From Mesorhizobium sp. Root552 (lineage in GTDB: Bacteria > Pseudomonadota > Alphaproteobacteria > Rhizobiales > Rhizobiaceae): a stretch of DNA of 64,000 nucleotides. Positions 1-64,000 of the stretch are shown here, piece after piece. The notes beneath the pieces are model-generated. The model did not search any database. It was not told where the DNA came from and saw nothing but the letters and a program-made list of their open reading frames with translations. The stretch spans positions 64,656-128,655 of the forward strand of contig NZ_LMFV01000062.1 of assembly GCF_001427285.1 (NCBI RefSeq), in the 5' to 3' direction. The translations under genes and the position numbers were made by a program. How positions within the stretch are numbered: position 1 is the stretch's first letter; the number at the start of each line of letters is the position of its first letter.

Positions 1-1
1 T

Positions 2-1315
2 CTGTTTGTGTGCGGCATCGCCTCGATCCTGCAATCGCTTGGCGCCACGCAATGGTTTGGCATCAAGCTTCCGGTCATGATGGGCGTTACCTTCGCCGCG
101 GTCGGCCCTATGGTCTCTATGGCCATAGCAAACCCCGGTGTTGAAGGCGCTCGCATGATATTTGGCGCCATCATTGGCGCTGGCATCATCACCATTCTTA
201 TCGCGCCGTTCGTCAGCCGTATGCTGAAGCTGTTTCCGCCAGTGGTGACGGGAACCATCATTCTGGTCATCGGCGTGTCGTTGATGAAGATCGGCATCAA
301 CTGGATTTTCGGCCTGCCAGTCGGCCCGACAGCGCCTAAGATCGTCAACCCCGAGCATGCTGCATGGCTGCAATCGATAACCGGAGCAGCGACTGCCACT
401 GGTTCGACGGTTCCGGCGGTGCCTGCCGGTCTGGCACTGGCGCCTACGGTGCCGAATGCGGCCTATGCGCCGGTTTCCAATATCGTCCTGTCACTCGTAG
501 TTCTGGCCGTCATCATCGGCGTTGCCCGCTATGCCAAGGGCTTCTTGTCGAATGTCGCGGTTCTGGTTGGCATCGTCGTCGGCGGTCTGATCGCCGCTTC
601 TCTCGGCATGATGCATTTCGAAAAGGTGGCGAACGCCGCGTGGTTCGCGCCGATCATGCCATTCCACTTCGGCACTCCGATCTTCGATCCGATCCTTATC
701 GTGACCATGGTGCTGGTGATGGTCGTGGTGATGATCGAATCGACCGGCATGTTCCTGGCGTTGGGCGAAATGACCGACAAGCAGATAACCCGACCCATGT
801 TGTCGGCCGGCCTCAGGATGGATGGTCTTGGCACCATGCTGGGCGGCATCTTCAACACCTTCCCCTACACCAGCTTCTCGCAGAATGTCGGCCTCGTCGG
901 GGTCACCGGCATCCGTAGCCGCTTCGTCTGCGTTGCCGGCGGCGTCATCATGGTGGTGCTCGGCCTCATCCCGAAGATGGGGGCGCTGGTGGAGGCGTTG
1001 CCGACGGTGGTGCTTGGCGGTGCCGGTATTGTCATGTTCGGCATGGTTGCCGCGACCGGTATCCGTATTCTCTCGGCCGTGGACTTCAAGCGCAACCGCA
1101 ACAATCTCTTCATTGTCGCCATTTCGCTTGGTTTCGGCATGATTCCAGTAGTTGCGCCGGATTTCCATATGTGGCTGCCCAAGACCATCGGCCCGCTGGT
1201 CGATTCAGGTATCTTGCTGGCCTCGATCGCATCGGTTGCGCTCAACCTTGTCTTCAATGGCGCAACCGGTGACGCAGAGGGATTGCGCGAAGCGGCAATG
1301 TCCGCTGAAGCCTAG
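2..1315 (+). CDS. NCS2-family nucleobase (uracil/xanthine) permease, 5' end cut off
   Basis: C-terminal part of a nucleobase:cation symporter-2 protein, an inner-membrane carrier that takes up xanthine, uric acid or uracil with protons. The reading frame is open from the first bases of the window, so the start lies upstream; the GTG at 8 is only the first internal start-like codon. About 437 residues remain. They contain many hydrophobic helices, an N-terminal stretch LPVMMGVTFAAVGPM typical of the xanthine/urate branch, and the conserved segment GMFNTFPYTSF-like (here GGIFNTFPYTSFSQNVGLV) of this family. The substrate cannot be decided between xanthine, urate and uracil from this fragment. 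A strong hairpin directly follows the stop codon. Confidence 0.85.
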   Translation: MFVCGIASILQSLGATQWFGIKLPVMMGVTFAAVGPMVSMAIANPGVEGARMIFGAIIGAGIITILIAPFVSRMLKLFPPVVTGTIILVIGVSLMKIGINWIFGLPVGPTAPKIVNPEHAAWLQSITGAATATGSTVPAVPAGLALAPTVPNAAYAPVSNIVLSLVVLAVIIGVARYAKGFLSNVAVLVGIVVGGLIAASLGMMHFEKVANAAWFAPIMPFHFGTPIFDPILIVTMVLVMVVVMIESTGMFLALGEMTDKQITRPMLSAGLRMDGLGTMLGGIFNTFPYTSFSQNVGLVGVTGIRSRFVCVAGGVIMVVLGLIPKMGALVEALPTVVLGGAGIVMFGMVAATGIRILSAVDFKRNRNNLFIVAISLGFGMIPVVAPDFHMWLPKTIGPLVDSGILLASIASVALNLVFNGATGDAEGLREAAMSAEA

Positions 1316-1336
1316 GATTTGACGATACTCTGATTG

Positions 1337-1362
1337 AAAAGGCCGCCGAGAGGCGGCCTTTT
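1337..1362. terminator. Bidirectional intrinsic terminator between the permease and the VOC gene
   Basis: Perfect 11-bp stem AAAAGGCCGCC / GGCGGCCTTTT with a GAGA loop. The A-run and T-run flanks make it work on both strands, which fits the two converging genes. Its right arm reaches the stop codon of the minus-strand gene. Confidence 0.85.
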
Positions 1363-1745
1363 CAATTCTGCCGGCGCTCGACCAGGCCGATCGTGTTGCC
1401 GGCAGGGTCCTTGAGAAACGCCATCCACTCGAACTCTCCAGCCGGTCCGAACTGGCCTTCCTTGTCGTGGTGGACAAGCGCGGGTGGGGCGGTGAAAGGC
1501 ACGCCCGCAGCGTTTGCTGCCGCGTGGAAAGCCGCAAGCTCGCTCATATCGAGATAAACGGTTCCCGGCGGCACGCCATCGGTAAAGAACAGCCGCACGC
1601 CATGGGCCACTATGAATGCGATGCCGGGTGGATCGTAGCGTGCATGGACGGAAAGGCCGAGAACATCGCGCCAGAAATCCAGCGTCGCATCGAGATCGCG
1701 TCCCGATGACAGCGCGACCTGACGGACCGCGCCAACCGCCGGCAT
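1362..1745 (-). CDS. VOC (glyoxalase/bleomycin resistance) superfamily protein
   Basis: Small protein of 127 residues with the vicinal-oxygen-chelate fold pattern: an N-terminal half around LDATLDFWRDVLGLSVHARY and a C-terminal half ending FLKDPAGNTIGLVERR, the usual end of VOC domains. Such proteins bind a divalent metal and act as lyases, isomerases, dioxygenases or binding proteins; the substrate here is unknown. I chose the ATG at 1745 (MPAVGAV) rather than the upstream one at 1778, because the latter would run into the neighbouring gene. It starts 3 bp after the stop of the Fe-S carrier gene on the same strand, so the two are probably co-transcribed. Confidence 0.75.
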   Translation of the reverse strand: MPAVGAVRQVALSSGRDLDATLDFWRDVLGLSVHARYDPPGIAFIVAHGVRLFFTDGVPPGTVYLDMSELAAFHAAANAAGVPFTAPPALVHHDKEGQFGPAGEFEWMAFLKDPAGNTIGLVERRQN

Positions 1746-1747
1746 GT

Positions 1748-2095
1748 CTAGACGGAGAAACTGGTGCCGCAGCCGCACGAAGCGACGGCGTTGGGATTCT
1801 TGATCTGGAAAGACTGGCCCATAAGGTCGTCGACGAAATCGATTACCGATCCGCCCATGTACACCAAGGACAAGTCATCGATCAGAACGGTGGCGCCGTC
1901 CTGCTCTATGGCGACGTCGTCATCGTTTCGGTTCTCGACAAGGTCGAACTTGTAGGAAAAGCCGGAGCAGCCGCCGCCCTCGACGGAGACCCGCAAAGCG
2001 ATCTTGCCGGGTTCGTTGGCCATGATCTTGGCGATGCGTTTGAAGGCGGCGTCGGTTACATCAACCTTCATGGCAGTCTTTGCGTCAGCGCCCAT
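1748..2095 (-). CDS. erpA: A-type iron-sulfur cluster carrier (HesB/IscA/ErpA family)
   Basis: 115-residue cytosolic scaffold that delivers Fe-S clusters to target enzymes. The three ligand cysteines of the family are visible: one in [11 protein letters not shown] (C43) and two in [10 protein letters not shown] (C107, C109). The gene symbol is by family; ErpA, IscA and SufA cannot be separated by eye. The start at 2095 (MGADAKT) has an AAGGTG ribosome site about 8 bases upstream; an ATG eight codons later would also give a full domain. It is divergent from the dGTPase gene, a common rhizobial arrangement, and is followed at once by the VOC gene. Confidence 0.88.
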
Positions 2096-2190
2096 GGGCG
2101 TCACCTTGCGTTTCAATCTTACTGATAGGTATGAAGCTCTTGTCGCCAAGTCAACAAGTTGGCAAGACCGGGCGACGCGATGGTGAAGAC

Positions 2191-3420
2191 ATGAACGAGC
2201 GGCGAGGCGAGCAAGGGCTTGGCAATATCGGTTTCGGTTACCGGCCGCGTGCGCCTTATGCCACCGATCCATCCCGCTCCCGCGGCCGATTGTTCGATGA
2301 GAGCGAAAGCCCGACCCGCACACCGTTCCAGCGCGATCGTGACCGCATCATCCACTCCACCGCCTTTCGTCGCCTGAAGCACAAGACGCAGGTTTTTATC
2401 GCTCACGAAGGCGACCACTACAGGACAAGACTCACACATTCGATAGAGGTCGCGCAGATTGCGCGTGCCTTGGCGCGCGCCTTGCGCGGTGATGAGGATC
2501 TCGCCGAGGCGGTGGCGCTTGTCCATGATTTTGGGCATACGCCGTTCGGTCATACCGGTGAGGACGCGCTGAACGACAAGATGGCCTCCTGGGGCGGCTT
2601 TGACCACAATGCCCAGTCATTGCGCATCGTGACCCGGCTCGAGCATCGCTATGCCGATTTTGACGGGCTGAACCTGACTTGGGAAGCACTTGAAGGTCTG
2701 GTCAAGCACAACGGTCCGTTGGTCGATCGTCGCGGTAACGGCCTGCATGGACCGGTTCCGCCGACAATCGGGGCCTATAACGAACTGCACGACCTGGAAC
2801 TCGACCGTTTCGCCGGCATAGAGGCTCAATGTGCCGCCATTGCCGATGACATCGCCTACAATACGCATGACATCGATGACGGCCTGAGAGCAGGGCTGCT
2901 TACTCTCGAAATGCTGGAAGAAGTTGCGTTGTCGGGCTCGATCCTGCGGGAAGTTCGGAAGCGATATCCGGCGCTCGATCCTGTGCGCACCGGTCATGAA
3001 CTGATGCGCCGCCAGATAACATTGATGGTTGAAGACGTGATTGCGGCCGCAAGCGCAAATCTTGCCCGCCTGCAGCCAGAGAGCGCCGATGCGGTACGGG
3101 CCGCGGGCGAAGCGATTGTTACCTTCACCTCCGCGATGACTGCGCAGGAAAAGGAGTTGAAGGCATTTCTATATGCCCATCTCTATCGGCATCCGGAAGT
3201 CATGCGGGTGCGGGTCGATGCGGAAAGGATCGTCCGGGACCTTTTCGATGCCTATTTCAACGATCCGCGCGCCATGCCAGATGGCTGGCGCGAAGGCCTT
3301 GATCGGGCCGAAGATCGCATCAAGGCACGCCATGTCGCCGATTTCCTTGCCGGAATGACCGACACCTATGCCTTGAAGGAGCACCGGCGTCTGTTTGACC
3401 ACACGCCCGATTTGAGTTAG
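2191..3420 (+). CDS. dgt: Deoxyguanosinetriphosphate triphosphohydrolase-like HD protein
   Basis: 409-residue HD-domain phosphohydrolase of the Dgt type, which splits dGTP (or other dNTPs) to deoxynucleoside and triphosphate and so affects dNTP pools. Metal ligands are visible: H83 in [12 protein letters not shown], the H112-D113 pair in [13 protein letters not shown], and the later Asp in [17 protein letters not shown]. The length matches the roughly 400-residue bacterial Dgt type 2 group. The ATG at 2191 gives the family N-terminus; the open frame extends upstream to 2080 without support. It is divergent from erpA and lies 62 bp before argS, probably in one operon. Confidence 0.9.
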
Positions 3421-3481
3421 GCCGAACGCGATTTTGCTGGCGAATTGGCCGGTTTCGTTACACTCCATCAGAGCTTTTCCC

Positions 3482-5239
3482 ATGAACATCTTCGCCGATT
3501 TCAACGCGCGAATTATAAAAGCCGTAGAAGCTCTTGATTTGAAAGACAAAGAAGGCGCAGGGCCCGATCTGTCCCGAATTGCCGTCGAGCCGCCCCGCGA
3601 TGCCAGCCACGGTGACCTCGCGACCAATGCGGCAATGGTCCTGGCCAAGCCGACGGGGCAAAATCCACGCGCCTTGGCCGAGAGGATTGTGGAAGTCTTG
3701 CGCGCTGACACGGATGTAGCCAGTGCTGAAGTTGCCGGGCCGGGCTTTGTCAACTTGCGTCTCACCGAGGCCTTTTGGCAGGCGCACCTGGTTGGTTTGC
3801 TCTCCGAAGGCACGAACTACGGCCGGTCACAGATAGGGCGGGGCCGCAAGGTCAATGTCGAATACGTCTCGGCCAATCCGACGGGACCGATGCATGTCGG
3901 CCATTGCCGCGGCGCGGTTGTGGGCGATGCACTCGCCAACATCATGGCTTTCGCCGGCTATGACGTCACCAAGGAATACTACATCAACGACGCCGGTGCG
4001 CAGATCGACGTGTTGGCGCGTTCGGTCATGCTGCGCTACCGCGAAGCGCTCGGCGAGAAGGTCGGCGAAATCCCGCCGGGCCTTTATCCGGGCGACTATC
4101 TGGTGCCGGTCGGGCAGGCGTTGGCGAAGGAGTTCGGCCGCGATCTCAATCAGAAACCCGAGGAAGAGGCGCTTGCCATCGTCAAGGATCGCACCATCGA
4201 TGCCATGATGGCGATGATCCGCGAGGATCTTGCCGCCCTGAACGTCAGGCATGAAGTCTTCTTCTCTGAGCGTTCCCTTCACTCTGAAAACGCGAAGGCC
4301 ATTCGCTCGGCCATCAACGACCTTACTCTCAAGGGGCATGTATACAAGGGTAAGCTGCCGCCTCCCAAGGGCGAAAAGAGCGATGACTGGGAAGACCGGG
4401 AGCAGACCTTGTTCCGCTCGACCGAGGTTGGGGACGACATGGATCGTCCGCTGATCAAGTCAGATGGCGCCTATACCTATTTCGCTGCGGATGTCGCCTA
4501 CATGAAAGACAAGTATGCGCGCGGCTTCGAGCAGGTGATCTTCATTCTCGGCGCCGACCACGGTGGTTACGTCAAGCGCATGGAAGCGTTAGGCAAGGCG
4601 ATCGCTGGCGACAAGCTTGAAGTAACGATCCTGCTCTGCAATCTCGTCAAGCTGTTCCGCGATGGTGAGCCCGTGCGTATGTCGAAGCGGGCCGGGGAGT
4701 TCGTCACGCTGCGCGACGTGGTCGACGAGGTTGGCCGCGATCCGATCCGCTTCATGATGCTCTATCGCAAGAACAGCGAACCGCTCGACTTCGACTTTGC
4801 CAAGGTAACGGAGCAGTCGAAGGACAATCCAGTCTTTTATGTGCAGTATGCATCCGCACGGTGCCATTCCGTATTCCGTCAGGCTCGCGAACAGTTGGGC
4901 ACTTCCGATTTCGACCGGACAAAGCTTGCCGCCGCCGTTTCCAACCTGAAGGACGAGGGAGAAATCGGCCTCATCAGGAAGCTGGCAGAGTATCCGCGAC
5001 TGATCGAGCAATCGGCCCTTGTACTTGAGCCGCACAGGCTGGCATTCTACATGTATGACTTGGCAAGTACGTTCCACTCGCACTGGAATAGAGGTACTGA
5101 TAACCCCGACTTACGGTTTGTTAAGGTTAACGACCCACAATTGACGTATGCCAGACTAGGGCTGGTGCAGGCTGTATCGGACATTTTGATGTCTGGTCTA
5201 ACGCTCATTGGCGCCGACGCGCCGACGGAAATGCGTTAG
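3482..5239 (+). CDS. argS: Arginyl-tRNA synthetase
   Basis: Class I aminoacyl-tRNA synthetase, 585 residues, charging tRNA-Arg in the cytosol. Visible signatures are the N-terminal Add-1 domain, the HIGH-type motif PTGPMHVGH (H138-H141), the KMSKS-equivalent [11 protein letters not shown] near residue 400, and the DALR anticodon-binding domain at the end, beginning near [12 protein letters not shown]. The start at 3482 ([11 protein letters not shown]) was taken over an upstream in-frame start because it gives the standard N-terminus. It follows dgt and precedes the SPOR-protein gene, the usual order in rhizobia. Confidence 0.96.
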
Positions 5240-5342
5240 ATTTCGCTAATAGACCTGTCACCTTTTGCCCACATTGCGCTGGTAGGGGCCAACCTTGCGC
5301 GACGTTGATGGCGTCCGATAGAGTGTGAGTTCGGGAACGACG

Positions 5343-8300
5343 ATGGCAGAGAGAACCCAGTTGAGGACAACGGGCCGCGACGAGATCTCCGAAGATGATC
5401 CGTTCGCGGAACTGACCAGAATCATGGGCTTTGACCCGCGTGTGCCGGTCAATCAGCAGAATGCATCAGCACAGGCTGATGGCGCCGATGATTTCGCAAT
5501 CGATCTCGAAAAGGAGTTGATGGGCGAATTCGGTGAGGCGGACGAGGCTGTAGCCTCCGCTCATATCGATTCAGCCGATCCTCGCTACGGCACGGATGGT
5601 GGTGCAGAGGCGGCAGCCGATGACGATGCCGCTGCCGTGCTCGATCAGGATTTCGAGTTCGACGACGACCTCGTCCTGGACGACGCAGAACTATCTGGCG
5701 AGGCTGTACCGGCCTCCGAGCAAGTTCGTGCGACAGTGGATGACGAAGATGCAGGCAGTTTCGAACTGCAGTCTGACAACCGCGTATACGATGATGAGGC
5801 CGACGAGGTATCCGGCGATTTTGATCGCGTGGATTTTGAACTGACGGAAGCCGGCGAGGTTCCCTCCAGCGGCGCGTCTGCCGATGATTTTGAGGCCGAT
5901 TTCGACATGGCGATGGCCGACGTCGATATGGATTTCGACGAACGTCCGGCTGAAGCCGGCGTAGTGTCCGGTCAGGAATTCGAGTCTTCCGAATTCGAGG
6001 AAGAAGCCGTCGCTGATGAACCGTCGGCGCCCATTGCGGAAGCCGAGGAAGAAATCCCCTTCGATGCCGTGACTCAGGAAGAGGCATCTCCTTCCGGCGA
6101 ACCGGCTGGCGAGCCGGCTGCTGCTCGGGGCGAAAGCCTTGAAGACGAGTTGAACGCGCTGCTTAACCAGATGTCGGCGCGGCCTTTGCCTGTCCAGCAC
6201 CATGAAGATGTCGCCCCGGTAGAGCATAGCGCGGCCGCCGATACGGACTGGTCTCCAGCTGAAGAACCAGTTGCCGTTGAAGTGGCTGTAGAACCGGAAT
6301 CGGTTGAATATTCAGTGTCAGATGACCAGGACGCCGATCTTCTGGAAGAACTCGAGGCGCAGGATGTCGTTGCTGTCGACGCAAGCGACGCGGCAGAGTT
6401 CGTTGCCGCCGCAGAGCACGAAGCAGACGGAGCTGCAGAGATCGAATTCGATCATTCTGATGTTGAAGCCGCCATGGCGGGCGAGGACGAAGTTGAGCAA
6501 GCCGAAGCGCAAGACTTGGCGGCTGAGCAGCCAGCTCCTGCCGCCGAAGATCCCATCGAAGCGCTGAAATGGCTGGCCGCCGCTGCACCTGTCGCGGGCG
6601 CGGCTGCGTCGGGCCGCATCTGGAGCCGGGGCACGCCTTATCTCCAGCCGGAAACCGCCCCCGCACAGCCGATTGCAAGCGCCGAGCCGGTTGAGTCGCA
6701 AGCTTTTTCCAGCAGCCAGCCAGAGTACGAGATTCCGGCGGCGTATGACGTTTCCTTTGATAGTGCGGATTTGTCCGAGGCAACCGACGCTGTCGCCGAG
6801 GCCGAGGCATACGAAGCTGCTGAAGCTATCGAAGTAGCGCCCGCTGCACCCGCCTATGATGAAGTGCCGGATGTCGAAACCGTAGACGTGCCGGAACGTG
6901 TCGTGGCGCTGGCTGACGATCTCGACATTCCAGACGTTCCGTTTGAAAGCGAAAACGCCGACAAGCCGATCTATGATGATCTCGAGGCCGAGTTTACTAG
7001 CCTGCTTACCGAGATGAACGCCCATGAGACTGCCAGCGTTGCGACGCAGCCTGCGGTCTATGCAAGTGAAGCATACAAGCCTGACTACAAGCAGGCCGAG
7101 ACAGGTGCATCGGCATACGCCAAGCCCCAGCAGGCTCAGGCAGCGCCCGTCGGCAACGACTACGACGATCCGACGCTTGCCGGCTTCGACATCGACGATC
7201 TGCCGGGCAGCAAGCCGCTCGAAGGGCAAAACGCGTTGGGCGATGACGACCTCGCCTTCGATCCTGATTTTGATGACGATATGTCGCTTCCCGACCCTGC
7301 GGAAACCGCGGCTGCCCCTCAGCCTCGCAGGCGGGCCGTTATGATTGCCGCACTGGTTGGTGCAGTGGCGCTTATCGGTGGCATCGGCGCCTTTGCGCTG
7401 TCCTTTGGCGGCGATGGTGGATCAAGCGCGCCGGTTTTGGTCAAGGCTGATGACAATCCGATCAAGGTCAAGCCAGAGAATCCCGGTGGCACCGTTGTTC
7501 CGAACCAGGACAATAAGGTTTATGACATGGTTGCCAAAGGCAGCAAGCCGGCGGCACCCCAGCAGGACAAGTTGGTCACCGATGCCGAGGAGCCGGTTGA
7601 TGTCACGGCAAAGGCTCCAGAAGCCCGCATTGTGGAGCCTGCTGCGGCTGTCGACGACGTCGCGGCAGCGCAGCCTTCCGGCAAGTCGGAAGACCGCATA
7701 GCACCGGCTGCGGTGCAAGCTGATACGACAGACCAATCCGAGGTTGCCCTGGTTACGCCCCGTAAGGTGCGCACGATGATTGTGAAGCCGGATGGCTCGC
7801 TGGTGCCGCGCGAGGAGCCGCAGCCAGCCGCGGCACAGGTCGCAGCTACTGAACCGGTCGATCCGGCGCCGCAACTCGTCGTCAATCCGACCACCGACGA
7901 CCAGACCGGGGCCGTGTCACCCTCAACTGAAACGCAGGCAGGTCAGGCACCGGCGGCATCGGAGCCGGCTCCCGCAGTGGCGGCGACGCAGCCCCAGGCT
8001 CCACAGCCCGCTGCGCAGTCGGCGGTTACGCCTGCGCTTGCTCCCGTCGCTCCCCAGCGCCCGGCCGAGCAGCCCGTCGACATCGTCGGCGAGGTGAAGC
8101 CCGATCAGGTCGCAGCCGTCGATCCGGCGGGAGGAGCAGCAGCGCCCGGTTCCTGGTCGATGCAGATCGCATCCCAGCCAAGCGTGGAAAGCGCGCAGTC
8201 GACCTATCAGGATCTGGCGCGGCGCTATTCCTCGGTGCTTGAGGGCCGCAGCGTCAACATCGTCAAGGCTGAAGTGGCGGGCAAGGGCACGTTCTACCGG

Positions 8301-8390
8301 GTCCGCGTCGCGGCAAACTCTCGCAATGAAGCCATCAGCCTGTGTGAGAACTACAAGGCAGCCGGCGGCAACTGCTTCGTTTCGAAGTAG
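5343..8390 (+). CDS. Large acidic SPOR-domain membrane protein
   Basis: 1015-residue protein. Residues 1 to about 660 are a long, very acidic, low-complexity region rich in Asp, Glu, Ala and Val, presumably cytoplasmic and disordered. One transmembrane helix (RRRAVMIAALVGAVALIGG, about 662-690) follows, then a Pro/Ala-rich periplasmic linker and a C-terminal SPOR domain (about 935-1015) beginning GSWSMQIASQPS and ending AAGGNCFVSK. SPOR domains bind denuded peptidoglycan glycan strands at the division septum, so a role in cell division or wall remodelling is likely. The position before nagZ supports a cell-wall link. The ATG at 5343 (MAERTQL) was preferred over a GTG six codons upstream. A strong terminator follows. 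Confidence 0.85.
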   Translation: MAERTQLRTTGRDEISEDDPFAELTRIMGFDPRVPVNQQNASAQADGADDFAIDLEKELMGEFGEADEAVASAHIDSADPRYGTDGGAEAAADDDAAAVLDQDFEFDDDLVLDDAELSGEAVPASEQVRATVDDEDAGSFELQSDNRVYDDEADEVSGDFDRVDFELTEAGEVPSSGASADDFEADFDMAMADVDMDFDERPAEAGVVSGQEFESSEFEEEAVADEPSAPIAEAEEEIPFDAVTQEEASPSGEPAGEPAAARGESLEDELNALLNQMSARPLPVQHHEDVAPVEHSAAADTDWSPAEEPVAVEVAVEPESVEYSVSDDQDADLLEELEAQDVVAVDASDAAEFVAAAEHEADGAAEIEFDHSDVEAAMAGEDEVEQAEAQDLAAEQPAPAAEDPIEALKWLAAAAPVAGAAASGRIWSRGTPYLQPETAPAQPIASAEPVESQAFSSSQPEYEIPAAYDVSFDSADLSEATDAVAEAEAYEAAEAIEVAPAAPAYDEVPDVETVDVPERVVALADDLDIPDVPFESENADKPIYDDLEAEFTSLLTEMNAHETASVATQPAVYASEAYKPDYKQAETGASAYAKPQQAQAAPVGNDYDDPTLAGFDIDDLPGSKPLEGQNALGDDDLAFDPDFDDDMSLPDPAETAAAPQPRRRAVMIAALVGAVALIGGIGAFALSFGGDGGSSAPVLVKADDNPIKVKPENPGGTVVPNQDNKVYDMVAKGSKPAAPQQDKLVTDAEEPVDVTAKAPEARIVEPAAAVDDVAAAQPSGKSEDRIAPAAVQADTTDQSEVALVTPRKVRTMIVKPDGSLVPREEPQPAAAQVAATEPVDPAPQLVVNPTTDDQTGAVSPSTETQAGQAPAASEPAPAVAATQPQAPQPAAQSAVTPALAPVAPQRPAEQPVDIVGEVKPDQVAAVDPAGGAAAPGSWSMQIASQPSVESAQSTYQDLARRYSSVLEGRSVNIVKAEVAGKGTFYRVRVAANSRNEAISLCENYKAAGGNCFVSK

Positions 8391-8412
8391 GCACGGCTTT
8401 TCTCGACGAACC

Positions 8413-8445
8413 GAAGCCGGCGCCCCGCGCCGGCTTCTTCGTTTT
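8413..8445 (+). terminator. Intrinsic terminator after the SPOR-protein gene
   Basis: 10-bp perfect stem GAAGCCGGCG / CGCCGGCTTC with a CCCCG loop, followed by TTCGTTTT. It lies 22 bp after the stop codon and separates the SPOR gene from nagZ. Confidence 0.8.
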
Positions 8446-8512
8446 GGCAAGCCATTTCTCAAGTGGAATGCGGGCGATTCCCTTTCAGACCGGAAACTTC
8501 TAGAATCTCTTC

Positions 8513-9532
8513 ATGAGCGAATCACAGACACTTATCCTCGGATGCCTTGGAAGGTCGCTGACACGCGACGAAATCTCGTTTTATCGGGGGGAGCGTCCCT
8601 GGGGTTTCATCCTGTTTGCGCGCAATATCAGCGAACCTGAACAAATCCGCGATCTCGTCGCGTCGATGCGCGACAGCATCGATCGTCCTGACGCCCCGGT
8701 ATTCATCGATCAGGAAGGGGGCAGGGTGCAGCGCCTGCGCCCGCCGCTGGCGCCCAACTACCCTGCCGGAGCGGCCCTTGGCGCGCTTTACCGCGACGAC
8801 AGCGAAGCTGGCCTTCGCGCAGCTTGGTTGTTGGCCCGGCTGCATGCCTTCGACCTGATGCGTTACGGTATCAATGCGGATTGCCTGCCGGTGCTTGATG
8901 TGCCGGTAGAAGGCGCCAGCGAGGTCATTGGCGCGCGCGCCTATGGCAAGGAGCCGTCAAGCGTCATAGCCCTTGGCCGTGCCGTTGCTGAAGGTCTGAT
9001 GTCCGGCGGGGTATTGCCGGTCATGAAGCATATTCCCGGCCACGGTCGCGCAGCAGCCGACACCCATTTCGAGTTGCCGACAGTCCACACTCGGCTGGAT
9101 GATCTTCGCAGACACGATTTCGCCCCCTTCAAGGCGTTGAACGACCTGCCGATCGCCATGACCGCGCATGTTATTTTCAGCGCCATCGATCCGAATGCTC
9201 CGGCGACGACGTCTGGAAAGGTGGTTGAAGAAATCATTCGGGGCGAGATCGGCTTCAACGGCTTGCTGGTGAGCGACGACACTTCCATGAAGGCACTTTC
9301 TGGGGATTTCCAGACAAAGGCGGCGTCGATCCTTGCAGCCGGCGTCGATCTCGTTCTTCACTGCAACGGAGATATGGACGAGATGCGGGCGATAGCCTCG
9401 CGAGCCAAGCCCTTGGAAGGTGAAGCGCTGAAGCGGGCAGAGCGCGCAATCGCCTCTCTCGATGGGCAGGACAATGCGGACGAGGCAGGCCTGCGCGCTG
9501 AATTCGGGGAATATTTCAAGGCGGTGGCATAG
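8513..9532 (+). CDS. nagZ: Beta-N-acetylhexosaminidase NagZ (GH3)
   Basis: 339-residue cytosolic glycoside hydrolase family 3 enzyme that removes N-acetylglucosamine from anhydro-muropeptides during cell-wall recycling. Conserved features are FIDQEGGRVQRL, the KHIPGHGRAAADTH loop carrying the catalytic acid/base Asp-His pair, and the nucleophile segment LLVSDDTSMKAL. Length and start (MSESQTL) agree with the family. It is followed 27 bp later by scpA, as in many rhizobia. Confidence 0.95.
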   Translation: MSESQTLILGCLGRSLTRDEISFYRGERPWGFILFARNISEPEQIRDLVASMRDSIDRPDAPVFIDQEGGRVQRLRPPLAPNYPAGAALGALYRDDSEAGLRAAWLLARLHAFDLMRYGINADCLPVLDVPVEGASEVIGARAYGKEPSSVIALGRAVAEGLMSGGVLPVMKHIPGHGRAAADTHFELPTVHTRLDDLRRHDFAPFKALNDLPIAMTAHVIFSAIDPNAPATTSGKVVEEIIRGEIGFNGLLVSDDTSMKALSGDFQTKAASILAAGVDLVLHCNGDMDEMRAIASRAKPLEGEALKRAERAIASLDGQDNADEAGLRAEFGEYFKAVA

Positions 9533-9559
9533 GGCTGCTGCTCGGGGAGCAAGAGGACA

Positions 9560-10399
9560 TTGGCGCAGACGGCAGACCAGAAGGCTGAGAAAGCTGCGCC
9601 CATGGACCGGCTGTGGGCGGAAAGCGACGAGTCTCGCTTGACTGGCGACCCCGAGTTGGTGGTCGATGTCAATGGTTTCGAAGGCCCTCTTGATCTGTTG
9701 CTGCATCTGGCCCGCAACCAGAAAGTCGATCTCACGCGCATCTCCATCCTTGCACTTGTCGAGCAATACCTTGCCTTCATCGACAAAGCTCGTGCAGTGC
9801 GGCTTGAATTGGCCGCAGACTATCTGGTCATGGCTGCGTGGCTCGCCTTCCTTAAGTCGAAACTCCTGATCCCCAAACAACCGGGAGAAGAGGGTGAAAG
9901 CGGTGAAGAACTCGCCGCCGTCCTACAGTTCCGACTGCGTCGCCTTGAGGCGATGCGTGACGCTGCCGCCCGGTTGGTCAACCGCAACCGCCTCGGCCGT
10001 GATGTGCTTGCCCGTGGCCTGCCCGAACTGGTGATTGTGGAAAAGCGCAACCAGTATTCGGCAACGCTCTACGATCTTTTGACCGCTTATGCCTCCCAGC
10101 GCCAACGGCAAGCCATCACCAATGTCCAGATCGCCAAGCGTGGGGTGTGGTCGCTCAAGCAGGCGCGTGAAATCCTCACCCGCCTTGTCGGCTCACTGCA
10201 GGACTGGACGGTACTGGACAGCTTCCTCGTCGAGTATCTGGCGGCACCTGAGGAAAGGCGCACAGCGGTTGCCAGCGCCTTCGCCGCCTCTCTGGAACTT
10301 GTCCGCGAGGGCAAGCTGGAAGTGCGCCAGCAGGAAGCCTTCGCACCGATCTATCTTCGTGGTCGCAGCCAGAACGCCAAGGCAGTCGAGGTGGCATGA
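9560..10399 (+). CDS. scpA: Segregation and condensation protein A
   Basis: 279-residue kleisin that joins the SMC ATPase to ScpB in the bacterial condensin complex for chromosome organisation. The N-terminal SMC-binding region starts with the hallmark FEGPLDLLLHLARNQKVDL; the C-terminal winged-helix part is also present. The proposed start is TTG at 9560 with GAGGAC upstream; an ATG at 9602 (MDRLWAES) is an alternative. The stop codon overlaps the start of scpB, so the two are translationally coupled. Confidence 0.93.
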   Translation: MAQTADQKAEKAAPMDRLWAESDESRLTGDPELVVDVNGFEGPLDLLLHLARNQKVDLTRISILALVEQYLAFIDKARAVRLELAADYLVMAAWLAFLKSKLLIPKQPGEEGESGEELAAVLQFRLRRLEAMRDAAARLVNRNRLGRDVLARGLPELVIVEKRNQYSATLYDLLTAYASQRQRQAITNVQIAKRGVWSLKQAREILTRLVGSLQDWTVLDSFLVEYLAAPEERRTAVASAFAASLELVREGKLEVRQQEAFAPIYLRGRSQNAKAVEVA

Positions 10400-11142
10400 T
10401 GAACGACAGTGCCAACGCATCGGTCATCCCTTTTAAGATCGGCGACGATCTGGGCGAAGCCGCACCGATGCAGAATCCTGCTGCGCGCCTGCACATGGCC
10501 GAAGTGGTGCGTATGGCGGAAGCCATCGTCTTTGCCAGTGCAGAACCGGTCAGCGAAAAGCAGATCGCTTCGCGTCTGCCAGAAGGAACGGACGTTGAAG
10601 CGACGATGCGCGAACTGCAGCAAATCTATTCGCGCCGAGGCGTCAATCTGGTTCGCGTAGCCGACGCATGGGCGTTCCGCACAGCAGGGGACCTGGCGTT
10701 CCTGATGAGCCGGGACACCGTCCAGCAACGAAAGCTGTCGCGCGCCGCCCTCGAGGTTTTAGCCATCATCGCCTACCATCAGCCCGTCACACGCGCCGAG
10801 ATCGAGGATATTCGAGGTGTCGAAACCTCAAAAGGCACGCTCGACACACTTATGGAAACCGAATGGGTGCGCATGCGCGGTCGCCGTCGCACGCCTGGAC
10901 GCCCCGTCACCTACGGCACTACCGACGAGTTTCTCGATCACTTCTCCCTTGAGGAGTTGCGTGATTTGCCAGGTATCGATGAATTGAAGGGGGCCGGCCT
11001 GCTTTCGACGCGTATGCCGGCAAACTTCTCTATTCCGCTGCCGCCAGCCGATGCCGATGTGCTGACGGAGGACGAGGATGCGTTGACCGATATCGACCTT
11101 GAAGAGCTGGGCCTGCTCACGCCGCGCGTGACGGAGGATTGA
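10396..11142 (+). CDS. scpB: Segregation and condensation protein B
   Basis: 248-residue partner of ScpA in the SMC-ScpAB complex, built of two winged-helix domains. The family core is visible at LSRAALEVLAIIAYHQPVTR and the following IRGVETSKGTLDTLME. Two ATG codons at 10396 and 10399 are possible; the first overlaps the scpA stop as ATGATGA. The last 40 residues are acidic. It is followed by a 167-bp gap and the tat operon. Confidence 0.93.
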   Translation: MMNDSANASVIPFKIGDDLGEAAPMQNPAARLHMAEVVRMAEAIVFASAEPVSEKQIASRLPEGTDVEATMRELQQIYSRRGVNLVRVADAWAFRTAGDLAFLMSRDTVQQRKLSRAALEVLAIIAYHQPVTRAEIEDIRGVETSKGTLDTLMETEWVRMRGRRRTPGRPVTYGTTDEFLDHFSLEELRDLPGIDELKGAGLLSTRMPANFSIPLPPADADVLTEDEDALTDIDLEELGLLTPRVTED

Positions 11143-11309
11143 GCTTACTTCCCGGCATGGCCATCGCCGTGCGGCGATTTAAAGCATCGTCCGGTTTCGA
11201 AACTGCGTGACATCGGGCAACCATTCGTGAAGATTGCTGTAGTTGTGTTTGAAACCAGACACGAAAACGCATAGATCAGCATCTGGGAAAACATTCGAGA
11301 GAGAGTGCA

Positions 11310-11531
11310 ATGGGTTCGTTTTCGATTTGGCACTGGTTGATCGTGCTGGTGATCGTGTTGCTGGTTTTCGGCCGCGGCAAGATTCCTGAGCTGATGGGCG
11401 ACATGGCCAAGGGCATCAAGAGCTTTAAGAAGGGCATGGCTGACGACGAAGTTGCGGAAGACAAGCGCACCGTCGAGCACCGAGCTGACGAGACGGTTTC
11501 GCCTTCCAAGGAAAAAGCCAGCAAGAGCTGA
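11310..11531 (+). CDS. tatA: Twin-arginine translocase subunit TatA
   Basis: 73-residue inner-membrane protein that forms the pore-like assembly of the Tat system for exporting folded proteins. It has the typical layout: a short N-terminal transmembrane helix ([17 protein letters not shown]), the [12 protein letters not shown] hinge, an amphipathic helix ([12 protein letters not shown]) and a charged tail. GAGAG precedes the ATG. It heads tatABC. Likely clients include cofactor-containing periplasmic enzymes encoded elsewhere. Confidence 0.96.
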
Positions 11532-11563
11532 TTCCGTTTCGGCGCTAGTCAGGTTGAATAGCC

Positions 11564-12316
11564 ATGCTTGATGTCGGCTGGTCCGAAATGCTGGTGATCG
11601 CGGTCGTCATGATCGTGGTCGTCGGGCCGAAGGATTTGCCCCAGATGTTGCGCACCTTTGGCCGCATGATGGCCAAGATGCGCGGCTTGGCCAATGATTT
11701 CCAGAAGCAGTTCAACGAGGCGCTGAAAGAGGCCGAACTTGACGACGTCAAGAAGTCGGTGGAGTCGCTGCGCAGCCTCAATCCGGCTGCTGAAATCCGC
11801 AAGCAGTTGAACCCGTTCGAACAAGCCGCCGCCGATGTGCGTGCGGGTCTCGACAACGCGATGAAGTCCAAGTTGGCTGAAACGCCAACGGAGACGCCCG
11901 CATCGGCAGTCGCTGAGGCGCAGCCCGCCGAGCCTCTTACTAACGGCGTTGGTGTTCCCGGCGGACCTGACGCCATGCCGACCCCCCCGACATTTCCGCC
12001 AATGACGGATGCGTCGGCGACTGCGCCTGTGTCGCCCTCTGGCGAGGCGGCAAAGCAAGCACGTAAGGCAGCCAAGCCGGCGACCGCGAAAGCGACTCCC
12101 GCCAAACCTTCGCCTGCCAAGTCGGCAACAGCTAGGGCAACGACTGCAAAGGTGAATGGCCCTGAACCCACAAAGGGGAGCAGTTCGCCTAAGCCAGCAG
12201 TAGCCAAGGCGGCAAAGTCCGCCACTGCCAAAGTTGCCACCGCCAGCAAGACACCAGCCAAGGTCGCTACAAAATCGGCCAAGCCCGCAACGAAACCTGC
12301 GAGGGCGCCGAAATGA
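11564..12316 (+). CDS. tatB: Twin-arginine translocase subunit TatB
   Basis: 250-residue membrane protein that with TatC forms the receptor for twin-arginine signal peptides. It begins MLDVGWSEMLVIAVVMIVVVGPKDLP, the TatB-type helix with the conserved Glu and the GPKDLP hinge, followed by amphipathic helices. From about residue 105 it has a long Ala/Pro/Lys/Thr-rich tail, which is common in alphaproteobacterial TatB and looks disordered. Its stop overlaps the tatC start (ATGA). Confidence 0.95.
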   Translation: MLDVGWSEMLVIAVVMIVVVGPKDLPQMLRTFGRMMAKMRGLANDFQKQFNEALKEAELDDVKKSVESLRSLNPAAEIRKQLNPFEQAAADVRAGLDNAMKSKLAETPTETPASAVAEAQPAEPLTNGVGVPGGPDAMPTPPTFPPMTDASATAPVSPSGEAAKQARKAAKPATAKATPAKPSPAKSATARATTAKVNGPEPTKGSSSPKPAVAKAAKSATAKVATASKTPAKVATKSAKPATKPARAPK

Positions 12317-13161
12317 GTTCGACCGAGAAGGACGAAATCGAGAAGTCATCGGCGCCGCTGATCGAGCACCTGATTGAGCTGCGCAAGCGACTGATCTGGT
12401 CGGTCGGCGGTTTCTTTGCTGCGTTCCTGGTCTGCTTCTTTTTCGCCAAGCAACTGTTCAACCTGTTGGTAGTGCCGTTCAAGTGGGCGACCCAATGGGC
12501 CGGCCTTGATCCGCAAAAGGTTGAGTTGATCTACACGGCCCCGCAGGAATTCTTCTTCACGCAGATCAAGCTTGCGATGTTCGGCGGCATGGTGATCGCC
12601 TTTCCGCTGATCGCGACACAGATCTACAAATTCATTGCACCCGGTCTCTACAAGAACGAGCGCGCCGCCTTTTTGCCGTTCCTTGTTGCTTCGCCGCTGC
12701 TATTCCTGCTGGGCGCGTCACTGGTCTATTTTTTCTTCACGCCGATGGTGATGTGGTTCTTCCTCGCCATGCAGCAGACCGGTGGGGCAGATCAGGTCCA
12801 GATTTCACTGCTGCCAAAGGTGTCGGAATACCTCAGCCTCATCATGACGCTGATCTTTTCCTTCGGCCTTGTGTTCCAGTTGCCCGTGGTAACCAGTCTT
12901 ATGGCGCGTGTTGGGCTTTTGACCTCCAAGGCACTCGCCGAAAAACGCAAGTGGGCAATCGTCATAGCCTTTGTCGTTGCGGCTGTCCTGACGCCTCCTG
13001 ATCCGCTGAGTCAGATTGGCCTCGCGCTGCCTACGATCATTCTCTACGAAATATCGATCATTACAGCGCGGATGATTGAGCGCACGCGTGCGAAGGCAGA
13101 AGCAGAACGCGAAGAAGAGGCTGCTAATTCCGACCAATCATCGCCGGAAACATCCGCTTAG
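12313..13161 (+). CDS. tatC: Twin-arginine translocase subunit TatC
   Basis: 282-residue polytopic inner-membrane protein with six predicted helices that recognises Tat signal peptides. The N-terminal signature APLIEHLIELRKRLIWSVGG carries the Glu needed for signal-peptide binding, and later family segments such as FPLIATQIYKFIAPGLYKNER and VVAAVLTPPDPLSQI are present. The last 30 residues are a charged cytosolic tail. It is coupled to tatB by a 4-bp overlap and ends the operon; the next gene belongs to an unrelated molybdo-enzyme operon. Confidence 0.96.
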   Translation: MSSTEKDEIEKSSAPLIEHLIELRKRLIWSVGGFFAAFLVCFFFAKQLFNLLVVPFKWATQWAGLDPQKVELIYTAPQEFFFTQIKLAMFGGMVIAFPLIATQIYKFIAPGLYKNERAAFLPFLVASPLLFLLGASLVYFFFTPMVMWFFLAMQQTGGADQVQISLLPKVSEYLSLIMTLIFSFGLVFQLPVVTSLMARVGLLTSKALAEKRKWAIVIAFVVAAVLTPPDPLSQIGLALPTIILYEISIITARMIERTRAKAEAEREEEAANSDQSSPETSA

Positions 13162-13340
13162 CGCCGGCGCTTCGACCAGAACTTCCTGCAACTTCCAGTA
13201 TCAGGCCTTGAAGTAGCTCAAGTTTACGTGTGCGCGTGAACGATGGCTATTGTCGTTACCGTTATTGGGTATAAGAATAACGCTTCACCGGCGTTTCAGT
13301 CGGACGCCGCGTACCAAGGTTAACACCCAGGGGAGGCTCC

Positions 13341-13841
<501 letters not shown>

Positions 13842-13843
13842 AG

Positions 13844-13932
13844 AAGGGAATAGGGCAGTATGGGAATAAGGCAATAGGGGACGATCGGTTCGATTTCCCT
13901 ACTGCCTTATTGCCCTACTCCCATACTCCCTT
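13844..13932. repeat. Imperfect palindromic intergenic repeat inside the cox operon
   Basis: Two arms of about 36 bases, 13844-13880 and 13897-13932, pair almost fully around a 16-base loop. The arms are built of short repeating units such as AGGGCAGTA, AAGGCAATA and their complements. The element sits between coxS and coxL and leaves the coxL ribosome site (GGAGGAG) outside. It resembles dispersed rhizobial intergenic palindromes, and could also set the coxS to coxL expression ratio. Confidence 0.7.
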
Positions 13933-13958
13933 ACCGAAAGTTCTGGAGGAGAACTCTG

Positions 13959-16307
13959 ATGGGTATCGAAGGCGTTGGCGCGCGGGTTTCGCGCAAGGAA
14001 GACAAAAGGTTCATCACCGGAGCAGGTCGCTATGTCGACGACATGGTGGTGCCGGGCATGAAGCATGCAATGTTCGTGCGCAGCCCGCACGCGCATGCGC
14101 AGATCAAGAAGATCGACGTCAAGGCTGCGCAGGCGATGCCGGGCGTCATCGGCGTGCTGACCGGCAAGGAACTCAAGGCTGATGGCATCGGCAACCTTAT
14201 CTGCGGCTGGATGATCCATTCCAAGGACGGCTCGCCGATGAAGATGGGCGCATGGTCGCCACTCGCCGTCGACAAGGTTCGTTACGTCGGCGATGCGGTC
14301 GTAGTCGTCGTCGCCGACACCAAGGCTCAGGCGCGTGACGCCGCAGAGGCCGTCGAGATCACCTACAAGGAATTGAAGGCTGTCACAGACGCTTCAAAGG
14401 CAATGGACAAGGGTGCGCCTCAAATCCATCCGGAAGCCGAGAACAACCTGATCTTCGACTGGGATCTCGGCAATGCCGACGAGACTGCAGCCGCCTTCAA
14501 GAAGGCAGCCCATGTCGTCAAGATGGATGTCATCAACAACCGTCTCGTCCCCAATGCCATGGAGCCGCGTGCAGCTCTCGGCCACTATGACAAGGCCGAG
14601 GATCACTACACCTGCTGGACGACCTCGCAGAACCCGCATGTTGCTCGTCTTGTCATGAGTGCGTTCTATAATGTCGCCCCTGAAAACAAGCTGCGTGTCA
14701 TCGCGCCCGATGTCGGCGGCGGCTTTGGTTCGAAAATCTACATCTACCCGGAAGAGATCGTCTGCTTGTGGGCCTCGAAGAAGACGGGCGTGCCGGTGAA
14801 ATGGGTCGCCGACCGTACCGAAAGCTTCCTCACAGACGCACATGGCCGCGACCATCACACCCATGCCGAAATGGCGTTCGACAAGGATCACAAGATTCTC
14901 GGCTTCAAGGTAGAGACCAAGGCCAATCTCGGCGCCTATATGTCGCTGTTTTCCTCAGCAACACCGACCTACCTCTATGCGACGCTGCTTTCCGGCCAGT
15001 ATGATATCCCGGCCATCCACGCCAATGTGAAGGCCATCTATACCAATACCGCGCCGGTCGATGCCTATCGCGGGGCAGGGCGGCCCGAAGCGGCATACCT
15101 CATTGAACGCATGATGGAGGTATCGGCACGTCAGTTCGGCGTCTCTCCAGCCGAGCTGCGCCGCAAGAACTTCATCAAGTCGTTCCCGCACCAGACGCCG
15201 GTCATCATGTGCTACGACGCCGGCGACTTCGCCACCTCGCTGGACACTGCGATGAAGGGCGCGGACTACGCAGGCTTCGAGAAGCGCCGCGAAAAGGCGA
15301 AGAAGGCCGGCAAGCTGCGCGGCATGGGCTTCTCCTGCTACATCGAAGCCTGCGGTATCGCACCGTCCGCCGCCGTCGGCTCGCTCGGCGCAGGTGTAGG
15401 GCTTTGGGAATCGGCCGAGGTGCGAGTTAATGCCGTTGGCACCATCGAGGTGCTCACCGGATCGCACAGCCACGGCCAGGGTCATGAGACGACCTTCGCC
15501 CAACTGGTTGCTCAACGCCTGTCGGTGCCGCTGGACTCCATCTCCATCGTTCACGGCGACACCGACAAAGTTCAGATGGGCATGGGCACCTACGGCTCCC
15601 GTTCCGGTGCCGTTGGCATGAGCGCCATCGTCAAGGCTCTCGACAAGGTCGAGGCCAAGGCAAAGAAGATCGCAGCCCACCTCATGGAGGCCGACGAGGC
15701 CGACATCGTCATCGAGAACGGCGCCTTGAAGGTGGCCGGCACGGACAAGAACGTGCCCTGGTTCCAGATGGCTCTCGCTGCCTACACGGCACATAACCTG
15801 CCCGGTGGAATGGAGCCGGGCCTGAAGGAAACCGCTTTCTACGATCCGGCGAATTTCACCTTCCCCGCGGGTTGCTACATCTGCGAGGTGGAGATCGACC
15901 CGGATACCGGCCAGACCGACATCGTCCAGTTTGTGGCGGCCGACGATTTCGGCAACATCATCAACCCGATGATTGTCGAGGGCCAGGTTCATGGCGGCGT
16001 CACGCAGGGTATCGGACAGGCCATCCTGGAAGGCGCGAACTACGATGCCAGCGGCCAGCTTCTGACGGCGAGCTACATGGACTACACCATGCCGCGTGCC
16101 GGTGATGTTCCGTCCTACAAGCTGTCGACGTCCAACACCCCGTCTCCGTCCAACCCCCTTGGCATCAAGGGCTGCGGCGAGGCGGGAGCGATTGGCGCCC
16201 CGCCGGCCGTCATCAACGCCATCACCGATGCCATCGGCACGGAAAACCTGACCATGCCGGCCACACCGCAAAAGGTGTGGGCGGCAATCCGGTCGGCGAA
16301 ACATTAA
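13959..16307 (+). CDS. coxL: Molybdenum hydroxylase large subunit, form II CO dehydrogenase-like (CoxL)
   Basis: 782-residue molybdopterin-binding catalytic subunit. The active-site loop reads AYRGAGR (about residues 369-375), the marker of form II enzymes; true form I CO dehydrogenases have AYXCSFR with the Cu-bound Cys. The catalytic Glu region GCGEAGAIG (about 738-746) and the cofactor loop [16 protein letters not shown] are present. The reaction may be oxidation of an aldehyde, heterocycle or, weakly, CO; the physiological substrate of form II enzymes is mostly unknown. A GGAGGAG site precedes the ATG. Gene order S-L-M also fits form II. There is no maturation gene such as coxD, E, F or G next to it. 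Confidence 0.9.
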
Positions 16308-16319
16308 GGAGGCACGATC

Positions 16320-17114
16320 ATGTATTCGGTCAATTATCACCGCGCTGCCTCCGTTGCCGACGCGGCAAAGCTCGCCAAGGGTGACGCAAAGCTCGTGTCT
16401 GGCGGAATGACGCTGATACCGGCGATGAAGACGCGGCTCGCCGCGCCTTCCGATCTGGTCGATATTTCCCGTATCGATGCGCTGAAGGGCATCAAGGTGT
16501 CGGGCAAAACCGTCACCATTGGTGCCGCCACCACGCACTATGAGGTCGCCACCAGCGACAAGCTCGCCAAGGCGTGTCCGGCGCTTTCGCATCTTGCCTC
16601 GATGATCGGCGATCCGGCCGTGCGCCACAGGGGCACGATCGGCGGTTCCATTGCCAACAACGACCCGGCGGCAGACTACCCGGCCGCCATGCTGGCGCTC
16701 GGGGCAACTATCGTCACCAACAAGCGCCAGATCGCGGCGGAGAAGTTCTTCAAGGGTTTGTTCGAGACGGCGTTGAAGGATGGCGAAATCGTCACGGCCG
16801 TAACTTTCACCGCGCCGGCAAAGGCAGCCTATGAAAAGTTCCGCAATCCGGCTTCGCGTTACGCCATCGTCGGCGTCTTCGTGGCCAAGGGCGCCGACGG
16901 TGTTCGCGTTGCGGTTACCGGTGCGGGCGATGATGGCGTCTTCCGCTCCAGGGAATTGGAGACGGCTCTTGCCAAGCAGTTTGATGCGGCAGCACTTACC
17001 TCGGCAAAGGTTCCGGCAAGAGCCTTGATGACCGACATGCACGCTTCGGCGGACTATCGCGCTCATTTGATCGTGGTAATGGCGCGGCGCGCGGTGGCGG
17101 CAGCCAACGCCTGA
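16320..17114 (+). CDS. coxM: Molybdenum hydroxylase medium subunit, FAD-binding (CoxM-like)
   Basis: 264-residue FAD subunit that takes electrons from the iron-sulfur subunit and hands them to the final acceptor. The two FAD motifs of the family are visible: a first one in SGGMTLIPAMKTRL (the AGGxxL-type loop) and a second in GTIGGSIANNDPAADYPAA. The C-terminal CO dehydrogenase flavoprotein domain follows. AAGGAGG lies a few bases before the ATG at 16320, and the gap to coxL is only 12 bp, so these are co-transcribed. A strong terminator follows 21 bp after the stop. Confidence 0.9.
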   Translation: MYSVNYHRAASVADAAKLAKGDAKLVSGGMTLIPAMKTRLAAPSDLVDISRIDALKGIKVSGKTVTIGAATTHYEVATSDKLAKACPALSHLASMIGDPAVRHRGTIGGSIANNDPAADYPAAMLALGATIVTNKRQIAAEKFFKGLFETALKDGEIVTAVTFTAPAKAAYEKFRNPASRYAIVGVFVAKGADGVRVAVTGAGDDGVFRSRELETALAKQFDAAALTSAKVPARALMTDMHASADYRAHLIVVMARRAVAAANA

Positions 17115-17135
17115 TTTCGCCTCGATTCGACTGAA

Positions 17136-17170
17136 AAAGGCCGGTGCCAAGCACCGGCCTTTGTTATTTA
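17136..17170 (+). terminator. Intrinsic terminator of the coxSLM operon
   Basis: 12-bp perfect stem AAAGGCCGGTGC / GCACCGGCCTTT with a CAA loop, followed by GTTATTTAT. It closes the molybdo-enzyme operon. Confidence 0.85.
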
Positions 17171-17341
17171 TGCCACATCAAAAATTCGACCATCGTCGTA
17201 TTGCGGTGGAATGGCACAATTATATCGTTGCACGATCGTATCGTGGCGCGACCATATCGCGACACGAGCGATTACGCCGCGCGATCATGATCAGGCCGAG
17301 CGTCGTGTCCAACAAAAAACAAAAATCGTTTGGAGGGATTC

Positions 17342-18724
17342 ATGGCAACGCAGACCGAGAACTGGTTTAGCCGGTCGCGCACCGTGGCGCGGCCGGGCTA
17401 CAGCCGGTGGATGGTGCCGCCAGCCGCACTTTGTGTTCATTTGTGTATTGGTCAGGCCTACGCTTACAGCGTGTTCAACCTGCCGATGACAAAGCTCATC
17501 GGCATTACCGATTCGGCTCCGGATGACTGGAAGCTGACGGAACTGGGCTGGATATTTTCCATCGCCATTTTCTTCCTTGGCGTTGCCTCGGCGGTTTTCG
17601 GCCGTTGGGTCGAGGAGGGCGGCCCGCGCAAGGCCATGTTCACCGCTGCGTGCTGCTGGGCTGGCGGGTTCCTTATTTCCGCTGCTGGCGTGGCCACCCA
17701 CAATTTGTGGCTGATCTATCTGGGCTACGGCTTTCTGGGCGGCATCGCACTTGGCATCGGCTACATCTCGCCGGTCTCGACGCTTATCAAATGGTTCCCT
17801 GACCGTCCCGGCATGGCAACGGGCATGGCCATCATGGGCTTCGGTGGTGGTGCGTTCATCGCGTCCCCACTATCGGTGTGGTTGATGAAGCAATTCACCA
17901 CCGAAACGCATATCGGCGTGATGGAAACCTTTATCGTGCTGGGCGTCGTCTATTTCGTCTTCATGGTCGTCGGCTCGATTATCGTTCGCGTACCGCCGGA
18001 TGACTGGAAGCCGGAAGGCTATGTCGCACCCAAGGCCAACAAGCTGATCTCCAGCAACAACGTCTATGTTTATGATGCGCTTAAAACCCCCCAGTTCTGG
18101 CTGATCTGGGTGGTCCTGTGCGTCAACACCACGGCTGGTATAGGCGTGCTTGGCCAGGCTTCGGCAATGAGCCAGGAAATGTTCCCCGGCCAGATCACGC
18201 CCATCGCAGCCGCAGGCCTCGTCGGCCTGATGAGCCTATTCAACATGGGCGGGCGTTTTGCCTGGGCGACGACGTCCGACTATCTCGGACGCCGCAACAC
18301 GTACTTCGTGTTCATGGTGCTGGGTTTCATCCTTTACTGTCTGGTGCCTTACATGGGCTCGATCGGCAGCGTCGCCGGTTTTGCGCTCTGCTTCTGCATC
18401 ATCATCTCGATGTATGGCGGCGGCTTCGCGACGGTGCCAGCTTATCTGCGTGATATGTTTGGTGTCCGCTATGTCGGCGCCATCCACGGCCTGCTGCTTA
18501 CCGCATGGTCGGCAGCGGGCATCTTCGGGCCGGTGTTGGTGAACTATATCCGGGAATACAACGTCACCCACAATGTGCCGAAGGCGGATGCCTACAACAC
18601 CACCATGTATATCATGGCAGGATTGTTCGTGATCGGCTTGATCTGCAACTTCTTCGTCAAGGCGGTCAATGAACGCTACCACATGAAGGTCGATGACCGG
18701 GCCATGTCCGCGGCAACCGCATAA
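17342..18724 (+). CDS. Oxalate/formate antiporter (OFA) family MFS transporter
   Basis: 460-residue, twelve-helix major facilitator protein of the OFA group, whose known member OxlT exchanges oxalate for formate. Visible family features are VHLCIGQAYAYSVFNLPMT in helix 1, the ALGIGYISPVSTLIKWFPDR segment in helix 4 and its following loop, and RDMFGVRYVGAIHGLLLTAW in the second half. A GGAGGG site precedes the ATG at 17342. The substrate is uncertain; a monocarboxylate or oxalate is likely. A 40-codon membrane protein gene follows 19 bp later. No oxalate-degrading enzymes lie nearby. Confidence 0.85.
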   Translation: MATQTENWFSRSRTVARPGYSRWMVPPAALCVHLCIGQAYAYSVFNLPMTKLIGITDSAPDDWKLTELGWIFSIAIFFLGVASAVFGRWVEEGGPRKAMFTAACCWAGGFLISAAGVATHNLWLIYLGYGFLGGIALGIGYISPVSTLIKWFPDRPGMATGMAIMGFGGGAFIASPLSVWLMKQFTTETHIGVMETFIVLGVVYFVFMVVGSIIVRVPPDDWKPEGYVAPKANKLISSNNVYVYDALKTPQFWLIWVVLCVNTTAGIGVLGQASAMSQEMFPGQITPIAAAGLVGLMSLFNMGGRFAWATTSDYLGRRNTYFVFMVLGFILYCLVPYMGSIGSVAGFALCFCIIISMYGGGFATVPAYLRDMFGVRYVGAIHGLLLTAWSAAGIFGPVLVNYIREYNVTHNVPKADAYNTTMYIMAGLFVIGLICNFFVKAVNERYHMKVDDRAMSAATA

Positions 18725-18743
18725 CGGATCGGGAGATTTGATC

Positions 18744-18866
18744 ATGCAATCAAATGATAGCCAGACCACAAAAGCGCAGCTTGTCATGGCTTGGGGCTTT
18801 GTCGGTATTCCCCTGCTGTGGGGTATTTCGCAGACGCTGCTCAACGCCTTGCAACTGTTCAAATAG
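18744..18866 (+). CDS. Small (40-residue) single-helix membrane protein paired with the OFA transporter
   Basis: Short reading frame starting MQSNDSQTTKAQLVMAWGF and ending LLNALQLFK. It has a polar N-terminus and one hydrophobic helix (LVMAWGFVGIPLLWGISQTL). Small proteins of this type are annotated as 'MFS transporter small subunit' directly behind OFA transporters in other bacteria, and the position here, 19 bp after the transporter stop with a GGGAG site before the ATG, fits. Its role is unknown but an accessory subunit is likely. It is followed by a clear terminator. Confidence 0.75.
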   Translation: MQSNDSQTTKAQLVMAWGFVGIPLLWGISQTLLNALQLFK

Positions 18867-18897
18867 AACGGGCGCAAAGGTTGATCTTGGTGATCGG

Positions 18898-18926
18898 CGG
18901 CCGGGAGTTCCGGCCGTCTTTTCTTT
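18898..18926 (+). terminator. Intrinsic terminator after the OFA transporter operon
   Basis: Perfect 7-bp stem CGGCCGG / CCGGCCG with GAGTT loop, then TCTTTTCTTTG. It isolates the following guanidine-II leader from upstream transcription. Confidence 0.8.
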
Positions 18927-18965
18927 GTCTCCGCACTGGGTGCGCAGGTGTCGCAGTTTTCAACC

Positions 18966-18994
18966 TTGAACTGACGCAGTCCAGCGTCTAGGAA
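18966..18994 (+). promoter_or_regulatory. Possible promoter for the atpB-like gene
   Basis: TTGAAC at 18966-18971 with TAGGAA 17 bases later (18989-18994). The predicted start of transcription falls at about 19000, exactly at the first hairpin of the guanidine-II-like leader. The match to consensus is only fair. Confidence 0.3.
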
Positions 18995-19000
18995 GCGCGT

Positions 19001-19061
19001 GTGCGGGACGGCCCGCGCCTCAGAAGAACATTCCGGGACGACCCGGCCCCCAGCAAGGAGG
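19001..19061 (+). ncRNA. Guanidine-II (mini-ykkC) riboswitch-like leader upstream of an atpB-like gene
   Basis: Two short hairpins with ACGR loops, the hallmark of the mini-ykkC class. P1 is GCGGG-ACGG-CCCGC (19003-19016, extendable by a G-U and a G-C pair to 19001-19018). P2 is CCGGG-ACGA-CCCGG (19033-19046). The linker is about 14-16 bases. The ribosome site AAGGAGG (19055-19061) follows P2 by 8 bases, as expected for a translational switch that frees the site when guanidinium binds. Known members of the class mostly precede SMR guanidinium exporters; here the next gene is an F0 a-subunit homologue. Confidence 0.8.
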
Positions 19062-19067
19062 GTCGGT

Positions 19068-19817
19068 ATGGCCGGACCCATCGACCAGTTCAAGATCAAG
19101 CCGTTGGTCAGCCTCGGAGAGGTCGGCGGCTACGAGATCGCCTTTACCAATTCCGCAGCATATATGGCACTGACGGTTGTTGCCGCCGGCGGTTTCCTGT
19201 TCCTCTCGACGATACGCCGCGCCTTGGTTCCCGGTCGTTGGCAAGCTTCCGCCGAGATGCTCTACGAGTTCGTTGCAAAAATGCTGCGCGAAAATGCCGG
19301 TGAACATGGCATGCGCTTTTTCCCACTCGTCTTTTCATTGTTCATGTTCGTGCTGACGGCCAACCTGATCGGCATGTTCCCCTATGCCTTCACGGTCACC
19401 AGCCACATCGTGGTAACCTTTGCATTGGCCATGCTGGTGTTCCTCGTGGTGACGATTTACGGCGTCGTCCTCAATGGATTCGGCTTCCTGCGTCTTTTCC
19501 TGCCTTCGGGCGTGCCGCTTGCGCTGGCCCCGCTTATAGTGCCGATTGAGATTGTTTCTTATTTTTCACGGCCCGTCAGCCACTCGGTGCGCCTGTTCGC
19601 GGTCATGCTTGCCGGCCACATCACGCTGAAGGTTTTCGCCGGCTTTGTCGTCAGCCTTGCCGGGATTGGGTCAGTTGGCCTCGTTGCCGCCATCTTGCCT
19701 TTGCTGATGACAGTCGCCATCACCGCATTGGAGTTTCTGATGTCGGTAATCCAGGCGTACATATTCACCATGCTGGCCTGCATGTATCTGAATGACGCCA
19801 TCGTTTCATCTCACTAG
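19068..19817 (+). CDS. Solitary F0 ATP synthase subunit a-like protein (AtpB paralogue)
   Basis: 249-residue polytopic membrane protein clearly homologous to ATP synthase subunit a, the proton-channel subunit. The essential Arg is present (R175 in [10 protein letters not shown]), as are H184 (AGHIT), E222 (LEFLM) and Q229 (QAYIF), the alphaproteobacterial half-channel residues. The Asn that usually follows in RLFANMLAGH is V179 here. No atpI, atpE or atpF gene is near, although these normally flank atpB. AAGGAGG precedes the ATG at 19068, and a two-hairpin guanidine-II-like leader lies directly upstream; gdx follows 158 bp later. It may be a specialised second copy, or a relocated main copy; a full genome is needed to tell. 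Confidence 0.85.
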
Positions 19818-19869
19818 CGTTTGTGTTGCTGCACATACGTAAGGCATGGCTGCTATGCATCGCTGCGTC

Positions 19870-19897
19870 TTGCGAGATCGCCCGAAAGGCATAAACT
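19870..19897 (+). promoter_or_regulatory. Possible promoter of gdx
   Basis: TTGCGA at 19870-19875, a 16-base spacer, and TAAACT at 19892-19897. Transcription would begin at about 19903, just before the first leader hairpin. This would let gdx be expressed separately from the atpB-like gene. Weak consensus. Confidence 0.3.
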
Positions 19898-19904
19898 TGC
19901 GGGC

Positions 19905-19966
19905 AGGAGGAACGACCTCCCCATATCGGGAAAAATGTCCGGGACGGCCCGGCCTTGAAAAAGGAG
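19905..19966 (+). ncRNA. Guanidine-II (mini-ykkC) riboswitch of gdx
   Basis: Second copy of the two-hairpin leader. P2 is perfect: CCGGG-ACGG-CCCGG (19939-19952). P1 is GGAGG-A-ACGA-CCTCC (19906-19920) with one extra A before the ACGA loop. The linker is 18 bases. After P2, a small CCTT-GAAA-AAGG hairpin (19953-19964) overlaps the ribosome site AAGGAG, which could mask it. The class is known to switch on gdx/sugE-type guanidinium exporters, which matches the gene downstream. Confidence 0.82.
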
Positions 19967-19975
19967 AGCCGCTCC

Positions 19976-20296
19976 ATGGCTTGGGTCTATCTCGTCGTTG
20001 CCGGGCTTCTTGAAGTCGTCTGGGCCTTCTACATGAAGAAGTCGGAGGGCTTTTCGCTTCTTACGCCCTCCATCATCACCTTGATTACTATGATCGCCAG
20101 CTTTGGCTTGCTGTCGATTTCCATGAGGTCATTGCCTCTCGGTACCGCTTATACGATCTGGACCGGCATCGGTGCCGTCGGCGCTTTCGTGGTCGGCATT
20201 GCCGTGCTGAGCGAGCCGATCACGCCCATGCGTGTGTTGGCCGCAGCTCTGATCGTCTCCGGTCTTGTCATGATGAAACTGTCGAGCTCGCACTAG
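19976..20296 (+). CDS. gdx: Guanidinium exporter Gdx (SugE subtype of the SMR family)
   Basis: 106-residue small multidrug resistance protein with four helices, working as an antiparallel dimer that exports guanidinium in exchange for protons. The central Glu is E13 (LLEVVWA); the Gdx-type residues S42, Y59 and W62 (YTIWTGIGAVGAF) are all present, which separates it from EmrE-type drug pumps. The ATG at 19976 has AAGGAG about 9 bases upstream. The guanidine-II leader directly before it supports the function independently. Confidence 0.93.
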   Translation: MAWVYLVVAGLLEVVWAFYMKKSEGFSLLTPSIITLITMIASFGLLSISMRSLPLGTAYTIWTGIGAVGAFVVGIAVLSEPITPMRVLAAALIVSGLVMMKLSSSH

Positions 20297-20374
20297 GGTC
20301 AGGACCCTGGAGCTTCGGCAAGAAGCAGTCTGGCCGCAACGGCCATGAGAACCGCTCCAGGACGTAAATAAAAA

Positions 20375-20407
20375 GGCCGGCGCGCTGGAGGCCAACACGC
20401 GCCGGCC
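20375..20407. repeat. GC-rich hairpin in the gdx/GNAT intergenic region
   Basis: Perfect 10-bp inverted repeat GGCCGGCGCG / CGCGCCGGCC around a 13-base loop, preceded on the left by AAATAAAAA. Read on the minus strand the stem is followed by T-rich sequence, so it may end transcripts from the GNAT gene. Confidence 0.6.
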
Positions 20408-20465
20408 AGCGGCGCTTGGGAGGGGACTGGCCGCATAAACCGATATGGCAGGACCGTTGGAAGTT

Positions 20466-20518
20466 GCACGGCCGGCGCGGTGAGTGTGCAATAGTCGGGA
20501 TCGTGCGCCGGCCTGTGC
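20466..20518. repeat. Long GC-rich inverted repeat in the gdx/GNAT intergenic region
   Basis: Arms 20466-20478 and 20505-20518 pair as GCAC-GGCCGGCGC with GCGCCGGCC-T-GTGC, one bulge, 26-base loop. With the hairpins at 20375 and 20585 it makes a structured 240-base stretch without coding sense. Function unknown. Confidence 0.5.
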
Positions 20519-20584
20519 ATTAACTAAACTGGTCCGCCGTCTCCTTTTCGAGAGTGTGCCTCGATAATTCCATGAACTACGGTC

Positions 20585-20627
20585 GCCAACTGTGAGGAGT
20601 TTCACATTTGGCGTTAACTTTTTTCTC
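20585..20627 (+). terminator. Intrinsic-type terminator on the plus strand
   Basis: Stem GCCAA-C-TGTGA / TCACA-T-TTGGC (20585-20612, one mismatch) with loop GGAGTT, followed after GTTAAC by a run of six T. It could end a long gdx transcript or a separate small RNA covering 20300-20620. Confidence 0.5.
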
Positions 20628-20672
20628 GGCTGCTCGTCTGCCCGGGACAGGGCGCAACGCCAAGCTTTAGCT

Positions 20673-21170
20673 TCAGATTTCCCGTGCGAAATAGCGTACG
20701 GTCTTTTTGCCGCCGTGGATCGCAGCGGTGCCGATTTCGTGAAATCCGAGCCGGGTGTGAAAGGCATCGGACGCCGGGTTCGGCGGGTCGGCGTTAACCT
20801 CGCACGTTACCACACCGTGACCTGCGCGCTTGGCTTGCTCGAAAAGGTCTTCGTAAAAGCGCCGCGCGTGGCCCCGCCCGCGCGCTGCTTCATCGACTAC
20901 CACGCGGTCTACATAGACGAAACGGGGATAGCGCTGTTTGAGCCACAGGAAGTTGGGGCTGTCATAGCTTGCGTCCTGGTCGAATGTCATGATGAAGGCT
21001 TCGACTGTGCCGATCCGGCGAGCATAGAAGGCTTGGCCGAGCAGCAGGCTTAGCCGTTCTTCTTCGAGCCAGGACAATTCTTCCGCATGGCGATTGTTGA
21101 GCGAAAGGATAGCGGCTTCGTCGGAAGGCGCGACAGCGTCTATTGGAAGCAGTTTCGTCTCGCTTGTCAT
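20673..21170 (-). CDS. GNAT-family N-acetyltransferase
   Basis: 165-residue acetyltransferase of the GNAT superfamily. The acetyl-CoA binding motif A is visible as VDRVVVDEAARGRGHARRFYEDLF (Q/RxxGxG/A type: RGRGHA), and the protein ends with the usual beta-strand around FHTRLGFHEIGTAAIHGGKK. The C-terminal half resembles the group annotated as 'GNAT family, predicted ribosomal-protein or small-molecule acetylases'; the substrate is unknown. The start ATG at 21170 overlaps the cutC stop by 4 bp (ATGA), so it is co-translated with cutC. A 376-bp gap with several hairpins follows. Confidence 0.85.
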   Translation of the reverse strand: MTSETKLLPIDAVAPSDEAAILSLNNRHAEELSWLEEERLSLLLGQAFYARRIGTVEAFIMTFDQDASYDSPNFLWLKQRYPRFVYVDRVVVDEAARGRGHARRFYEDLFEQAKRAGHGVVTCEVNADPPNPASDAFHTRLGFHEIGTAAIHGGKKTVRYFAREI

Positions 21171-21925
21171 GCGCGTGCCGCTGCTATCGTTGCCGCAACC
21201 AGTGCCTCGTCGGTCACTGTGTTGCGATATTCCCGATCCAGGTCTGTGCCGCCCATTCCCACATGCGGGTTGCGGTAGCTCATGGCGCTCGGCACATCCT
21301 TGAGTGAGGCGAAATGCATTTCCGTGAGGCGGGTTTTGCGGCGGACAGCAGCGATATTGTCGGGGTCGAGCGCGCCACAGCCGAGGATGATGATGCGGCC
21401 TGCCGCCTGTTTCACAAGCTCAGCCAGAAGTTCCGAACCCTCCGCTGCTGTGTCGCGCTGGCCGCTCGTCAGCACGCGCCCGACCTTGCAGCGGATAAGC
21501 GCCTCCAGCGCCTCTGAAGGGTCGCGCGTCATGTCGAAGGCACGATGGCAGGTCACGTTGAGAGGCCCGGCCGCAGTGACGAGATCGCTCATGCGCCTCT
21601 CATCGATGGTGCCGTCGGCATTGAGGCATCCTACGATTACGCCGGCAACGCCGAGGTCGCGCAATGCAAGCACGTCCGCCACCATAGAGCGATGCTCGGC
21701 CGGGCTGTAGAGAAAGTCGCCGCCACGCGGCCGTACGATGACGTGGAACGGGATTCTTGCCAACTCCAGGGCCGCACGCACTGTGCCGAAACTTGGCGTG
21801 ATCCCACCCTCAAGCAGGCTAGCGCATAACTCCACACGGTCGGCTCCCGCGTTCTGCGCGGCAATCAGTCCATCTATTCCTTCGACGCAGATTTCGATCA
21901 GCGGCAGGCGGGCATGGTCGCTCAA
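21167..21925 (-). CDS. cutC: CutC family protein
   Basis: 252-residue TIM-barrel protein of the CutC family, named for copper homeostasis although that role is doubtful in bacteria; the enzymatic activity is not established. Family features are LIEICVEGIDGLIAAQNAGADRVELC-type N-terminus, the PRGGDFLYSP segment, the TCHRAFDMTRDP segment and RVLTSGQ. The frame begins with TTG at 21925, as no ATG is found in a suitable place; the ribosome site is weak. It is divergent from dusA and overlaps the GNAT gene. Confidence 0.9.
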   Translation of the reverse strand: MSDHARLPLIEICVEGIDGLIAAQNAGADRVELCASLLEGGITPSFGTVRAALELARIPFHVIVRPRGGDFLYSPAEHRSMVADVLALRDLGVAGVIVGCLNADGTIDERRMSDLVTAAGPLNVTCHRAFDMTRDPSEALEALIRCKVGRVLTSGQRDTAAEGSELLAELVKQAAGRIIILGCGALDPDNIAAVRRKTRLTEMHFASLKDVPSAMSYRNPHVGMGGTDLDREYRNTVTDEALVAATIAAARA

Positions 21926-22087
21926 GGCAGAAGTCCATCAATGATTGCGCAAGCCGAAACCGTAGCATCGCTGCTCCGAAGGCAAAAGCGGCCTTTGTTA
22001 GGCCAAGCTTGCGGCCTGCCTCTGCAACAGGCTATGCAGCACCTGTATGGAGCGCCTGATCGGGCGATCCTCGGAAGCACGGGAATA

Positions 22088-23119
22088 ATGACGGACAAGC
22101 CGCAACAGCATCGGCCGAGTTATGACACCATCGCTGGTGCGCCCATTGTCGCCGTGGCGCCTATGATGGATTGGACCGACCGCCACTGTCGCTTCCTTCA
22201 CCGCCAGTTGACGGGCAGGGCGCTGCTCTACACGGAAATGGTGGTGGCCGATGCTGCCATCCAAGGTGCGCGTGAGCGCCTGCTCGGCTTCCACCCCGCC
22301 GAGCATCCCGTTGCATTGCAGCTTGGCGGCTCCGACCCGTTGAAGCTGGCGGAGGCAGCGCGCATAGGTGCGGACTTCGGCTACGACGAGATCAACCTCA
22401 ACGTTGGCTGCCCGTCCGACCGTGTTCAGTCCGGCACTTTCGGCGCTTGCCTGATGAAGACGCCTGAATTGGTGGCGGATTGTGTGGTCGCCATGAAGGC
22501 GACGGTCAAGGTGCCGGTCACCGTCAAGTGCCGCATCGGCGTCGACGAGCAGGATCCCGAACCGGCCCTCAATACGCTTGCCGATGCGGTCTTTGCAGCG
22601 GGTGCCGATGCTTTGTGGGTCCATGCACGCAAGGCGTGGCTGGAGGGGTTGAGCCCCAAGGAAAATCGCGAAATCCCGCCGCTGGACTATGAGCGCGTCT
22701 ATCGGCTCAAGGCAAAAAACCCTAGCCGTTTCATCGGTATAAATGGGGGGATTCAGACTCTGGATGAGTCCGCCAACCATCTCGCCCGGGTGGACGGTGT
22801 CATGCTCGGGCGGGCCGCATATCACACGCCGGGGGTTTTGGTTGGTATCGATGCGTTGCTGGCTCACGATGCCGCCGGCAGCTTCGATTTCGAAGTGCTG
22901 ATCGGTGCGATGGCCGACTACGCCTCGGCCCACATCGCGAAGGGTGGGCGGCTCGGCCATATCACGCGTCATATGGTCGGGTTGTTCCACGGTCTTCCCG
23001 GCGCTCGGCGCTGGCGGCAAATCCTTTCCACCGACGCCACCCGGCCGGGGGCAGGGCCGGATATCCTGTATAGGGCCTTTGCGGAAGTCGATTTCACCCG
23101 CGACGACGAAGCGGCCTGA
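22088..23119 (+). CDS. dusA: tRNA-dihydrouridine(20/20a) synthase DusA
   Basis: 343-residue FMN flavoprotein that reduces uridine to dihydrouridine in the D-loop of tRNAs with NADPH. The N-terminal APMMDWTDRHCRFLHRQL and the segment NVGCPSDRVQSGTFGACLM with the catalytic Cys are the DusA signatures (Dus B and C differ). GINGGI and VDGVMLGRAAYHTP at the phosphate-binding end are also present. The ATG at 22088 (MTDKPQQ) was chosen; the frame is open further upstream to 21914 but that would overlap cutC regulatory sequence. Confidence 0.93.
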   Translation: MTDKPQQHRPSYDTIAGAPIVAVAPMMDWTDRHCRFLHRQLTGRALLYTEMVVADAAIQGARERLLGFHPAEHPVALQLGGSDPLKLAEAARIGADFGYDEINLNVGCPSDRVQSGTFGACLMKTPELVADCVVAMKATVKVPVTVKCRIGVDEQDPEPALNTLADAVFAAGADALWVHARKAWLEGLSPKENREIPPLDYERVYRLKAKNPSRFIGINGGIQTLDESANHLARVDGVMLGRAAYHTPGVLVGIDALLAHDAAGSFDFEVLIGAMADYASAHIAKGGRLGHITRHMVGLFHGLPGARRWRQILSTDATRPGAGPDILYRAFAEVDFTRDDEAA

Positions 23120-23173
23120 ACAAGGCAACGCCGGAACGCTGCCTTGTTTCCGTCTTCCCAAATGGAAGCGTGG

Positions 23174-24043
23174 CTACCGTTCCAGTCGGGCCAGCAGCGC
23201 CGACGTATCCCAACGACTACCACCCATCGCCTGCACGTCCTTGTAGAACTGATCGACAAGCGCCGTCACCGGCAGGGAGGCACCGTTGCGGTTGGCTTCC
23301 GCCAAGCAGATGCCGAGATCCTTTCGCATCCAGTCGATTGCGAAACCGTGGTCATACTTGCCGACATTCATGGTCTTGTGGCGGTTTTCCATCTGCCATG
23401 AACCGGCTGCACCCTTGGAGATGACTTCTACCACCTTTTCGATGTCCAGCCCCGCCTTCTTGCCGAAATGAATACCTTCGGAGAGGCCCTGCACCAATCC
23501 GGCGATGCAGATCTGGTTGATCATCTTGGTCAACTGGCCCGAACCTGCTGGTCCCATCAGGCCGATCATGCGCGCATAGGCGTCAATGACCGGTCTTGCC
23601 GTGTCGAATGCGCCCTGCCGGCCCCCGACCATGACGGTCAATACGCCGTTCTCCGCTCCCGCCTGGCCGCCGGAAACCGGCGCGTCGAGAAAGGCAAAGC
23701 CTGCCGCTTCAGCCTTGGTTGAGAGTTCACGTGCGACCTCGGCCGAAGCCGTGGTGTTATCGATGAAGATCGCGCCCGTTTTCATCGAACTGAAAGCGCC
23801 ATCGGTTCCGATGGTCACCGAGCGCAGGTCGTCGTCGTTGCCGACGCAGGAGAATACGAAGTCCTTGCCCTCGGCTGCGGCCGCGGGTGTCTTTGCCAGC
23901 TTGCCGCCATGTTGCGCCACCCATTGCTCGGCCTTCGCCGTGGTGCGGTTGTAGACGGTGACATCGTGGCCACCCTTGTTTTTCAGGTGTGCGGCCATCG
24001 GGTAACCCATCACACCGAGACCGAGGAAAGCCACTGCTGCCAT
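23174..24043 (-). CDS. Beta-hydroxyacid dehydrogenase (tartronate semialdehyde reductase / 3-hydroxyisobutyrate dehydrogenase type)
   Basis: 289-residue Rossmann-fold oxidoreductase. The nucleotide-binding FLGLGVMGYPMAAHL lies at the N-terminus, with NRT after the second strand, which tends to go with NADPH use. The substrate-binding APVSGGQAGAENG and the catalytic Lys in GQLTKMINQ follow. The family includes GarR, MmsB and succinic semialdehyde reductases, and I cannot choose between them. The start at 24043 (MAAVAFLG) has AAGGCAA upstream; an ATG seven codons earlier is possible. It stands alone, convergent with dusA. Confidence 0.87.
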   Translation of the reverse strand: MAAVAFLGLGVMGYPMAAHLKNKGGHDVTVYNRTTAKAEQWVAQHGGKLAKTPAAAAEGKDFVFSCVGNDDDLRSVTIGTDGAFSSMKTGAIFIDNTTASAEVARELSTKAEAAGFAFLDAPVSGGQAGAENGVLTVMVGGRQGAFDTARPVIDAYARMIGLMGPAGSGQLTKMINQICIAGLVQGLSEGIHFGKKAGLDIEKVVEVISKGAAGSWQMENRHKTMNVGKYDHGFAIDWMRKDLGICLAEANRNGASLPVTALVDQFYKDVQAMGGSRWDTSALLARLER

Positions 24044-24162
24044 TTTGATATTGCCTTTTCGCACGCCGAGTTTCTCGACGCAGGTCTAGGCGTTAGCGAA
24101 AATTCGTCAAGACCACGTTCGTTAGCCCAGCCCTCGGAGCATAAGGGACGACCGAAGCCGGG

Positions 24163-24993
24163 TCAGCGCTTCAGGTGGCGTGTGATGCGCCGTTCGATCC
24201 AATCGATGGCGTGGCGCAGTGTCTCCACGATCAAGAGGTAGATGATGGCTGCCCAAAGATAGGACTGGAAATCGAAGGTGCGCGAGTAAGTCAACCTCGT
24301 GATCCCCATCAGGTCGTAGACCGTGATGATGGCAACGATGGCCGAGCCTTTGATCATAAGGATCACTTCATTGCCATATGGCCTCAAAGCCACAATCAGC
24401 GCCTGCGGTAGTATGATCTTGCGCAGCGTCTGCAATTTGTGCAGGCCGAGCGAGGCGGCACCCTCCCACTGGCCCTTCGGTACGGACTGGATCGCACCGC
24501 GCAGGATTTCGGCCTGATAGGCAGCCGTGTTGAGCGAGAAGGCGAAAATCGCGCAATTGAACGCCTCGCGGAAGAACCACCACAGTCCGACCGCATCAAG
24601 CTCCGGCCTGAACGAGCCGAAACCGTAGTAGACAAGGAAGGCCTGCGCCAGAAGCGGCGTACCCCGAAAGAAATAGACATAGGCGTAGGCCAGCCCAGCG
24701 ATGACCGGGTTGCGCGACATGCGCCCATAGGCGATCGGAACCGACAAAATTGCCCCGACCACGATGGATATGCCGACCAGCGAAAGCGTGATGCCGATGC
24801 CGGACACGTAACCGGGAGCATATTTCTGGAACAGTTCGGTGTTCCATGCGGAGATGAGGTAGGCGACGAGCCCGATCCCCATGAACGCCCAGAGCACCAC
24901 CAGGCCGTACCCGAGGATACGCTGGCGCGACCAGCCGTGAGGCGGCAGGGGCGGCCGCTCGACGCTGTCGGCAGTTTGCATCGAGGCGCTCAT
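24163..24993 (-). CDS. Polar amino acid ABC transporter permease (HisM type)
   Basis: 276-residue inner-membrane permease of a histidine/arginine/ornithine/octopine-type importer. It has about five helices and the EAA loop for ATPase contact (EGAASLGLHKLQTLRKIILPQAL). An unusually long N-terminal cytosolic extension (about 35 residues before the first helix) is present. The ATG at 24993 overlaps the stop of the HisQ-type gene as ATGA, showing translational coupling. It is last in a binding protein - permease - permease cluster that lacks an ATPase gene. Confidence 0.88.
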   Translation of the reverse strand: MSASMQTADSVERPPLPPHGWSRQRILGYGLVVLWAFMGIGLVAYLISAWNTELFQKYAPGYVSGIGITLSLVGISIVVGAILSVPIAYGRMSRNPVIAGLAYAYVYFFRGTPLLAQAFLVYYGFGSFRPELDAVGLWWFFREAFNCAIFAFSLNTAAYQAEILRGAIQSVPKGQWEGAASLGLHKLQTLRKIILPQALIVALRPYGNEVILMIKGSAIVAIITVYDLMGITRLTYSRTFDFQSYLWAAIIYLLIVETLRHAIDWIERRITRHLKR

Positions 24994-25703
24994 CGGTGCG
25001 CCTCCTGCTTGCCGACCCATCGCTCAATGGCGCTGATGCCGATGGATGAAACTATTGCTAGAGCCAGATAGATTAGCGCGGCGACGCCGAAAAACAGGAA
25101 TGCATGCTTGGTCACGCGCGCGGCAACGCCGGCCTGCCGCAATATGTCGGTCAGCCCGATTGCCGAAACCAGCGATGTGTCCTTGAGCAGGATCAGCCAC
25201 AGATTGGCGAGGCCGGGCAGTGCGATGCGGATTAGTTGCGGAAGAACCACAAGCCGCATCGTCTGTGCCTTGGAAAGGCCAACGGCAAAGCCACCTTCGT
25301 ACTGTCCCTGCGGAATAGCCCGGAAGGCCGAAAGAAACACCTCGCTGGCGTAGGATGAAAACACAACACCAAGTGCAATCATGCCGGATACGAAGCTGTT
25401 CACCTCGACGGTGGCTTCCGGATTGAACAGGCGCACCGCCTGCTGGATTCCAATCTGGGCGCCGAAGAACACGAGGAACAGCGTTAGCAGTTCCGGCAGG
25501 CCACGGAAGATCGTCGTATAGATATCGCCGGCCAGTCTTAGCGAACGCTCGCTCGACTGCTTGGCCAACGCGATCAGAAACCCGATGAGAAGGCCGACTG
25601 GCAAGGTCGCGAGCGCCAGGCAAACAGTGACGAGCGCGCCATAGGCGATATCGTCCAGCCACCCTTCCGATCCCCAGCTCAGCAGCGTCCAAACGCTCTG
25701 CAT
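24990..25703 (-). CDS. Polar amino acid ABC transporter permease (HisQ type)
   Basis: 237-residue inner-membrane permease, first of the pair. The EAA loop reads EGGFAVGLSKAQTMRLVVLPQLIRIALPG, and IFRGLPELLTLFLVFF is the family's conserved segment after the first helices. It forms the heterodimeric channel with the HisM-type subunit whose gene overlaps its end. It is 130 bp downstream of the binding-protein gene; a stable hairpin lies between them. Confidence 0.9.
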   Translation of the reverse strand: MQSVWTLLSWGSEGWLDDIAYGALVTVCLALATLPVGLLIGFLIALAKQSSERSLRLAGDIYTTIFRGLPELLTLFLVFFGAQIGIQQAVRLFNPEATVEVNSFVSGMIALGVVFSSYASEVFLSAFRAIPQGQYEGGFAVGLSKAQTMRLVVLPQLIRIALPGLANLWLILLKDTSLVSAIGLTDILRQAGVAARVTKHAFLFFGVAALIYLALAIVSSIGISAIERWVGKQEAHR

Positions 25704-25787
25704 GGCCGACCGTCTCCCCTATGGACCCTCGTTCCACGCTACGCCGCCAAGCGCGCGCGGTTATTGTTGTTGTTCAAAGTTCGATAT

Positions 25788-25816
25788 GCAAACGGCGGGA
25801 GTTCCCCGCCGTTTGC
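25788..25816 (-). terminator. Stem-loop between the binding-protein and permease genes
   Basis: Perfect 12-bp stem GCAAACGGCGGG / CCCGCCGTTTGC with a 5-base loop, directly after the binding-protein stop. On the minus strand no T-run follows, so it more likely protects the binding-protein mRNA end and lowers expression of the permeases, as in other importer operons. On the plus strand a CTTTTTATT tail is present. Confidence 0.65.
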
Positions 25817-25833
25817 TCTTTTTATTCCGATGA

Positions 25834-26616
25834 TCAGGAATCGCCGCCATATACGTCAAACTTGAAGTACTTGTCGTTGATTTCTTTGTACTTTCCGTTT
25901 GCGCGAATGGCATCGATCGCTGCATTGAACTGGTCCCGAAGCGCGGTCTCGCCCTTCCGGATTGCAATGCCGGCGCCCGGGCCGTGGATTTCCACAACTG
26001 GCTTGATCGCGCCGATCAGCTTGCAGCATGCGCCGTCGGGTGAATCCAGCCACTGCGAAAGCACGACGATATCGTCATTGACGGCATCGAGGCGGCCATT
26101 GGCGAGGTCGAGTTGGTATTCCTGCGCCGTCGGATATGGCTTTACCGTGCTGTCGGTATAGGTCGCCGTCGAATAGTTGAAGTGGGTGGTCGAAGCCTGA
26201 ACGCCGATGGTCTTGCCGGCGAGGTCTTCCTTGGTCACGCCTTTAATGTCGCTATCCTTGGGCGCCGCGATTGCCGGCGGGGTATTGTAGTACTTGTTGG
26301 TGAAATCGACCTTTTCCATGCGCTCCGGCGTGATCGACATCGAAGCGATGATGGCATCGAACTTGCCAGCCTGGAGAGCGGGAATGATGCCGTCCCAGTC
26401 CTGCGCGATGAACTCGCACTTGACCTTCATTTCGTCGCACAGCGCCTGTGCGATGTCGACGTCGAAGCCTTCGAGCTTGCCGTCGGCGGTCAGGTTGTTG
26501 AATGGAGGGTAGGCGCCTTCGGTGCCGATCTTTAGCACTTTTTCCTGTGCCTGGGCCGTGCCCAGCGCTAACAGCGCGGCTGATGCCGCGAGTGCGATAC
26601 GCATTGCTATACGCAT
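25834..26616 (-). CDS. Periplasmic polar amino acid-binding protein (HisJ/ArgT type)
   Basis: 260-residue solute-binding protein with a cleavable signal peptide (MRIAMRIALAASAALLALG, cut after AQA). The SBP family 3 signature GKLEGFDVDIAQALCDEMK follows about residue 45-65, and the mature protein shows the expected two-lobe pattern. The Cys pair CCKL near residue 197 and DGACC region are as in lysine/arginine/ornithine-binding proteins. The ligand is probably a basic amino acid or an opine, not provable here. GAGAGG precedes the ATG. It leads the importer operon. Confidence 0.9.
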   Translation of the reverse strand: MRIAMRIALAASAALLALGTAQAQEKVLKIGTEGAYPPFNNLTADGKLEGFDVDIAQALCDEMKVKCEFIAQDWDGIIPALQAGKFDAIIASMSITPERMEKVDFTNKYYNTPPAIAAPKDSDIKGVTKEDLAGKTIGVQASTTHFNYSTATYTDSTVKPYPTAQEYQLDLANGRLDAVNDDIVVLSQWLDSPDGACCKLIGAIKPVVEIHGPGAGIAIRKGETALRDQFNAAIDAIRANGKYKEINDKYFKFDVYGGDS

Positions 26617-26819
26617 AATGGTCCTCTCTTTAGAATTAAGGATGTCGTGAACCGACTCCCCTTTGGGGCGATGCTCCCGATCACCCTCTGGCCGGATACT
26701 CCCACTGTTTTCAGCAGAAAAGCAACTGCAAAACCACGCTCAGAGGCCACCTTGAACCGCTTGTCTAGGCGCGCCAAAGGCGGATCCGCTGGGTTTGATA
26801 TGGTGCCGTTGGGGAAGGC

Positions 26820-27341
26820 TCAGGCGCTTCGCCCGCCTTTCAGGCCGGTCGTCCGTTCTATGAAATCGGCTATCGACTTGATGTCATCGAGGCGGAACAC
26901 CGGCAGTGTCTCATTGGGCTGCGGATGATCGGCGGCAACCGCCACGATATGGGGATCATTGGACGCGAGCGGCGACCTGTCCTTTGTATCGGTACGCCGC
27001 GCCTCTATCTTGAGATGGGCTTCGCGCTTGTAGCCTTCGATCAGCACGATGTCGCTCGGCGCCAGCCGCGTCAGTATCGTCTCCAGCGTTGGTTCGCTTT
27101 CTGATCTCAATTCATGCATCAGCGCCCAGCGTTGACCGGAAACGATCGCTACTTCCGAAGCGCCTGCTTTGCGGTGTCGGAAACTGTCGGTGCCTTCCTT
27201 GTCGATGTCGAAGTCGTGGTGGGCGTGCTTGACTGTGGCGACCTTCCAGCCCCGCTCGACCAGTTCGCTTACCAGTCTCTCCGTCAGTGTCGTCTTGCCG
27301 GAGTTCTTCCAGCCGGTGATGCCGAAAACGCGTTGGGTCAT
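26820..27341 (-). CDS. mobB: Molybdopterin-guanine dinucleotide biosynthesis protein MobB
   Basis: 173-residue P-loop GTP-binding protein that assists MobA in forming the guanine dinucleotide form of the molybdenum cofactor. The Walker A motif is GWKNSGKTTLTERLV near the N-terminus, followed by the VKHAHHDFDIDKEGTDSFRH segment and LIEGYKREAHLKIE, all typical. mobA is not in the window although moaA lies 1.7 kb away on the same strand. The neighbouring coxSLM enzyme would probably need the cytosine form of the cofactor, so MobB most likely serves other enzymes. Confidence 0.93.
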   Translation of the reverse strand: MTQRVFGITGWKNSGKTTLTERLVSELVERGWKVATVKHAHHDFDIDKEGTDSFRHRKAGASEVAIVSGQRWALMHELRSESEPTLETILTRLAPSDIVLIEGYKREAHLKIEARRTDTKDRSPLASNDPHIVAVAADHPQPNETLPVFRLDDIKSIADFIERTTGLKGGRSA

Positions 27342-27374
27342 GAAATGCGGTTTTCCACTTATCTGTTCGCCGTC

Positions 27375-28295
27375 CTAAAGCCCGTCAGGCGCCATGCTGG
27401 GCCCGGTGCTTTCGGCTGCGGTCCGGTGCTTGCCCACAACTCGTTCGCGATAGAGCGTGTAGAGTCCGGATGCCACGATGAAGGTTGCCCCCACGATCAT
27501 CGGCAGGTCCGGAATCTCATGGAAGATTATGATGCCGAGCACGATGGACCACAGCAGTGAGGTGTAGCGGAATGGCGCAATGAACGACATTTCGCCGGTG
27601 CGGGTTGCCAGAATGATGAAGTGGTATCCGAACAGCACGAAGATAGCGGCAAGCAACAGGAGCAACGTGCTGTTCAGGCTCATCGGTGTCCAACCGCCCA
27701 TCGGAACGATCAGCGCTGCCCCGGTAAGCGTGACCGCGATAGATGTGGCGCACGAAACCAGCAGCGTTGGAATATTGGGCGGCAGCTTGGACGTGATCAG
27801 GTCACGGATGGTGCAGAAGCCGACGCACAGGAGCGCCATCAGCGAGTAGACGCTGAAACCTTCGAAACCAGGTCGTACGATGATCAGCACGCCGATGAAG
27901 CCTGCCATGATCGCTAGCCAGCGCCGCCAGCCTACCCCTTCGCCGAAGAACATCGCTGCCCCCATTGTGACGGCAAGAGGCAAAGCCTGCAGTACCGCCG
28001 AAACATTGGCGATGGGCAGGTGCGCCAGGGCGATAAGAAAGGAAACCGTTGCCGAAGCCTCGCAAGCGGCACGCACCGCAACGATTGGCTGCACGATAAG
28101 GCGCGGATTGGCGAAAGCGCCGCTGCGCCAGGCCAGGAAGCAGATAAGCAACGAAGCGAAAATGCCGCGCACGACCATGACCTGCGCCATGTTCATCGAT
28201 TCCGACGAGAACTTGGTGATCGCGTCATTGCTCGTGAAGGTAACCATGGATATGACCATGAACACGGAGCCGCGCAGGTTCGGGGATAAGGGCAA
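27375..28295 (-). CDS. DMT-superfamily (EamA) transporter
   Basis: 306-residue inner-membrane protein with ten predicted helices in two EamA repeats, a drug/metabolite transporter of unknown substrate. The N-terminus MPLSPNLRGSVFMVISMVTF matches the rhizobial group of this family, which supports the TTG start at 28295; GAGGA lies about 9 bases upstream. An ATG at 28259 would cut into the first helix. It lies 33 bp before mobB on the same strand. Confidence 0.85.
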   Translation of the reverse strand: MPLSPNLRGSVFMVISMVTFTSNDAITKFSSESMNMAQVMVVRGIFASLLICFLAWRSGAFANPRLIVQPIVAVRAACEASATVSFLIALAHLPIANVSAVLQALPLAVTMGAAMFFGEGVGWRRWLAIMAGFIGVLIIVRPGFEGFSVYSLMALLCVGFCTIRDLITSKLPPNIPTLLVSCATSIAVTLTGAALIVPMGGWTPMSLNSTLLLLLAAIFVLFGYHFIILATRTGEMSFIAPFRYTSLLWSIVLGIIIFHEIPDLPMIVGATFIVASGLYTLYRERVVGKHRTAAESTGPSMAPDGL

Positions 28296-28464
28296 GAGAT
28301 GTCCTCATTCTCACAGGCCAATAAGTGCCTGTAACAGCAGTGCGCAAAACAGCAATGCCAAAAGGGTGGGCCAAAAGCTCAAATTGGCAGATAGGCGAAA
28401 AAGCGCAGGGGCGGCCACATGGGCTGCATTACGGATCGTACTTCGTTCACCGTAGAGGCAGAGT

Positions 28465-28935
28465 TCAGGGTCCCTTGAGGCTGGTCGCGATCTTGCCGGT
28501 CAACGGGTCGTATTTTGCTTTATGCGATCTGGGATATTTGAGCACCAGGCCGTGGACTGTGCCGCTGGCGCCAAAAAGATAACGTTCGTAAAATACAACG
28601 TTGCCTTCGAAACCCGACAGAACCAGCCAATTCTTGCCAGCCTTGCTGTAGGTCAATTCGCGCTCGCCTGCCGCTTTGGCTGTGGCTTGCCGGCTTCGGG
28701 GTGTCTCGTCGAGGGCATTGTAGGAGCCGAAGATCGCAAGGCTTGCGCCGTCGGCCGATTGCCAAGTCAGGCCGTCACCGTTCTCTGGCGGCTCTTGTTG
28801 TTGGGTGAAGATGTCGGCCGGGAAGGTGGCCGAGGTGCCGAACCGCTCATTGGTATAGGTCAGCGGCTCTGCCGTGGCCGCCTGAGTAAGGGACAGGAAC
28901 GCCAAGGCAATAAAAAGTACCCGGATAGGCTTCAC
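28465..28935 (-). CDS. Secreted protein of unknown function
   Basis: About 156 residues with a clear signal peptide (KPIRVLFIALAFLSLTQAATA, cut before EPLTY). The mature part has the pattern YTNERFGTSATFPADIF, GLTWQSADGASLAIFGSYN and YERYLFGASGTVHGLVLKYP, which is found in small secreted rhizobial proteins of unknown role and suggests a beta-rich fold. The start is one of two adjacent GTG codons at 28935/28938 with GGGAG upstream; an ATG at 28974 is less likely since it adds a polar stretch before the signal peptide. It lies just after moaA on the same strand. Confidence 0.65.
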   Translation of the reverse strand: MKPIRVLFIALAFLSLTQAATAEPLTYTNERFGTSATFPADIFTQQQEPPENGDGLTWQSADGASLAIFGSYNALDETPRSRQATAKAAGERELTYSKAGKNWLVLSGFEGNVVFYERYLFGASGTVHGLVLKYPRSHKAKYDPLTGKIATSLKGP

Positions 28936-28993
28936 CACGATCTCCCAGCCTCGTTGCGAGGAGCATCCTTGCACGGACGGCGAGGAGAGAAAA

Positions 28994-29998
28994 TCAGCCG
29001 CCGGTCACGCTCATATGGCGTGACACCGAGGGACGGTTCGTGCGTCGATCGATGACGAAATCATGGCCTTTCGGTTTGCGTCCGATTGCCTCGTCTATTG
29101 CCGCCGCAACAAGGTCATTGCCCTCCGAGGCCCGCAGAGGTGCACGCAGGTCGGCAGCATCTTCCTGGCCGAGGCACATGTAGAGCGTTCCGGTGCAGGT
29201 CAGCCGCACGCGGTTGCAGCTTTCGCAGAAATTATGCGTCATGGGGGTGATGAAACCGAGCCGTCCGCCGGTTTCTGCCACCTCGACATAGCGGGCAGGC
29301 CCCCCGGTCTTGTAGGGTATGTCCTTGAGTGTGAACTGCTTTTCGAGGTCAGCCCTCAAGATCGACAGTGGCAGGTATTGGTCGGTGCGGTCTGCCTCGA
29401 TCTCACCCATCGGCATGGTTTCGATCACGGTCAGGTCCATGTCGCGTCCATGTGCCCAGCGCAGCATTTCGGGCAACTCGACGTCGTTGAAGCCCTTGAG
29501 TGCGACCGCGTTAAGTTTCACTTGCAGTCCGGCGGCTTGTGCGGCGTCAATACCGGTCATCACCTTGTCCAGATGGCCCCAGCGGGTGATCGCATGGAAT
29601 TTGTCGGCATCCAGCGTATCAAGCGATACGTTGATGCGCTTCACGCCGGCATCGGCCAATTCACCGGCATATCGTGCCAGCTGCGAGCCGTTGGTGGTCA
29701 GCGTCAGCTCTTCCAGTGCGCCGCTCTTGAGGTGCCGGGACAGTTCGCGGACGAGATGCATGATGTTCTTGCGTACAAGCGGTTCGCCGCCGGTCAGGCG
29801 AAGCTTGCGCACGCCCTTCTCAATGAACACGGTGCAGAGCCGGTCCAGTTCTTCAAGCGAGAGCAGATCCTTCTTGGGCAGGAATGCCATGTCTTCCGAC
29901 ATGCAATAGACACAGCGGAAGTCACACCGGTCTGTAACCGATACCCTCAGGTAGCTGATTGTGCGACCGAAAGGGTCGATCATGTCCATTCCCGGCAT
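28994..29998 (-). CDS. moaA: GTP 3',8-cyclase MoaA
   Basis: Radical SAM enzyme, 334 residues, for the first step of molybdenum cofactor synthesis (GTP to 3',8-cyclo-GTP). The SAM cluster cysteines are C25, C29 and C32 (CDFRCVYC); the second cluster is in [20 protein letters not shown]. The protein ends in the functionally important Gly-Gly (SVTGG). The start is uncertain: ATG codons at 29998, 29989 and 29983 all fit, and the frame is open to 30040; GGAG lies before 29998. Confidence 0.95.
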
Positions 29999-30200
29999 TC
30001 CCAGTCTCCGCGCAGCGCCGACAGGCGCAAACGCGCTCAAGCGTTATATACCCATATGTGATACGAACCGCCATGCCGTTCAAGATAGTTTCCTGGTGAT
30101 CGCGACATATTGCTCGTGAGCCGACGAGGTAACGTCTTGCGATAGTCTTCCCCTTGCTGGCAAAGCGGCGTAGCACTCAGAAAAATTCGAGGCTTATGCA

Positions 30201-30554
30201 ATGACCGCACCATCGGAATTAAGGGTCTCCAAAGACCGCAAGCTGCTCACGGTGACCTTCCCGGCGCATGCACCAATGGAATTGCCGGCGGAAATGCTGC
30301 GCGTCCTGTCGCCGTCGGCGGAAGTGCAGGGCCATTCACCGGAGCAGCGCGTTACCGTGCCGGGCAAGCGCAACGTCACCATCCGCAAGATCGATCCGAT
30401 CGGCAATTATGCCGTGCGCATCACCTTCGACGACTTCCACGACACCGGTATCTTCACCTGGGACTATCTCCACACGCTCGGCCATGAGAAAAACCAGCGC
30501 TGGCAGGACTATCTCGCCGAGCTTCAGGAAAAAGGTCTTTCCCGCGACCGCTGA
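30201..30554 (+). CDS. DUF971 domain protein
   Basis: 117-residue protein made of one DUF971 (gamma-butyrobetaine hydroxylase N-terminal-like) domain. Visible family features are LTVTFPAHAPMELPAEMLRV, the VRITFDDFHDTGIFTWDYLH core and the end NQRWQDYLAELQEKGL. Such domains often accompany Fe-S or molybdenum cofactor genes; a role in Fe-S assembly has been suggested for the family but is not shown. It is divergent from moaA, 202 bp apart. Confidence 0.88.
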   Translation: MTAPSELRVSKDRKLLTVTFPAHAPMELPAEMLRVLSPSAEVQGHSPEQRVTVPGKRNVTIRKIDPIGNYAVRITFDDFHDTGIFTWDYLHTLGHEKNQRWQDYLAELQEKGLSRDR

Positions 30555-30624
30555 CGACCGGATTATTGCGATTGGACAAGCCCTTGAAGCCCGGACTTGA
30601 CTCAATTTCCGAACACAAGCGGCG

Positions 30625-31077
30625 CTAGCTTCCGTTCAGTGCCTCGGCCACCTTACGCATCTGCTCGCCGATCAGGTCGCATTGATCGGGCGTCGACTGG
30701 CTCATCGCCACTTCGATAAGGGCCGAGTGAATTTTCAGCGCTTCCATCAAAAGTGCCGTACCGTCTTCGGTTAGCGCGAGCCGAAGGATACGCTTGTCCT
30801 TACAATCGCTCTCGCGCAGCACCAGCCCGCGTTTTTCCAGTTGCGGCAGCAGCATCGTGATGTTCGACCGCCCGACCAGCAACTTGCGCGCGAGATCATG
30901 CTGCGACATGCCCGGATGCCGGTAGAGGTTCATTAGCACGTCGAGCTGTGCCGGCTTCAAGTCCAGTGGCGCGAGCTTGGCCGCCAGCGAGCGCTCCAGA
31001 GCGTGGCAGGCGCGCGCCACCGCCACCCAGTTGCGAAAGCGCGGATTGTCCCAAGGTAAGTCTTGTTTATTGTTCAT
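30625..31077 (-). CDS. MarR-family transcriptional regulator
   Basis: 150-residue winged-helix repressor that dimerises and binds palindromic DNA. The recognition part is GMSQHDLARKLLVGRSNITMLLPQLEKRGLV, followed by the wing DKRILRLALTEDG. The ATG at 31077 was chosen since it gives a normal MarR length; the frame runs on to 31401 through the divergent hydrolase gene. Two inverted repeats of the form GTTCA-N4-TGAAC overlap and follow the start codon, so it very likely represses itself and the divergent hydrolase gene. The effector is unknown. Confidence 0.9.
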   Translation of the reverse strand: MNNKQDLPWDNPRFRNWVAVARACHALERSLAAKLAPLDLKPAQLDVLMNLYRHPGMSQHDLARKLLVGRSNITMLLPQLEKRGLVLRESDCKDKRILRLALTEDGTALLMEALKIHSALIEVAMSQSTPDQCDLIGEQMRKVAEALNGS

Positions 31078-31105
31078 GTTTGAACTAACATGTTCATTGC
31101 TGAAC
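31072..31105. promoter_or_regulatory. Tandem operator for the MarR regulator
   Basis: Two copies of GTTCA-N4-TGAAC, at 31072-31085 (spacer TGTT) and 31092-31105 (spacer TTGC). Their centres are 20 bp apart, two helical turns. The first covers the MarR start codon, the second lies 21 bp before the hydrolase start. Position, symmetry and spacing fit cooperative binding of two MarR dimers that control both genes. Confidence 0.75.
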
Positions 31106-31125
31106 GAATTTGATGGACCAGCACT

Positions 31126-32034
31126 ATGGCACCATTTCGATTGAAGGTCATCCGCACCATGTTCAGCGTTGGCGAGCGGGTTGCACCGGCGCTTACAGGC
31201 CGCGCTGCCTTTGAATTGTTCTGCCGCACGCCAAACGTCAAGCGTCTCACCGCTGGCGAGAGGCGCGCGGTCTCGAATGCAGTGGATTTCATGGCCGAAG
31301 CGCGCCATCACCGGCTCAAGACCGGATCTGGCTGTGTAGCCGTACACGAATTTCGCCCGGAGCCGGGCAGGGCGCGCGCCGGGACTGTTCTGGTCATTCA
31401 CGGCTGGCGCTCACGCACGGAATACATGCGAGCCCTGATCGAAGGTTTTCGCGACGCCGATTACAAGGTCGTTTCGATTGACCTTCCCGGTCACGGCCAG
31501 TCAACGGGCCGCCGTCTCACCATGGTCAGCGCAGTTGAGGCCGCCAGCCAAGCGGCACAATGGTTTGGCCCGTTCGAGGCCGTTATCGGGCATTCGTTTG
31601 GTGGTGCGGTTGCCGTCAACGCAGCTGTGGGTTCCATAGATGGGTTGCAGAAGCTGGTTGCGAAACGCCTTGTGCTTGTGGCCGCGCCGAGTTCACTGCC
31701 GTTGGTGTTCGACGGCTTCAGCCAGATGCTCAATGTCGGCCCGCGATCCCGTACGGTAATGGCCGGGCGCGTCAAGCGCATTGCCGGCCGTCCGCTATCC
31801 GATTTCGTTGGCGACCGCCAGCTTGCCGCAACGCAAGTGCCGACACTGGTGATCCACGCGCCTGACGACCGGGAAGTGTCTGCCGAGCAGGCCAAGCTCT
31901 ATGCCGACGCCGGTCCGCATGTCGAATTGTATTGGGCTGACGGTCTCGGCCACCGCCGCATTCTCTCCGACCCGGCGGTAGTTGAGCGTGCCGTCTCCTT
32001 CGTCGAGCCAGTTGCAAAAGTGGCGCTACACTGA
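31126..32034 (+). CDS. Alpha/beta hydrolase
   Basis: 302-residue serine hydrolase. The nucleophile elbow is GHSFGG (about residue 154), with the oxyanion region VLVIHGWRSRTEYM, the acid in LVIHAPDDREV and the His in DGLGHRRIL, giving a complete triad. No signal peptide. Substrate unknown. It is divergent from a MarR regulator with shared operators, so it is probably induced by the compound the regulator senses, perhaps an ester or an antimicrobial that it detoxifies (inference). Confidence 0.88.
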   Translation: MAPFRLKVIRTMFSVGERVAPALTGRAAFELFCRTPNVKRLTAGERRAVSNAVDFMAEARHHRLKTGSGCVAVHEFRPEPGRARAGTVLVIHGWRSRTEYMRALIEGFRDADYKVVSIDLPGHGQSTGRRLTMVSAVEAASQAAQWFGPFEAVIGHSFGGAVAVNAAVGSIDGLQKLVAKRLVLVAAPSSLPLVFDGFSQMLNVGPRSRTVMAGRVKRIAGRPLSDFVGDRQLAATQVPTLVIHAPDDREVSAEQAKLYADAGPHVELYWADGLGHRRILSDPAVVERAVSFVEPVAKVALH

Positions 32035-32046
32035 GTCCTGAACCCG

Positions 32047-32439
32047 CTACTTCTTCTTGGCCGGTTCGATCGGCAGGCCGGCTTGTTTCCAGGCAGTGAA
32101 GCCACCCAGTATGTGCTTGACCGGCTCTAGCCCCATATCCTGTGCGGTCTTTGTTGCGAGCGCCGAGCGCCAGCCGCCCGCGCAGAAGAATACGAACGAC
32201 TTGCCCGATGCGAAGAACGGCTTGTGGTACGGGCTGTCTGGATCGATCCAGAACTCAAGCATGCCGCGCGTGCAATGCTTGGCGCCCGGAATATTGCCTT
32301 CGCGCTCGATTTCGCGTGGGTCGCGCAAGTCGACGAAGATAGTATCATCGTCGTCAAGCAGCGCAGCCGCTTCGTCAGGCGAAACCGCCTCTATTTCGGC
32401 ATTCGCCTCATCAAGCATTTCGCGAAAACCTTTTCTCAT
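32047..32439 (-). CDS. Rhodanese-like domain protein
   Basis: 130-residue single rhodanese domain. The catalytic loop is FFCAGGWRSALA with Cys86, preceded by the CH2A-like DLRDPREIEREGNIPGA segment; sulfurtransferase activity on thiosulfate, a persulfide or another donor is expected. The start at 32439 (MRKGFREML) was chosen; an ATG at 32490 (MAMCKFAQ) is possible. The end faces the hydrolase gene at 13 bp distance with no visible terminator. Confidence 0.88.
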   Translation of the reverse strand: MRKGFREMLDEANAEIEAVSPDEAAALLDDDDTIFVDLRDPREIEREGNIPGAKHCTRGMLEFWIDPDSPYHKPFFASGKSFVFFCAGGWRSALATKTAQDMGLEPVKHILGGFTAWKQAGLPIEPAKKK

Positions 32440-32689
32440 TTCCGACGCCCTTTCACCTCGCTGGCCTTGCGCAAATTTGCACATTGCCATTCATCCCGCC
32501 ATTGGACGAAGGAGACAGGCTAAGGTCGGATATTGGTGCAGCCAATGTGCAACATTGGTGCGAAATTCATGAAAGCTTAACCAAATCGGGGTGAATCAGT
32601 ATATCTACGCCTTACATGCGCCACCCGCAGGGCCGAAGGTCTCGACGGGCAACAATCGGGGTCCGGACGATCTCCGGAGCGGGTGATAC

Positions 32690-34546
32690 ATGCAATCATT
32701 TCGAAAAGGATCCGCCTTGTTGCCGTTGGCCGCACTCGTTGCAGGCTTGGCGACCGGCACGCAGCCATCAAGCGCGCAAGGCCTGTTCGACATGCTGTTC
32801 GGTGGCCAACCTCGGCACGGGACGCGGTTGCAGGGTGAGTTTCCGCCGCCGCCCACCCAGAAGAAGCCTGTCCCGGTAGCCAGGATTTCGAGCCCTACCT
32901 ATAACACCTACAGGCCCGACCGCCTGGTCCGGGTCGATTTTTCGGCGCTTTCTTCGACGCCGCAGAATGCGACTTTTGCGCCAACTCTGACTGGGAATAC
33001 ATTCCGTGAAGCGTTGGCGGGACTGGACGCGTTCGAACTGACAGCCGAATCGTCCGTCGCCAAGGCGTTGGTTGCCTACTACTCGGAAAATCCCAACTTC
33101 ATTTGGGTGTCGGGCACTTCCGTTAATGCGCGTGGTCAAGAGGCTGTGCGTGTTCTGGGTGAAGCGGCGAGTCACGGGCTCGAGCCAGCCGATTACGCCG
33201 TGTCGATACCGGCCGCTGGCTATTCTTCGGACGACACCGCTGGCCGCCTGAAGGATCTCATCCGTTTCGAGATGGCACTGTCGGCGCGTGTGCTGCGCTA
33301 TGTCCATGACGCCCAGCAAGGTCGCATCGAACCCAATCGCATATCCGGCTATTACGATTTTCCGGCGAAGCCTCTCGACATGCCGGCTATCCTCAAGACG
33401 CTGGCGCATACGCAGGAGGCGAGGGCTTATCTGGAATCACGTCACCCGCAAAATCCAGAGTACCAGGCGCTTCGCATCGAATTGGAAAGTCTGGAAGCGA
33501 GTGCCGAAAACGAGATCGTCGTTAATCCGAAGCTTCTCTTGAAACCGGGTCAGACCAGCGCCGAATTGCCGAAGTTGCTGACCCTCATCGCGCGCAACCT
33601 TGATGACCAGATGGGGGCGGATTTCGGAGAGACTCTGGCGCGGCTTGGAACCAGCGAAACCTACGTGCCCGAACTCGTGCCGGTCTTCGAGGCCGTGCAG
33701 AAAAAATCTGGACTGAAGCCTGACGGCGTCATCGGCCCGCGCACTGTAGCAACGCTTGCCGGCAACTCGAAAGCCGATCGGCTGGAAAAAGTGAAGGTCG
33801 CGCTGGAGCAGTTGCGCTGGCTGCCATCCGATCTCGGCAGTCCGCGTGTATTCATCAACCAGCCGGCCTATAGCGCCAGCTACATTGACGGCGGCGAGGA
33901 GAAGCTGAAGACCCGCGTTGTGATCGGCAAGACCTCAAATCAGACCAGCTTCTTCTACGATGAGATCGAACAGGTCGATTACAACCCTTATTGGGGTGTG
34001 CCGCAGTCCATCATCGTCAACGAAATGCTGCCTCGCCTGCGCAGCGATCCGGATTATCTCGACCGTTCAGGGTACGAAGTCACCGACGCCAAGGGGCGCC
34101 GAATACCGTCCTCGTCAATCGACTGGAGCCAGTATGGCGGCAAGGTTCCGTTCAGTGTGCGCCAGGCCCCCAGCGAAGCCAACGCACTTGGCGAGTTGAA
34201 AATCCTTTTCCCGAACAAGCATGCCATCTACATGCACGATACGCCGCAAAAGGCGTTCTTCCAGCGCGACAATCGAGCGCTAAGCCATGGTTGCGTGCGC
34301 TTGCAGGACCCGCGCGGAATGGCTGCGGCGGTGCTTGGCACATCGGTAGACTATGTCGCGCAAAAGCTGAAGCAGGGGCACTCGTCTGAGAAAGTCACCC
34401 GCAAGATTCCGGTCTACGTGGCTTATTTCACGGCCTGGCCGGACTTGTCGGGCAAGGTCGAATATTTCGGCGACGTCTATGATCGCGATGCCCGCCTGAG
34501 GCAGGCGCTGGACGCAACCGAAGCCGTTCGCGTCCCTGCAAGCTGA
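32690..34546 (+). CDS. L,D-transpeptidase (YcbB/LdtD type) with peptidoglycan-binding domain
   Basis: 618-residue periplasmic enzyme that makes 3-3 cross-links in peptidoglycan or attaches proteins to it. It has an N-terminal signal or anchor (FRKGSALLPLAALVAGLATG), a scaffold region, a peptidoglycan-binding domain (KSGLKPDGVIGPRTVATLAG, about 345-365) and the YkuD catalytic domain with HDTPQKAFF and SHGCVRLQDP (Cys about 535). Length and order match the large YcbB group rather than small ErfK enzymes. It stands alone. Confidence 0.92.
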   Translation: MQSFRKGSALLPLAALVAGLATGTQPSSAQGLFDMLFGGQPRHGTRLQGEFPPPPTQKKPVPVARISSPTYNTYRPDRLVRVDFSALSSTPQNATFAPTLTGNTFREALAGLDAFELTAESSVAKALVAYYSENPNFIWVSGTSVNARGQEAVRVLGEAASHGLEPADYAVSIPAAGYSSDDTAGRLKDLIRFEMALSARVLRYVHDAQQGRIEPNRISGYYDFPAKPLDMPAILKTLAHTQEARAYLESRHPQNPEYQALRIELESLEASAENEIVVNPKLLLKPGQTSAELPKLLTLIARNLDDQMGADFGETLARLGTSETYVPELVPVFEAVQKKSGLKPDGVIGPRTVATLAGNSKADRLEKVKVALEQLRWLPSDLGSPRVFINQPAYSASYIDGGEEKLKTRVVIGKTSNQTSFFYDEIEQVDYNPYWGVPQSIIVNEMLPRLRSDPDYLDRSGYEVTDAKGRRIPSSSIDWSQYGGKVPFSVRQAPSEANALGELKILFPNKHAIYMHDTPQKAFFQRDNRALSHGCVRLQDPRGMAAAVLGTSVDYVAQKLKQGHSSEKVTRKIPVYVAYFTAWPDLSGKVEYFGDVYDRDARLRQALDATEAVRVPAS

Positions 34547-34588
34547 TAGAGGTCGAAACCCCTGGCGGTCGGCCAAGCCCCCCTGAAA

Positions 34589-34786
34589 TCAGGGAGCTCG
34601 GTTGCCGTCTATGGTGATCTGGTGCGCTTCACCTGCTTCGCCGACGTGATATTCCACGACCTTCACATCGCATGCGCAAAACATGCTTTGCGCACTCAAC
34701 ACGATGTCATGGATATGATCGTCGGCAGAGTATTCCGTATCGACAGCGGTCGAAATGGTAAGCGTCACCGCTACTGGTATGCTCAT
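34589..34786 (-). CDS. Small protein of unknown function
   Basis: 65 codons beginning MSIPVAVTLTISTAVDTEYS, ending HQITIDGNRAP. GGAG lies 9-12 bases before the ATG at 34786. The protein is acidic with alternating hydrophobic residues, so a small folded beta-rich domain is conceivable. I recognise no family. It lies in an AT-richer stretch than the surroundings and could be accessory. Confidence 0.5.
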   Translation of the reverse strand: MSIPVAVTLTISTAVDTEYSADDHIHDIVLSAQSMFCACDVKVVEYHVGEAGEAHQITIDGNRAP

Positions 34787-35157
34787 TCTGGGCGTCTCCA
34801 CCGTTACATCAGTAGATGCCGATATAACGGGAGATAGAGCAAAATTTTTAGCTTCGCAATTGGACTTTTGGAGTTCCCGAAAACACCTGTTGATAGCTGG
34901 TTGTCAATGCGAGAAATCAACCCTCAAGAATCTGCTTACTAATTGATAAATATATGTATTTTTATTCTTAGGGTCGGCCTGTATCAAATTGGGATTTGCG
35001 GTCTGGGGCTCGTCGGTAGTGGGAAAATTCGATACCCCAACGTAAGCTTGGATGGGCGTTGGCAAAATATCGATTTTAGCGCATCCGCTGCCAGCCAGAA
35101 TCACTTTGCTTCTTCGTTGCCATTTGTGTGTTTTGTCAGACTATTCGGCCGATCGAG
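34787..35157. other. AT-rich intergenic stretch without recognised features
   Basis: 370 bases with clearly lower GC than the flanking genes, notably 34910-34970 (TGATAAATATATGTA-type sequence). I see no open frame of note, no tRNA and no convincing repeat. It may be the promoter region of the small gene at 34786. Confidence 0.6.
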
Positions 35158-35448
35158 CTAAGCCGCTTTTCGCGGGGGCCGATGCTGCTCGATGACCAGC
35201 CTAAGAGCATCCATGACGGCTTCTATCGCCTGCCCCTTCGATATGTTGTCTTCGCCGTCCGGCTCGTACGAGTCATCGAAGTTGATCTTCAAGGCAGCGG
35301 CGACCGCGACTTCTTCCGCATCGACGTGAGGTTCACCGCACTCGGGGCATGCATATTCTCGGTGGCTTTCGACAGGCGTGGTCATGTCGTCGCCGCGAAC
35401 GGGAAGAAGGACTATTCTGGTTCCGCAGCAGATAGGACAAACGCTCAT
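35158..35448 (-). CDS. Small zinc-ribbon-like protein
   Basis: 96 residues with two CxxC pairs (CPICC near the N-terminus and ACPECGEPH near residue 34), the layout of a small zinc ribbon, followed by an acidic segment and a C-terminal helix (AIEAVMDALRLVIEQH). AGGAGCC lies just before the ATG at 35448. Function unknown; a nucleic-acid or protein-binding role is possible. It lies in the lower-GC accessory stretch. Confidence 0.6.
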   Translation of the reverse strand: MSVCPICCGTRIVLLPVRGDDMTTPVESHREYACPECGEPHVDAEEVAVAAALKINFDDSYEPDGEDNISKGQAIEAVMDALRLVIEQHRPPRKAA

Positions 35449-35595
35449 GGCTGGCTCCTATCGCCCCCATGCGCATGATACACCAAGCGCGGTTTCTCGC
35501 TCGCCTCGTGTGATTTTGTCGTTAACGGGCGTGCAATCAAGGGCGGGCGGCGCATTTGCCCGTGTTCAAATGCCGTAACTGAGGATTTTTGCTGA

Positions 35596-37482
35596 CTACC
35601 GAATAACAGTCAAGATATCCGACAAGAGGCGTGATGCGATCAGTTTGGATCCGAACAACGATAAATGCGCCCCATCACTATAGATGAGATTCCCGTCGAC
35701 CATGGCAGGGCAGAACTTGCTATCGCAAAGATACTTAGTCGGATCGACAATGACTATTCCATGGTCGGCTATTGTACCCTCGCGAAGGGTTTCCGTTATA
35801 ATTGGCGGTGCAAACCGCACCTTCATCAAAGCAGCACAGGGATGACCAAAAAAGCTGGGAGAAGTTATGCATTCGTAAGGTGCTAGCTTTGTGCCTGCGA
35901 GGCTAGGGGCTCCGCCAAAAACAATCAGCTTTTTATTGCCTATTGCTGCTTTGGTTTCGAGCAGGTGGGCCACCAGATACGATAGATAATTGTCTGTGCT
36001 CCTAAATGTGATCTCGGAATCACTGCCGTTGCCGAGCACATATTCATATCTCATCCAGCTTAGAGCGAACAATATTGGCTTCTCATCGCGTCGAAACGAA
36101 GAGATCGCCGACGATATCGAGTTGGAACAGGTTTTATCTCGCCCGCCATTGAGAATCCGATTGGTACCAATCAGCATCGGGCAGCCATTGTCGACAAAAG
36201 CATCGGCAGCCATCTTTCGGATTTTCAGTTCCCGATCCAATCCGCTGAGTAATTGGTGCGCGTAACTGTCGCCCATGATATGAAACGAGACAGGCGCGCC
36301 ATTCGCTCCCAAATGGACTAGTCGATTGGCTTTGTAGCCGGCGCCACCGAAATGCGTGATGTGATATTGCGTCGAATTGACGGCCTCTATCCGCCTCTCC
36401 ACGGGAACCCGCCACCAAAGGCCCGTTGTCGCAAATCCGCAAAGAACAACGGTAGCAGCTGCCCACTGGGGAGCAATTGACCACGCCCGTTTTGCGAGTC
36501 GCCCGTGCCAGAACGGTTCCTCGATCCATCGGTAGAGCGCTGCGCCACCCAGCAACGATGTCAGACCGATGGCAGCCGCCGCATTTGCAGAAAGTGGCTG
36601 CGCCGTGTAGCTAACGACAAACGCAATCAGCGGCCAATGTACGAGATAGACGGAGTAGCTGCACCTGCCGAGGAATGTAATTGGAGAAATGCGCAAGATA
36701 GCGCCAATGCCACCCGCACCACCCCATATGACGAGAGTGGCACCCAAAGCCGGAAGAAGTGCGTAGTAAGATGGGAAGGGCGTCTGTTCGGTGAAAAGAA
36801 ACACGCTTGCCGCCACCATCGCGAGACCAGCGATAGTCGAGACCTCGGCGGTCCACCTGTTTGCCCTTGGCAGCCAAAGAACTATCGCTCCCATTCCAAA
36901 TTCAAAAATACGAAAAGGCATCCAGAAAAAGGGCGAGGTCGGGTCGAGCCACCACAGGGCACAGAGAACGGCGGACGCTATCGACAGCGCCGTGATCGAG
37001 ATGGGTAGGAACCTGCGTGGCGTAGCCCACAGGATGAGTGGCCAGATCACGTAGAACTGCCACTCCAACGACAGTGTCCAAGTGTGAAGCAGCGGTTTCA
37101 GTTCCGCTGCCTTGTCAAAGTATCCCGCTGCTGTCCAAAAATAGATGTTCGACCAAGCCGTTACTGATGCGAATGATGAGCGCGCGAGATCTATCAGGAG
37201 ACTGGGTGGCAAGATCAGCACGCCTGCTGCGAGGCATGCCAGTATCGTGAACATGAGCGCTGGATACAGGCGCTTGAAGCGGTTCCAGTAAAAGGCGGTG
37301 AATGAAAACTTGTCTTCGTCGAGTTCTCTCAGGATCATTCTGGAGATGACGAAGCCGGATATGACGAAAAACACATCGACGCCGACGAATCCGCCGGAAA
37401 AATTCGTGCTACCAAGATGGTAAAACAGGACGGCTAGGACCGCAATGGCGCGTAGTCCGTCCACATGCGTCAGTCGATTCAT
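35596..37482 (-). CDS. Membrane acyltransferase with SGNH domain (OafA/YrhL type)
   Basis: 628 residues. The N-terminal half is an acyltransferase-3 membrane domain of about ten helices that begins HVDGLRAIAVLAVLFYHLG, with FVGVDVFFVISGFVISRMI, the family start. The C-terminal half (about 380-628) is a periplasmic SGNH hydrolase-like domain with FHIMGDSYAHQLL (block I Ser) and DGAHLSLFG (block V Asp/His). Such proteins O-acetylate cell-surface glycans such as O-antigen, exopolysaccharide or Nod-type sugars. GC content is well below the neighbours, suggesting transfer. The ATG at 37482 was chosen for a normal N-terminus; the ribosome site is weak. Confidence 0.88.
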   Translation of the reverse strand: MNRLTHVDGLRAIAVLAVLFYHLGSTNFSGGFVGVDVFFVISGFVISRMILRELDEDKFSFTAFYWNRFKRLYPALMFTILACLAAGVLILPPSLLIDLARSSFASVTAWSNIYFWTAAGYFDKAAELKPLLHTWTLSLEWQFYVIWPLILWATPRRFLPISITALSIASAVLCALWWLDPTSPFFWMPFRIFEFGMGAIVLWLPRANRWTAEVSTIAGLAMVAASVFLFTEQTPFPSYYALLPALGATLVIWGGAGGIGAILRISPITFLGRCSYSVYLVHWPLIAFVVSYTAQPLSANAAAAIGLTSLLGGAALYRWIEEPFWHGRLAKRAWSIAPQWAAATVVLCGFATTGLWWRVPVERRIEAVNSTQYHITHFGGAGYKANRLVHLGANGAPVSFHIMGDSYAHQLLSGLDRELKIRKMAADAFVDNGCPMLIGTNRILNGGRDKTCSNSISSAISSFRRDEKPILFALSWMRYEYVLGNGSDSEITFRSTDNYLSYLVAHLLETKAAIGNKKLIVFGGAPSLAGTKLAPYECITSPSFFGHPCAALMKVRFAPPIITETLREGTIADHGIVIVDPTKYLCDSKFCPAMVDGNLIYSDGAHLSLFGSKLIASRLLSDILTVIR

Positions 37483-37733
37483 GCCGAGGCCTAATGCAAT
37501 CCCATTCCACCGAGTGCCTAATCGGCAACGCAACTATCCACCCAACCGCTATAGATCAGATATCGCGACGAACATCAAAGCAACAAAGCTTTTTTGCGCT
37601 CAACGGCCAAGTATGTGTTCGGCCTTGTCCGCCTGTTCGTGACTGTTGGAACACATAGGGGCGGCATTTGCCGGTGCCGGTCAATTTCCGCGCATGCTGT
37701 ATGCGTCAAATCTGCCCGGCTATCGGGAACAGC

Positions 37734-38117
37734 TCATAGCCCTTGCTGGATAATCCAACTGCATGCCTGCTGGTTGCCCTCGAGGTTACAGGCACGATTG
37801 GCCTGCAGGATTTGCATGTAGTAGTTGCATCCGGCCGGATCTCCTCCAGCGCAATTCTGCCCCAGGTTCGCCATCCGGCATGCCAGCGCAAACCCGTTAA
37901 CCTGACAGGCGCGCTGGTGGTATGGAAGGCAATATTTCGGGTCTGCATATGTCAGGCAGGAAGCTTCCAGCATATTGGGATTGTTGTTGCTGTAGCAAGA
38001 AAGCTCGCCGGATGCGTCCAGTTCACACGGCCCGTTTTGCGCGCTTGCAGCCGCAGGGAACATCAGGGCAATAAGCGCTGGCACAATCCAGCGCGCGCTA
38101 AGAAGAACTTTGGCCAT
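37734..38117 (-). CDS. Cys-rich secreted protein of unknown function
   Basis: 127 residues with a signal peptide (MAKVLLSARWIVPALIALM, cut after ASA) and a mature part with ten Cys residues in pairs (for example ELDASGELSCYSN, ASCLTYADPKYC, RACQVNGFALACRM, RACNLEGNQQACSW). Disulfide-bonded periplasmic or extracellular location is likely. AAGGAGG is placed well before the ATG at 38117. No family recognised. It lies next to tRNA-Val. Confidence 0.65.
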   Translation of the reverse strand: MAKVLLSARWIVPALIALMFPAAASAQNGPCELDASGELSCYSNNNPNMLEASCLTYADPKYCLPYHQRACQVNGFALACRMANLGQNCAGGDPAGCNYYMQILQANRACNLEGNQQACSWIIQQGL

Positions 38118-38329
38118 GCCACGCCTCCTTGACGCGATTGCCAAAGCTGGACGCTATCACAGGCCAGAGACCCGGCAATCGCCCATTTAGGCGATGCCCG
38201 ATGGGCCGTCCGCTGCATCTGTCTAGTTCGGAGGTTGTAGTTTGCTTCTTGCGTCAGGTCGCTGGAATGGCAGTCGTTCAATTCGGTTCAAAGGAACCTG
38301 CCACTAGCCCGTCGTCAAGACGAACGGAA

Positions 38330-38404
38330 TGGTGGGCGATGTAGGGATTGAACCTACGACCCCACCCGTGTGAAGGGTGTGCTCTCCCGCTGAGCTAATC
38401 GCCC
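38330..38404 (-). tRNA. tRNA-Val (anticodon CAC)
   Basis: 75-base tRNA with the 3' CCA encoded. Acceptor stem GGGCGAT / ATCGCCC, D-arm GCTC-AGCGGGA-GAGC, anticodon stem CACCC / GGGTG around loop TTCACAC, and T-arm GTAGG-TTCAATC-CCTAC all pair fully. The anticodon CAC reads GUG valine codons. Its 3' end faces the lower-GC accessory genes at lower coordinates. Confidence 0.97.
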
Positions 38405-38513
38405 GCTCTTTGCCAAAAGGCCAAGCGCGCCGCGATATAAGGTAGGGCCGCTATCGAAGTCAACCGCCTGAGACACCGCTTGCCGGCCAAATCCCAGAAG
38501 GCGAGCCATAGCG

Positions 38514-39194
38514 CTACTTCGCGGCGGAAATCAGCCGGTGGGCGAGGTCGAGCGTCAATTGGTCGAAGTGCGAGATGACCGCCGACGGATCGAATTCCCG
38601 CACGTGTCGGTCGGTATAGCCGAAATCCACGGCGGCGACCGGAATCCCCGCAGCCTTTGCCGTGTCGATGTCTGTTTGCGAATCTCCGACCATCAGCGCC
38701 TCTGCAGGGTCGCCTCCGGCGCGCTTGATAGTTTCGAGCAGATGCCGCGGGTCTGGTTTGCGGAACGGAAACGTGTCCTGCCCGCAATTGGCTGCAAAAT
38801 GCCTGGACAGCCCGAGCGCCTCGATCAGTGCGAGCGAATTCGCTTCGTACTTGTTGGTGCAGATGGCCAACAGATATCCGGCGTTCTCGAATCTTGCGAT
38901 CGCGTCCAGCACACCGGGGTAGGGCCGCGATTTTCCGGGAATGCCTTGGGTGTAGGAATCGAGGAACAGATCGAGCAGCCGCTCATGTTCTTCGATGGGC
39001 AATGGCTTGTTTTGCGCGGCAAAGGCGCGTTCGATCATCACGCGGCCTCCATTGCCGACAAAACGGCGGAAGGCGGGAGCATCGACATGGGGCAGGGCGG
39101 CTGCGCTCAAAGAGTAGTTGAGACTGTCCATCAGGTCTGGCGCTGTATCGATCAACGTGCCGTCTAGATCGAAAACGATGATCGGGCGTGTCAT
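38514..39194 (-). CDS. gph: Phosphoglycolate phosphatase (HAD family)
   Basis: 226-residue HAD hydrolase that removes phosphate from 2-phosphoglycolate, arising from DNA repair or oxygenase activity. Motif I is FDLDGTLIDTAPD at the N-terminus, motif II CTNK, motif III the Lys in FPFRKPDPRH, and motif IV GDSQTDIDTAKAAG. The ATG at 39194 gives the standard start. It is divergent from rpiA, as in several rhizobia. Confidence 0.9.
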   Translation of the reverse strand: MTRPIIVFDLDGTLIDTAPDLMDSLNYSLSAAALPHVDAPAFRRFVGNGGRVMIERAFAAQNKPLPIEEHERLLDLFLDSYTQGIPGKSRPYPGVLDAIARFENAGYLLAICTNKYEANSLALIEALGLSRHFAANCGQDTFPFRKPDPRHLLETIKRAGGDPAEALMVGDSQTDIDTAKAAGIPVAAVDFGYTDRHVREFDPSAVISHFDQLTLDLAHRLISAAK

Positions 39195-39346
39195 GGCGAT
39201 TCTTCTTCCGTTAGTGTGGCCAAGGCGATAGCCCGCTGAAAACGGCTGTGCAAGCCGCGCGAAGGGCTGGGTCTGCGCCTTTGACCCAACGATCAAAAGT
39301 GTTAGAGGCGGAATTCAAGAATGGGTACGGGAAAAGATTGACCGTC

Positions 39347-40045
39347 ATGGACGCACGGCAGTTGAAGATCGAGGCGGCACGGGCAGCGCTTGCTCATGTG
39401 GCGGGAGGCATGCGGCTTGGCATCGGCACAGGCTCCACCGCCGAGGAGTTTGTGCGCTTGCTCGCCGCCAAGGTTGCGACTGGGCTCAATGTCGTTGGCG
39501 TGCCGACGTCGGAGCGCACCGCGGCACTCTGCAGGGAACTCGGCGTGCGGCTTTCGACCTTGGACGAAACGCCTGAGCTCGACCTTACCATCGATGGCGC
39601 AGACGAAATCGATGCTGAACTCACGCTGGTCAAGGGCGGCGGCGGCGCGCTTTTGCGTGAGAAAATTGTGGCGGCTGCCTCTGCGCGCATGATCGTGATC
39701 GCCGACAGTTCGAAGCTCGTCGAAACGCTTGGCCGCTTTCCCCTGCCGATCGAGGTGAACAAGTTCGGGTTGCGCGCCACGGAACTTGCCATTGGCTCTG
39801 CCGCCCGAAAGCTCGGGCTTTCCGGTCCGTTCACATTGCGGATGACGGACGGCCAGCCATTTGTTACAGACGGTGGCCATTTGATCCTGGATGCATCTTT
39901 TGGCCGCATTCCGGATACAAGAGCGCTGTCTGCTGCTCTTCACGCCATTCCCGGCGTGGTCGAGCATGGTTTCTTCATCGGGCTGGCGTCTGCGGCGATC
40001 GTCGCTGGCAGCGACGGCATCGAGACAATCCACGCCGCCCGGTAA
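39347..40045 (+). CDS. rpiA: Ribose-5-phosphate isomerase A
   Basis: 232-residue pentose phosphate pathway enzyme converting ribose 5-phosphate to ribulose 5-phosphate. [12 protein letters not shown] (phosphate-binding loop), [26 protein letters not shown] (catalytic Asp and Lys) and [10 protein letters not shown] are the family signatures. The ATG at 39347 (MDARQLK) was chosen; an open frame extends further up without support. The DUF2059 gene follows 20 bp later and is probably in the same transcript. Confidence 0.95.
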
Positions 40046-40065
40046 ATCAGGGAGTCCTGCCAATC

Positions 40066-40638
40066 ATGATGTCGAATATCCGTATCCGTCGCTTTGCCGC
40101 AGCTGTGGCGACTTCAGCTGTCGTTGCCTTTGCCATGCCCTCGTTTGCGCAGGATATTGCCGAATCGCACCTCAAGGCAGCCAAGGCGGCGGTTACCGCC
40201 ATTCACGCAACGGATCCCTTCGACAACATCCTGCCGCAGGCCGCTGCCGCACTGGAATCGTCCCTGATCCAGAAGAATCCAGATTTGCAGGAGCTGATCA
40301 CAACGACCGTCGCAGCCAAGGCCCTCGCATTGGCGCCGCGTCGCGCCGATCTGGAGAAGGAGGCCGCAACTGCCTACGCCAAGGTGTTCTCCGAGCAGGA
40401 GTTGAACGACATCGCCACTTTCTACAATTCCGAGGCTGGCAAGAAATTGCTCGGAAGCGGTCCCATCGTAACGCGTGAGTTGATGAAGGCTGCTGAAATC
40501 TGGCAAAACGGCATTGCGCGCGATCTCGGCCAGCAGGTTGGAGAGGCGATGCAGGCTGCAGCCGGTGCAAAAGCTCCGGCGCCCGCAACCGATGGTGCGG
40601 CACCTGCGACAGACGGAACGGCGCCTAGCGGCAACTGA
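40066..40638 (+). CDS. DUF2059 secreted protein
   Basis: 190 residues with a signal peptide (RRFAAAVATSAVVAFAMPS, cut after SFA) and a DUF2059 domain, recognisable by AYAKVFSEQELNDIATFYNSEAGKKLL. The tail is an Ala/Pro/Thr-rich repeat (two near-identical ATDG-AP units). Periplasmic; function unknown. CAGGGAG precedes the ATG. It is flanked by rpiA and glutathione reductase, an order common in rhizobia, and ends at a strong terminator. Confidence 0.9.
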   Translation: MMSNIRIRRFAAAVATSAVVAFAMPSFAQDIAESHLKAAKAAVTAIHATDPFDNILPQAAAALESSLIQKNPDLQELITTTVAAKALALAPRRADLEKEAATAYAKVFSEQELNDIATFYNSEAGKKLLGSGPIVTRELMKAAEIWQNGIARDLGQQVGEAMQAAAGAKAPAPATDGAAPATDGTAPSGN

Positions 40639-40664
40639 TAGAACTCACCCTTACATGATTTGGC

Positions 40665-40695
40665 AAAAGCCCGGTTCGTCCGGGCTTTTCTTTTA
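40665..40695 (+). terminator. Intrinsic terminator between the DUF2059 gene and gor
   Basis: Perfect 10-bp stem AAAAGCCCGG / CCGGGCTTTT with TTCGT loop, followed by CTTTTAG. It ends the rpiA-DUF2059 transcript before gor. Confidence 0.85.
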
Positions 40696-40750
40696 GGCTC
40701 CGCCGTCCTACCTGTCCGGCTGCAACGCTCCGCATCAGGGACCCTTCGTC

Positions 40751-42142
40751 ATGACCGCATACGACTACGATCTTTTCGTCATCGGCGGCGGATCGGGAGG
40801 CGTGCGAGCTGCCCGCGTTGCGGCGAGCCTCGGCAAGCGCGTCGGTATCGCCGAGGAATATCGTTTTGGCGGCACCTGCGTCATTCGCGGCTGTGTTCCC
40901 AAAAAGCTGTTTGTCTACGCTTCTCAGTTCCCCGAGCATTTCGAGGACGCGGCTGGTTATGGCTGGAAGGTCCCGAAGGCGACCTTCGATTGGTCAACCC
41001 TGATCGCCAACAAGGATCGCGAGATTGCGCGGCTGGAAGCCATCTATCAGAGGAACGTCGCCAATGCCGGCGGCGAAACATTCCAGTCTCGCGCCGTGTT
41101 GGTGGACCGCCACACCATCCGCCTTGAGGCCGAAAACCGCACTGTGACCGCCGACCAGATTCTGATAGCCACCGGCGGTCGTCCGGCGCTGCATCCGGCA
41201 CTTCCCGGCAGCGAGCACTGCATTACTTCCAATGAAGCCTTCCACCTCGCTGAACTGCCCAAGGCAATCGTCATCGAAGGGGGCGGCTATATCGCAGTGG
41301 AATTCGCCAACATCTTTCACGGTCTCGGCGTGGAGACGACGCTCGTCTACAGGGGTGCCGAAATCCTCAGCCGGTTCGATATGGACCTGCGCAAGATGCT
41401 GCACGAAACCATGGAGAAGAAGGGCATCCGCATTCTTTGCCACGCGGTGTCCGAAAATGTCACCCGTCGCGCGGACGGACGGCTCGACATCCGCGTCAGT
41501 GGCGGCGAAGTGCTGACTGCCGATCAGCTTATGCTCGCGATCGGTCGCGTGCCGAATACCGAAAGCCTGGGTCTTGAACTTGCTGGCGTGGAAATGGCCC
41601 GCAACGGCGCCATAAATGTAGATGAATATTCACGCACCAATATCGACAACATCTGGGCGATCGGAGACGTCACCAACCGCGTGCAACTGACCCCGGTCGC
41701 AATCCACGAGGCGATGTGCTTCATCGAGACCGCCTTCAAAGGGAACTCGACTGCACCGGATCACGACATCATTGCTACCGCCGTTTTCTCCCAGCCGGAG
41801 ATCGGAACCGTAGGCTTGTCGGAAGATGAGGCAGCGAAGCGCTTCCCCAATCTTGAAATCTACCGCGCAGCCTTCCGGCCGATGCGCCACACTTTGTCAG
41901 GCCGCGACGAGAAGATGTTGATGAAGCTCGTGGTTGATGGCGTGACCCGCAAGGTGCTCGGTACGCACATTCTCGGCCCCGACGCTGGCGAGATGGCTCA
42001 GTTACTTGGCATCCCGCTCAAGGCCGGCTGCACCAAGGACGATTTCGACCGCACCATGGCCGTGCACCCGACTGCGGCAGAGGAATTGGTGACGATGTAC
42101 AAGCCGAGTTACCGGGTCGAGAACGGCAAGCGCATCGACTGA
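40751..42142 (+). CDS. gor: Glutathione-disulfide reductase
   Basis: 463-residue FAD/NADPH flavoenzyme that keeps glutathione reduced in the cytosol. The FAD motif is VIGGGSGGVRAARVAA, the redox-active disulfide C43/C48 is in GGTCVIRGCVPKK, the NAD(P) domain has EGGGYIAVEFANIFHGLG, and the C-terminal HPTAAEE carries the catalytic His-Glu pair. The basic residue after the second nucleotide motif (VYRG) supports NADPH. Length is normal. Confidence 0.94.
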   Translation: MTAYDYDLFVIGGGSGGVRAARVAASLGKRVGIAEEYRFGGTCVIRGCVPKKLFVYASQFPEHFEDAAGYGWKVPKATFDWSTLIANKDREIARLEAIYQRNVANAGGETFQSRAVLVDRHTIRLEAENRTVTADQILIATGGRPALHPALPGSEHCITSNEAFHLAELPKAIVIEGGGYIAVEFANIFHGLGVETTLVYRGAEILSRFDMDLRKMLHETMEKKGIRILCHAVSENVTRRADGRLDIRVSGGEVLTADQLMLAIGRVPNTESLGLELAGVEMARNGAINVDEYSRTNIDNIWAIGDVTNRVQLTPVAIHEAMCFIETAFKGNSTAPDHDIIATAVFSQPEIGTVGLSEDEAAKRFPNLEIYRAAFRPMRHTLSGRDEKMLMKLVVDGVTRKVLGTHILGPDAGEMAQLLGIPLKAGCTKDDFDRTMAVHPTAAEELVTMYKPSYRVENGKRID

Positions 42143-42335
42143 AATTCGCACGTTCCACGGCCTTCCGCCCGCCGGGATTCGGCTACCTGCGCGTAGTGTC
42201 GCATTCGAAAAGTTCGCCCTTCGAAAAACTGGGTGCTTGGACTATGGTGCGGAGTGGACAGGACGCTTTGCGTTCGTTGGAACAGTGCCAGACCTTCCGG
42301 AACTGCTGGACCATCGACAGGAAGCGGGGGGATAG

Positions 42336-42779
42336 ATGGGCGAAGAAATACCACCCAACTTGCCATGCTCGACAATCTCGCGGGAAGATTACCGCGCGCT
42401 TTCCGAGTTCCGCTACCTGTTGCGGCGTTTCCTCGAATTCAGCCAGCAGGCAGCTCGCGGCGTCGGCCTGCAACCCCGCCAGCATCAGGCCATGCTTGCA
42501 ATAAAGGGGTTTCCGGAGGATCGGCCTGTCACCGTCGGCGATCTGGCGGAGCGCCTTCGCATTCGTCACCACAGCGCAGTCGAACTGGTGGATCGCCTGT
42601 GCGAGGCTGACCTCGTTGTCAGGAAGCCGGATCCGGAAGACCAGCGCCGCGTCTTCCTTGTCCTGACCGCAAGGGCCGATGCCTATCTTGCCAAGCTCTC
42701 ACACACCCATCTCGATGAATTGTCGCGCATCGGTCCGCTGCTCAAGCGCATTCCCGTGCGCGAAGGCGGCAAGCGCTAG
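42336..42779 (+). CDS. MarR-family transcriptional regulator
   Basis: 147-residue winged-helix regulator. The DNA-binding part VTVGDLAERLRIRHHSAVELVDRLCEADLVVRKPDPEDQRRVFLVLT is the family's helix-turn-helix and wing. The ATG at 42336 has a G-rich site (GCGGGGGGAT) in front. It lies 193 bp behind gor on the same strand and convergent with the ABC exporter gene. No operator-like palindrome was seen near it, so its targets are unknown. Confidence 0.85.
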   Translation: MGEEIPPNLPCSTISREDYRALSEFRYLLRRFLEFSQQAARGVGLQPRQHQAMLAIKGFPEDRPVTVGDLAERLRIRHHSAVELVDRLCEADLVVRKPDPEDQRRVFLVLTARADAYLAKLSHTHLDELSRIGPLLKRIPVREGGKR

Positions 42780-42811
42780 CGCACAATTCCGTGCACCGGA
42801 CGCGGCGGCCG

Positions 42812-44695
42812 TTACTTCTGCCGTTGCCTGATGCGCGGCAGGCGCAGCCAGCCGTCGTTGAGCGGTTCGGGATTCGCCAGGATGGTGGTGAGTTCGGCCG
42901 GCAGCGTCGGCGCCAGCGGCTTCTTCGAGGTCGTGCCGTCCGCGATGGTAAGCACGCTGTGATAGAACTCCTCGCCGGTTGCCGAGCGCGGGGGGATTGC
43001 TTCGTGCATCACGGAGATGACGGTCACGCCGGGGCAATTGTCCTTGATCGCCTGATGAAAGGCGATCTTGCCTTCCGGGTCGAGCGCGCCGGTCGCTTCG
43101 TCAAGGAACAGCAGGCCCGGTTGGTGGAGCATGATGCGGGCGACAACCAGCTTCTGCTTCTGCCCGCCTGACAGGAGCTGATCCCATGTCATGCCGGTGC
43201 GTGTCTCGTCGGCCATGAATTCGATGAAATCGCCAAGGCCGGCCTTGTGAAGCGCCGCGGCTGCGCTGGCGTCGGAATGCTGGTCGGCTGCTTCCGGCAG
43301 GCACACGAGCTCCTTCAGCGTTACCTGCGGCAGCTTGACCTCCTGAGCCGCGTAGAATGTCGTGATCCCCTCGGGGAAGACGATGGTGCCGCCGCCATAG
43401 GGCCACAGGCCGTTGAGCGCCTTGATCAGCGAGGTCTTGCCGCAACCGGATTCGCCTTTGAGGAAGGTCCATTCGCCGCGCCGGAACCGCAACCTTTCGC
43501 TGGTCAGGAACGGCTCGGCCTGGTGGCCCTGATGGTTGAGTTGCAGGTTTTGTATGGTCAGCCCGAATACCGGGTTCTGAACCGTGTAGCGGAATTCCGA
43601 CAGGCCCGTCTGGCGATAGAATTCCGCCGGCTTCTGCACGTTCTCGATGGCATCGGCCAGATCCATTACGCGGCGGCTGTTGGCGCGCAGCGTGGCAATC
43701 GCCGGCATGACGTGGATGAACCACGAACACTGGCTGATCAGTGAATTCACCAGCTCGGCCCCGGTGATGTAGCCTTTGAGGTCGATGCGGCTGTGGATGA
43801 AGGGGAGCAGGCCCGGCCCGTAGGCCACGACCCTTGCGCCGACGAAATTGTAGATGCGCTCGAAGGAATCGTAGCTTGCATTTATCCAGTTGAGCTTGCC
43901 CCAGGTGCGGTCGATATCGACGTAAAGCCGGTCGTGCATGGCTTTCTGAACGCCTTCGCCACGCGATGCCGCGACGTGGAAGCTGCGGCGCAGGAAGGTC
44001 GTCAGTTCGCCGCGGTAGCTGCCTTCGGCCTTCTGCATGCGGATCGACAGCCGCTCCAGCAGCCCACCCAGCTTGATCGCGATATAGGTGTTGACCGGCA
44101 CGTAGGCGACGACTGCCACGAAGGCCAAAGTGGCGCTGCCGTAGGCGCCGAGGAATTCCAACCCGTAAACCTCGGTCGAGGTTTCGAGCAGCTTCTGCCC
44201 GACGAAGAACAGCGACGAGGCAACCGCGATGACGCCCATGGCAAGGCCGATTGCGCCTCCGGTCATGCCCTTGATCGATTCCTGCACGCGCTGGTCGATA
44301 TTGTCGGGCACCTTGTCCGAGCCGTGTTGCGCATGGAAATGGGTGTGGTTGTCGTCGAGCAGGGCCTCGTTGAACCGGCCGTTCAGCCAGCCGCGCCAGC
44401 GCCGGTGCAGGGTGGCCGAGACAAAGCTCTTGGTGCCGGTAATGCCGGCATCCTTGAAGATGACGATCGCAACAAGGATCGCTGCGTTCGTGAGCAAAGT
44501 CTCAAGCGGCGATTCATTGGCGGCGTCATGATAGTAGGCGATGGAGTTGATGAGCTCGCCCGAAGCTTCCGCGAACCAGACACCGGCCTTGCTCGACAGG
44601 GCGGTGAAGAATGCCACGACCAGCGTCAGGGTCCAGGCTTCGGTCCACCTGTCGGAGAACCAGTAGGCCCGCATCAGGCCCCAGAAGTTCCGCAT
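42812..44695 (-). CDS. ABC transporter with SbmA/BacA-like membrane domain fused to an ATPase (YddA type)
   Basis: 627-residue half-transporter. The first 370 residues form the membrane domain of the ABC_membrane_2/SbmA-BacA group (WRGWLNGRFNEALLDDN, NIDQRVQESI). The ATPase domain follows with Walker A GESGCGKTSLIKALN, signature LSGGQKQKLVVARIM, and Walker B LLFLDEATGALD. Relatives export or import peptides, vitamin B12 or very-long-chain lipids, so the substrate is open. The ATG at 44695 was chosen because it gives a normal N-terminus; the frame extends far upstream without support. Confidence 0.85.
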   Translation of the reverse strand: MRNFWGLMRAYWFSDRWTEAWTLTLVVAFFTALSSKAGVWFAEASGELINSIAYYHDAANESPLETLLTNAAILVAIVIFKDAGITGTKSFVSATLHRRWRGWLNGRFNEALLDDNHTHFHAQHGSDKVPDNIDQRVQESIKGMTGGAIGLAMGVIAVASSLFFVGQKLLETSTEVYGLEFLGAYGSATLAFVAVVAYVPVNTYIAIKLGGLLERLSIRMQKAEGSYRGELTTFLRRSFHVAASRGEGVQKAMHDRLYVDIDRTWGKLNWINASYDSFERIYNFVGARVVAYGPGLLPFIHSRIDLKGYITGAELVNSLISQCSWFIHVMPAIATLRANSRRVMDLADAIENVQKPAEFYRQTGLSEFRYTVQNPVFGLTIQNLQLNHQGHQAEPFLTSERLRFRRGEWTFLKGESGCGKTSLIKALNGLWPYGGGTIVFPEGITTFYAAQEVKLPQVTLKELVCLPEAADQHSDASAAAALHKAGLGDFIEFMADETRTGMTWDQLLSGGQKQKLVVARIMLHQPGLLFLDEATGALDPEGKIAFHQAIKDNCPGVTVISVMHEAIPPRSATGEEFYHSVLTIADGTTSKKPLAPTLPAELTTILANPEPLNDGWLRLPRIRQRQK

Positions 44696-44989
44696 CGACG
44701 AGACCGGCGTCGGGTAAGTCGGCCTCACTGCGCCGCTTTGCGATTTCCCCGATATTGAGTGCCGTGGTCTGCCGACCCGAATCACGTTCCGCCCAAACCT
44801 CTTTTCTATTGTTACGAAGGGTAACACCAATTGATCATTTTCAATTACTTTATTGACGCCGCGAGGCGCGCAAAGGTTCCTACGTTGCGGTGCTGCAACA
44901 GGCCGATTGGAGTAGGCCGGGCCTACCCCTGCGGCGGATCGTCGAATGGATTCAATCAATTGGGAGGAGGGGATCGGTAAAAATTCTGG

Positions 44990-45005
44990 TTAACGTAAGG
45001 TTAAC
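44990..45005. promoter_or_regulatory. Candidate CtrA-binding site
   Basis: TTAA-CGTAAGG-TTAAC, an exact match to the full CtrA consensus TTAA-N7-TTAAC known from alphaproteobacterial cell-cycle control. It lies 295 bp upstream of the ABC exporter on the minus strand, with no gene on the plus strand nearby, so its target is unclear and chance cannot be excluded. Confidence 0.35.
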
Positions 45006-45238
45006 TGTTGCGGTGGCCGCTTTCGCCTATCTTTCGGATGAGGCTTCGTTTTTCGACTTCGAAAGCAGCTTTCTTTCGAATCGCGCACATATATGATTCG
45101 GCGAAACTCATCCCGCGGCCCCCGTCTAACGCCACGTCCGGCGCGTCATCGGCCAAAATTGCCTCCAGCTGTCTTGCGACGTGATCGGTGCCGGGGCACC
45201 TCGCTTGGGTTTGGGCCTGCGCCTCGCCTGCGCGCCTT

Positions 45239-45367
45239 GCCTTCTCCCCTTGTGGGAGAAGATGCCTGAACGGAGTGAAGGCGGATGAGGGGTTTCAGCG
45301 CTCCGTCCAACACCCCTCATCCGACCTTGCTGGCGCTCGGCCACCTTCTCCCACAAGGGGAGAAGGC
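45239..45367. repeat. RIME-like palindromic intergenic element
   Basis: 129 bp bounded by perfect 23-bp inverted repeats (45239-45261 and 45345-45367; GCCTTCTCCCCTTGTGGG and its complement), with a second, inner inverted repeat GGATGAGGGG (45283-45292) / CCCCTCATCC (45313-45322). Size and the two-palindrome layout match RIME1, the Rhizobium-specific intergenic mosaic element. Confidence 0.85.
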
Positions 45368-45435
45368 AGGTCGCCGCACACTTATTCATTGCCACGCCCG
45401 CTTTCGCGTCTGACCATTGTCAAAGAACTGACCCC

Positions 45436-45529
45436 GGTTGAGAGGTCGGGAGGACGGGCGGCCGTTCGGTCGCTCGTTTAGGTAAGTAGTGCGGCCTTGC
45501 GGCCGCCCGTCCGGTGGCTTCCCTCAACC
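45436..45529. repeat. 94-bp imperfect inverted repeat
   Basis: Arms of about 30 bases; both ends (GGTTGAG) and the inner 13 bases (GGACGGGCGGCCG) pair exactly, with a mismatched middle and a 35-base loop. It lies 69 bp after the RIME-like element and could form a long hairpin. No coding sense. Confidence 0.6.
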
Positions 45530-45993
45530 AGTGCACCGGCCATGCCGCAGCTCCAGCCTCAATGGCCGACAACCGCGGGCAACACTGCGCCCGGTTCGAG
45601 GGCCGAACTTAGGGGTTCATCACCCAACCGCACACCGTCATGCGACCAATCCGGCACCGACGCCCTTCCCTGATACCCGGTGCGCACCAGGTCTCCCGCA
45701 AGGGCGATGGCAGGATTATGGGGGAGATGCAGGCGGTGGGGATAAGTGGAGCGAGAGATTTTGTGGGAAGTGAGTGGGATCAAGGGGTTGGCGGGAGCGT
45801 GGCTCGCGTCTCATCCACATTTGCCGAAGTTGATGCTGCCCCTCACCCTTACCTACCGGCCGGGTGCCCACCGCTTACGCAGCGACCCGGCGTTCGCTGG
45901 CCTTTCATCGTGCCACCGGCACGATGAATTCGCTTCGCGAACCGGCTGCTCACCCCAGCAGGCGGGGAGAGGAGACGTTTACGTCGGTGCTGG

Positions 45994-46027
45994 ACACCCC
46001 TCATCCGACCTCGCTTCGCTCGGCCAC
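45994..46027. repeat. Degenerate RIME-like fragment
   Basis: ACACCCCTCATCCGACCT and the following CGGCCACC repeat the right half of the intact element at 45310-45345. The outer palindrome is missing, so this is a decayed or partial copy. Confidence 0.55.
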
Positions 46028-46280
46028 CGCCCGGAGCCATAGCGAAGGGCTGCGCAACGGTCGAGGCGAAGCCGAGACAGATGAAGGCAGCTACGCTTCG
46101 CTCGAAAGCGAATTCCGGGATGCCAAGCACCAATACCCAGCGTGGCAACGATGCAACATGTGCTCGCGGGCGTGGCAATTCCGGGCTAGTATGGAAAACA
46201 GCCTTCATGTATTGAGCCGGAATTCCCATATGGGAGAACTGCGGGCAATTGTGCCTGCCGAAACGAGTGTTGGTACGACA

Positions 46281-47654
46281 ATGACGAAGTGGTCCCCGAA
46301 CTCCTGGAGAGCAAAGCCAATTCAACAGGTTCCGGCTTATCCGGACATGAATGAATTGAACGCCGTCGAGGCCCAGCTTGCCAGTTTTCCGCCGCTCGTT
46401 TTTGCAGGCGAGGCACGCAAGCTGAAGAAGCAACTTGCCTCCGTCGCGGCCGGCGACGCGTTTCTCTTGCAGGGCGGCGATTGCGCCGAGAGCTTCGCCG
46501 AGCATGGCGCGGACAACATTCGCGACTTCTTCCGCGTATTCCTGCAGATGTCGGTCGTGCTGACCTTCGCCGGCTCCCAGCCGGTGGTGAAGGTTGGCCG
46601 CGTTGCCGGCCAGTTCGCAAAGCCGCGTTCGTCCGACAACGAGACCAAGGGCGAGATCACGCTGCCGAGCTATCGCGGCGACATCATCAACGGCATCGAG
46701 TTCGATACCAAGGCACGCGTTCCCGATCCGCGCCGCCAGGTCATGGCCTACCGCCAGTCGGCGGCCACGCTCAACCTGCTGCGCGCCTTCGCGCAGGGCG
46801 GCTATGCCAGCCTCGAGAACGTTCACCGCTGGATGCTGGGCTTCGTGTCCGACAGCCCGCAGGGTGAGAAGTACGAATCCCTTGCCCGCCGCATCACCGA
46901 GACGATGGACTTCATGAAGGCCGTCGGCATCACCTCGGAAACCAACCATGCGCTGCGCGAGACCGATTTCTACACCAGCCATGAGGCTCTGCTGCTCGGC
47001 TATGAGGAAGCGTTGACCCGCGTCGATTCCACCTCGGGCGACTGGTACGCGACCTCCGGCCACATGATCTGGATCGGCGACCGTACGCGCCAGCCCGACC
47101 ATGCCCACCTCGAATATTGCCGGGGCATCAAGAACCCGCTCGGCCTGAAGTGCGGCCCGTCGCTGACGCCCGATGGCCTGCTGGAGCTGATCGACCAGTT
47201 GAACCCGGAAAACGAGCCCGGCCGCCTTACCCTGATTGCGCGCTTCGGCGCCGACAAGGTCGGCGATCACCTGCCCAAGCTGGTGCGCGCGGTGAAGAAG
47301 GAAGGCCGCTCGGTGGTCTGGTCCTGCGATCCGATGCACGGCAACACCATCACGGCAGCCGGCTACAAGACCCGTCCGTTCGACCGCATCCTGAAGGAAG
47401 TGCAGTCCTTCTTCGATGTCCATCGGGCCGAGGGCACGCATCCGGGCGGCATCCACGTCGAGATGACCGGCAAGAACGTCACCGAATGCACCGGCGGCGC
47501 CCGCGCCATCACGGCAGAGGAGTTGCAGGACCGCTATCACACCCATTGCGATCCGCGCCTCAACGCCGATCAGGCCATCGAGCTTGCGTTCCTGGTCTCG
47601 GACCTTTTGAAGAAGAACAATCCGATCCAGCACAAGCACGCCGTCAACGGCTGA
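46281..47654 (+). CDS. aroG: Class II 3-deoxy-7-phosphoheptulonate (DAHP) synthase
   Basis: 457-residue first enzyme of the shikimate pathway, joining phosphoenolpyruvate and erythrose 4-phosphate. It is of the plant/class II (AroAII) type, as shown by [14 protein letters not shown] with the metal-binding Cys, [12 protein letters not shown], and [18 protein letters not shown] near the end. Residues for PEP binding such as [10 protein letters not shown] are intact. The ATG at 46281 gives the family length. Symbol by function; class II enzymes are also called aroF or aroH. A terminator follows. Confidence 0.93.
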
Positions 47655-47679
47655 TTGGCTGGATAAGGCACCCGTATCG

Positions 47680-47714
47680 AAAAAGGCGTCCGCAACAGCG
47701 GGCGCCTTTTTCAT
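47680..47714 (+). terminator. Intrinsic terminator after the DAHP synthase gene
   Basis: Stem AAAAAGGCG-TCCGC / GCGGG-CGCCTTTTT with a small mismatch and a CAACA-type loop, ending in a T-run. It could also act on the minus strand for the cyclase gene that converges from the other side. Confidence 0.75.
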
Positions 47715-47803
47715 GTCGGCCCTGTCAACGCCGGCTATGGCCGGGGCCGGGGCAATGGGAAAGACTGGAACTGCGGCGGTGGCAGGTGGCGAACGTCCTG
47801 ACC

Positions 47804-48874
47804 CTAGTCCTTCTTGTAGAGCATCCAGTTCTTGCTGCCTTGCCCCACCATCGAGGAGTGCCGCGTCACCTTGTTGCGGCCGCCGACCTTGGAGCGGTAG
47901 AGCGCCTGGTCGGCCTTCACGTAAAGGTCTTCCGGATTTTCCGCTTCGGAGGCCATGCACACGCCCATCGAGACGGTAACGGTGCCGTAGTTGGTGGCGG
48001 TCTGGCTGCTGGAGAACTGCGTCTGCTCGATCAGCTTGCGCAGGCGCTCGGCGATGTCGCAGGTGATGTCTTCGCTGGTACCCTCGACGATCAGGGCAAA
48101 TTCCTCGCCGCCGGTGCGGGCAACGAAAACGCCGCGCCTGACGCTGGATTGCAGGATATCGGCAACGGTGCGGATGATCTTGTCGCCGACGGGGTGGCCG
48201 AACTTGTCGTTGATGTCCTTGAAGCGGTCGATGTCGACGAGGACCAGGGCGTTGAACAGGATGCCCTTGTTGCTGTTGTAGATGCGGGCGATTTCCTTGT
48301 CGAAGGCGCGCCGGTTCCAGACCTGCGTCAGCGGATCGGTGTCGGCAAGGCGCTTGTATTCCTCAAGCTTGGACTTGACGCTCTCCAGTTCCGCCGTCTT
48401 GTCGTTCAGCGTGTTCGCCACCTGCTTGCCGCGGTCGATGGTCGAGGCGGTGGCCACCGAAACGGCGCTGACGATCTTTTGCAGGAGGTCGCGCGAGATC
48501 GTGGCCCGGTTGGCCAGGCCGCCGGACGTCTCGTGCAGGATCTTGCCGTATTTCTCGACCTGCGTGCGTTCGTTGCGCAGAAGGGAGGCGATGTCTTCGA
48601 GTTCCTTGGCCAGCACGTCGCGGGCCTGGTCGACAATGCCTTGCCCGTGGTTTTGTGCGAAGAACTGGCGACCGATGCGGTCGAGGTCGTCCTGTGTCGG
48701 GCGGCTGCTCAGCGCCACGACGGCGAGGCTGAGTTCCGGATTGGTGCCGGCGAGCGCCTCGTAGAAGATTTCATAGTTTCGAGGAGCACCGACCACGCCA
48801 AGCTGGCGCATTGTGGCCACGACCGTGGTGGCCAAGTCGGAGTTTCGGTCTTGCGAAACTGCTGCCGGCTGCAT
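47804..48874 (-). CDS. GGDEF-domain diguanylate cyclase
   Basis: 356 residues. The C-terminal GGDEF domain (about 180-340) has the active-site motif GGEEF in RTGGEEFALIVEG, so it can make cyclic di-GMP. The residues in front of it read RGVF rather than RxxD, so the product-inhibition site is absent. The N-terminal part (about 1-170) is a helical, probably coiled-coil region with no membrane helix, and no sensor domain is recognised. It stands alone, convergent with the DAHP synthase gene. Confidence 0.9.
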   Translation of the reverse strand: MQPAAVSQDRNSDLATTVVATMRQLGVVGAPRNYEIFYEALAGTNPELSLAVVALSSRPTQDDLDRIGRQFFAQNHGQGIVDQARDVLAKELEDIASLLRNERTQVEKYGKILHETSGGLANRATISRDLLQKIVSAVSVATASTIDRGKQVANTLNDKTAELESVKSKLEEYKRLADTDPLTQVWNRRAFDKEIARIYNSNKGILFNALVLVDIDRFKDINDKFGHPVGDKIIRTVADILQSSVRRGVFVARTGGEEFALIVEGTSEDITCDIAERLRKLIEQTQFSSSQTATNYGTVTVSMGVCMASEAENPEDLYVKADQALYRSKVGGRNKVTRHSSMVGQGSKNWMLYKKD

Positions 48875-49169
48875 GAAACGACCCCCACTCCCTCAGAGCC
48901 GGTGGGCCTCTGCAATGGCATGATCACCGGTCGGGGAGCGCATCCCGAAATTTCAATAAACATTGCGAAGATACGTGCCCCCAAAGATCGATCTTCACAA
49001 CCATACCTATAATTTGCCTTGGCTAAAGTTTCCTTAATTCCGCGAAAGTGAAGGGTCTTTCTTCTACCTGAAGATGTAGATCGTTACTGGTCGCAGTCAG
49101 GACAACCATAAATGTATTTGCTGATAAACAGATGTATCGGATAACGGCATGTCAATTGGCAGGGGCAAG

Positions 49170-49592
49170 ATGATGGCAACGACACACACCGGATCATGCT
49201 TGTGCGGCAAGGTGCGGTTCAAAGCGCGCGGTCCATTGCGGGGCGTTGCCTATTGCCATTGCTCGCAATGTCGCCGGCAGACGGGGCACTACCTTGCGGC
49301 AACCAACGTCAATGACGCGGATATAGATATCGAGGGCTCGGATGCCCTTGTCTGGTACGCGGCATCCCGCTTCGCCAGGCGCGGATTTTGCGGCTCGTGT
49401 GGGTCGGTGATGTTCTGGAAGCACAACGACCTCGACGAGGTTTCAGTGATGGCCGGATCGTTCGACATGCCGACGGGGCTGAAGGCGGAATGCCACATCT
49501 TCGTGGCCGATAAGGGCGATTATTACGAGATCGACGACGGTTTGCCGCAATTTGCCCGTTCAACACCGTCGATCAAGGTTGCCGACGATTGA
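49170..49592 (+). CDS. GFA-family (glutathione-dependent formaldehyde-activating enzyme-like) protein
   Basis: About 140-residue zinc protein. The Cys ligands are in GSCLCGKVRF, YCHCSQCRRQTG and FCGSCGSVMFW. Proteins of this family are named after Gfa, which adds glutathione to formaldehyde, but most members have other or unknown roles. The start is ATG at 49170 or 49173 with AGGGGCAAG upstream; an ATG at 49149 is less well placed. No formaldehyde genes are near. Confidence 0.87.
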   Translation: MMATTHTGSCLCGKVRFKARGPLRGVAYCHCSQCRRQTGHYLAATNVNDADIDIEGSDALVWYAASRFARRGFCGSCGSVMFWKHNDLDEVSVMAGSFDMPTGLKAECHIFVADKGDYYEIDDGLPQFARSTPSIKVADD

Positions 49593-49676
49593 AGGTTGGA
49601 GGATAAGCGCACCGTTTCATCGAACGGTCACAATCCTGCAATTTTTGCTCCCGGCGACTCTCAAGGAAATAATCAC

Positions 49677-50036
49677 ATGAAGCGGCTGATCGATGCGTTC
49701 TTCAACTCCGTGCGGGCGTTTCGCCGGCTGGCCGGCAGCGAAGCCGCATTCCAGCAGGAACTCATTCTCCTGCTGATCGCGATTCCGGTGGGCTGGCTGA
49801 TCTCCTCGTCATGGAGCGGCTATGCCTTGCTCATCGCTTCGATCCTCGTGCTGATCCTTGTCGAGGTGCTCAACACCGGCATCGAGGCGACCTGCGATGC
49901 CGTCAGCCGCGAGTTCAACATAGACATCCAGCTTGCCAAGGATTGCGGCTCGCTGGCGGTGCTTATCGCCGTCGTGCTCACCGCGGGCGTCTGGGGCTTT
50001 GCCCTCATCGAAAGGCTCGTGGGCGCGCCTGTCTGA
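49677..50036 (+). CDS. dgkA: Diacylglycerol kinase DgkA
   Basis: 119-residue integral membrane enzyme with three helices that phosphorylates diacylglycerol, recycling it into phospholipid. The family core VEVLNTGIEATCDAVSREFN with catalytic Glu is present, as is the N-terminal RAFRRLAGSEAAFQQEL. The ATG at 49677 with AAGGA upstream was chosen over an upstream frame start. Confidence 0.93.
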   Translation: MKRLIDAFFNSVRAFRRLAGSEAAFQQELILLLIAIPVGWLISSSWSGYALLIASILVLILVEVLNTGIEATCDAVSREFNIDIQLAKDCGSLAVLIAVVLTAGVWGFALIERLVGAPV

Positions 50037-50105
50037 GCTTGCTGCGCAACGGTGCTTCTAACGCCCGCGCAAAGTGCTAGATTGAGCGCATCGGGGAGGG
50101 GCGTC

Positions 50106-50819
50106 ATGTTGTCTTTCCAGAAGATTCGCGCACGGGCAGCCGACCGCAAGGGCGGCGACGACGTGCTGATGTCGCTTCTCGGTTCCGCGCCCGACAATGC
50201 CGCAGTCGCGCGGATCGCCGACGACCGGATCTTGTCGACTATGGCCGAGCGCATTTTCGCAGCCGGATTCGTTTGGCGCGTCATCGAGCAGAAATGGCCG
50301 GGTTTCGAGGAAGCGTTCCTGCGTTTCGAGCCGAAGCGGCTTCTCTTCCAGCCGGAAGATTTCTGGCACGACCTTGCCTCCGACAAGCGCATCGTGCGCA
50401 ATCCGCAAAAGATACTGGCTGTGCGCGAGAACGCTTTTTTCGTTGATCGCGTCTCGAAGGAACATGGCGGCTTCGGGAAATTCCTGAGCACGTGGCCGGC
50501 CAACGACCAGCTGGGGCTGATGGCTTACCTCGGCAAATATGGCAGCCGGCTCGGCGGGAATACGGGACAGTATTTCCTGCGCTGGCTGGAGTGGGACACC
50601 TTCATCGTCTCGCAGGACATGGTAGCCGCGTTGCGCGATGCCGGGCTCGACATTGCCGAAAGCCCGACATCGAAGAAGGACCTGGCCAAGGTCCAGGCGC
50701 AGGTCAACGAATGGGCCGACGAGACCAAGCTTCCCCGCAAGCACATATCGCGCATATTGGCGATGTCGATCGGCCAGAACAATTCGCCCGAGACGATCCG
50801 CGAATATACGGGTGAGTAG
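50106..50819 (+). CDS. DNA-3-methyladenine glycosylase I-like protein
   Basis: 237-residue protein related to the Tag glycosylase family, which removes 3-methyladenine from DNA. The pattern FVWRVIEQKWPGFEEAFLRFEP, NPQKILAVRENA and the helical C-terminus agree with the family, but it is longer than classical Tag (about 190) and belongs to a divergent alphaproteobacterial group, so activity is uncertain. It precedes nadE by 45 bp on the same strand and may be co-transcribed. Confidence 0.65.
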   Translation: MLSFQKIRARAADRKGGDDVLMSLLGSAPDNAAVARIADDRILSTMAERIFAAGFVWRVIEQKWPGFEEAFLRFEPKRLLFQPEDFWHDLASDKRIVRNPQKILAVRENAFFVDRVSKEHGGFGKFLSTWPANDQLGLMAYLGKYGSRLGGNTGQYFLRWLEWDTFIVSQDMVAALRDAGLDIAESPTSKKDLAKVQAQVNEWADETKLPRKHISRILAMSIGQNNSPETIREYTGE

Positions 50820-50864
50820 AAAGCGGCCATTGCCGGTTGCGTTGCCGCAAGTTAAATCCAAGGC

Positions 50865-52547
50865 ATGACCAAGAAGACCATTCCCGATACGTTGCGCATC
50901 GCAATTGCCCAGCTGAACCCTACGGTTGGTGACGTCGCCGGCAATCTTGCCAAGGCGCGCGAGGCGAGGGCGGATGCGGCTCGCCAAGGCGCTGATCTCG
51001 TCCTGTTCACCGAACTGTTCATCGCAGGCTATCCGCCGGAGGACCTTGTTCTGAAGCCGGCCTTCCTGAAGGCATGCGAACGCGCCGCGCAGGAGCTTGC
51101 CGGCGAGACCGCCGACGGCGGCCCCGGCGTCATCATCGGCACGCCGCTGAAGCGCAAGAGCGGCACGCACAACTCGATCGTCGTCGCCGATGGCGGCAAG
51201 ATCATCGCCGAGCGCTACAAGATCGATCTGCCGAACTACGGCGAGTTCGACGAGAAACGCGTCTTCCAGGCGGGGCCTGAGGTGCCGGGGCCGGTCAATT
51301 TCCGCGGCATCCGGCTGGGTATCCCGATCTGCGAGGACATCTGGGGTGAGCTTGGCGTCTGCGAGACGCTGGCCGAAAGCGGTGCCGAAATCCTGCTGGT
51401 GCCGAACGGTTCGCCTTACTATCGCACCAAGGTCGACATCCGCCATCAGGTCGCCATTAAACAGGTCATCGAGACGGGTCTGCCGCTGATTTATGCCAAC
51501 CAGCTTGGTGGTCAGGACGAGCTGGTGTTCGACGGCGCGTCCTTCGCCATTGGGGCCGACAAGTCGCTCGCCTTCCAGATGAGCCAGTTCGAGGACGCGG
51601 TCGACGTCACGACCTGGAAGCGGAAGGCCGACGGCTGGGTTTGCACCGAAGGTCCGATGTCGAAAATCCCCGAGAAGCAGGAGGCCGACTATCGTGCCTG
51701 CATGCTGGGCCTGCGCGACTATGTGAACAAGAATGGCTTCAAGAACGTCGTGCTTGGCCTTTCAGGCGGCATCGATTCGGCGATCTGCGCGGCACTGGCG
51801 GTGGACGCGTTGGGCGAGGAGCGGCTGCGGGCAGTCATGATGCCATACCGCTATACGTCGAAGGACTCGCTGAAGGACGCCGAGGATTGCGCCCGCGCGC
51901 TTGGCTGCCGCTATGACATCGTGCCGATCTTCGAGCCCGTCGAAGGCTTCATGCATGCACTCACCCAGCTTTTCGACGGCACCAAGGAAGGCATCACCGA
52001 GGAAAACCTGCAATCGCGCGCCCGCGGCACGATCCTGATGGCGATCTCGAACAAGTTCGGTTCGATGGTGGTGACGACGGGCAACAAGAGCGAGATGTCG
52101 GTTGGCTACGCCACGCTTTACGGCGACATGAACGGCGGCTTCAATCCGATCAAGGACCTCTACAAGATGCAGGTCTATGCCATTTCGCGCTGGCGCAACA
52201 CGCATGTGCCGCCCGGAGCGCTTGGGCCTTCGGGCGAAATCATCCCGCAAAACATCATCGACAAGGCACCGTCAGCCGAACTGCGCGAAAACCAGACCGA
52301 CCAGGATTCGCTGCCGCCATATCCCGTGCTCGACGACATCCTTGAATGCCTGGTCGAAAACGAGATGGGCGTGGACGAGATCGTCAAGCGCGGCCACGAC
52401 CGCGCTACGGTCGCGAGGGTGGAAAATCTGCTCTACATCGCCGAATACAAGCGCCGGCAGGCAGCCCCCGGCGTCAAGATCACGAAGAAGAACTTCGGCC
52501 GCGACCGCCGCTATCCGATCACCAACCGGTTCCGCGACCGGGACTGA
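50865..52547 (+). CDS. nadE: Glutamine-dependent NAD+ synthetase
   Basis: 560-residue two-domain enzyme for the last step of NAD synthesis. The N-terminal nitrilase-like glutaminase has the Glu in LFTELFIAGYPPEDL and Cys in GIPICEDIWGELG; the C-terminal synthetase has the P-loop LGLSGGIDSAICAALAVD. Length matches the bacterial glutamine-using type. It is followed by gltX after 51 bp. Confidence 0.95.
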   Translation: MTKKTIPDTLRIAIAQLNPTVGDVAGNLAKAREARADAARQGADLVLFTELFIAGYPPEDLVLKPAFLKACERAAQELAGETADGGPGVIIGTPLKRKSGTHNSIVVADGGKIIAERYKIDLPNYGEFDEKRVFQAGPEVPGPVNFRGIRLGIPICEDIWGELGVCETLAESGAEILLVPNGSPYYRTKVDIRHQVAIKQVIETGLPLIYANQLGGQDELVFDGASFAIGADKSLAFQMSQFEDAVDVTTWKRKADGWVCTEGPMSKIPEKQEADYRACMLGLRDYVNKNGFKNVVLGLSGGIDSAICAALAVDALGEERLRAVMMPYRYTSKDSLKDAEDCARALGCRYDIVPIFEPVEGFMHALTQLFDGTKEGITEENLQSRARGTILMAISNKFGSMVVTTGNKSEMSVGYATLYGDMNGGFNPIKDLYKMQVYAISRWRNTHVPPGALGPSGEIIPQNIIDKAPSAELRENQTDQDSLPPYPVLDDILECLVENEMGVDEIVKRGHDRATVARVENLLYIAEYKRRQAAPGVKITKKNFGRDRRYPITNRFRDRD

Positions 52548-52598
52548 TCGAAACGGCGCGATCTTGTAAACCTTGAAAGCATCCGTTACGCCCCGTTC

Positions 52599-53972
52599 AT
52601 GACCGTTACAGTCCGCTTTGCTCCGTCGCCCACGGGCCGAATCCACATCGGCAACGCTCGTACAGCCTTGTTCAACTGGCTGTTTTCGCAAAAGGCCAAG
52701 GGCCGTTTCATCCAGCGCTTTGACGATACGGATGTCGTCCGTTCAAAGCAGGAGTATTCCGACTCGATCCTTTACGACCTGCATTGGCTAGGCATTTTCC
52801 CCGATGCGATCGACTATCAGTCCAAGCGCTTCGATATCTACGATGCCGCGGTTGAGAAACTGAAGGCGGCGGGTGTTCTCTACGCCTGCTATGAAACGCC
52901 GGAAGAACTTGACCTGCGGCGCAAGATTCGCCGCACGCGCGGGTTGCCGCCGGTCTATGGCCGCGAAGCCTTGACGCTGACGGCCGAGCAGATTGCCGAA
53001 TACCAGCAGGACGGCCGCAAGCCGCACTGGCGCTTTTTGCTTCCCAATTTCGCGTCCGATCCGTTGCATCCCGAGCGCACTGATATCCGCTGGAACGACC
53101 TGGTGCGCGGCGAGGAGACCGTAGACCTCGCCTCGCTGTCTGATCCGGTGCTGGTGCGCGAGGACGGCACCTATCTCTACACGCTGCCTTCGGTTGTCGA
53201 TGACATCGACATGGGCGTCACCCACGTCATCCGTGGCGACGACCATGTCACCAACACCGGCGTGCAGATGGCCTTGTTCAAGGCGCTTGGCGCTGAGTTG
53301 CCGACCTTCGGTCATCACAATCTGCTGACGACGACGACCGGCGAGGGCCTTTCCAAGCGCACCGGCGCGCTGTCCATCGAGAGCCTGCGGGAAGCCGGCA
53401 TCGAGCCGATGGCCATTGCGTCGCTGGCGGTTCTCATCGGCACTTCCGAAAGCGTGCAGGCAATGCCGACCATGACCGAGCTGGCCGATCATTTCGACCC
53501 AGCGGCGACATCGAAATCGGCTGCGAAGTTCGACCCTGACGAGCTTTTCGTACTCAATCGAACCCTGCTTCATCACATGCCTTTTTCCGAGGCGCGCGAT
53601 CGGCTGATCGTGTTGGGCGTATCGGATTCCCGCGCCGAACCGTTCTGGAACGCAGTGCGCGGTAATCTCGACAAACTGCCGGATGCGGCCAAGTGGTGGC
53701 GGATCGTCAACGACGGCGTTCAGGACAAGCCCGAATTCTCGGACGAGGATCGGGACTTCCTGCGCCAGGCTTTTGATCTGTTGCCGGAGGAGCCGTGGGA
53801 CGGTTCCGTCTGGAAAACTTGGACCGCAGCCGTTCGCGAAAGTAGCGGACGCAAGGGCAAGGCGCTTTTTGCGCCGCTTCGTCTGGCGCTTACCGGGCTG
53901 TCTTCCGGGCCGGAGCTTGCAGATCTATTGCCTCTTCTCGGTCGGGAAGGAACGTTGGCCCGACGACCCTGA
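52599..53972 (+). CDS. gltX: Glutamyl-tRNA synthetase (short, GltX2-like)
   Basis: 457-residue class I synthetase charging tRNA-Glu, possibly also tRNA-Gln. The HIGH motif region is [20 protein letters not shown] at the N-terminus, and the KMSKS-equivalent is GLSKRTG near residue 250. Length fits the shorter of the two GltX paralogues that rhizobia often carry. The 3' end overlaps the convergent DUF2865 gene by 83 bp. Confidence 0.92.
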
Positions 53973-54954
53973 CCTTGCGGTCCTCGTCGATCTCTCGCTC
54001 TACCGGCGTGATATCCTTTGCCGTGTCCGTTGAAGGGGCAGCAGGCCTGGTCGGTTCGACTTCGACAATCGACGATCCCGGCTGCGAAACCACCTTCGGG
54101 AACCGGGCATCAGGCGTGCTTCCAAGTAGTGAGGAATCCCGGACGGTGCCGCAACTGCAGCTTAGTTCGCGGGTTACGTCCAGCCGCTTGAAAACGAAAG
54201 CGTTGGGCAACTGGCTGTAAGGGCCTCCCGTGACGGACGACAGCATGTCGCCGGCCTTGGTGTCGCCTCGCTCGGCATAGAACAGCTCGACATTCGTGCC
54301 GGGGCAGGCGGCTTCGCATCGGGCCTGGTCGCGCTGGAAGTCGCCGGCTGAGGCTACGGTCGACATCGGGAAGAAATAGCCGTCGCAGGTGCGCACGCAA
54401 AGCGTGCGGTATTCATCGTCAAGACGCAGGAAACCTTCGCCGCTCCTTCGGATGATGACGCCCTTGTTCAACGCCTGCTCCTGTCTTTCGACATGTGGAG
54501 CCTCACCTAGTCGTTCTTCATCATCCCACGGCGAGGATCGCAGGATGATGACCTGCCCCTTGCGGCAACCATTGGCTTCGAGGGAAGCCATGATGCGGGC
54601 ATGATCGCGGTGGCCCGTTTGACCAGCGTTCGACGCTCGCTCGCGTTGCAGGGTGTCGAGATTGGCATTCATGCGATCGATGGTGCTGTTGATGTCGGCG
54701 CAGTCCTTGATCGCATTGCCGGAGAGTTGGAAATCGCACTGCTGCTGGCGCGCATGGTCGCGCGCGATCTCGATCTGCTCGACCTGTTCGGCAATCGCAT
54801 CGTCAAACTGGCCGGCAGTGCCTGGAGCGCCAGCGAGTTCCGCCTCGAGTTGACGGCAGATGTCCGAAGCAGCGACAGACGGAAGCGAAGCGGCGACCGT
54901 CATCACGCCCGCAAGCGCCAAGGCAATTGTCAGTTTTCGCTTCTGACCCTGCAC
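53890..54954 (-). CDS. DUF2865 secreted protein
   Basis: 354 residues starting with a signal peptide ([19 protein letters not shown], cut after SVAA). The DUF2865 core is around [36 protein letters not shown], with several Cys pairs, and is usually found in alphaproteobacterial envelope proteins of unknown role. Start is GTG at 54954 with GGGG upstream. Its last 27 codons lie inside the convergent gltX gene. Confidence 0.85.
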
Positions 54955-55006
54955 TTTCGCCCCATTTTCAAAACCGCATCCGGCAGGCTAGCGCGCAGCA
55001 AGTTAA

Positions 55007-57367
<2,361 letters not shown>

Positions 57368-57513
57368 ATCGCTGCTCCCCTCGCTCACCATGGGACCCAG
57401 AAGCCGATGCTTTTTATTATTGTCCGGCTCTAACCGTTTGTTTTGGCGCAATCATTTCCGGAAACAAACCGGCGTTACGCTCTGCGTTACATGTTCGTAC
57501 TAGCACGCTTTCG

Positions 57514-58293
57514 TCAAAAGGCACTCACGTAGAGGCCGCCATCCACCGGGATGTTCTGCCCTGTCAGGTAGCCAGCGTGGACGGAACAGAGGAAGGCGCA
57601 GATTTGCCCGAATTCTTCCGGGGTGCCCAGCCGCTTTGCCGGAATATCCGCGCTGATGCGCGCCTTGCGCGCGGTTGCCGCGGCAGGGTCCTCGACGGAA
57701 CCCGGTTCGTGCGGTCCGCGCAGACGGTCGGTATCCAGCTTGCCGGGCAACAGGTTGTTGATGGTGACGTTGCGGTCGGCCACCGTGCGGGTAATGCCGG
57801 CGAGGAAGGAGGTCAGGCCGGCACGGGCGCCAGACGAGAGATCGAGTCCGGGGATCGGCATGTAGACCGACAGCGACGTGATGTTGACGATGCGGCCGAA
57901 GCCGCGCGCGGCCATGCCATCGACGACGGCTTTGACCAGTTCGATCGGCGTGACCATGTTCTGAGTGACGCCGGCGAGGATCTTTTCGCGGTCGAGTTCG
58001 CGAAAATCGCGGAACGGCGGGCCGGCGTTGTTGTTGACGAGAATGTCCGGATCGGGGCAGGCCGCCAGCAGGGTTTTCTGGACCGCTGGCTGTGAAACAT
58101 CGCCGGCGATTTCGGTGACGGTGACGCCAAAGCGCTCGCGGATTTCAGCGGCGGTTCGGGCCAGCGCCTCGGCATTGCGCCCGTTGACGACTATATCGCA
58201 GCCGGCTTCGGCCAGCGCCATGGCGCAGCCGCGCCCGAGCCCCTTGCTCGACGCGCAGACGATGGCTTTGCGGCCGCGAATACCAAGATCCAT
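57514..58293 (-). CDS. SDR-family protein lacking the catalytic Tyr/Lys
   Basis: 259-residue short-chain dehydrogenase/reductase-fold protein with a Rossmann fold. The cofactor loop ASSKGLGRG, the NNNAG motif and the Ser in NITSLS are present, but the YxxxK pair is replaced by S153 and R157 (SSGARAGL). This marks the 'beta-ketoacyl reductase-like' subgroup with an altered active site rather than decay, since the rest is intact. The gene is preceded by GGAAGG and lies 146 bp beyond the malic enzyme start on the same strand. Confidence 0.85.
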   Translation of the reverse strand: MDLGIRGRKAIVCASSKGLGRGCAMALAEAGCDIVVNGRNAEALARTAAEIRERFGVTVTEIAGDVSQPAVQKTLLAACPDPDILVNNNAGPPFRDFRELDREKILAGVTQNMVTPIELVKAVVDGMAARGFGRIVNITSLSVYMPIPGLDLSSGARAGLTSFLAGITRTVADRNVTINNLLPGKLDTDRLRGPHEPGSVEDPAAATARKARISADIPAKRLGTPEEFGQICAFLCSVHAGYLTGQNIPVDGGLYVSAF

Positions 58294-58420
58294 GAGATGT
58301 TCCTTCCAGTTCCTGATCCGGTCACTTGCCTGACGCTACCCTGCGGGCTGGATCAATCGCAACTGTCATACGCTTGTTGCATGAATCGCGGCATAGGCAT
58401 CACCAAAAGGTGAGATTGCG

Positions 58421-59242
58421 ATGCCCGGCCAAGAACCCCGCACTTTCCGCAGCATTTTCATCTCCGATGTGCATCTGGGATCGAAAGCTGCCAAGACGGA
58501 ATTCCTCATCGACTTCCTGCGCCATCACGATGCCGATACGATCTACCTTGTCGGCGATATCGTCGATGGATGGCGCTTGCGCAGGACGTGGCATTGGCCG
58601 CAGAGCCACAACGATGTCGTGCAGAAACTGCTGCGCAAGGCGCGCAAGGGCAGCAAGATCACCTACATCGCCGGGAATCACGACGAGTTCGCCCGCCAGT
58701 TCCAGGGCGTGCATTTCGGCGGCATCGTTGTTGCCGACAGCGTGATCCATGAGACCGCCGACGGCAGACGCTTCCTCGTCATCCACGGCGACCAGTTCGA
58801 CACGGTCGTGCACAATGTGCGCTGGCTGGCCTATCTCGGCGACTATGCCTACGACGCGGCGATGTTCACCAATCGCGTCATCAGCCGCATGCGCAGCCTG
58901 CTCGGCCTCGAATACTGGTCGTTTTCCTCGTGGGCGAAACTGCGCGTGAAGAAGGCCGTCAGCTTCATCGGTTCCTTCCAGACCGTGCTTGTTCAGGAGG
59001 CGCGCCGTTCAGAGGCGGATGGCGTTATCTGCGGCCACATCCACCATGCGGCCATAGAGACGTTTGGCGATGTCGAATACATCAACACCGGCGATTGGGT
59101 GGAAAGCTGCACGGCGGTGGTGGAGCACTTCGACGGGCGCATGGAAATCCTGCGCTGGGCGCAGGTGAAGTCCGACGCGCCGCCACCGAGCAACGTCCTT
59201 GTCCCGATCCGCCTGGACGTTCGCGTGCCCGAGGCCGCCTAG
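58421..59242 (+). CDS. LpxH-like metallophosphoesterase (UDP-2,3-diacylglucosamine diphosphatase family)
   Basis: 273-residue calcineurin-type phosphoesterase. Metal-binding motifs are ISDVHLG, VGDIVDGW, GNHDEF and GHIHHAA, in order. Members include LpxH of lipid A synthesis, but many rhizobia use LpxI for that step, so the real substrate is uncertain. AAAAGGTGAG precedes the ATG at 58421. It is followed by an MFS gene. Confidence 0.85.
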   Translation: MPGQEPRTFRSIFISDVHLGSKAAKTEFLIDFLRHHDADTIYLVGDIVDGWRLRRTWHWPQSHNDVVQKLLRKARKGSKITYIAGNHDEFARQFQGVHFGGIVVADSVIHETADGRRFLVIHGDQFDTVVHNVRWLAYLGDYAYDAAMFTNRVISRMRSLLGLEYWSFSSWAKLRVKKAVSFIGSFQTVLVQEARRSEADGVICGHIHHAAIETFGDVEYINTGDWVESCTAVVEHFDGRMEILRWAQVKSDAPPPSNVLVPIRLDVRVPEAA

Positions 59243-59353
59243 CGCGCGGATACAACCGTCGGTATGACCGTTCCGCCCCATCTTGCGCTGTGGTAGATCG
59301 ATCGAAGCCTGGCCTTCCGGATTCGGAGGCAGCTTGTCGGATCGTTTCAATTC

Positions 59354-60559
59354 ATGTCCCTGCCGCCGCTTTCGCCAGAACAGCAGATCAGGCCGCGCCA
59401 TTTCGAATTGCGCATGGCCGCAATCTTCTTCACGCTGCTGATACCGAACGGCATCTACATCCCGTATTTTCCGCTTTGGTTGACCGAAAACGGCTTTGGT
59501 CCCGAAGAGGTCGCGGTGATTCTGTCCGCGCCGATGTTCCTGCGCGTGGTGACGACGCCTTTCCTGACCGCGATGGCCGATCGGGCGCGCGACCGGGCCA
59601 ACGTCTATGTCGCGCTTGTCGCGGCCTCGGTCTTGGTCTCGGCTGGCTATTTCCTGAAGCCTACTTATGTGCTGGTGCTGGCGGTGTCGCTCGCGCTGGC
59701 CGTGGTGTGGACGCCGCATTCGCCCATCGGCGATTCGATCGCGCTATCGGGCGTCAGGCGCTATGGCGCGAACTATACCGGGATGCGCATTTGGGGATCG
59801 ATATCGTTCCTTTGTGCAAATCTCGCCGGTGGCTTCATCCTGGCGCATACCGGTGCCCAATCGGTACCCTTGATCGTATTCCTGTCGTTCTGCGCGGCAC
59901 TGATCGCGGGCCTGTTTGCACCGCGCCTCGGTCCGCCGCGCCGCGCCTCACCCTTGTCTGCGACCGATATGCAGGCATCCGGGCCGAAGCTGCTCAATGC
60001 ATATTTTCTCTATTTCGCCGCCGGCACCGGCATCCTCATAGGCAGCCACGGCTTCCTGTACGGGTTCGTTTCGATTTATTGGAAGTCCATCGGCATCGGC
60101 GATTCAACAATAGGCCTGTTGTGGGCCTGGGGCGTGGCAGCCGAAATCGGCATGTTCCTGTTCTTCAACAGGCTCTTTGCCTCATCGACCGTCGTGAAGG
60201 TGATGGTGCTGGCGGGGGTTGGCGCGGTCGTGCGCTGGCTGATTTTCCCGTTGATCTGGCCCCTGGGCCTTGGCATCGGCGGCTTTTTCGCCGTGCAAAC
60301 GCTTCATGCCCTTTCTACGGCCCTGATCCTGATCGGCTTGCAGAAGATGATTGCCGAGACCGTTGCGGAAGAGCAGACCGGGGCCGCTCAAGGCATTGCC
60401 TATTTCACCAACGGCTTTTGCACGGCCGCGGTGACACTGGTTTCGGGACCGATCTACGACCGGTTCGGCGTAGACGGCTTCTTTGCGATGATCGCCGTAG
60501 CCTTGGTGGGCCTCGCGTGTATCGGTCTTGCCGCGCGTTCAGCCCCAAAGCGCTCGTGA
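59354..60559 (+). CDS. MFS transporter (HcaT/phenylpropionate-permease-like)
   Basis: 401-residue transporter with twelve predicted helices. The N-terminal IFFTLLIPNGIYIPYFPLWL and the YGANYTGMRIWGSISFL segment are typical of the PPP-type group including HcaT; the substrate is not known. The last 21 bases overlap the convergent epimerase gene. The start ATG at 59354 has no strong ribosome site. Confidence 0.8.
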   Translation: MSLPPLSPEQQIRPRHFELRMAAIFFTLLIPNGIYIPYFPLWLTENGFGPEEVAVILSAPMFLRVVTTPFLTAMADRARDRANVYVALVAASVLVSAGYFLKPTYVLVLAVSLALAVVWTPHSPIGDSIALSGVRRYGANYTGMRIWGSISFLCANLAGGFILAHTGAQSVPLIVFLSFCAALIAGLFAPRLGPPRRASPLSATDMQASGPKLLNAYFLYFAAGTGILIGSHGFLYGFVSIYWKSIGIGDSTIGLLWAWGVAAEIGMFLFFNRLFASSTVVKVMVLAGVGAVVRWLIFPLIWPLGLGIGGFFAVQTLHALSTALILIGLQKMIAETVAEEQTGAAQGIAYFTNGFCTAAVTLVSGPIYDRFGVDGFFAMIAVALVGLACIGLAARSAPKRS

Positions 60560-61519
60560 CGGCGGCGAGACGAGCGATCCCTCGTAGGTGAGGCCGGGCT
60601 CACGGTCCCGTGCGAGCAGCAGCGGTCCATCCAGGTCGACGAAATCGGCTCCTTGCGCCAGCAGGACCGCCGGCGCCATGGCGAGCGAGGTGCCGACCAT
60701 GCAACCCACCATGATGCCGAAGCCGAGTTCGACGGCGCGGTCCCGCAGCAAAAGGGCTTCCGTCAGCCCGCCAGCTTTGTCGAGCTTGATGTTGACGGCA
60801 TCGTAGAGGTCGACAAGCGCTTCCAGATCGCGTGCTTCGTGAACGCTTTCGTCGGCGCAGATCGGTATCGGATGCGCGATCTTCTGCAGGATGCCGTCGC
60901 GCCCTGCCGGCAGCGGTTGTTCGACAAGCGCTACTCCCAGTCCTGCCGCCGCTGCCAGATTTTCGGCAATGTTGTCGTCGTTCCAGCCCTCATTGGCATC
61001 GAGTATGATGCGGGCGCGAGGTGCCGCCTCCCTGACTGCCCGGATGCAGGCAATGTCGTTGTCGCCACCGATCTTGACCTTGAGCAGCGGGCGTTCGGCG
61101 TTTGCACGCGCCTGCGCCGCCATTGTTTCCGGTGTACCCAATGACAAGGTGTAGGCCGTCTCCAGCGAAACGGGAGCGATGCCTAGTCGCTCGGCCACGG
61201 AGGTATCGCCGGCCTTTGCTTCCAGATCCCAAAGCGCGCAATCGATTGCGTTGCGGGCGGCACCTGCCGGCATGGCCTTGAGTAAGGCTTGCCGGTCCAT
61301 GCCAGCGGACAATCGCTCCTTCGCGTTTTCAATCGCCGCGTGAACGCTTTCCATCGTCTCACCGTAGCGCTTGTAGGGAACACATTCGCCGCGTCCCGAG
61401 TGAACACCATCCGTGATCGTGCAGGTAATGACCTCCGCCTCGGTCTTGGAGCCACGCGAGATGGTGAAGGTCCCGGCGATGGGAAAACGCTCGGCCTCGA
61501 CCGAAATGACACGCGCCAT
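60539..61519 (-). CDS. Dipeptide epimerase (L-Ala-D/L-Glu epimerase type)
   Basis: 326-residue enolase-superfamily enzyme. Two catalytic Lys are expected in LLKVKIGGD and VNIKLDKAGGL; Asp/Glu metal ligands are in ILDANEGW, VEQPLPAG and ICADESV. The family epimerises L-Ala-D-Glu from murein peptide recycling, and can act on other dipeptides. The chosen start is ATG at 61519 with GGAGAAG upstream; two ATGs a few codons upstream exist. It is convergent with the MFS gene. Confidence 0.88.
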   Translation of the reverse strand: MARVISVEAERFPIAGTFTISRGSKTEAEVITCTITDGVHSGRGECVPYKRYGETMESVHAAIENAKERLSAGMDRQALLKAMPAGAARNAIDCALWDLEAKAGDTSVAERLGIAPVSLETAYTLSLGTPETMAAQARANAERPLLKVKIGGDNDIACIRAVREAAPRARIILDANEGWNDDNIAENLAAAAGLGVALVEQPLPAGRDGILQKIAHPIPICADESVHEARDLEALVDLYDAVNIKLDKAGGLTEALLLRDRAVELGFGIMVGCMVGTSLAMAPAVLLAQGADFVDLDGPLLLARDREPGLTYEGSLVSPPSRALWG

Positions 61520-61596
61520 ATCTTTCTTCTCCATCACGAGCATGCGATGGCCTCTGCAAATCGACAGCCAAACGCCAACGGGTTAAACAGGGCGCC

Positions 61597-62784
61597 ATGT
61601 TGACCATTGGCAAACGCGACGCAAGAAGGGCGGCTGCAAGGCAGGCAGATCACATGCCGCGCATCACGCTGAGCGAGGACGGCGACACGCTGGGCTGCGC
61701 GTTTTCCGGCATCTGGACCACGCGCACGGTCGCGCATGTCGATGCCGAGATGCGCAAGATCGAAAAGCGCAGCGGGTTTGCAACGCTGGCGCTCGACCTC
61801 TCGCGAATCGAAAAGCTGGATACGGCAGGCGCCTGGCTGATCGATAGGCTGCTGACGGCCAACAAGGCGCGGGGCGTAAACGTAACGATGCAGGGCGAAA
61901 GCGAAATCGCGGCCATCCTGCTCGGCGCGGTCGGCGATGCTGCGGCCCGTTCCGATGAAGCCAAGCCCGAGCGCGCGCCCAACATAGTCATTCGCGGGCT
62001 GGAGGCGGTTGGCCGCAGCGTCTATGACATGCGCGACGACTTTCTTGCGGCCATGAACATTCTTGGCGCGACCATTCGCGGCGCGCAAATGAAGCTGGGC
62101 CGCGGCCATGCGGTCAATCCGGCCGCGATCTTCAACCAGATCGACCGCATGGGCGTGGGCGCAATCCCGGTCGTGCTTCTGATGTCGGCCATCGTTGGCG
62201 CTATCGTTGCGCAGCAGGGCGCATACCAGTTGAGCTATTTCGGCGCCGATATTTTCGTCGTCGATCTGGTCGGCGTGCTGGTGCTGCGCGAGATGGGCGT
62301 GTTGTTGACCGCCATCATGATCGCCGGCCGTTCCGGCAGCGCCATTACTGCCGAAATCGGCTCCATGAAGATGCGCGAGGAAGTGGACGCGCTCAAGGTG
62401 ATCGGCCTCAACCCGATCGGCGTGCTGGTCTTCCCGCGTCTTGTGGCCCTGGTCATTGCGCTGCCGTGCCTTACGATCATGGCGAACTTTGCCTCGCTCG
62501 GCGGCGGCATGCTGGCAGCCTGGCTATATTCCGATATTCCGCCCGCCGCATTCATCGACCGGCTTCGCGTGGCCATCGATCTCAGCACCATTTTCGCTGG
62601 GCTGATAAAGGCGCCGTTCATGGCCATGATTATCGGTACCATTGCATCGGTAGAGGGGATGAAAGTTGGCGGCAGCGCCGAATCGCTCGGCCAGCACGTA
62701 ACCGCATCCGTGGTGAAATCGATCTTCGTCGTCATCGTGCTCGATGGCCTGTTCGCAATATTCTACGCGGCGATCAATTTCTGA
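61597..62784 (+). CDS. mlaE: MlaE-family lipid ABC permease with N-terminal STAS domain
   Basis: 395 residues. Residues about 20-115 form a STAS-like domain (LALDLSRIEKLDTAGAWLI), then the MlaE permease domain of five helices (GAIPVVLLMSAIVGAIVAQQ and REMGVLLTAIMIAGRSGSA). The complex moves phospholipids between the inner and outer membranes. The fusion of permease and STAS parts is usual in alphaproteobacteria. The start could also be ATG at 61654. It heads the mlaEFD cluster and stops 1 bp before the mlaF start. Confidence 0.92.
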   Translation: MLTIGKRDARRAAARQADHMPRITLSEDGDTLGCAFSGIWTTRTVAHVDAEMRKIEKRSGFATLALDLSRIEKLDTAGAWLIDRLLTANKARGVNVTMQGESEIAAILLGAVGDAAARSDEAKPERAPNIVIRGLEAVGRSVYDMRDDFLAAMNILGATIRGAQMKLGRGHAVNPAAIFNQIDRMGVGAIPVVLLMSAIVGAIVAQQGAYQLSYFGADIFVVDLVGVLVLREMGVLLTAIMIAGRSGSAITAEIGSMKMREEVDALKVIGLNPIGVLVFPRLVALVIALPCLTIMANFASLGGGMLAAWLYSDIPPAAFIDRLRVAIDLSTIFAGLIKAPFMAMIIGTIASVEGMKVGGSAESLGQHVTASVVKSIFVVIVLDGLFAIFYAAINF

Positions 62785-62785
62785 C

Positions 62786-63610
62786 ATGGCAATGGCTGGC
62801 GAAACCATGACGAGCGCAATTCCCGGAGGCGAGGGGACGGAAGTCGTCCTCTCCGCGCGCGATGTCACCGTCGCCTTCGGCACGAAGGTGATATTGGACA
62901 AGCTTTCGCTAGAGGTCCGGCGCGGCGAAATCCTCGGCTTCGTGGGCGCATCCGGCGCGGGAAAATCGGTGTTGCTGCGCACAATACTGGGCTTGACCAA
63001 AAAGCAGTCGGGCTCGATCACGCTGTTTGGCGTCGATGTCGACAAGGCAAGCGACGTTGAACGCCTGCGGATCGATATGCGCCTTGGCGTGTTGTTCCAG
63101 CACGGGGCGCTCTTTTCGGCGCTGACGGTTCAGGAAAACGTCCAGGTGCCGATGCGCGAATATCTCGACCTGCCGAAGAAGCTCATGGATGAACTGGCGA
63201 TGCTCAAGATCGAGCTTGTCGGCCTGCCGGCAGACGCGGCGCGCAAGTTTCCATCCGAGCTTTCCGGCGGCATGATCAAGCGCGCGGCGCTTGCGCGCGC
63301 GCTGGCACTCGATCCCGACATCGTTTTTCTGGATGAGCCCACGTCCGGCCTCGATCCCATCGGCGCGGCAGAGTTCGACGAACTTGTGGTCAAGCTGCGC
63401 GATACGATGGGGCTCACCGTCTACATGGTCACGCACGATCTCGATTCGCTTTTCACCGCGTGCGACCGCGTTGCCGTGCTCGGCAACAAGAAGGTTCTGG
63501 TGGAAGGCACCATCGAGGACATGCTGAAAAGCGAAGAGCCGTGGGTAAAGTCCTATTTTCGCGGAAAACGCGCCCGTCAGCTTGATCTTGCCGTCCGACA
63601 GCAAAGATAG
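62786..63610 (+). CDS. mlaF: MlaF-type lipid ABC transporter ATP-binding protein
   Basis: 274-residue ATPase of the phospholipid transport complex. Walker A is GASGAGKSVLLRTILG, the signature LSGGMIKRAALARAL and Walker B IVFLDEPTSGLDP, all in the MlaF style (LSGGM). The ATG at 62786 is 1 bp after the mlaE stop; the C-terminus reaches KSYFRGKRARQ as usual. Confidence 0.93.
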   Translation: MAMAGETMTSAIPGGEGTEVVLSARDVTVAFGTKVILDKLSLEVRRGEILGFVGASGAGKSVLLRTILGLTKKQSGSITLFGVDVDKASDVERLRIDMRLGVLFQHGALFSALTVQENVQVPMREYLDLPKKLMDELAMLKIELVGLPADAARKFPSELSGGMIKRAALARALALDPDIVFLDEPTSGLDPIGAAEFDELVVKLRDTMGLTVYMVTHDLDSLFTACDRVAVLGNKKVLVEGTIEDMLKSEEPWVKSYFRGKRARQLDLAVRQQR

Positions 63611-63618
63611 TCAGCCCA

Positions 63619-64000
63619 ATGGAAACCAGAGCCAACTATGTCATTGTCGGGATCTTTACGCTGGCCGCAATTTTGGCAGCGTTCGGCTTCGTCTACTGGA
63701 CGGCGGCTATCGGCGACCGTGGCGAGACGGCACTGCTTCGGGTGCGCATTCCGGGTTCCGCTTCGGGCCTCGCGCGCGGCAGCTTTGTGCTGTTCAACGG
63801 CGTCAAGGTTGGTGATGTCCGCCGCGTCTATATCGACGTCGACAACCCCACGGTTGCGATTGCGGACACGGAAGTCGACCGGCTGACGCCAATCACCAAG
63901 TCCACTCAGGCCGACATTGGCCTTGCCGGATTGACCGGGCAGGCGAACATCGAACTGAAGGGCGCCGACCCGCGCGAAACCAAGCTGCTTGATGACGCGG
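63619..64000 (+). CDS. mlaD: MlaD-family substrate-binding protein, 3' end cut off
   Basis: First 127 codons of an MCE-domain protein (starts METRANYVIVGIF). It has an N-terminal transmembrane anchor (VIVGIFTLAAILAAFGFVYW) and the MCE segment FNGVKVGDVRRVYID, ending GLTGQANIELKG before the window stops. It forms the periplasmic lipid-binding ring of the complex with MlaE and MlaF; it starts 8 bp after mlaF. Confidence 0.9.
   Translation, partial: METRANYVIVGIFTLAAILAAFGFVYWTAAIGDRGETALLRVRIPGSASGLARGSFVLFNGVKVGDVRRVYIDVDNPTVAIADTEVDRLTPITKSTQADIGLAGLTGQANIELKGADPRETKLLDDA

Follow-up and report, generated by a model that had tools for sequence, protein, structure and literature searches.

The window analysed here is a stretch of 64,000 nucleotides from Mesorhizobium sp. 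Root552 (contig NZ_LMFV01000062.1, forward strand). It contains a gene for a paralogue of the ATP synthase a-subunit, preceded by a guanidine-II riboswitch and followed by a second, weaker guanidine-II element and an SMR transporter gene (Table 1). Upstream of the riboswitch, at 17345-18866, are genes for an L-lactate/oxalate-type MFS transporter and then for a 40-aa 'MFS transporter small subunit' (NF047966).

Table 1. Positions in the window of the riboswitch elements, the atpB paralogue and the SMR gene
Feature	Position	Strand	Evidence
Guanidine-II riboswitch aptamer of the atpB paralogue	19000..19046	+	Rfam RF01068, conservation, covariation
P1 stem-loop of the aptamer	19001..19018	+	
P2 stem-loop of the aptamer	19033..19046	+	
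Predicted ligand-free hairpin, P2 3' strand and C-run paired with the ribosome site	19043..19066	+	minimum-free-energy fold of 18995-19080
Ribosome binding site AAGGAGGG of the atpB paralogue	19055..19062	+	sequence
F0F1 ATP synthase subunit a paralogue, 249 aa (ATG at 19068)	19068..19817	+	Pfam/NCBIfam, alignment, tree, fold model
Second guanidine-II element, weaker; loop of 5 bases in the first hairpin	19903..19952	+	27.0 bits
Ribosome binding site AAGGAGA of the SMR gene	19961..19967	+	sequence
SugE/Gdx-type SMR transporter, 106 aa, presumed guanidinium/H+ antiporter	19976..20296	+	Pfam PF00893, NCBIfam SugE

The initial annotation had taken two ACGR hairpins and a ribosome site before an atpB-like gene for a guanidine-II riboswitch. 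The Rfam covariance model agrees, with a score of 34.4 bits for RF01068 against a gathering score of 32. P1 (GTGCGGG-ACGG-CCCGCGC) and P2 (CCGGG-ACGA-CCCGG) are separated by 14 bases, and the ACGR loops of both are closed by the conserved GG/CC. The match has an E value of 6.5e-5 in its own genome, where the next best match outside the neighbourhood reaches 18.8 bits only. Two ACGR hairpins are found upstream of the paralogue at 77 of 81 loci (the window and the best 80 of 109 relatives). Covariation was assessed in 59 of these 77 elements, near-identical ones having been dropped. In this set 94.4% of the cells are paired, and over the 12 stem pairs 64 cells are double-changed, compared with 20.8 after shuffling; slid controls give 3-12. 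In 27 of the 59 elements P2 lacks its outermost pair. The own-genome E value, the conservation and the covariation thus make the element more than a chance match, and the last two rule out a fortuitous pair of hairpins. As a member of this class the element would be predicted to bind guanidinium and to raise translation.

The arrangement is kept in relatives. In 35 whole genomes, hand-chosen from the best 80 of the 109 loci, the paralogue always has a guanidine-II match upstream and on its own strand, approximately 12-265 nt from its start, and 33 of these matches exceed the gathering score. Four loci (L023, L027, L030 and L039; three Pseudochrobactrum-like and one Shinella) carry the gene with V179 and M225 and have no recognisable element, so the gene has been retained there without the switch. 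The assembly at L023 is labelled Bacillus subtilis SK6B4 and carries a Pseudochrobactrum-like locus; it is probably mislabelled or contaminated.

The initial annotation called the atpB-like gene solitary. This is correct for ATP synthase genes, as no other atp gene was seen when the ORFs of window positions 13000-27000 were read. It does not hold for the SMR gene, which adjoins the paralogue with its own weaker guanidine-II element and had been overlooked. This second element begins after a gap of 85 bases and scores below the gathering threshold of 32 bits (E 0.0055 for 1551 bases). Ten of the 35 relatives' genomes also carry a second element immediately behind the paralogue. The SMR protein matches PF00893 with 96 bits, and its best NCBIfam model is SugE, with 120.6 bits against a cut-off of 126. 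The initial annotation proposed a search for atpB next to gdx in related genomes; an SMR gene directly follows the paralogue in 28 of the best 80 of 109 relatives. It follows the paralogue in 20 of 24 short-leader relatives counted by script. The fetched flanks, about 6 kb long, show no SMR gene in the other 52 of the 80.

The paralogue is a clear member of the a-subunit family, scoring 213 bits with PF00119 (ATP-synt_A, cut-off 33.9) and 361.4 bits with NF004482 (cut-off 225). It is not the only atpB of the genome. There are two PF00119 genes, which rules out the relocation of a single copy, and the main atpB lies on another contig in the order atpI-atpB-atpE-atpF'-atpF, as read from the ORFs (an atpI-like gene and two b-type subunits). 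The two proteins are identical at 157 of 249 residues. Exactly two PF00119 genes are likewise present in all 35 relatives' genomes. A phylogeny of 146 proteins, obtained by a quick search with no bootstrap, places the 81 paralogues in one clade apart from 65 main AtpB proteins (SH-aLRT 98). The main set comprises 66 fetched rows less one duplicate. Second fetches of one genome, second copies of about 150 bits and split fragments are not part of it, and the loci of the own family in it are the best-scoring 30.

The residues R175, H184, E222 and Q229, described as intact by the initial annotation, are kept in 81 of 81 paralogues (the window and the best 80 of 109 relatives). The Asn-to-Val change at position 179 that it pointed out proves to be fixed: all 81 paralogues have Val, and 64 of the 65 main copies have Asn (one has Ser). 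At position 225 all 81 paralogues have Met, and 64 of the 65 main copies have Val (one has Ile). Only these two positions separate the groups completely. Ala107 (80 of 81 paralogues), Asn76, Thr129, His172, Ile228 and Met235 also differ between the groups, with some overlap. In E. coli numbering, set by the anchors R175=R210 and Q229=Q252, position 179 corresponds to aN214, a helix turn away from the essential arginine, and position 225 comes three residues beyond the aH245 site of the proton-relay Glu/His. The side of the helix on which V179 and M225 would lie was reasoned from spacing (i+4 from R175 and i+3 from E222), not measured.

The predicted fold is that of a plain a-subunit with two long rotor-facing hairpin helices (model pLDDT 80). 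Its best structural match is yeast subunit a (Z 19.1, 3.3 A, 245 residues). Positions invariant in both the paralogue and the main set number 25 of 48 in the arginine-bearing rotor-side helix, 16 of 37 in the last helix, which is the other rotor-side one, 11 of 22 in the third helix and 2 of 22 in the first. As the other rotor-side helix is kept no better than the third, the rotor face does not stand out by its conservation.

The aN214 site has been studied in E. coli. A passage in PMC8754430 proposes that a water held by aN214 and aQ252 protonates the leading cD61 beside aR210. On this account the residue that is always changed in the paralogues sits in the inlet half-channel. The same source describes hydrophobic residues or Gly at this site as natural in other synthases. 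Replacement of aN214 by Val, Leu, Gln or Glu is reported, in a passage of PMC11121307 that cites earlier work, to permit growth on succinate while ATP-coupled proton conductance falls. Val179 is therefore compatible with a working synthase, as far as these passages go.

The paralogue was followed through other genomes. Named genomes were scanned and yielded 109 confirmed relatives; the best 80 of these, 67-78% identical, were fetched. The hosts of these 80 include Ensifer, Shinella, Rhizobium, Aminobacter, Ochrobactrum-type Brucella, Pseudochrobactrum, Phyllobacterium, Afipia, Kaistia, Bosea, Reyranella and others. All 18 close paralogue pairs have dN/dS values of 0.029-0.142, which indicates purifying selection, and by their sequences the paralogues look like working proteins. 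Among 121 genomes of the own family, eight have a second full-length, high-scoring atpB, one has the paralogue split across two contig ends and one has a remnant. A guanidine-II match is listed beside the paralogue in seven of the eight; the eighth has two hairpins in its sequence that the guanidine-II search missed. The remnant (L162:777-908) consists of C-terminal residues 206-249, with Met225, Ile228 and Met235, and stands directly before a guanidine-II element and an SMR gene in an own-family genome, an apparent case of decay.

One relative, 70.7% identical and annotated as F0F1 ATP synthase subunit A, resides on a 477-kb Phyllobacterium plasmid. It has Val179, Met225 and both hairpins upstream, and no other atp gene is present among the five surrounding features. 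The own-family counts and the plasmid copy indicate that the gene is sporadic and probably moves between genomes. A pattern search for the coding motif RLF-x-V-M-L-A-G-H found it in one of 385 class-wide genomes, the own genome, a count that says little about spread, given the strictness of the pattern and the sampling of just four further genomes from the own order.

The leader of the window has a predicted ligand-free fold in which the 3' strand of P2 pairs with the ribosome site, so that P2 and the pairing that governs ribosome access would be mutually exclusive. This fold is a model and not proof, as its z-score of -0.69 is no better than that of shuffled sequences. The switch model therefore leans on the known class more than on energy. 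In the solved guanidine-II class guanidinium stabilises a loop-loop complex of the stem-loops, according to a passage in PMC5486947.

The leader between element and gene is long, 95-267 nt, in 51 of the 76 relatives with an element (best 80 of 109). A short ORF ends at or near the atpB start at 33 of these 51 loci, compared with 13.2 +/- 2.4 in shuffled sequences, a test that counts related sequences as independent. Examples are L055:5842-6003 and L008:5773-6003. Such an ORF occurs at only two of nine Ensifer and one of six Aminobacter loci, and its amino acids are poorly conserved. At L055 an extra hairpin after P2 holds the start region of the short ORF (z -5.65). In our reading, translation of the leader ORF may be coupled to that of atpB. 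Rfam searches of ten relatives returned guanidine-II and two tRNAs, and the long leaders among them hold no further family.

Guanidine-II elements also precede other genes in these and related loci. Ten of the best 80 of 109 relatives have a ChaA-like antiporter gene upstream of the paralogue, and at L033, L065 and L072, three loci examined in detail, ChaA-like genes have guanidine-II elements of their own. ChaA-like cation/proton antiporter genes stand behind such elements at L033:4598-5752, L065:4373-5524, L218, L246, L252 and L268. Those of L033 and L065 score 175.7 and 194.5 bits with NCBIfam ChaA, below the cut-off of 505; the proteins could be guanidinium antiporters or could serve cation homeostasis. 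At three Agrobacterium-/Rhizobium-type loci a divergent guanidine-II element precedes an orphan gene for MrpF/PhaF, a component of a Na+/H+ antiporter complex. At L065 the gene (3771-4064, minus strand; Pfam 59.9 bits) follows an element at 4156-4200 on the same strand; the other two loci are L265 and L266. Besides the atpB paralogue, the orphan MrpF is a second case in which a guanidine switch precedes an isolated component of a proton-coupled complex.

Sixty further guanidine-II regions were hand-picked from the matches, three of them inside paralogue neighbourhoods. The next recognised gene is of the SMR type in 29 (with one more identified by eye), the PACE (chlorhexidine-efflux) type in 16, the type that we take to be urea-carboxylase-associated in six, the ChaA-like type in four, and the MrpF and ammonium-transporter types in two each. 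The PACE type (PF05232) is borne out by Pfam, with examples at L227, L247, L254 and L264, and its place behind these elements suggests that guanidinium may be a native substrate of some PACE pumps. A 70-residue piece of the presumed urea-carboxylase-associated type had no Pfam match. In Aminobacter (L251 and L259) an ammonium-transporter-type gene stands about 300 bases behind the element; the piece scores 19.4 with Pfam, below the cut-off of 23.2. The genes that share guanidine-II elements place the atpB paralogue inside a recognisable guanidine regulon.

Genomic comparison gives good support to the view that the paralogue is a guanidine-linked alternative F0 a-subunit, and those checks proposed with the initial annotation that sequence data can answer speak for its interpretation. 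All 36 genomes have just one PF00137 c-subunit gene, which adjoins the main atpB (coordinates compared by eye); this single gene rules out a second complete ATPase. The spare a-subunit, if it works as an a-subunit, must therefore use the housekeeping rotor. On balance it is probably a replacement a-subunit, induced by guanidine and exchanged into F0F1 on that rotor. A rise in guanidinium would lead the guanidine-II RNA to retain P2 and so expose the ribosome site, allowing synthesis of the alternative a-subunit. The second element would lead to synthesis of the SMR exporter as well. The new a-subunit would be built into F0 beside the existing c-ring, replacing the housekeeping a-subunit. The inlet half-channel would then be altered next to the essential arginine, by the change from Asn to Val at the aN214 site and from Val to Met at position 225.

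Why the half-channel would be altered is a separate matter. Guanidinium and the catalytic arginine have the same chemical group, and at a polar, water-filled spot guanidinium could compete for the c-ring carboxylate. Removal of that spot may allow ATP synthesis to continue with guanidinium present. Within the alternative a-subunit reading, tolerance of the half-channel to guanidinium is a tentative choice of reason and less likely than not, with control of ATP-driven pumping ranked close behind. No paper on inhibition of F0 by guanidinium was found in the open-licence literature searched. In simulations described in a passage of PMC11121307, aN214L breaks the inlet proton chain, and for this reason an inhibitor or brake fits equally.

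A role as a brake leads to the strongest competing explanation, in which the spare a-subunit enters F0 and slows ATP-driven proton pumping or leak, and guanidinium tolerance plays no part. According to a passage of PMC12186494, two protons enter through Gdx for each guanidinium, so that export would lower the gradient and such a brake would spare ATP. The reduced conductance of the E. coli substitutions points the same way, as does a statement in PMC8754430 that aN214L had the greatest effect, among the mutants tested there, on the pH dependence of transient dwells. The ChaA-like antiporters and the orphan MrpF behind guanidine-II elements are also of proton-coupled kinds. Against these points, the synthases of Alphaproteobacteria have other means of restraining hydrolysis. 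We regard this explanation as rather unlikely.

The initial annotation also allowed that the protein acts on its own. In such a role it would work outside F0F1, forming a channel for protons or guanidinium or assisting the SMR exporter. The distance from other atp genes in the window, the location of the only c-subunit gene on another contig and the 28 relatives with a directly downstream SMR gene would fit. However, the catalytic residues are invariant in all 81 paralogues, which makes this the weaker half of the initial interpretation, and most of the 80 relatives show no SMR gene in their flanks. No lone a-subunit is known to conduct, and we consider independent action improbable. The last explanation, that the riboswitch belongs to the exporter with atpB caught between by chance, or is itself a chance look-alike, has the adjacency of the two genes in the window in its favour and is refuted by conservation, provided that the RNA binds guanidinium: the element precedes the paralogue far more regularly (77 of 81 loci) than an SMR gene follows it (28 of 80), its stems covary, the protein is under purifying selection and 10 of 35 genomes have a second element downstream, which leaves this very improbable.

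The exchange of an a-subunit under guanidine control would have several consequences. In its most specific form the proposal is that guanidinium induces an a-subunit with an inlet half-channel closed to this ion, and that F0 is a physiological target attacked at the catalytic-arginine site; this we offer as speculative and rather doubtful. Guanidine is toxic and is sensed widely in bacteria, and an ATP synthase part behind a guanidine switch would name a concrete target. If the proposal is true, then together with the ChaA-like antiporters and the orphan MrpF it would describe a guanidine stress response that acts on the proton circuit, beyond export and breakdown. The paralogues are also natural, long-selected variants of aN214, a residue that bioenergetics laboratories mutate by hand. 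No report of a guanidine-switched a-subunit was found in the open-licence literature, a scope that does not include the founding guanidine-II paper.

The known guanidine-II riboswitches have two ACGR stem-loops with GG/CC closing pairs before the ribosome site and are predicted translational ON switches. The element (mini-ykkC) before gdx/sugE in E. coli has the same stem-loops, closing pairs and place before the ribosome site as the one described here. In contrast to that switch, the gene controlled here encodes an ATP synthase subunit, not an exporter or a guanidine enzyme, and in the majority of relatives the leader is long and often holds an ORF. The paralogue shares length, fold, the residues R175, H184, E222 and Q229 and the C-terminal YLNDA stretch with the housekeeping F0 subunit a of Hyphomicrobiales (NF004482). 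It differs in its location outside the atp operon, its separate clade and its fixed or nearly fixed V179, M225, A107, N76 and T129. Other second a-subunit genes, with matches of about 140-155 bits, occur in 5 of the 121 own-family genomes and presumably belong to N-type (Na+) F-ATPases. N-type second F-ATPases come with a complete second operon, whereas here there is a single a-subunit gene and one c-subunit gene per genome. Resistant duplicate target enzymes are second, altered copies of an essential part that are kept for a toxic condition, and the likeness of the paralogue to these is one of resemblance only. With the paralogue, a bacterium would be swapping one F0 subunit for another on a small-molecule cue.
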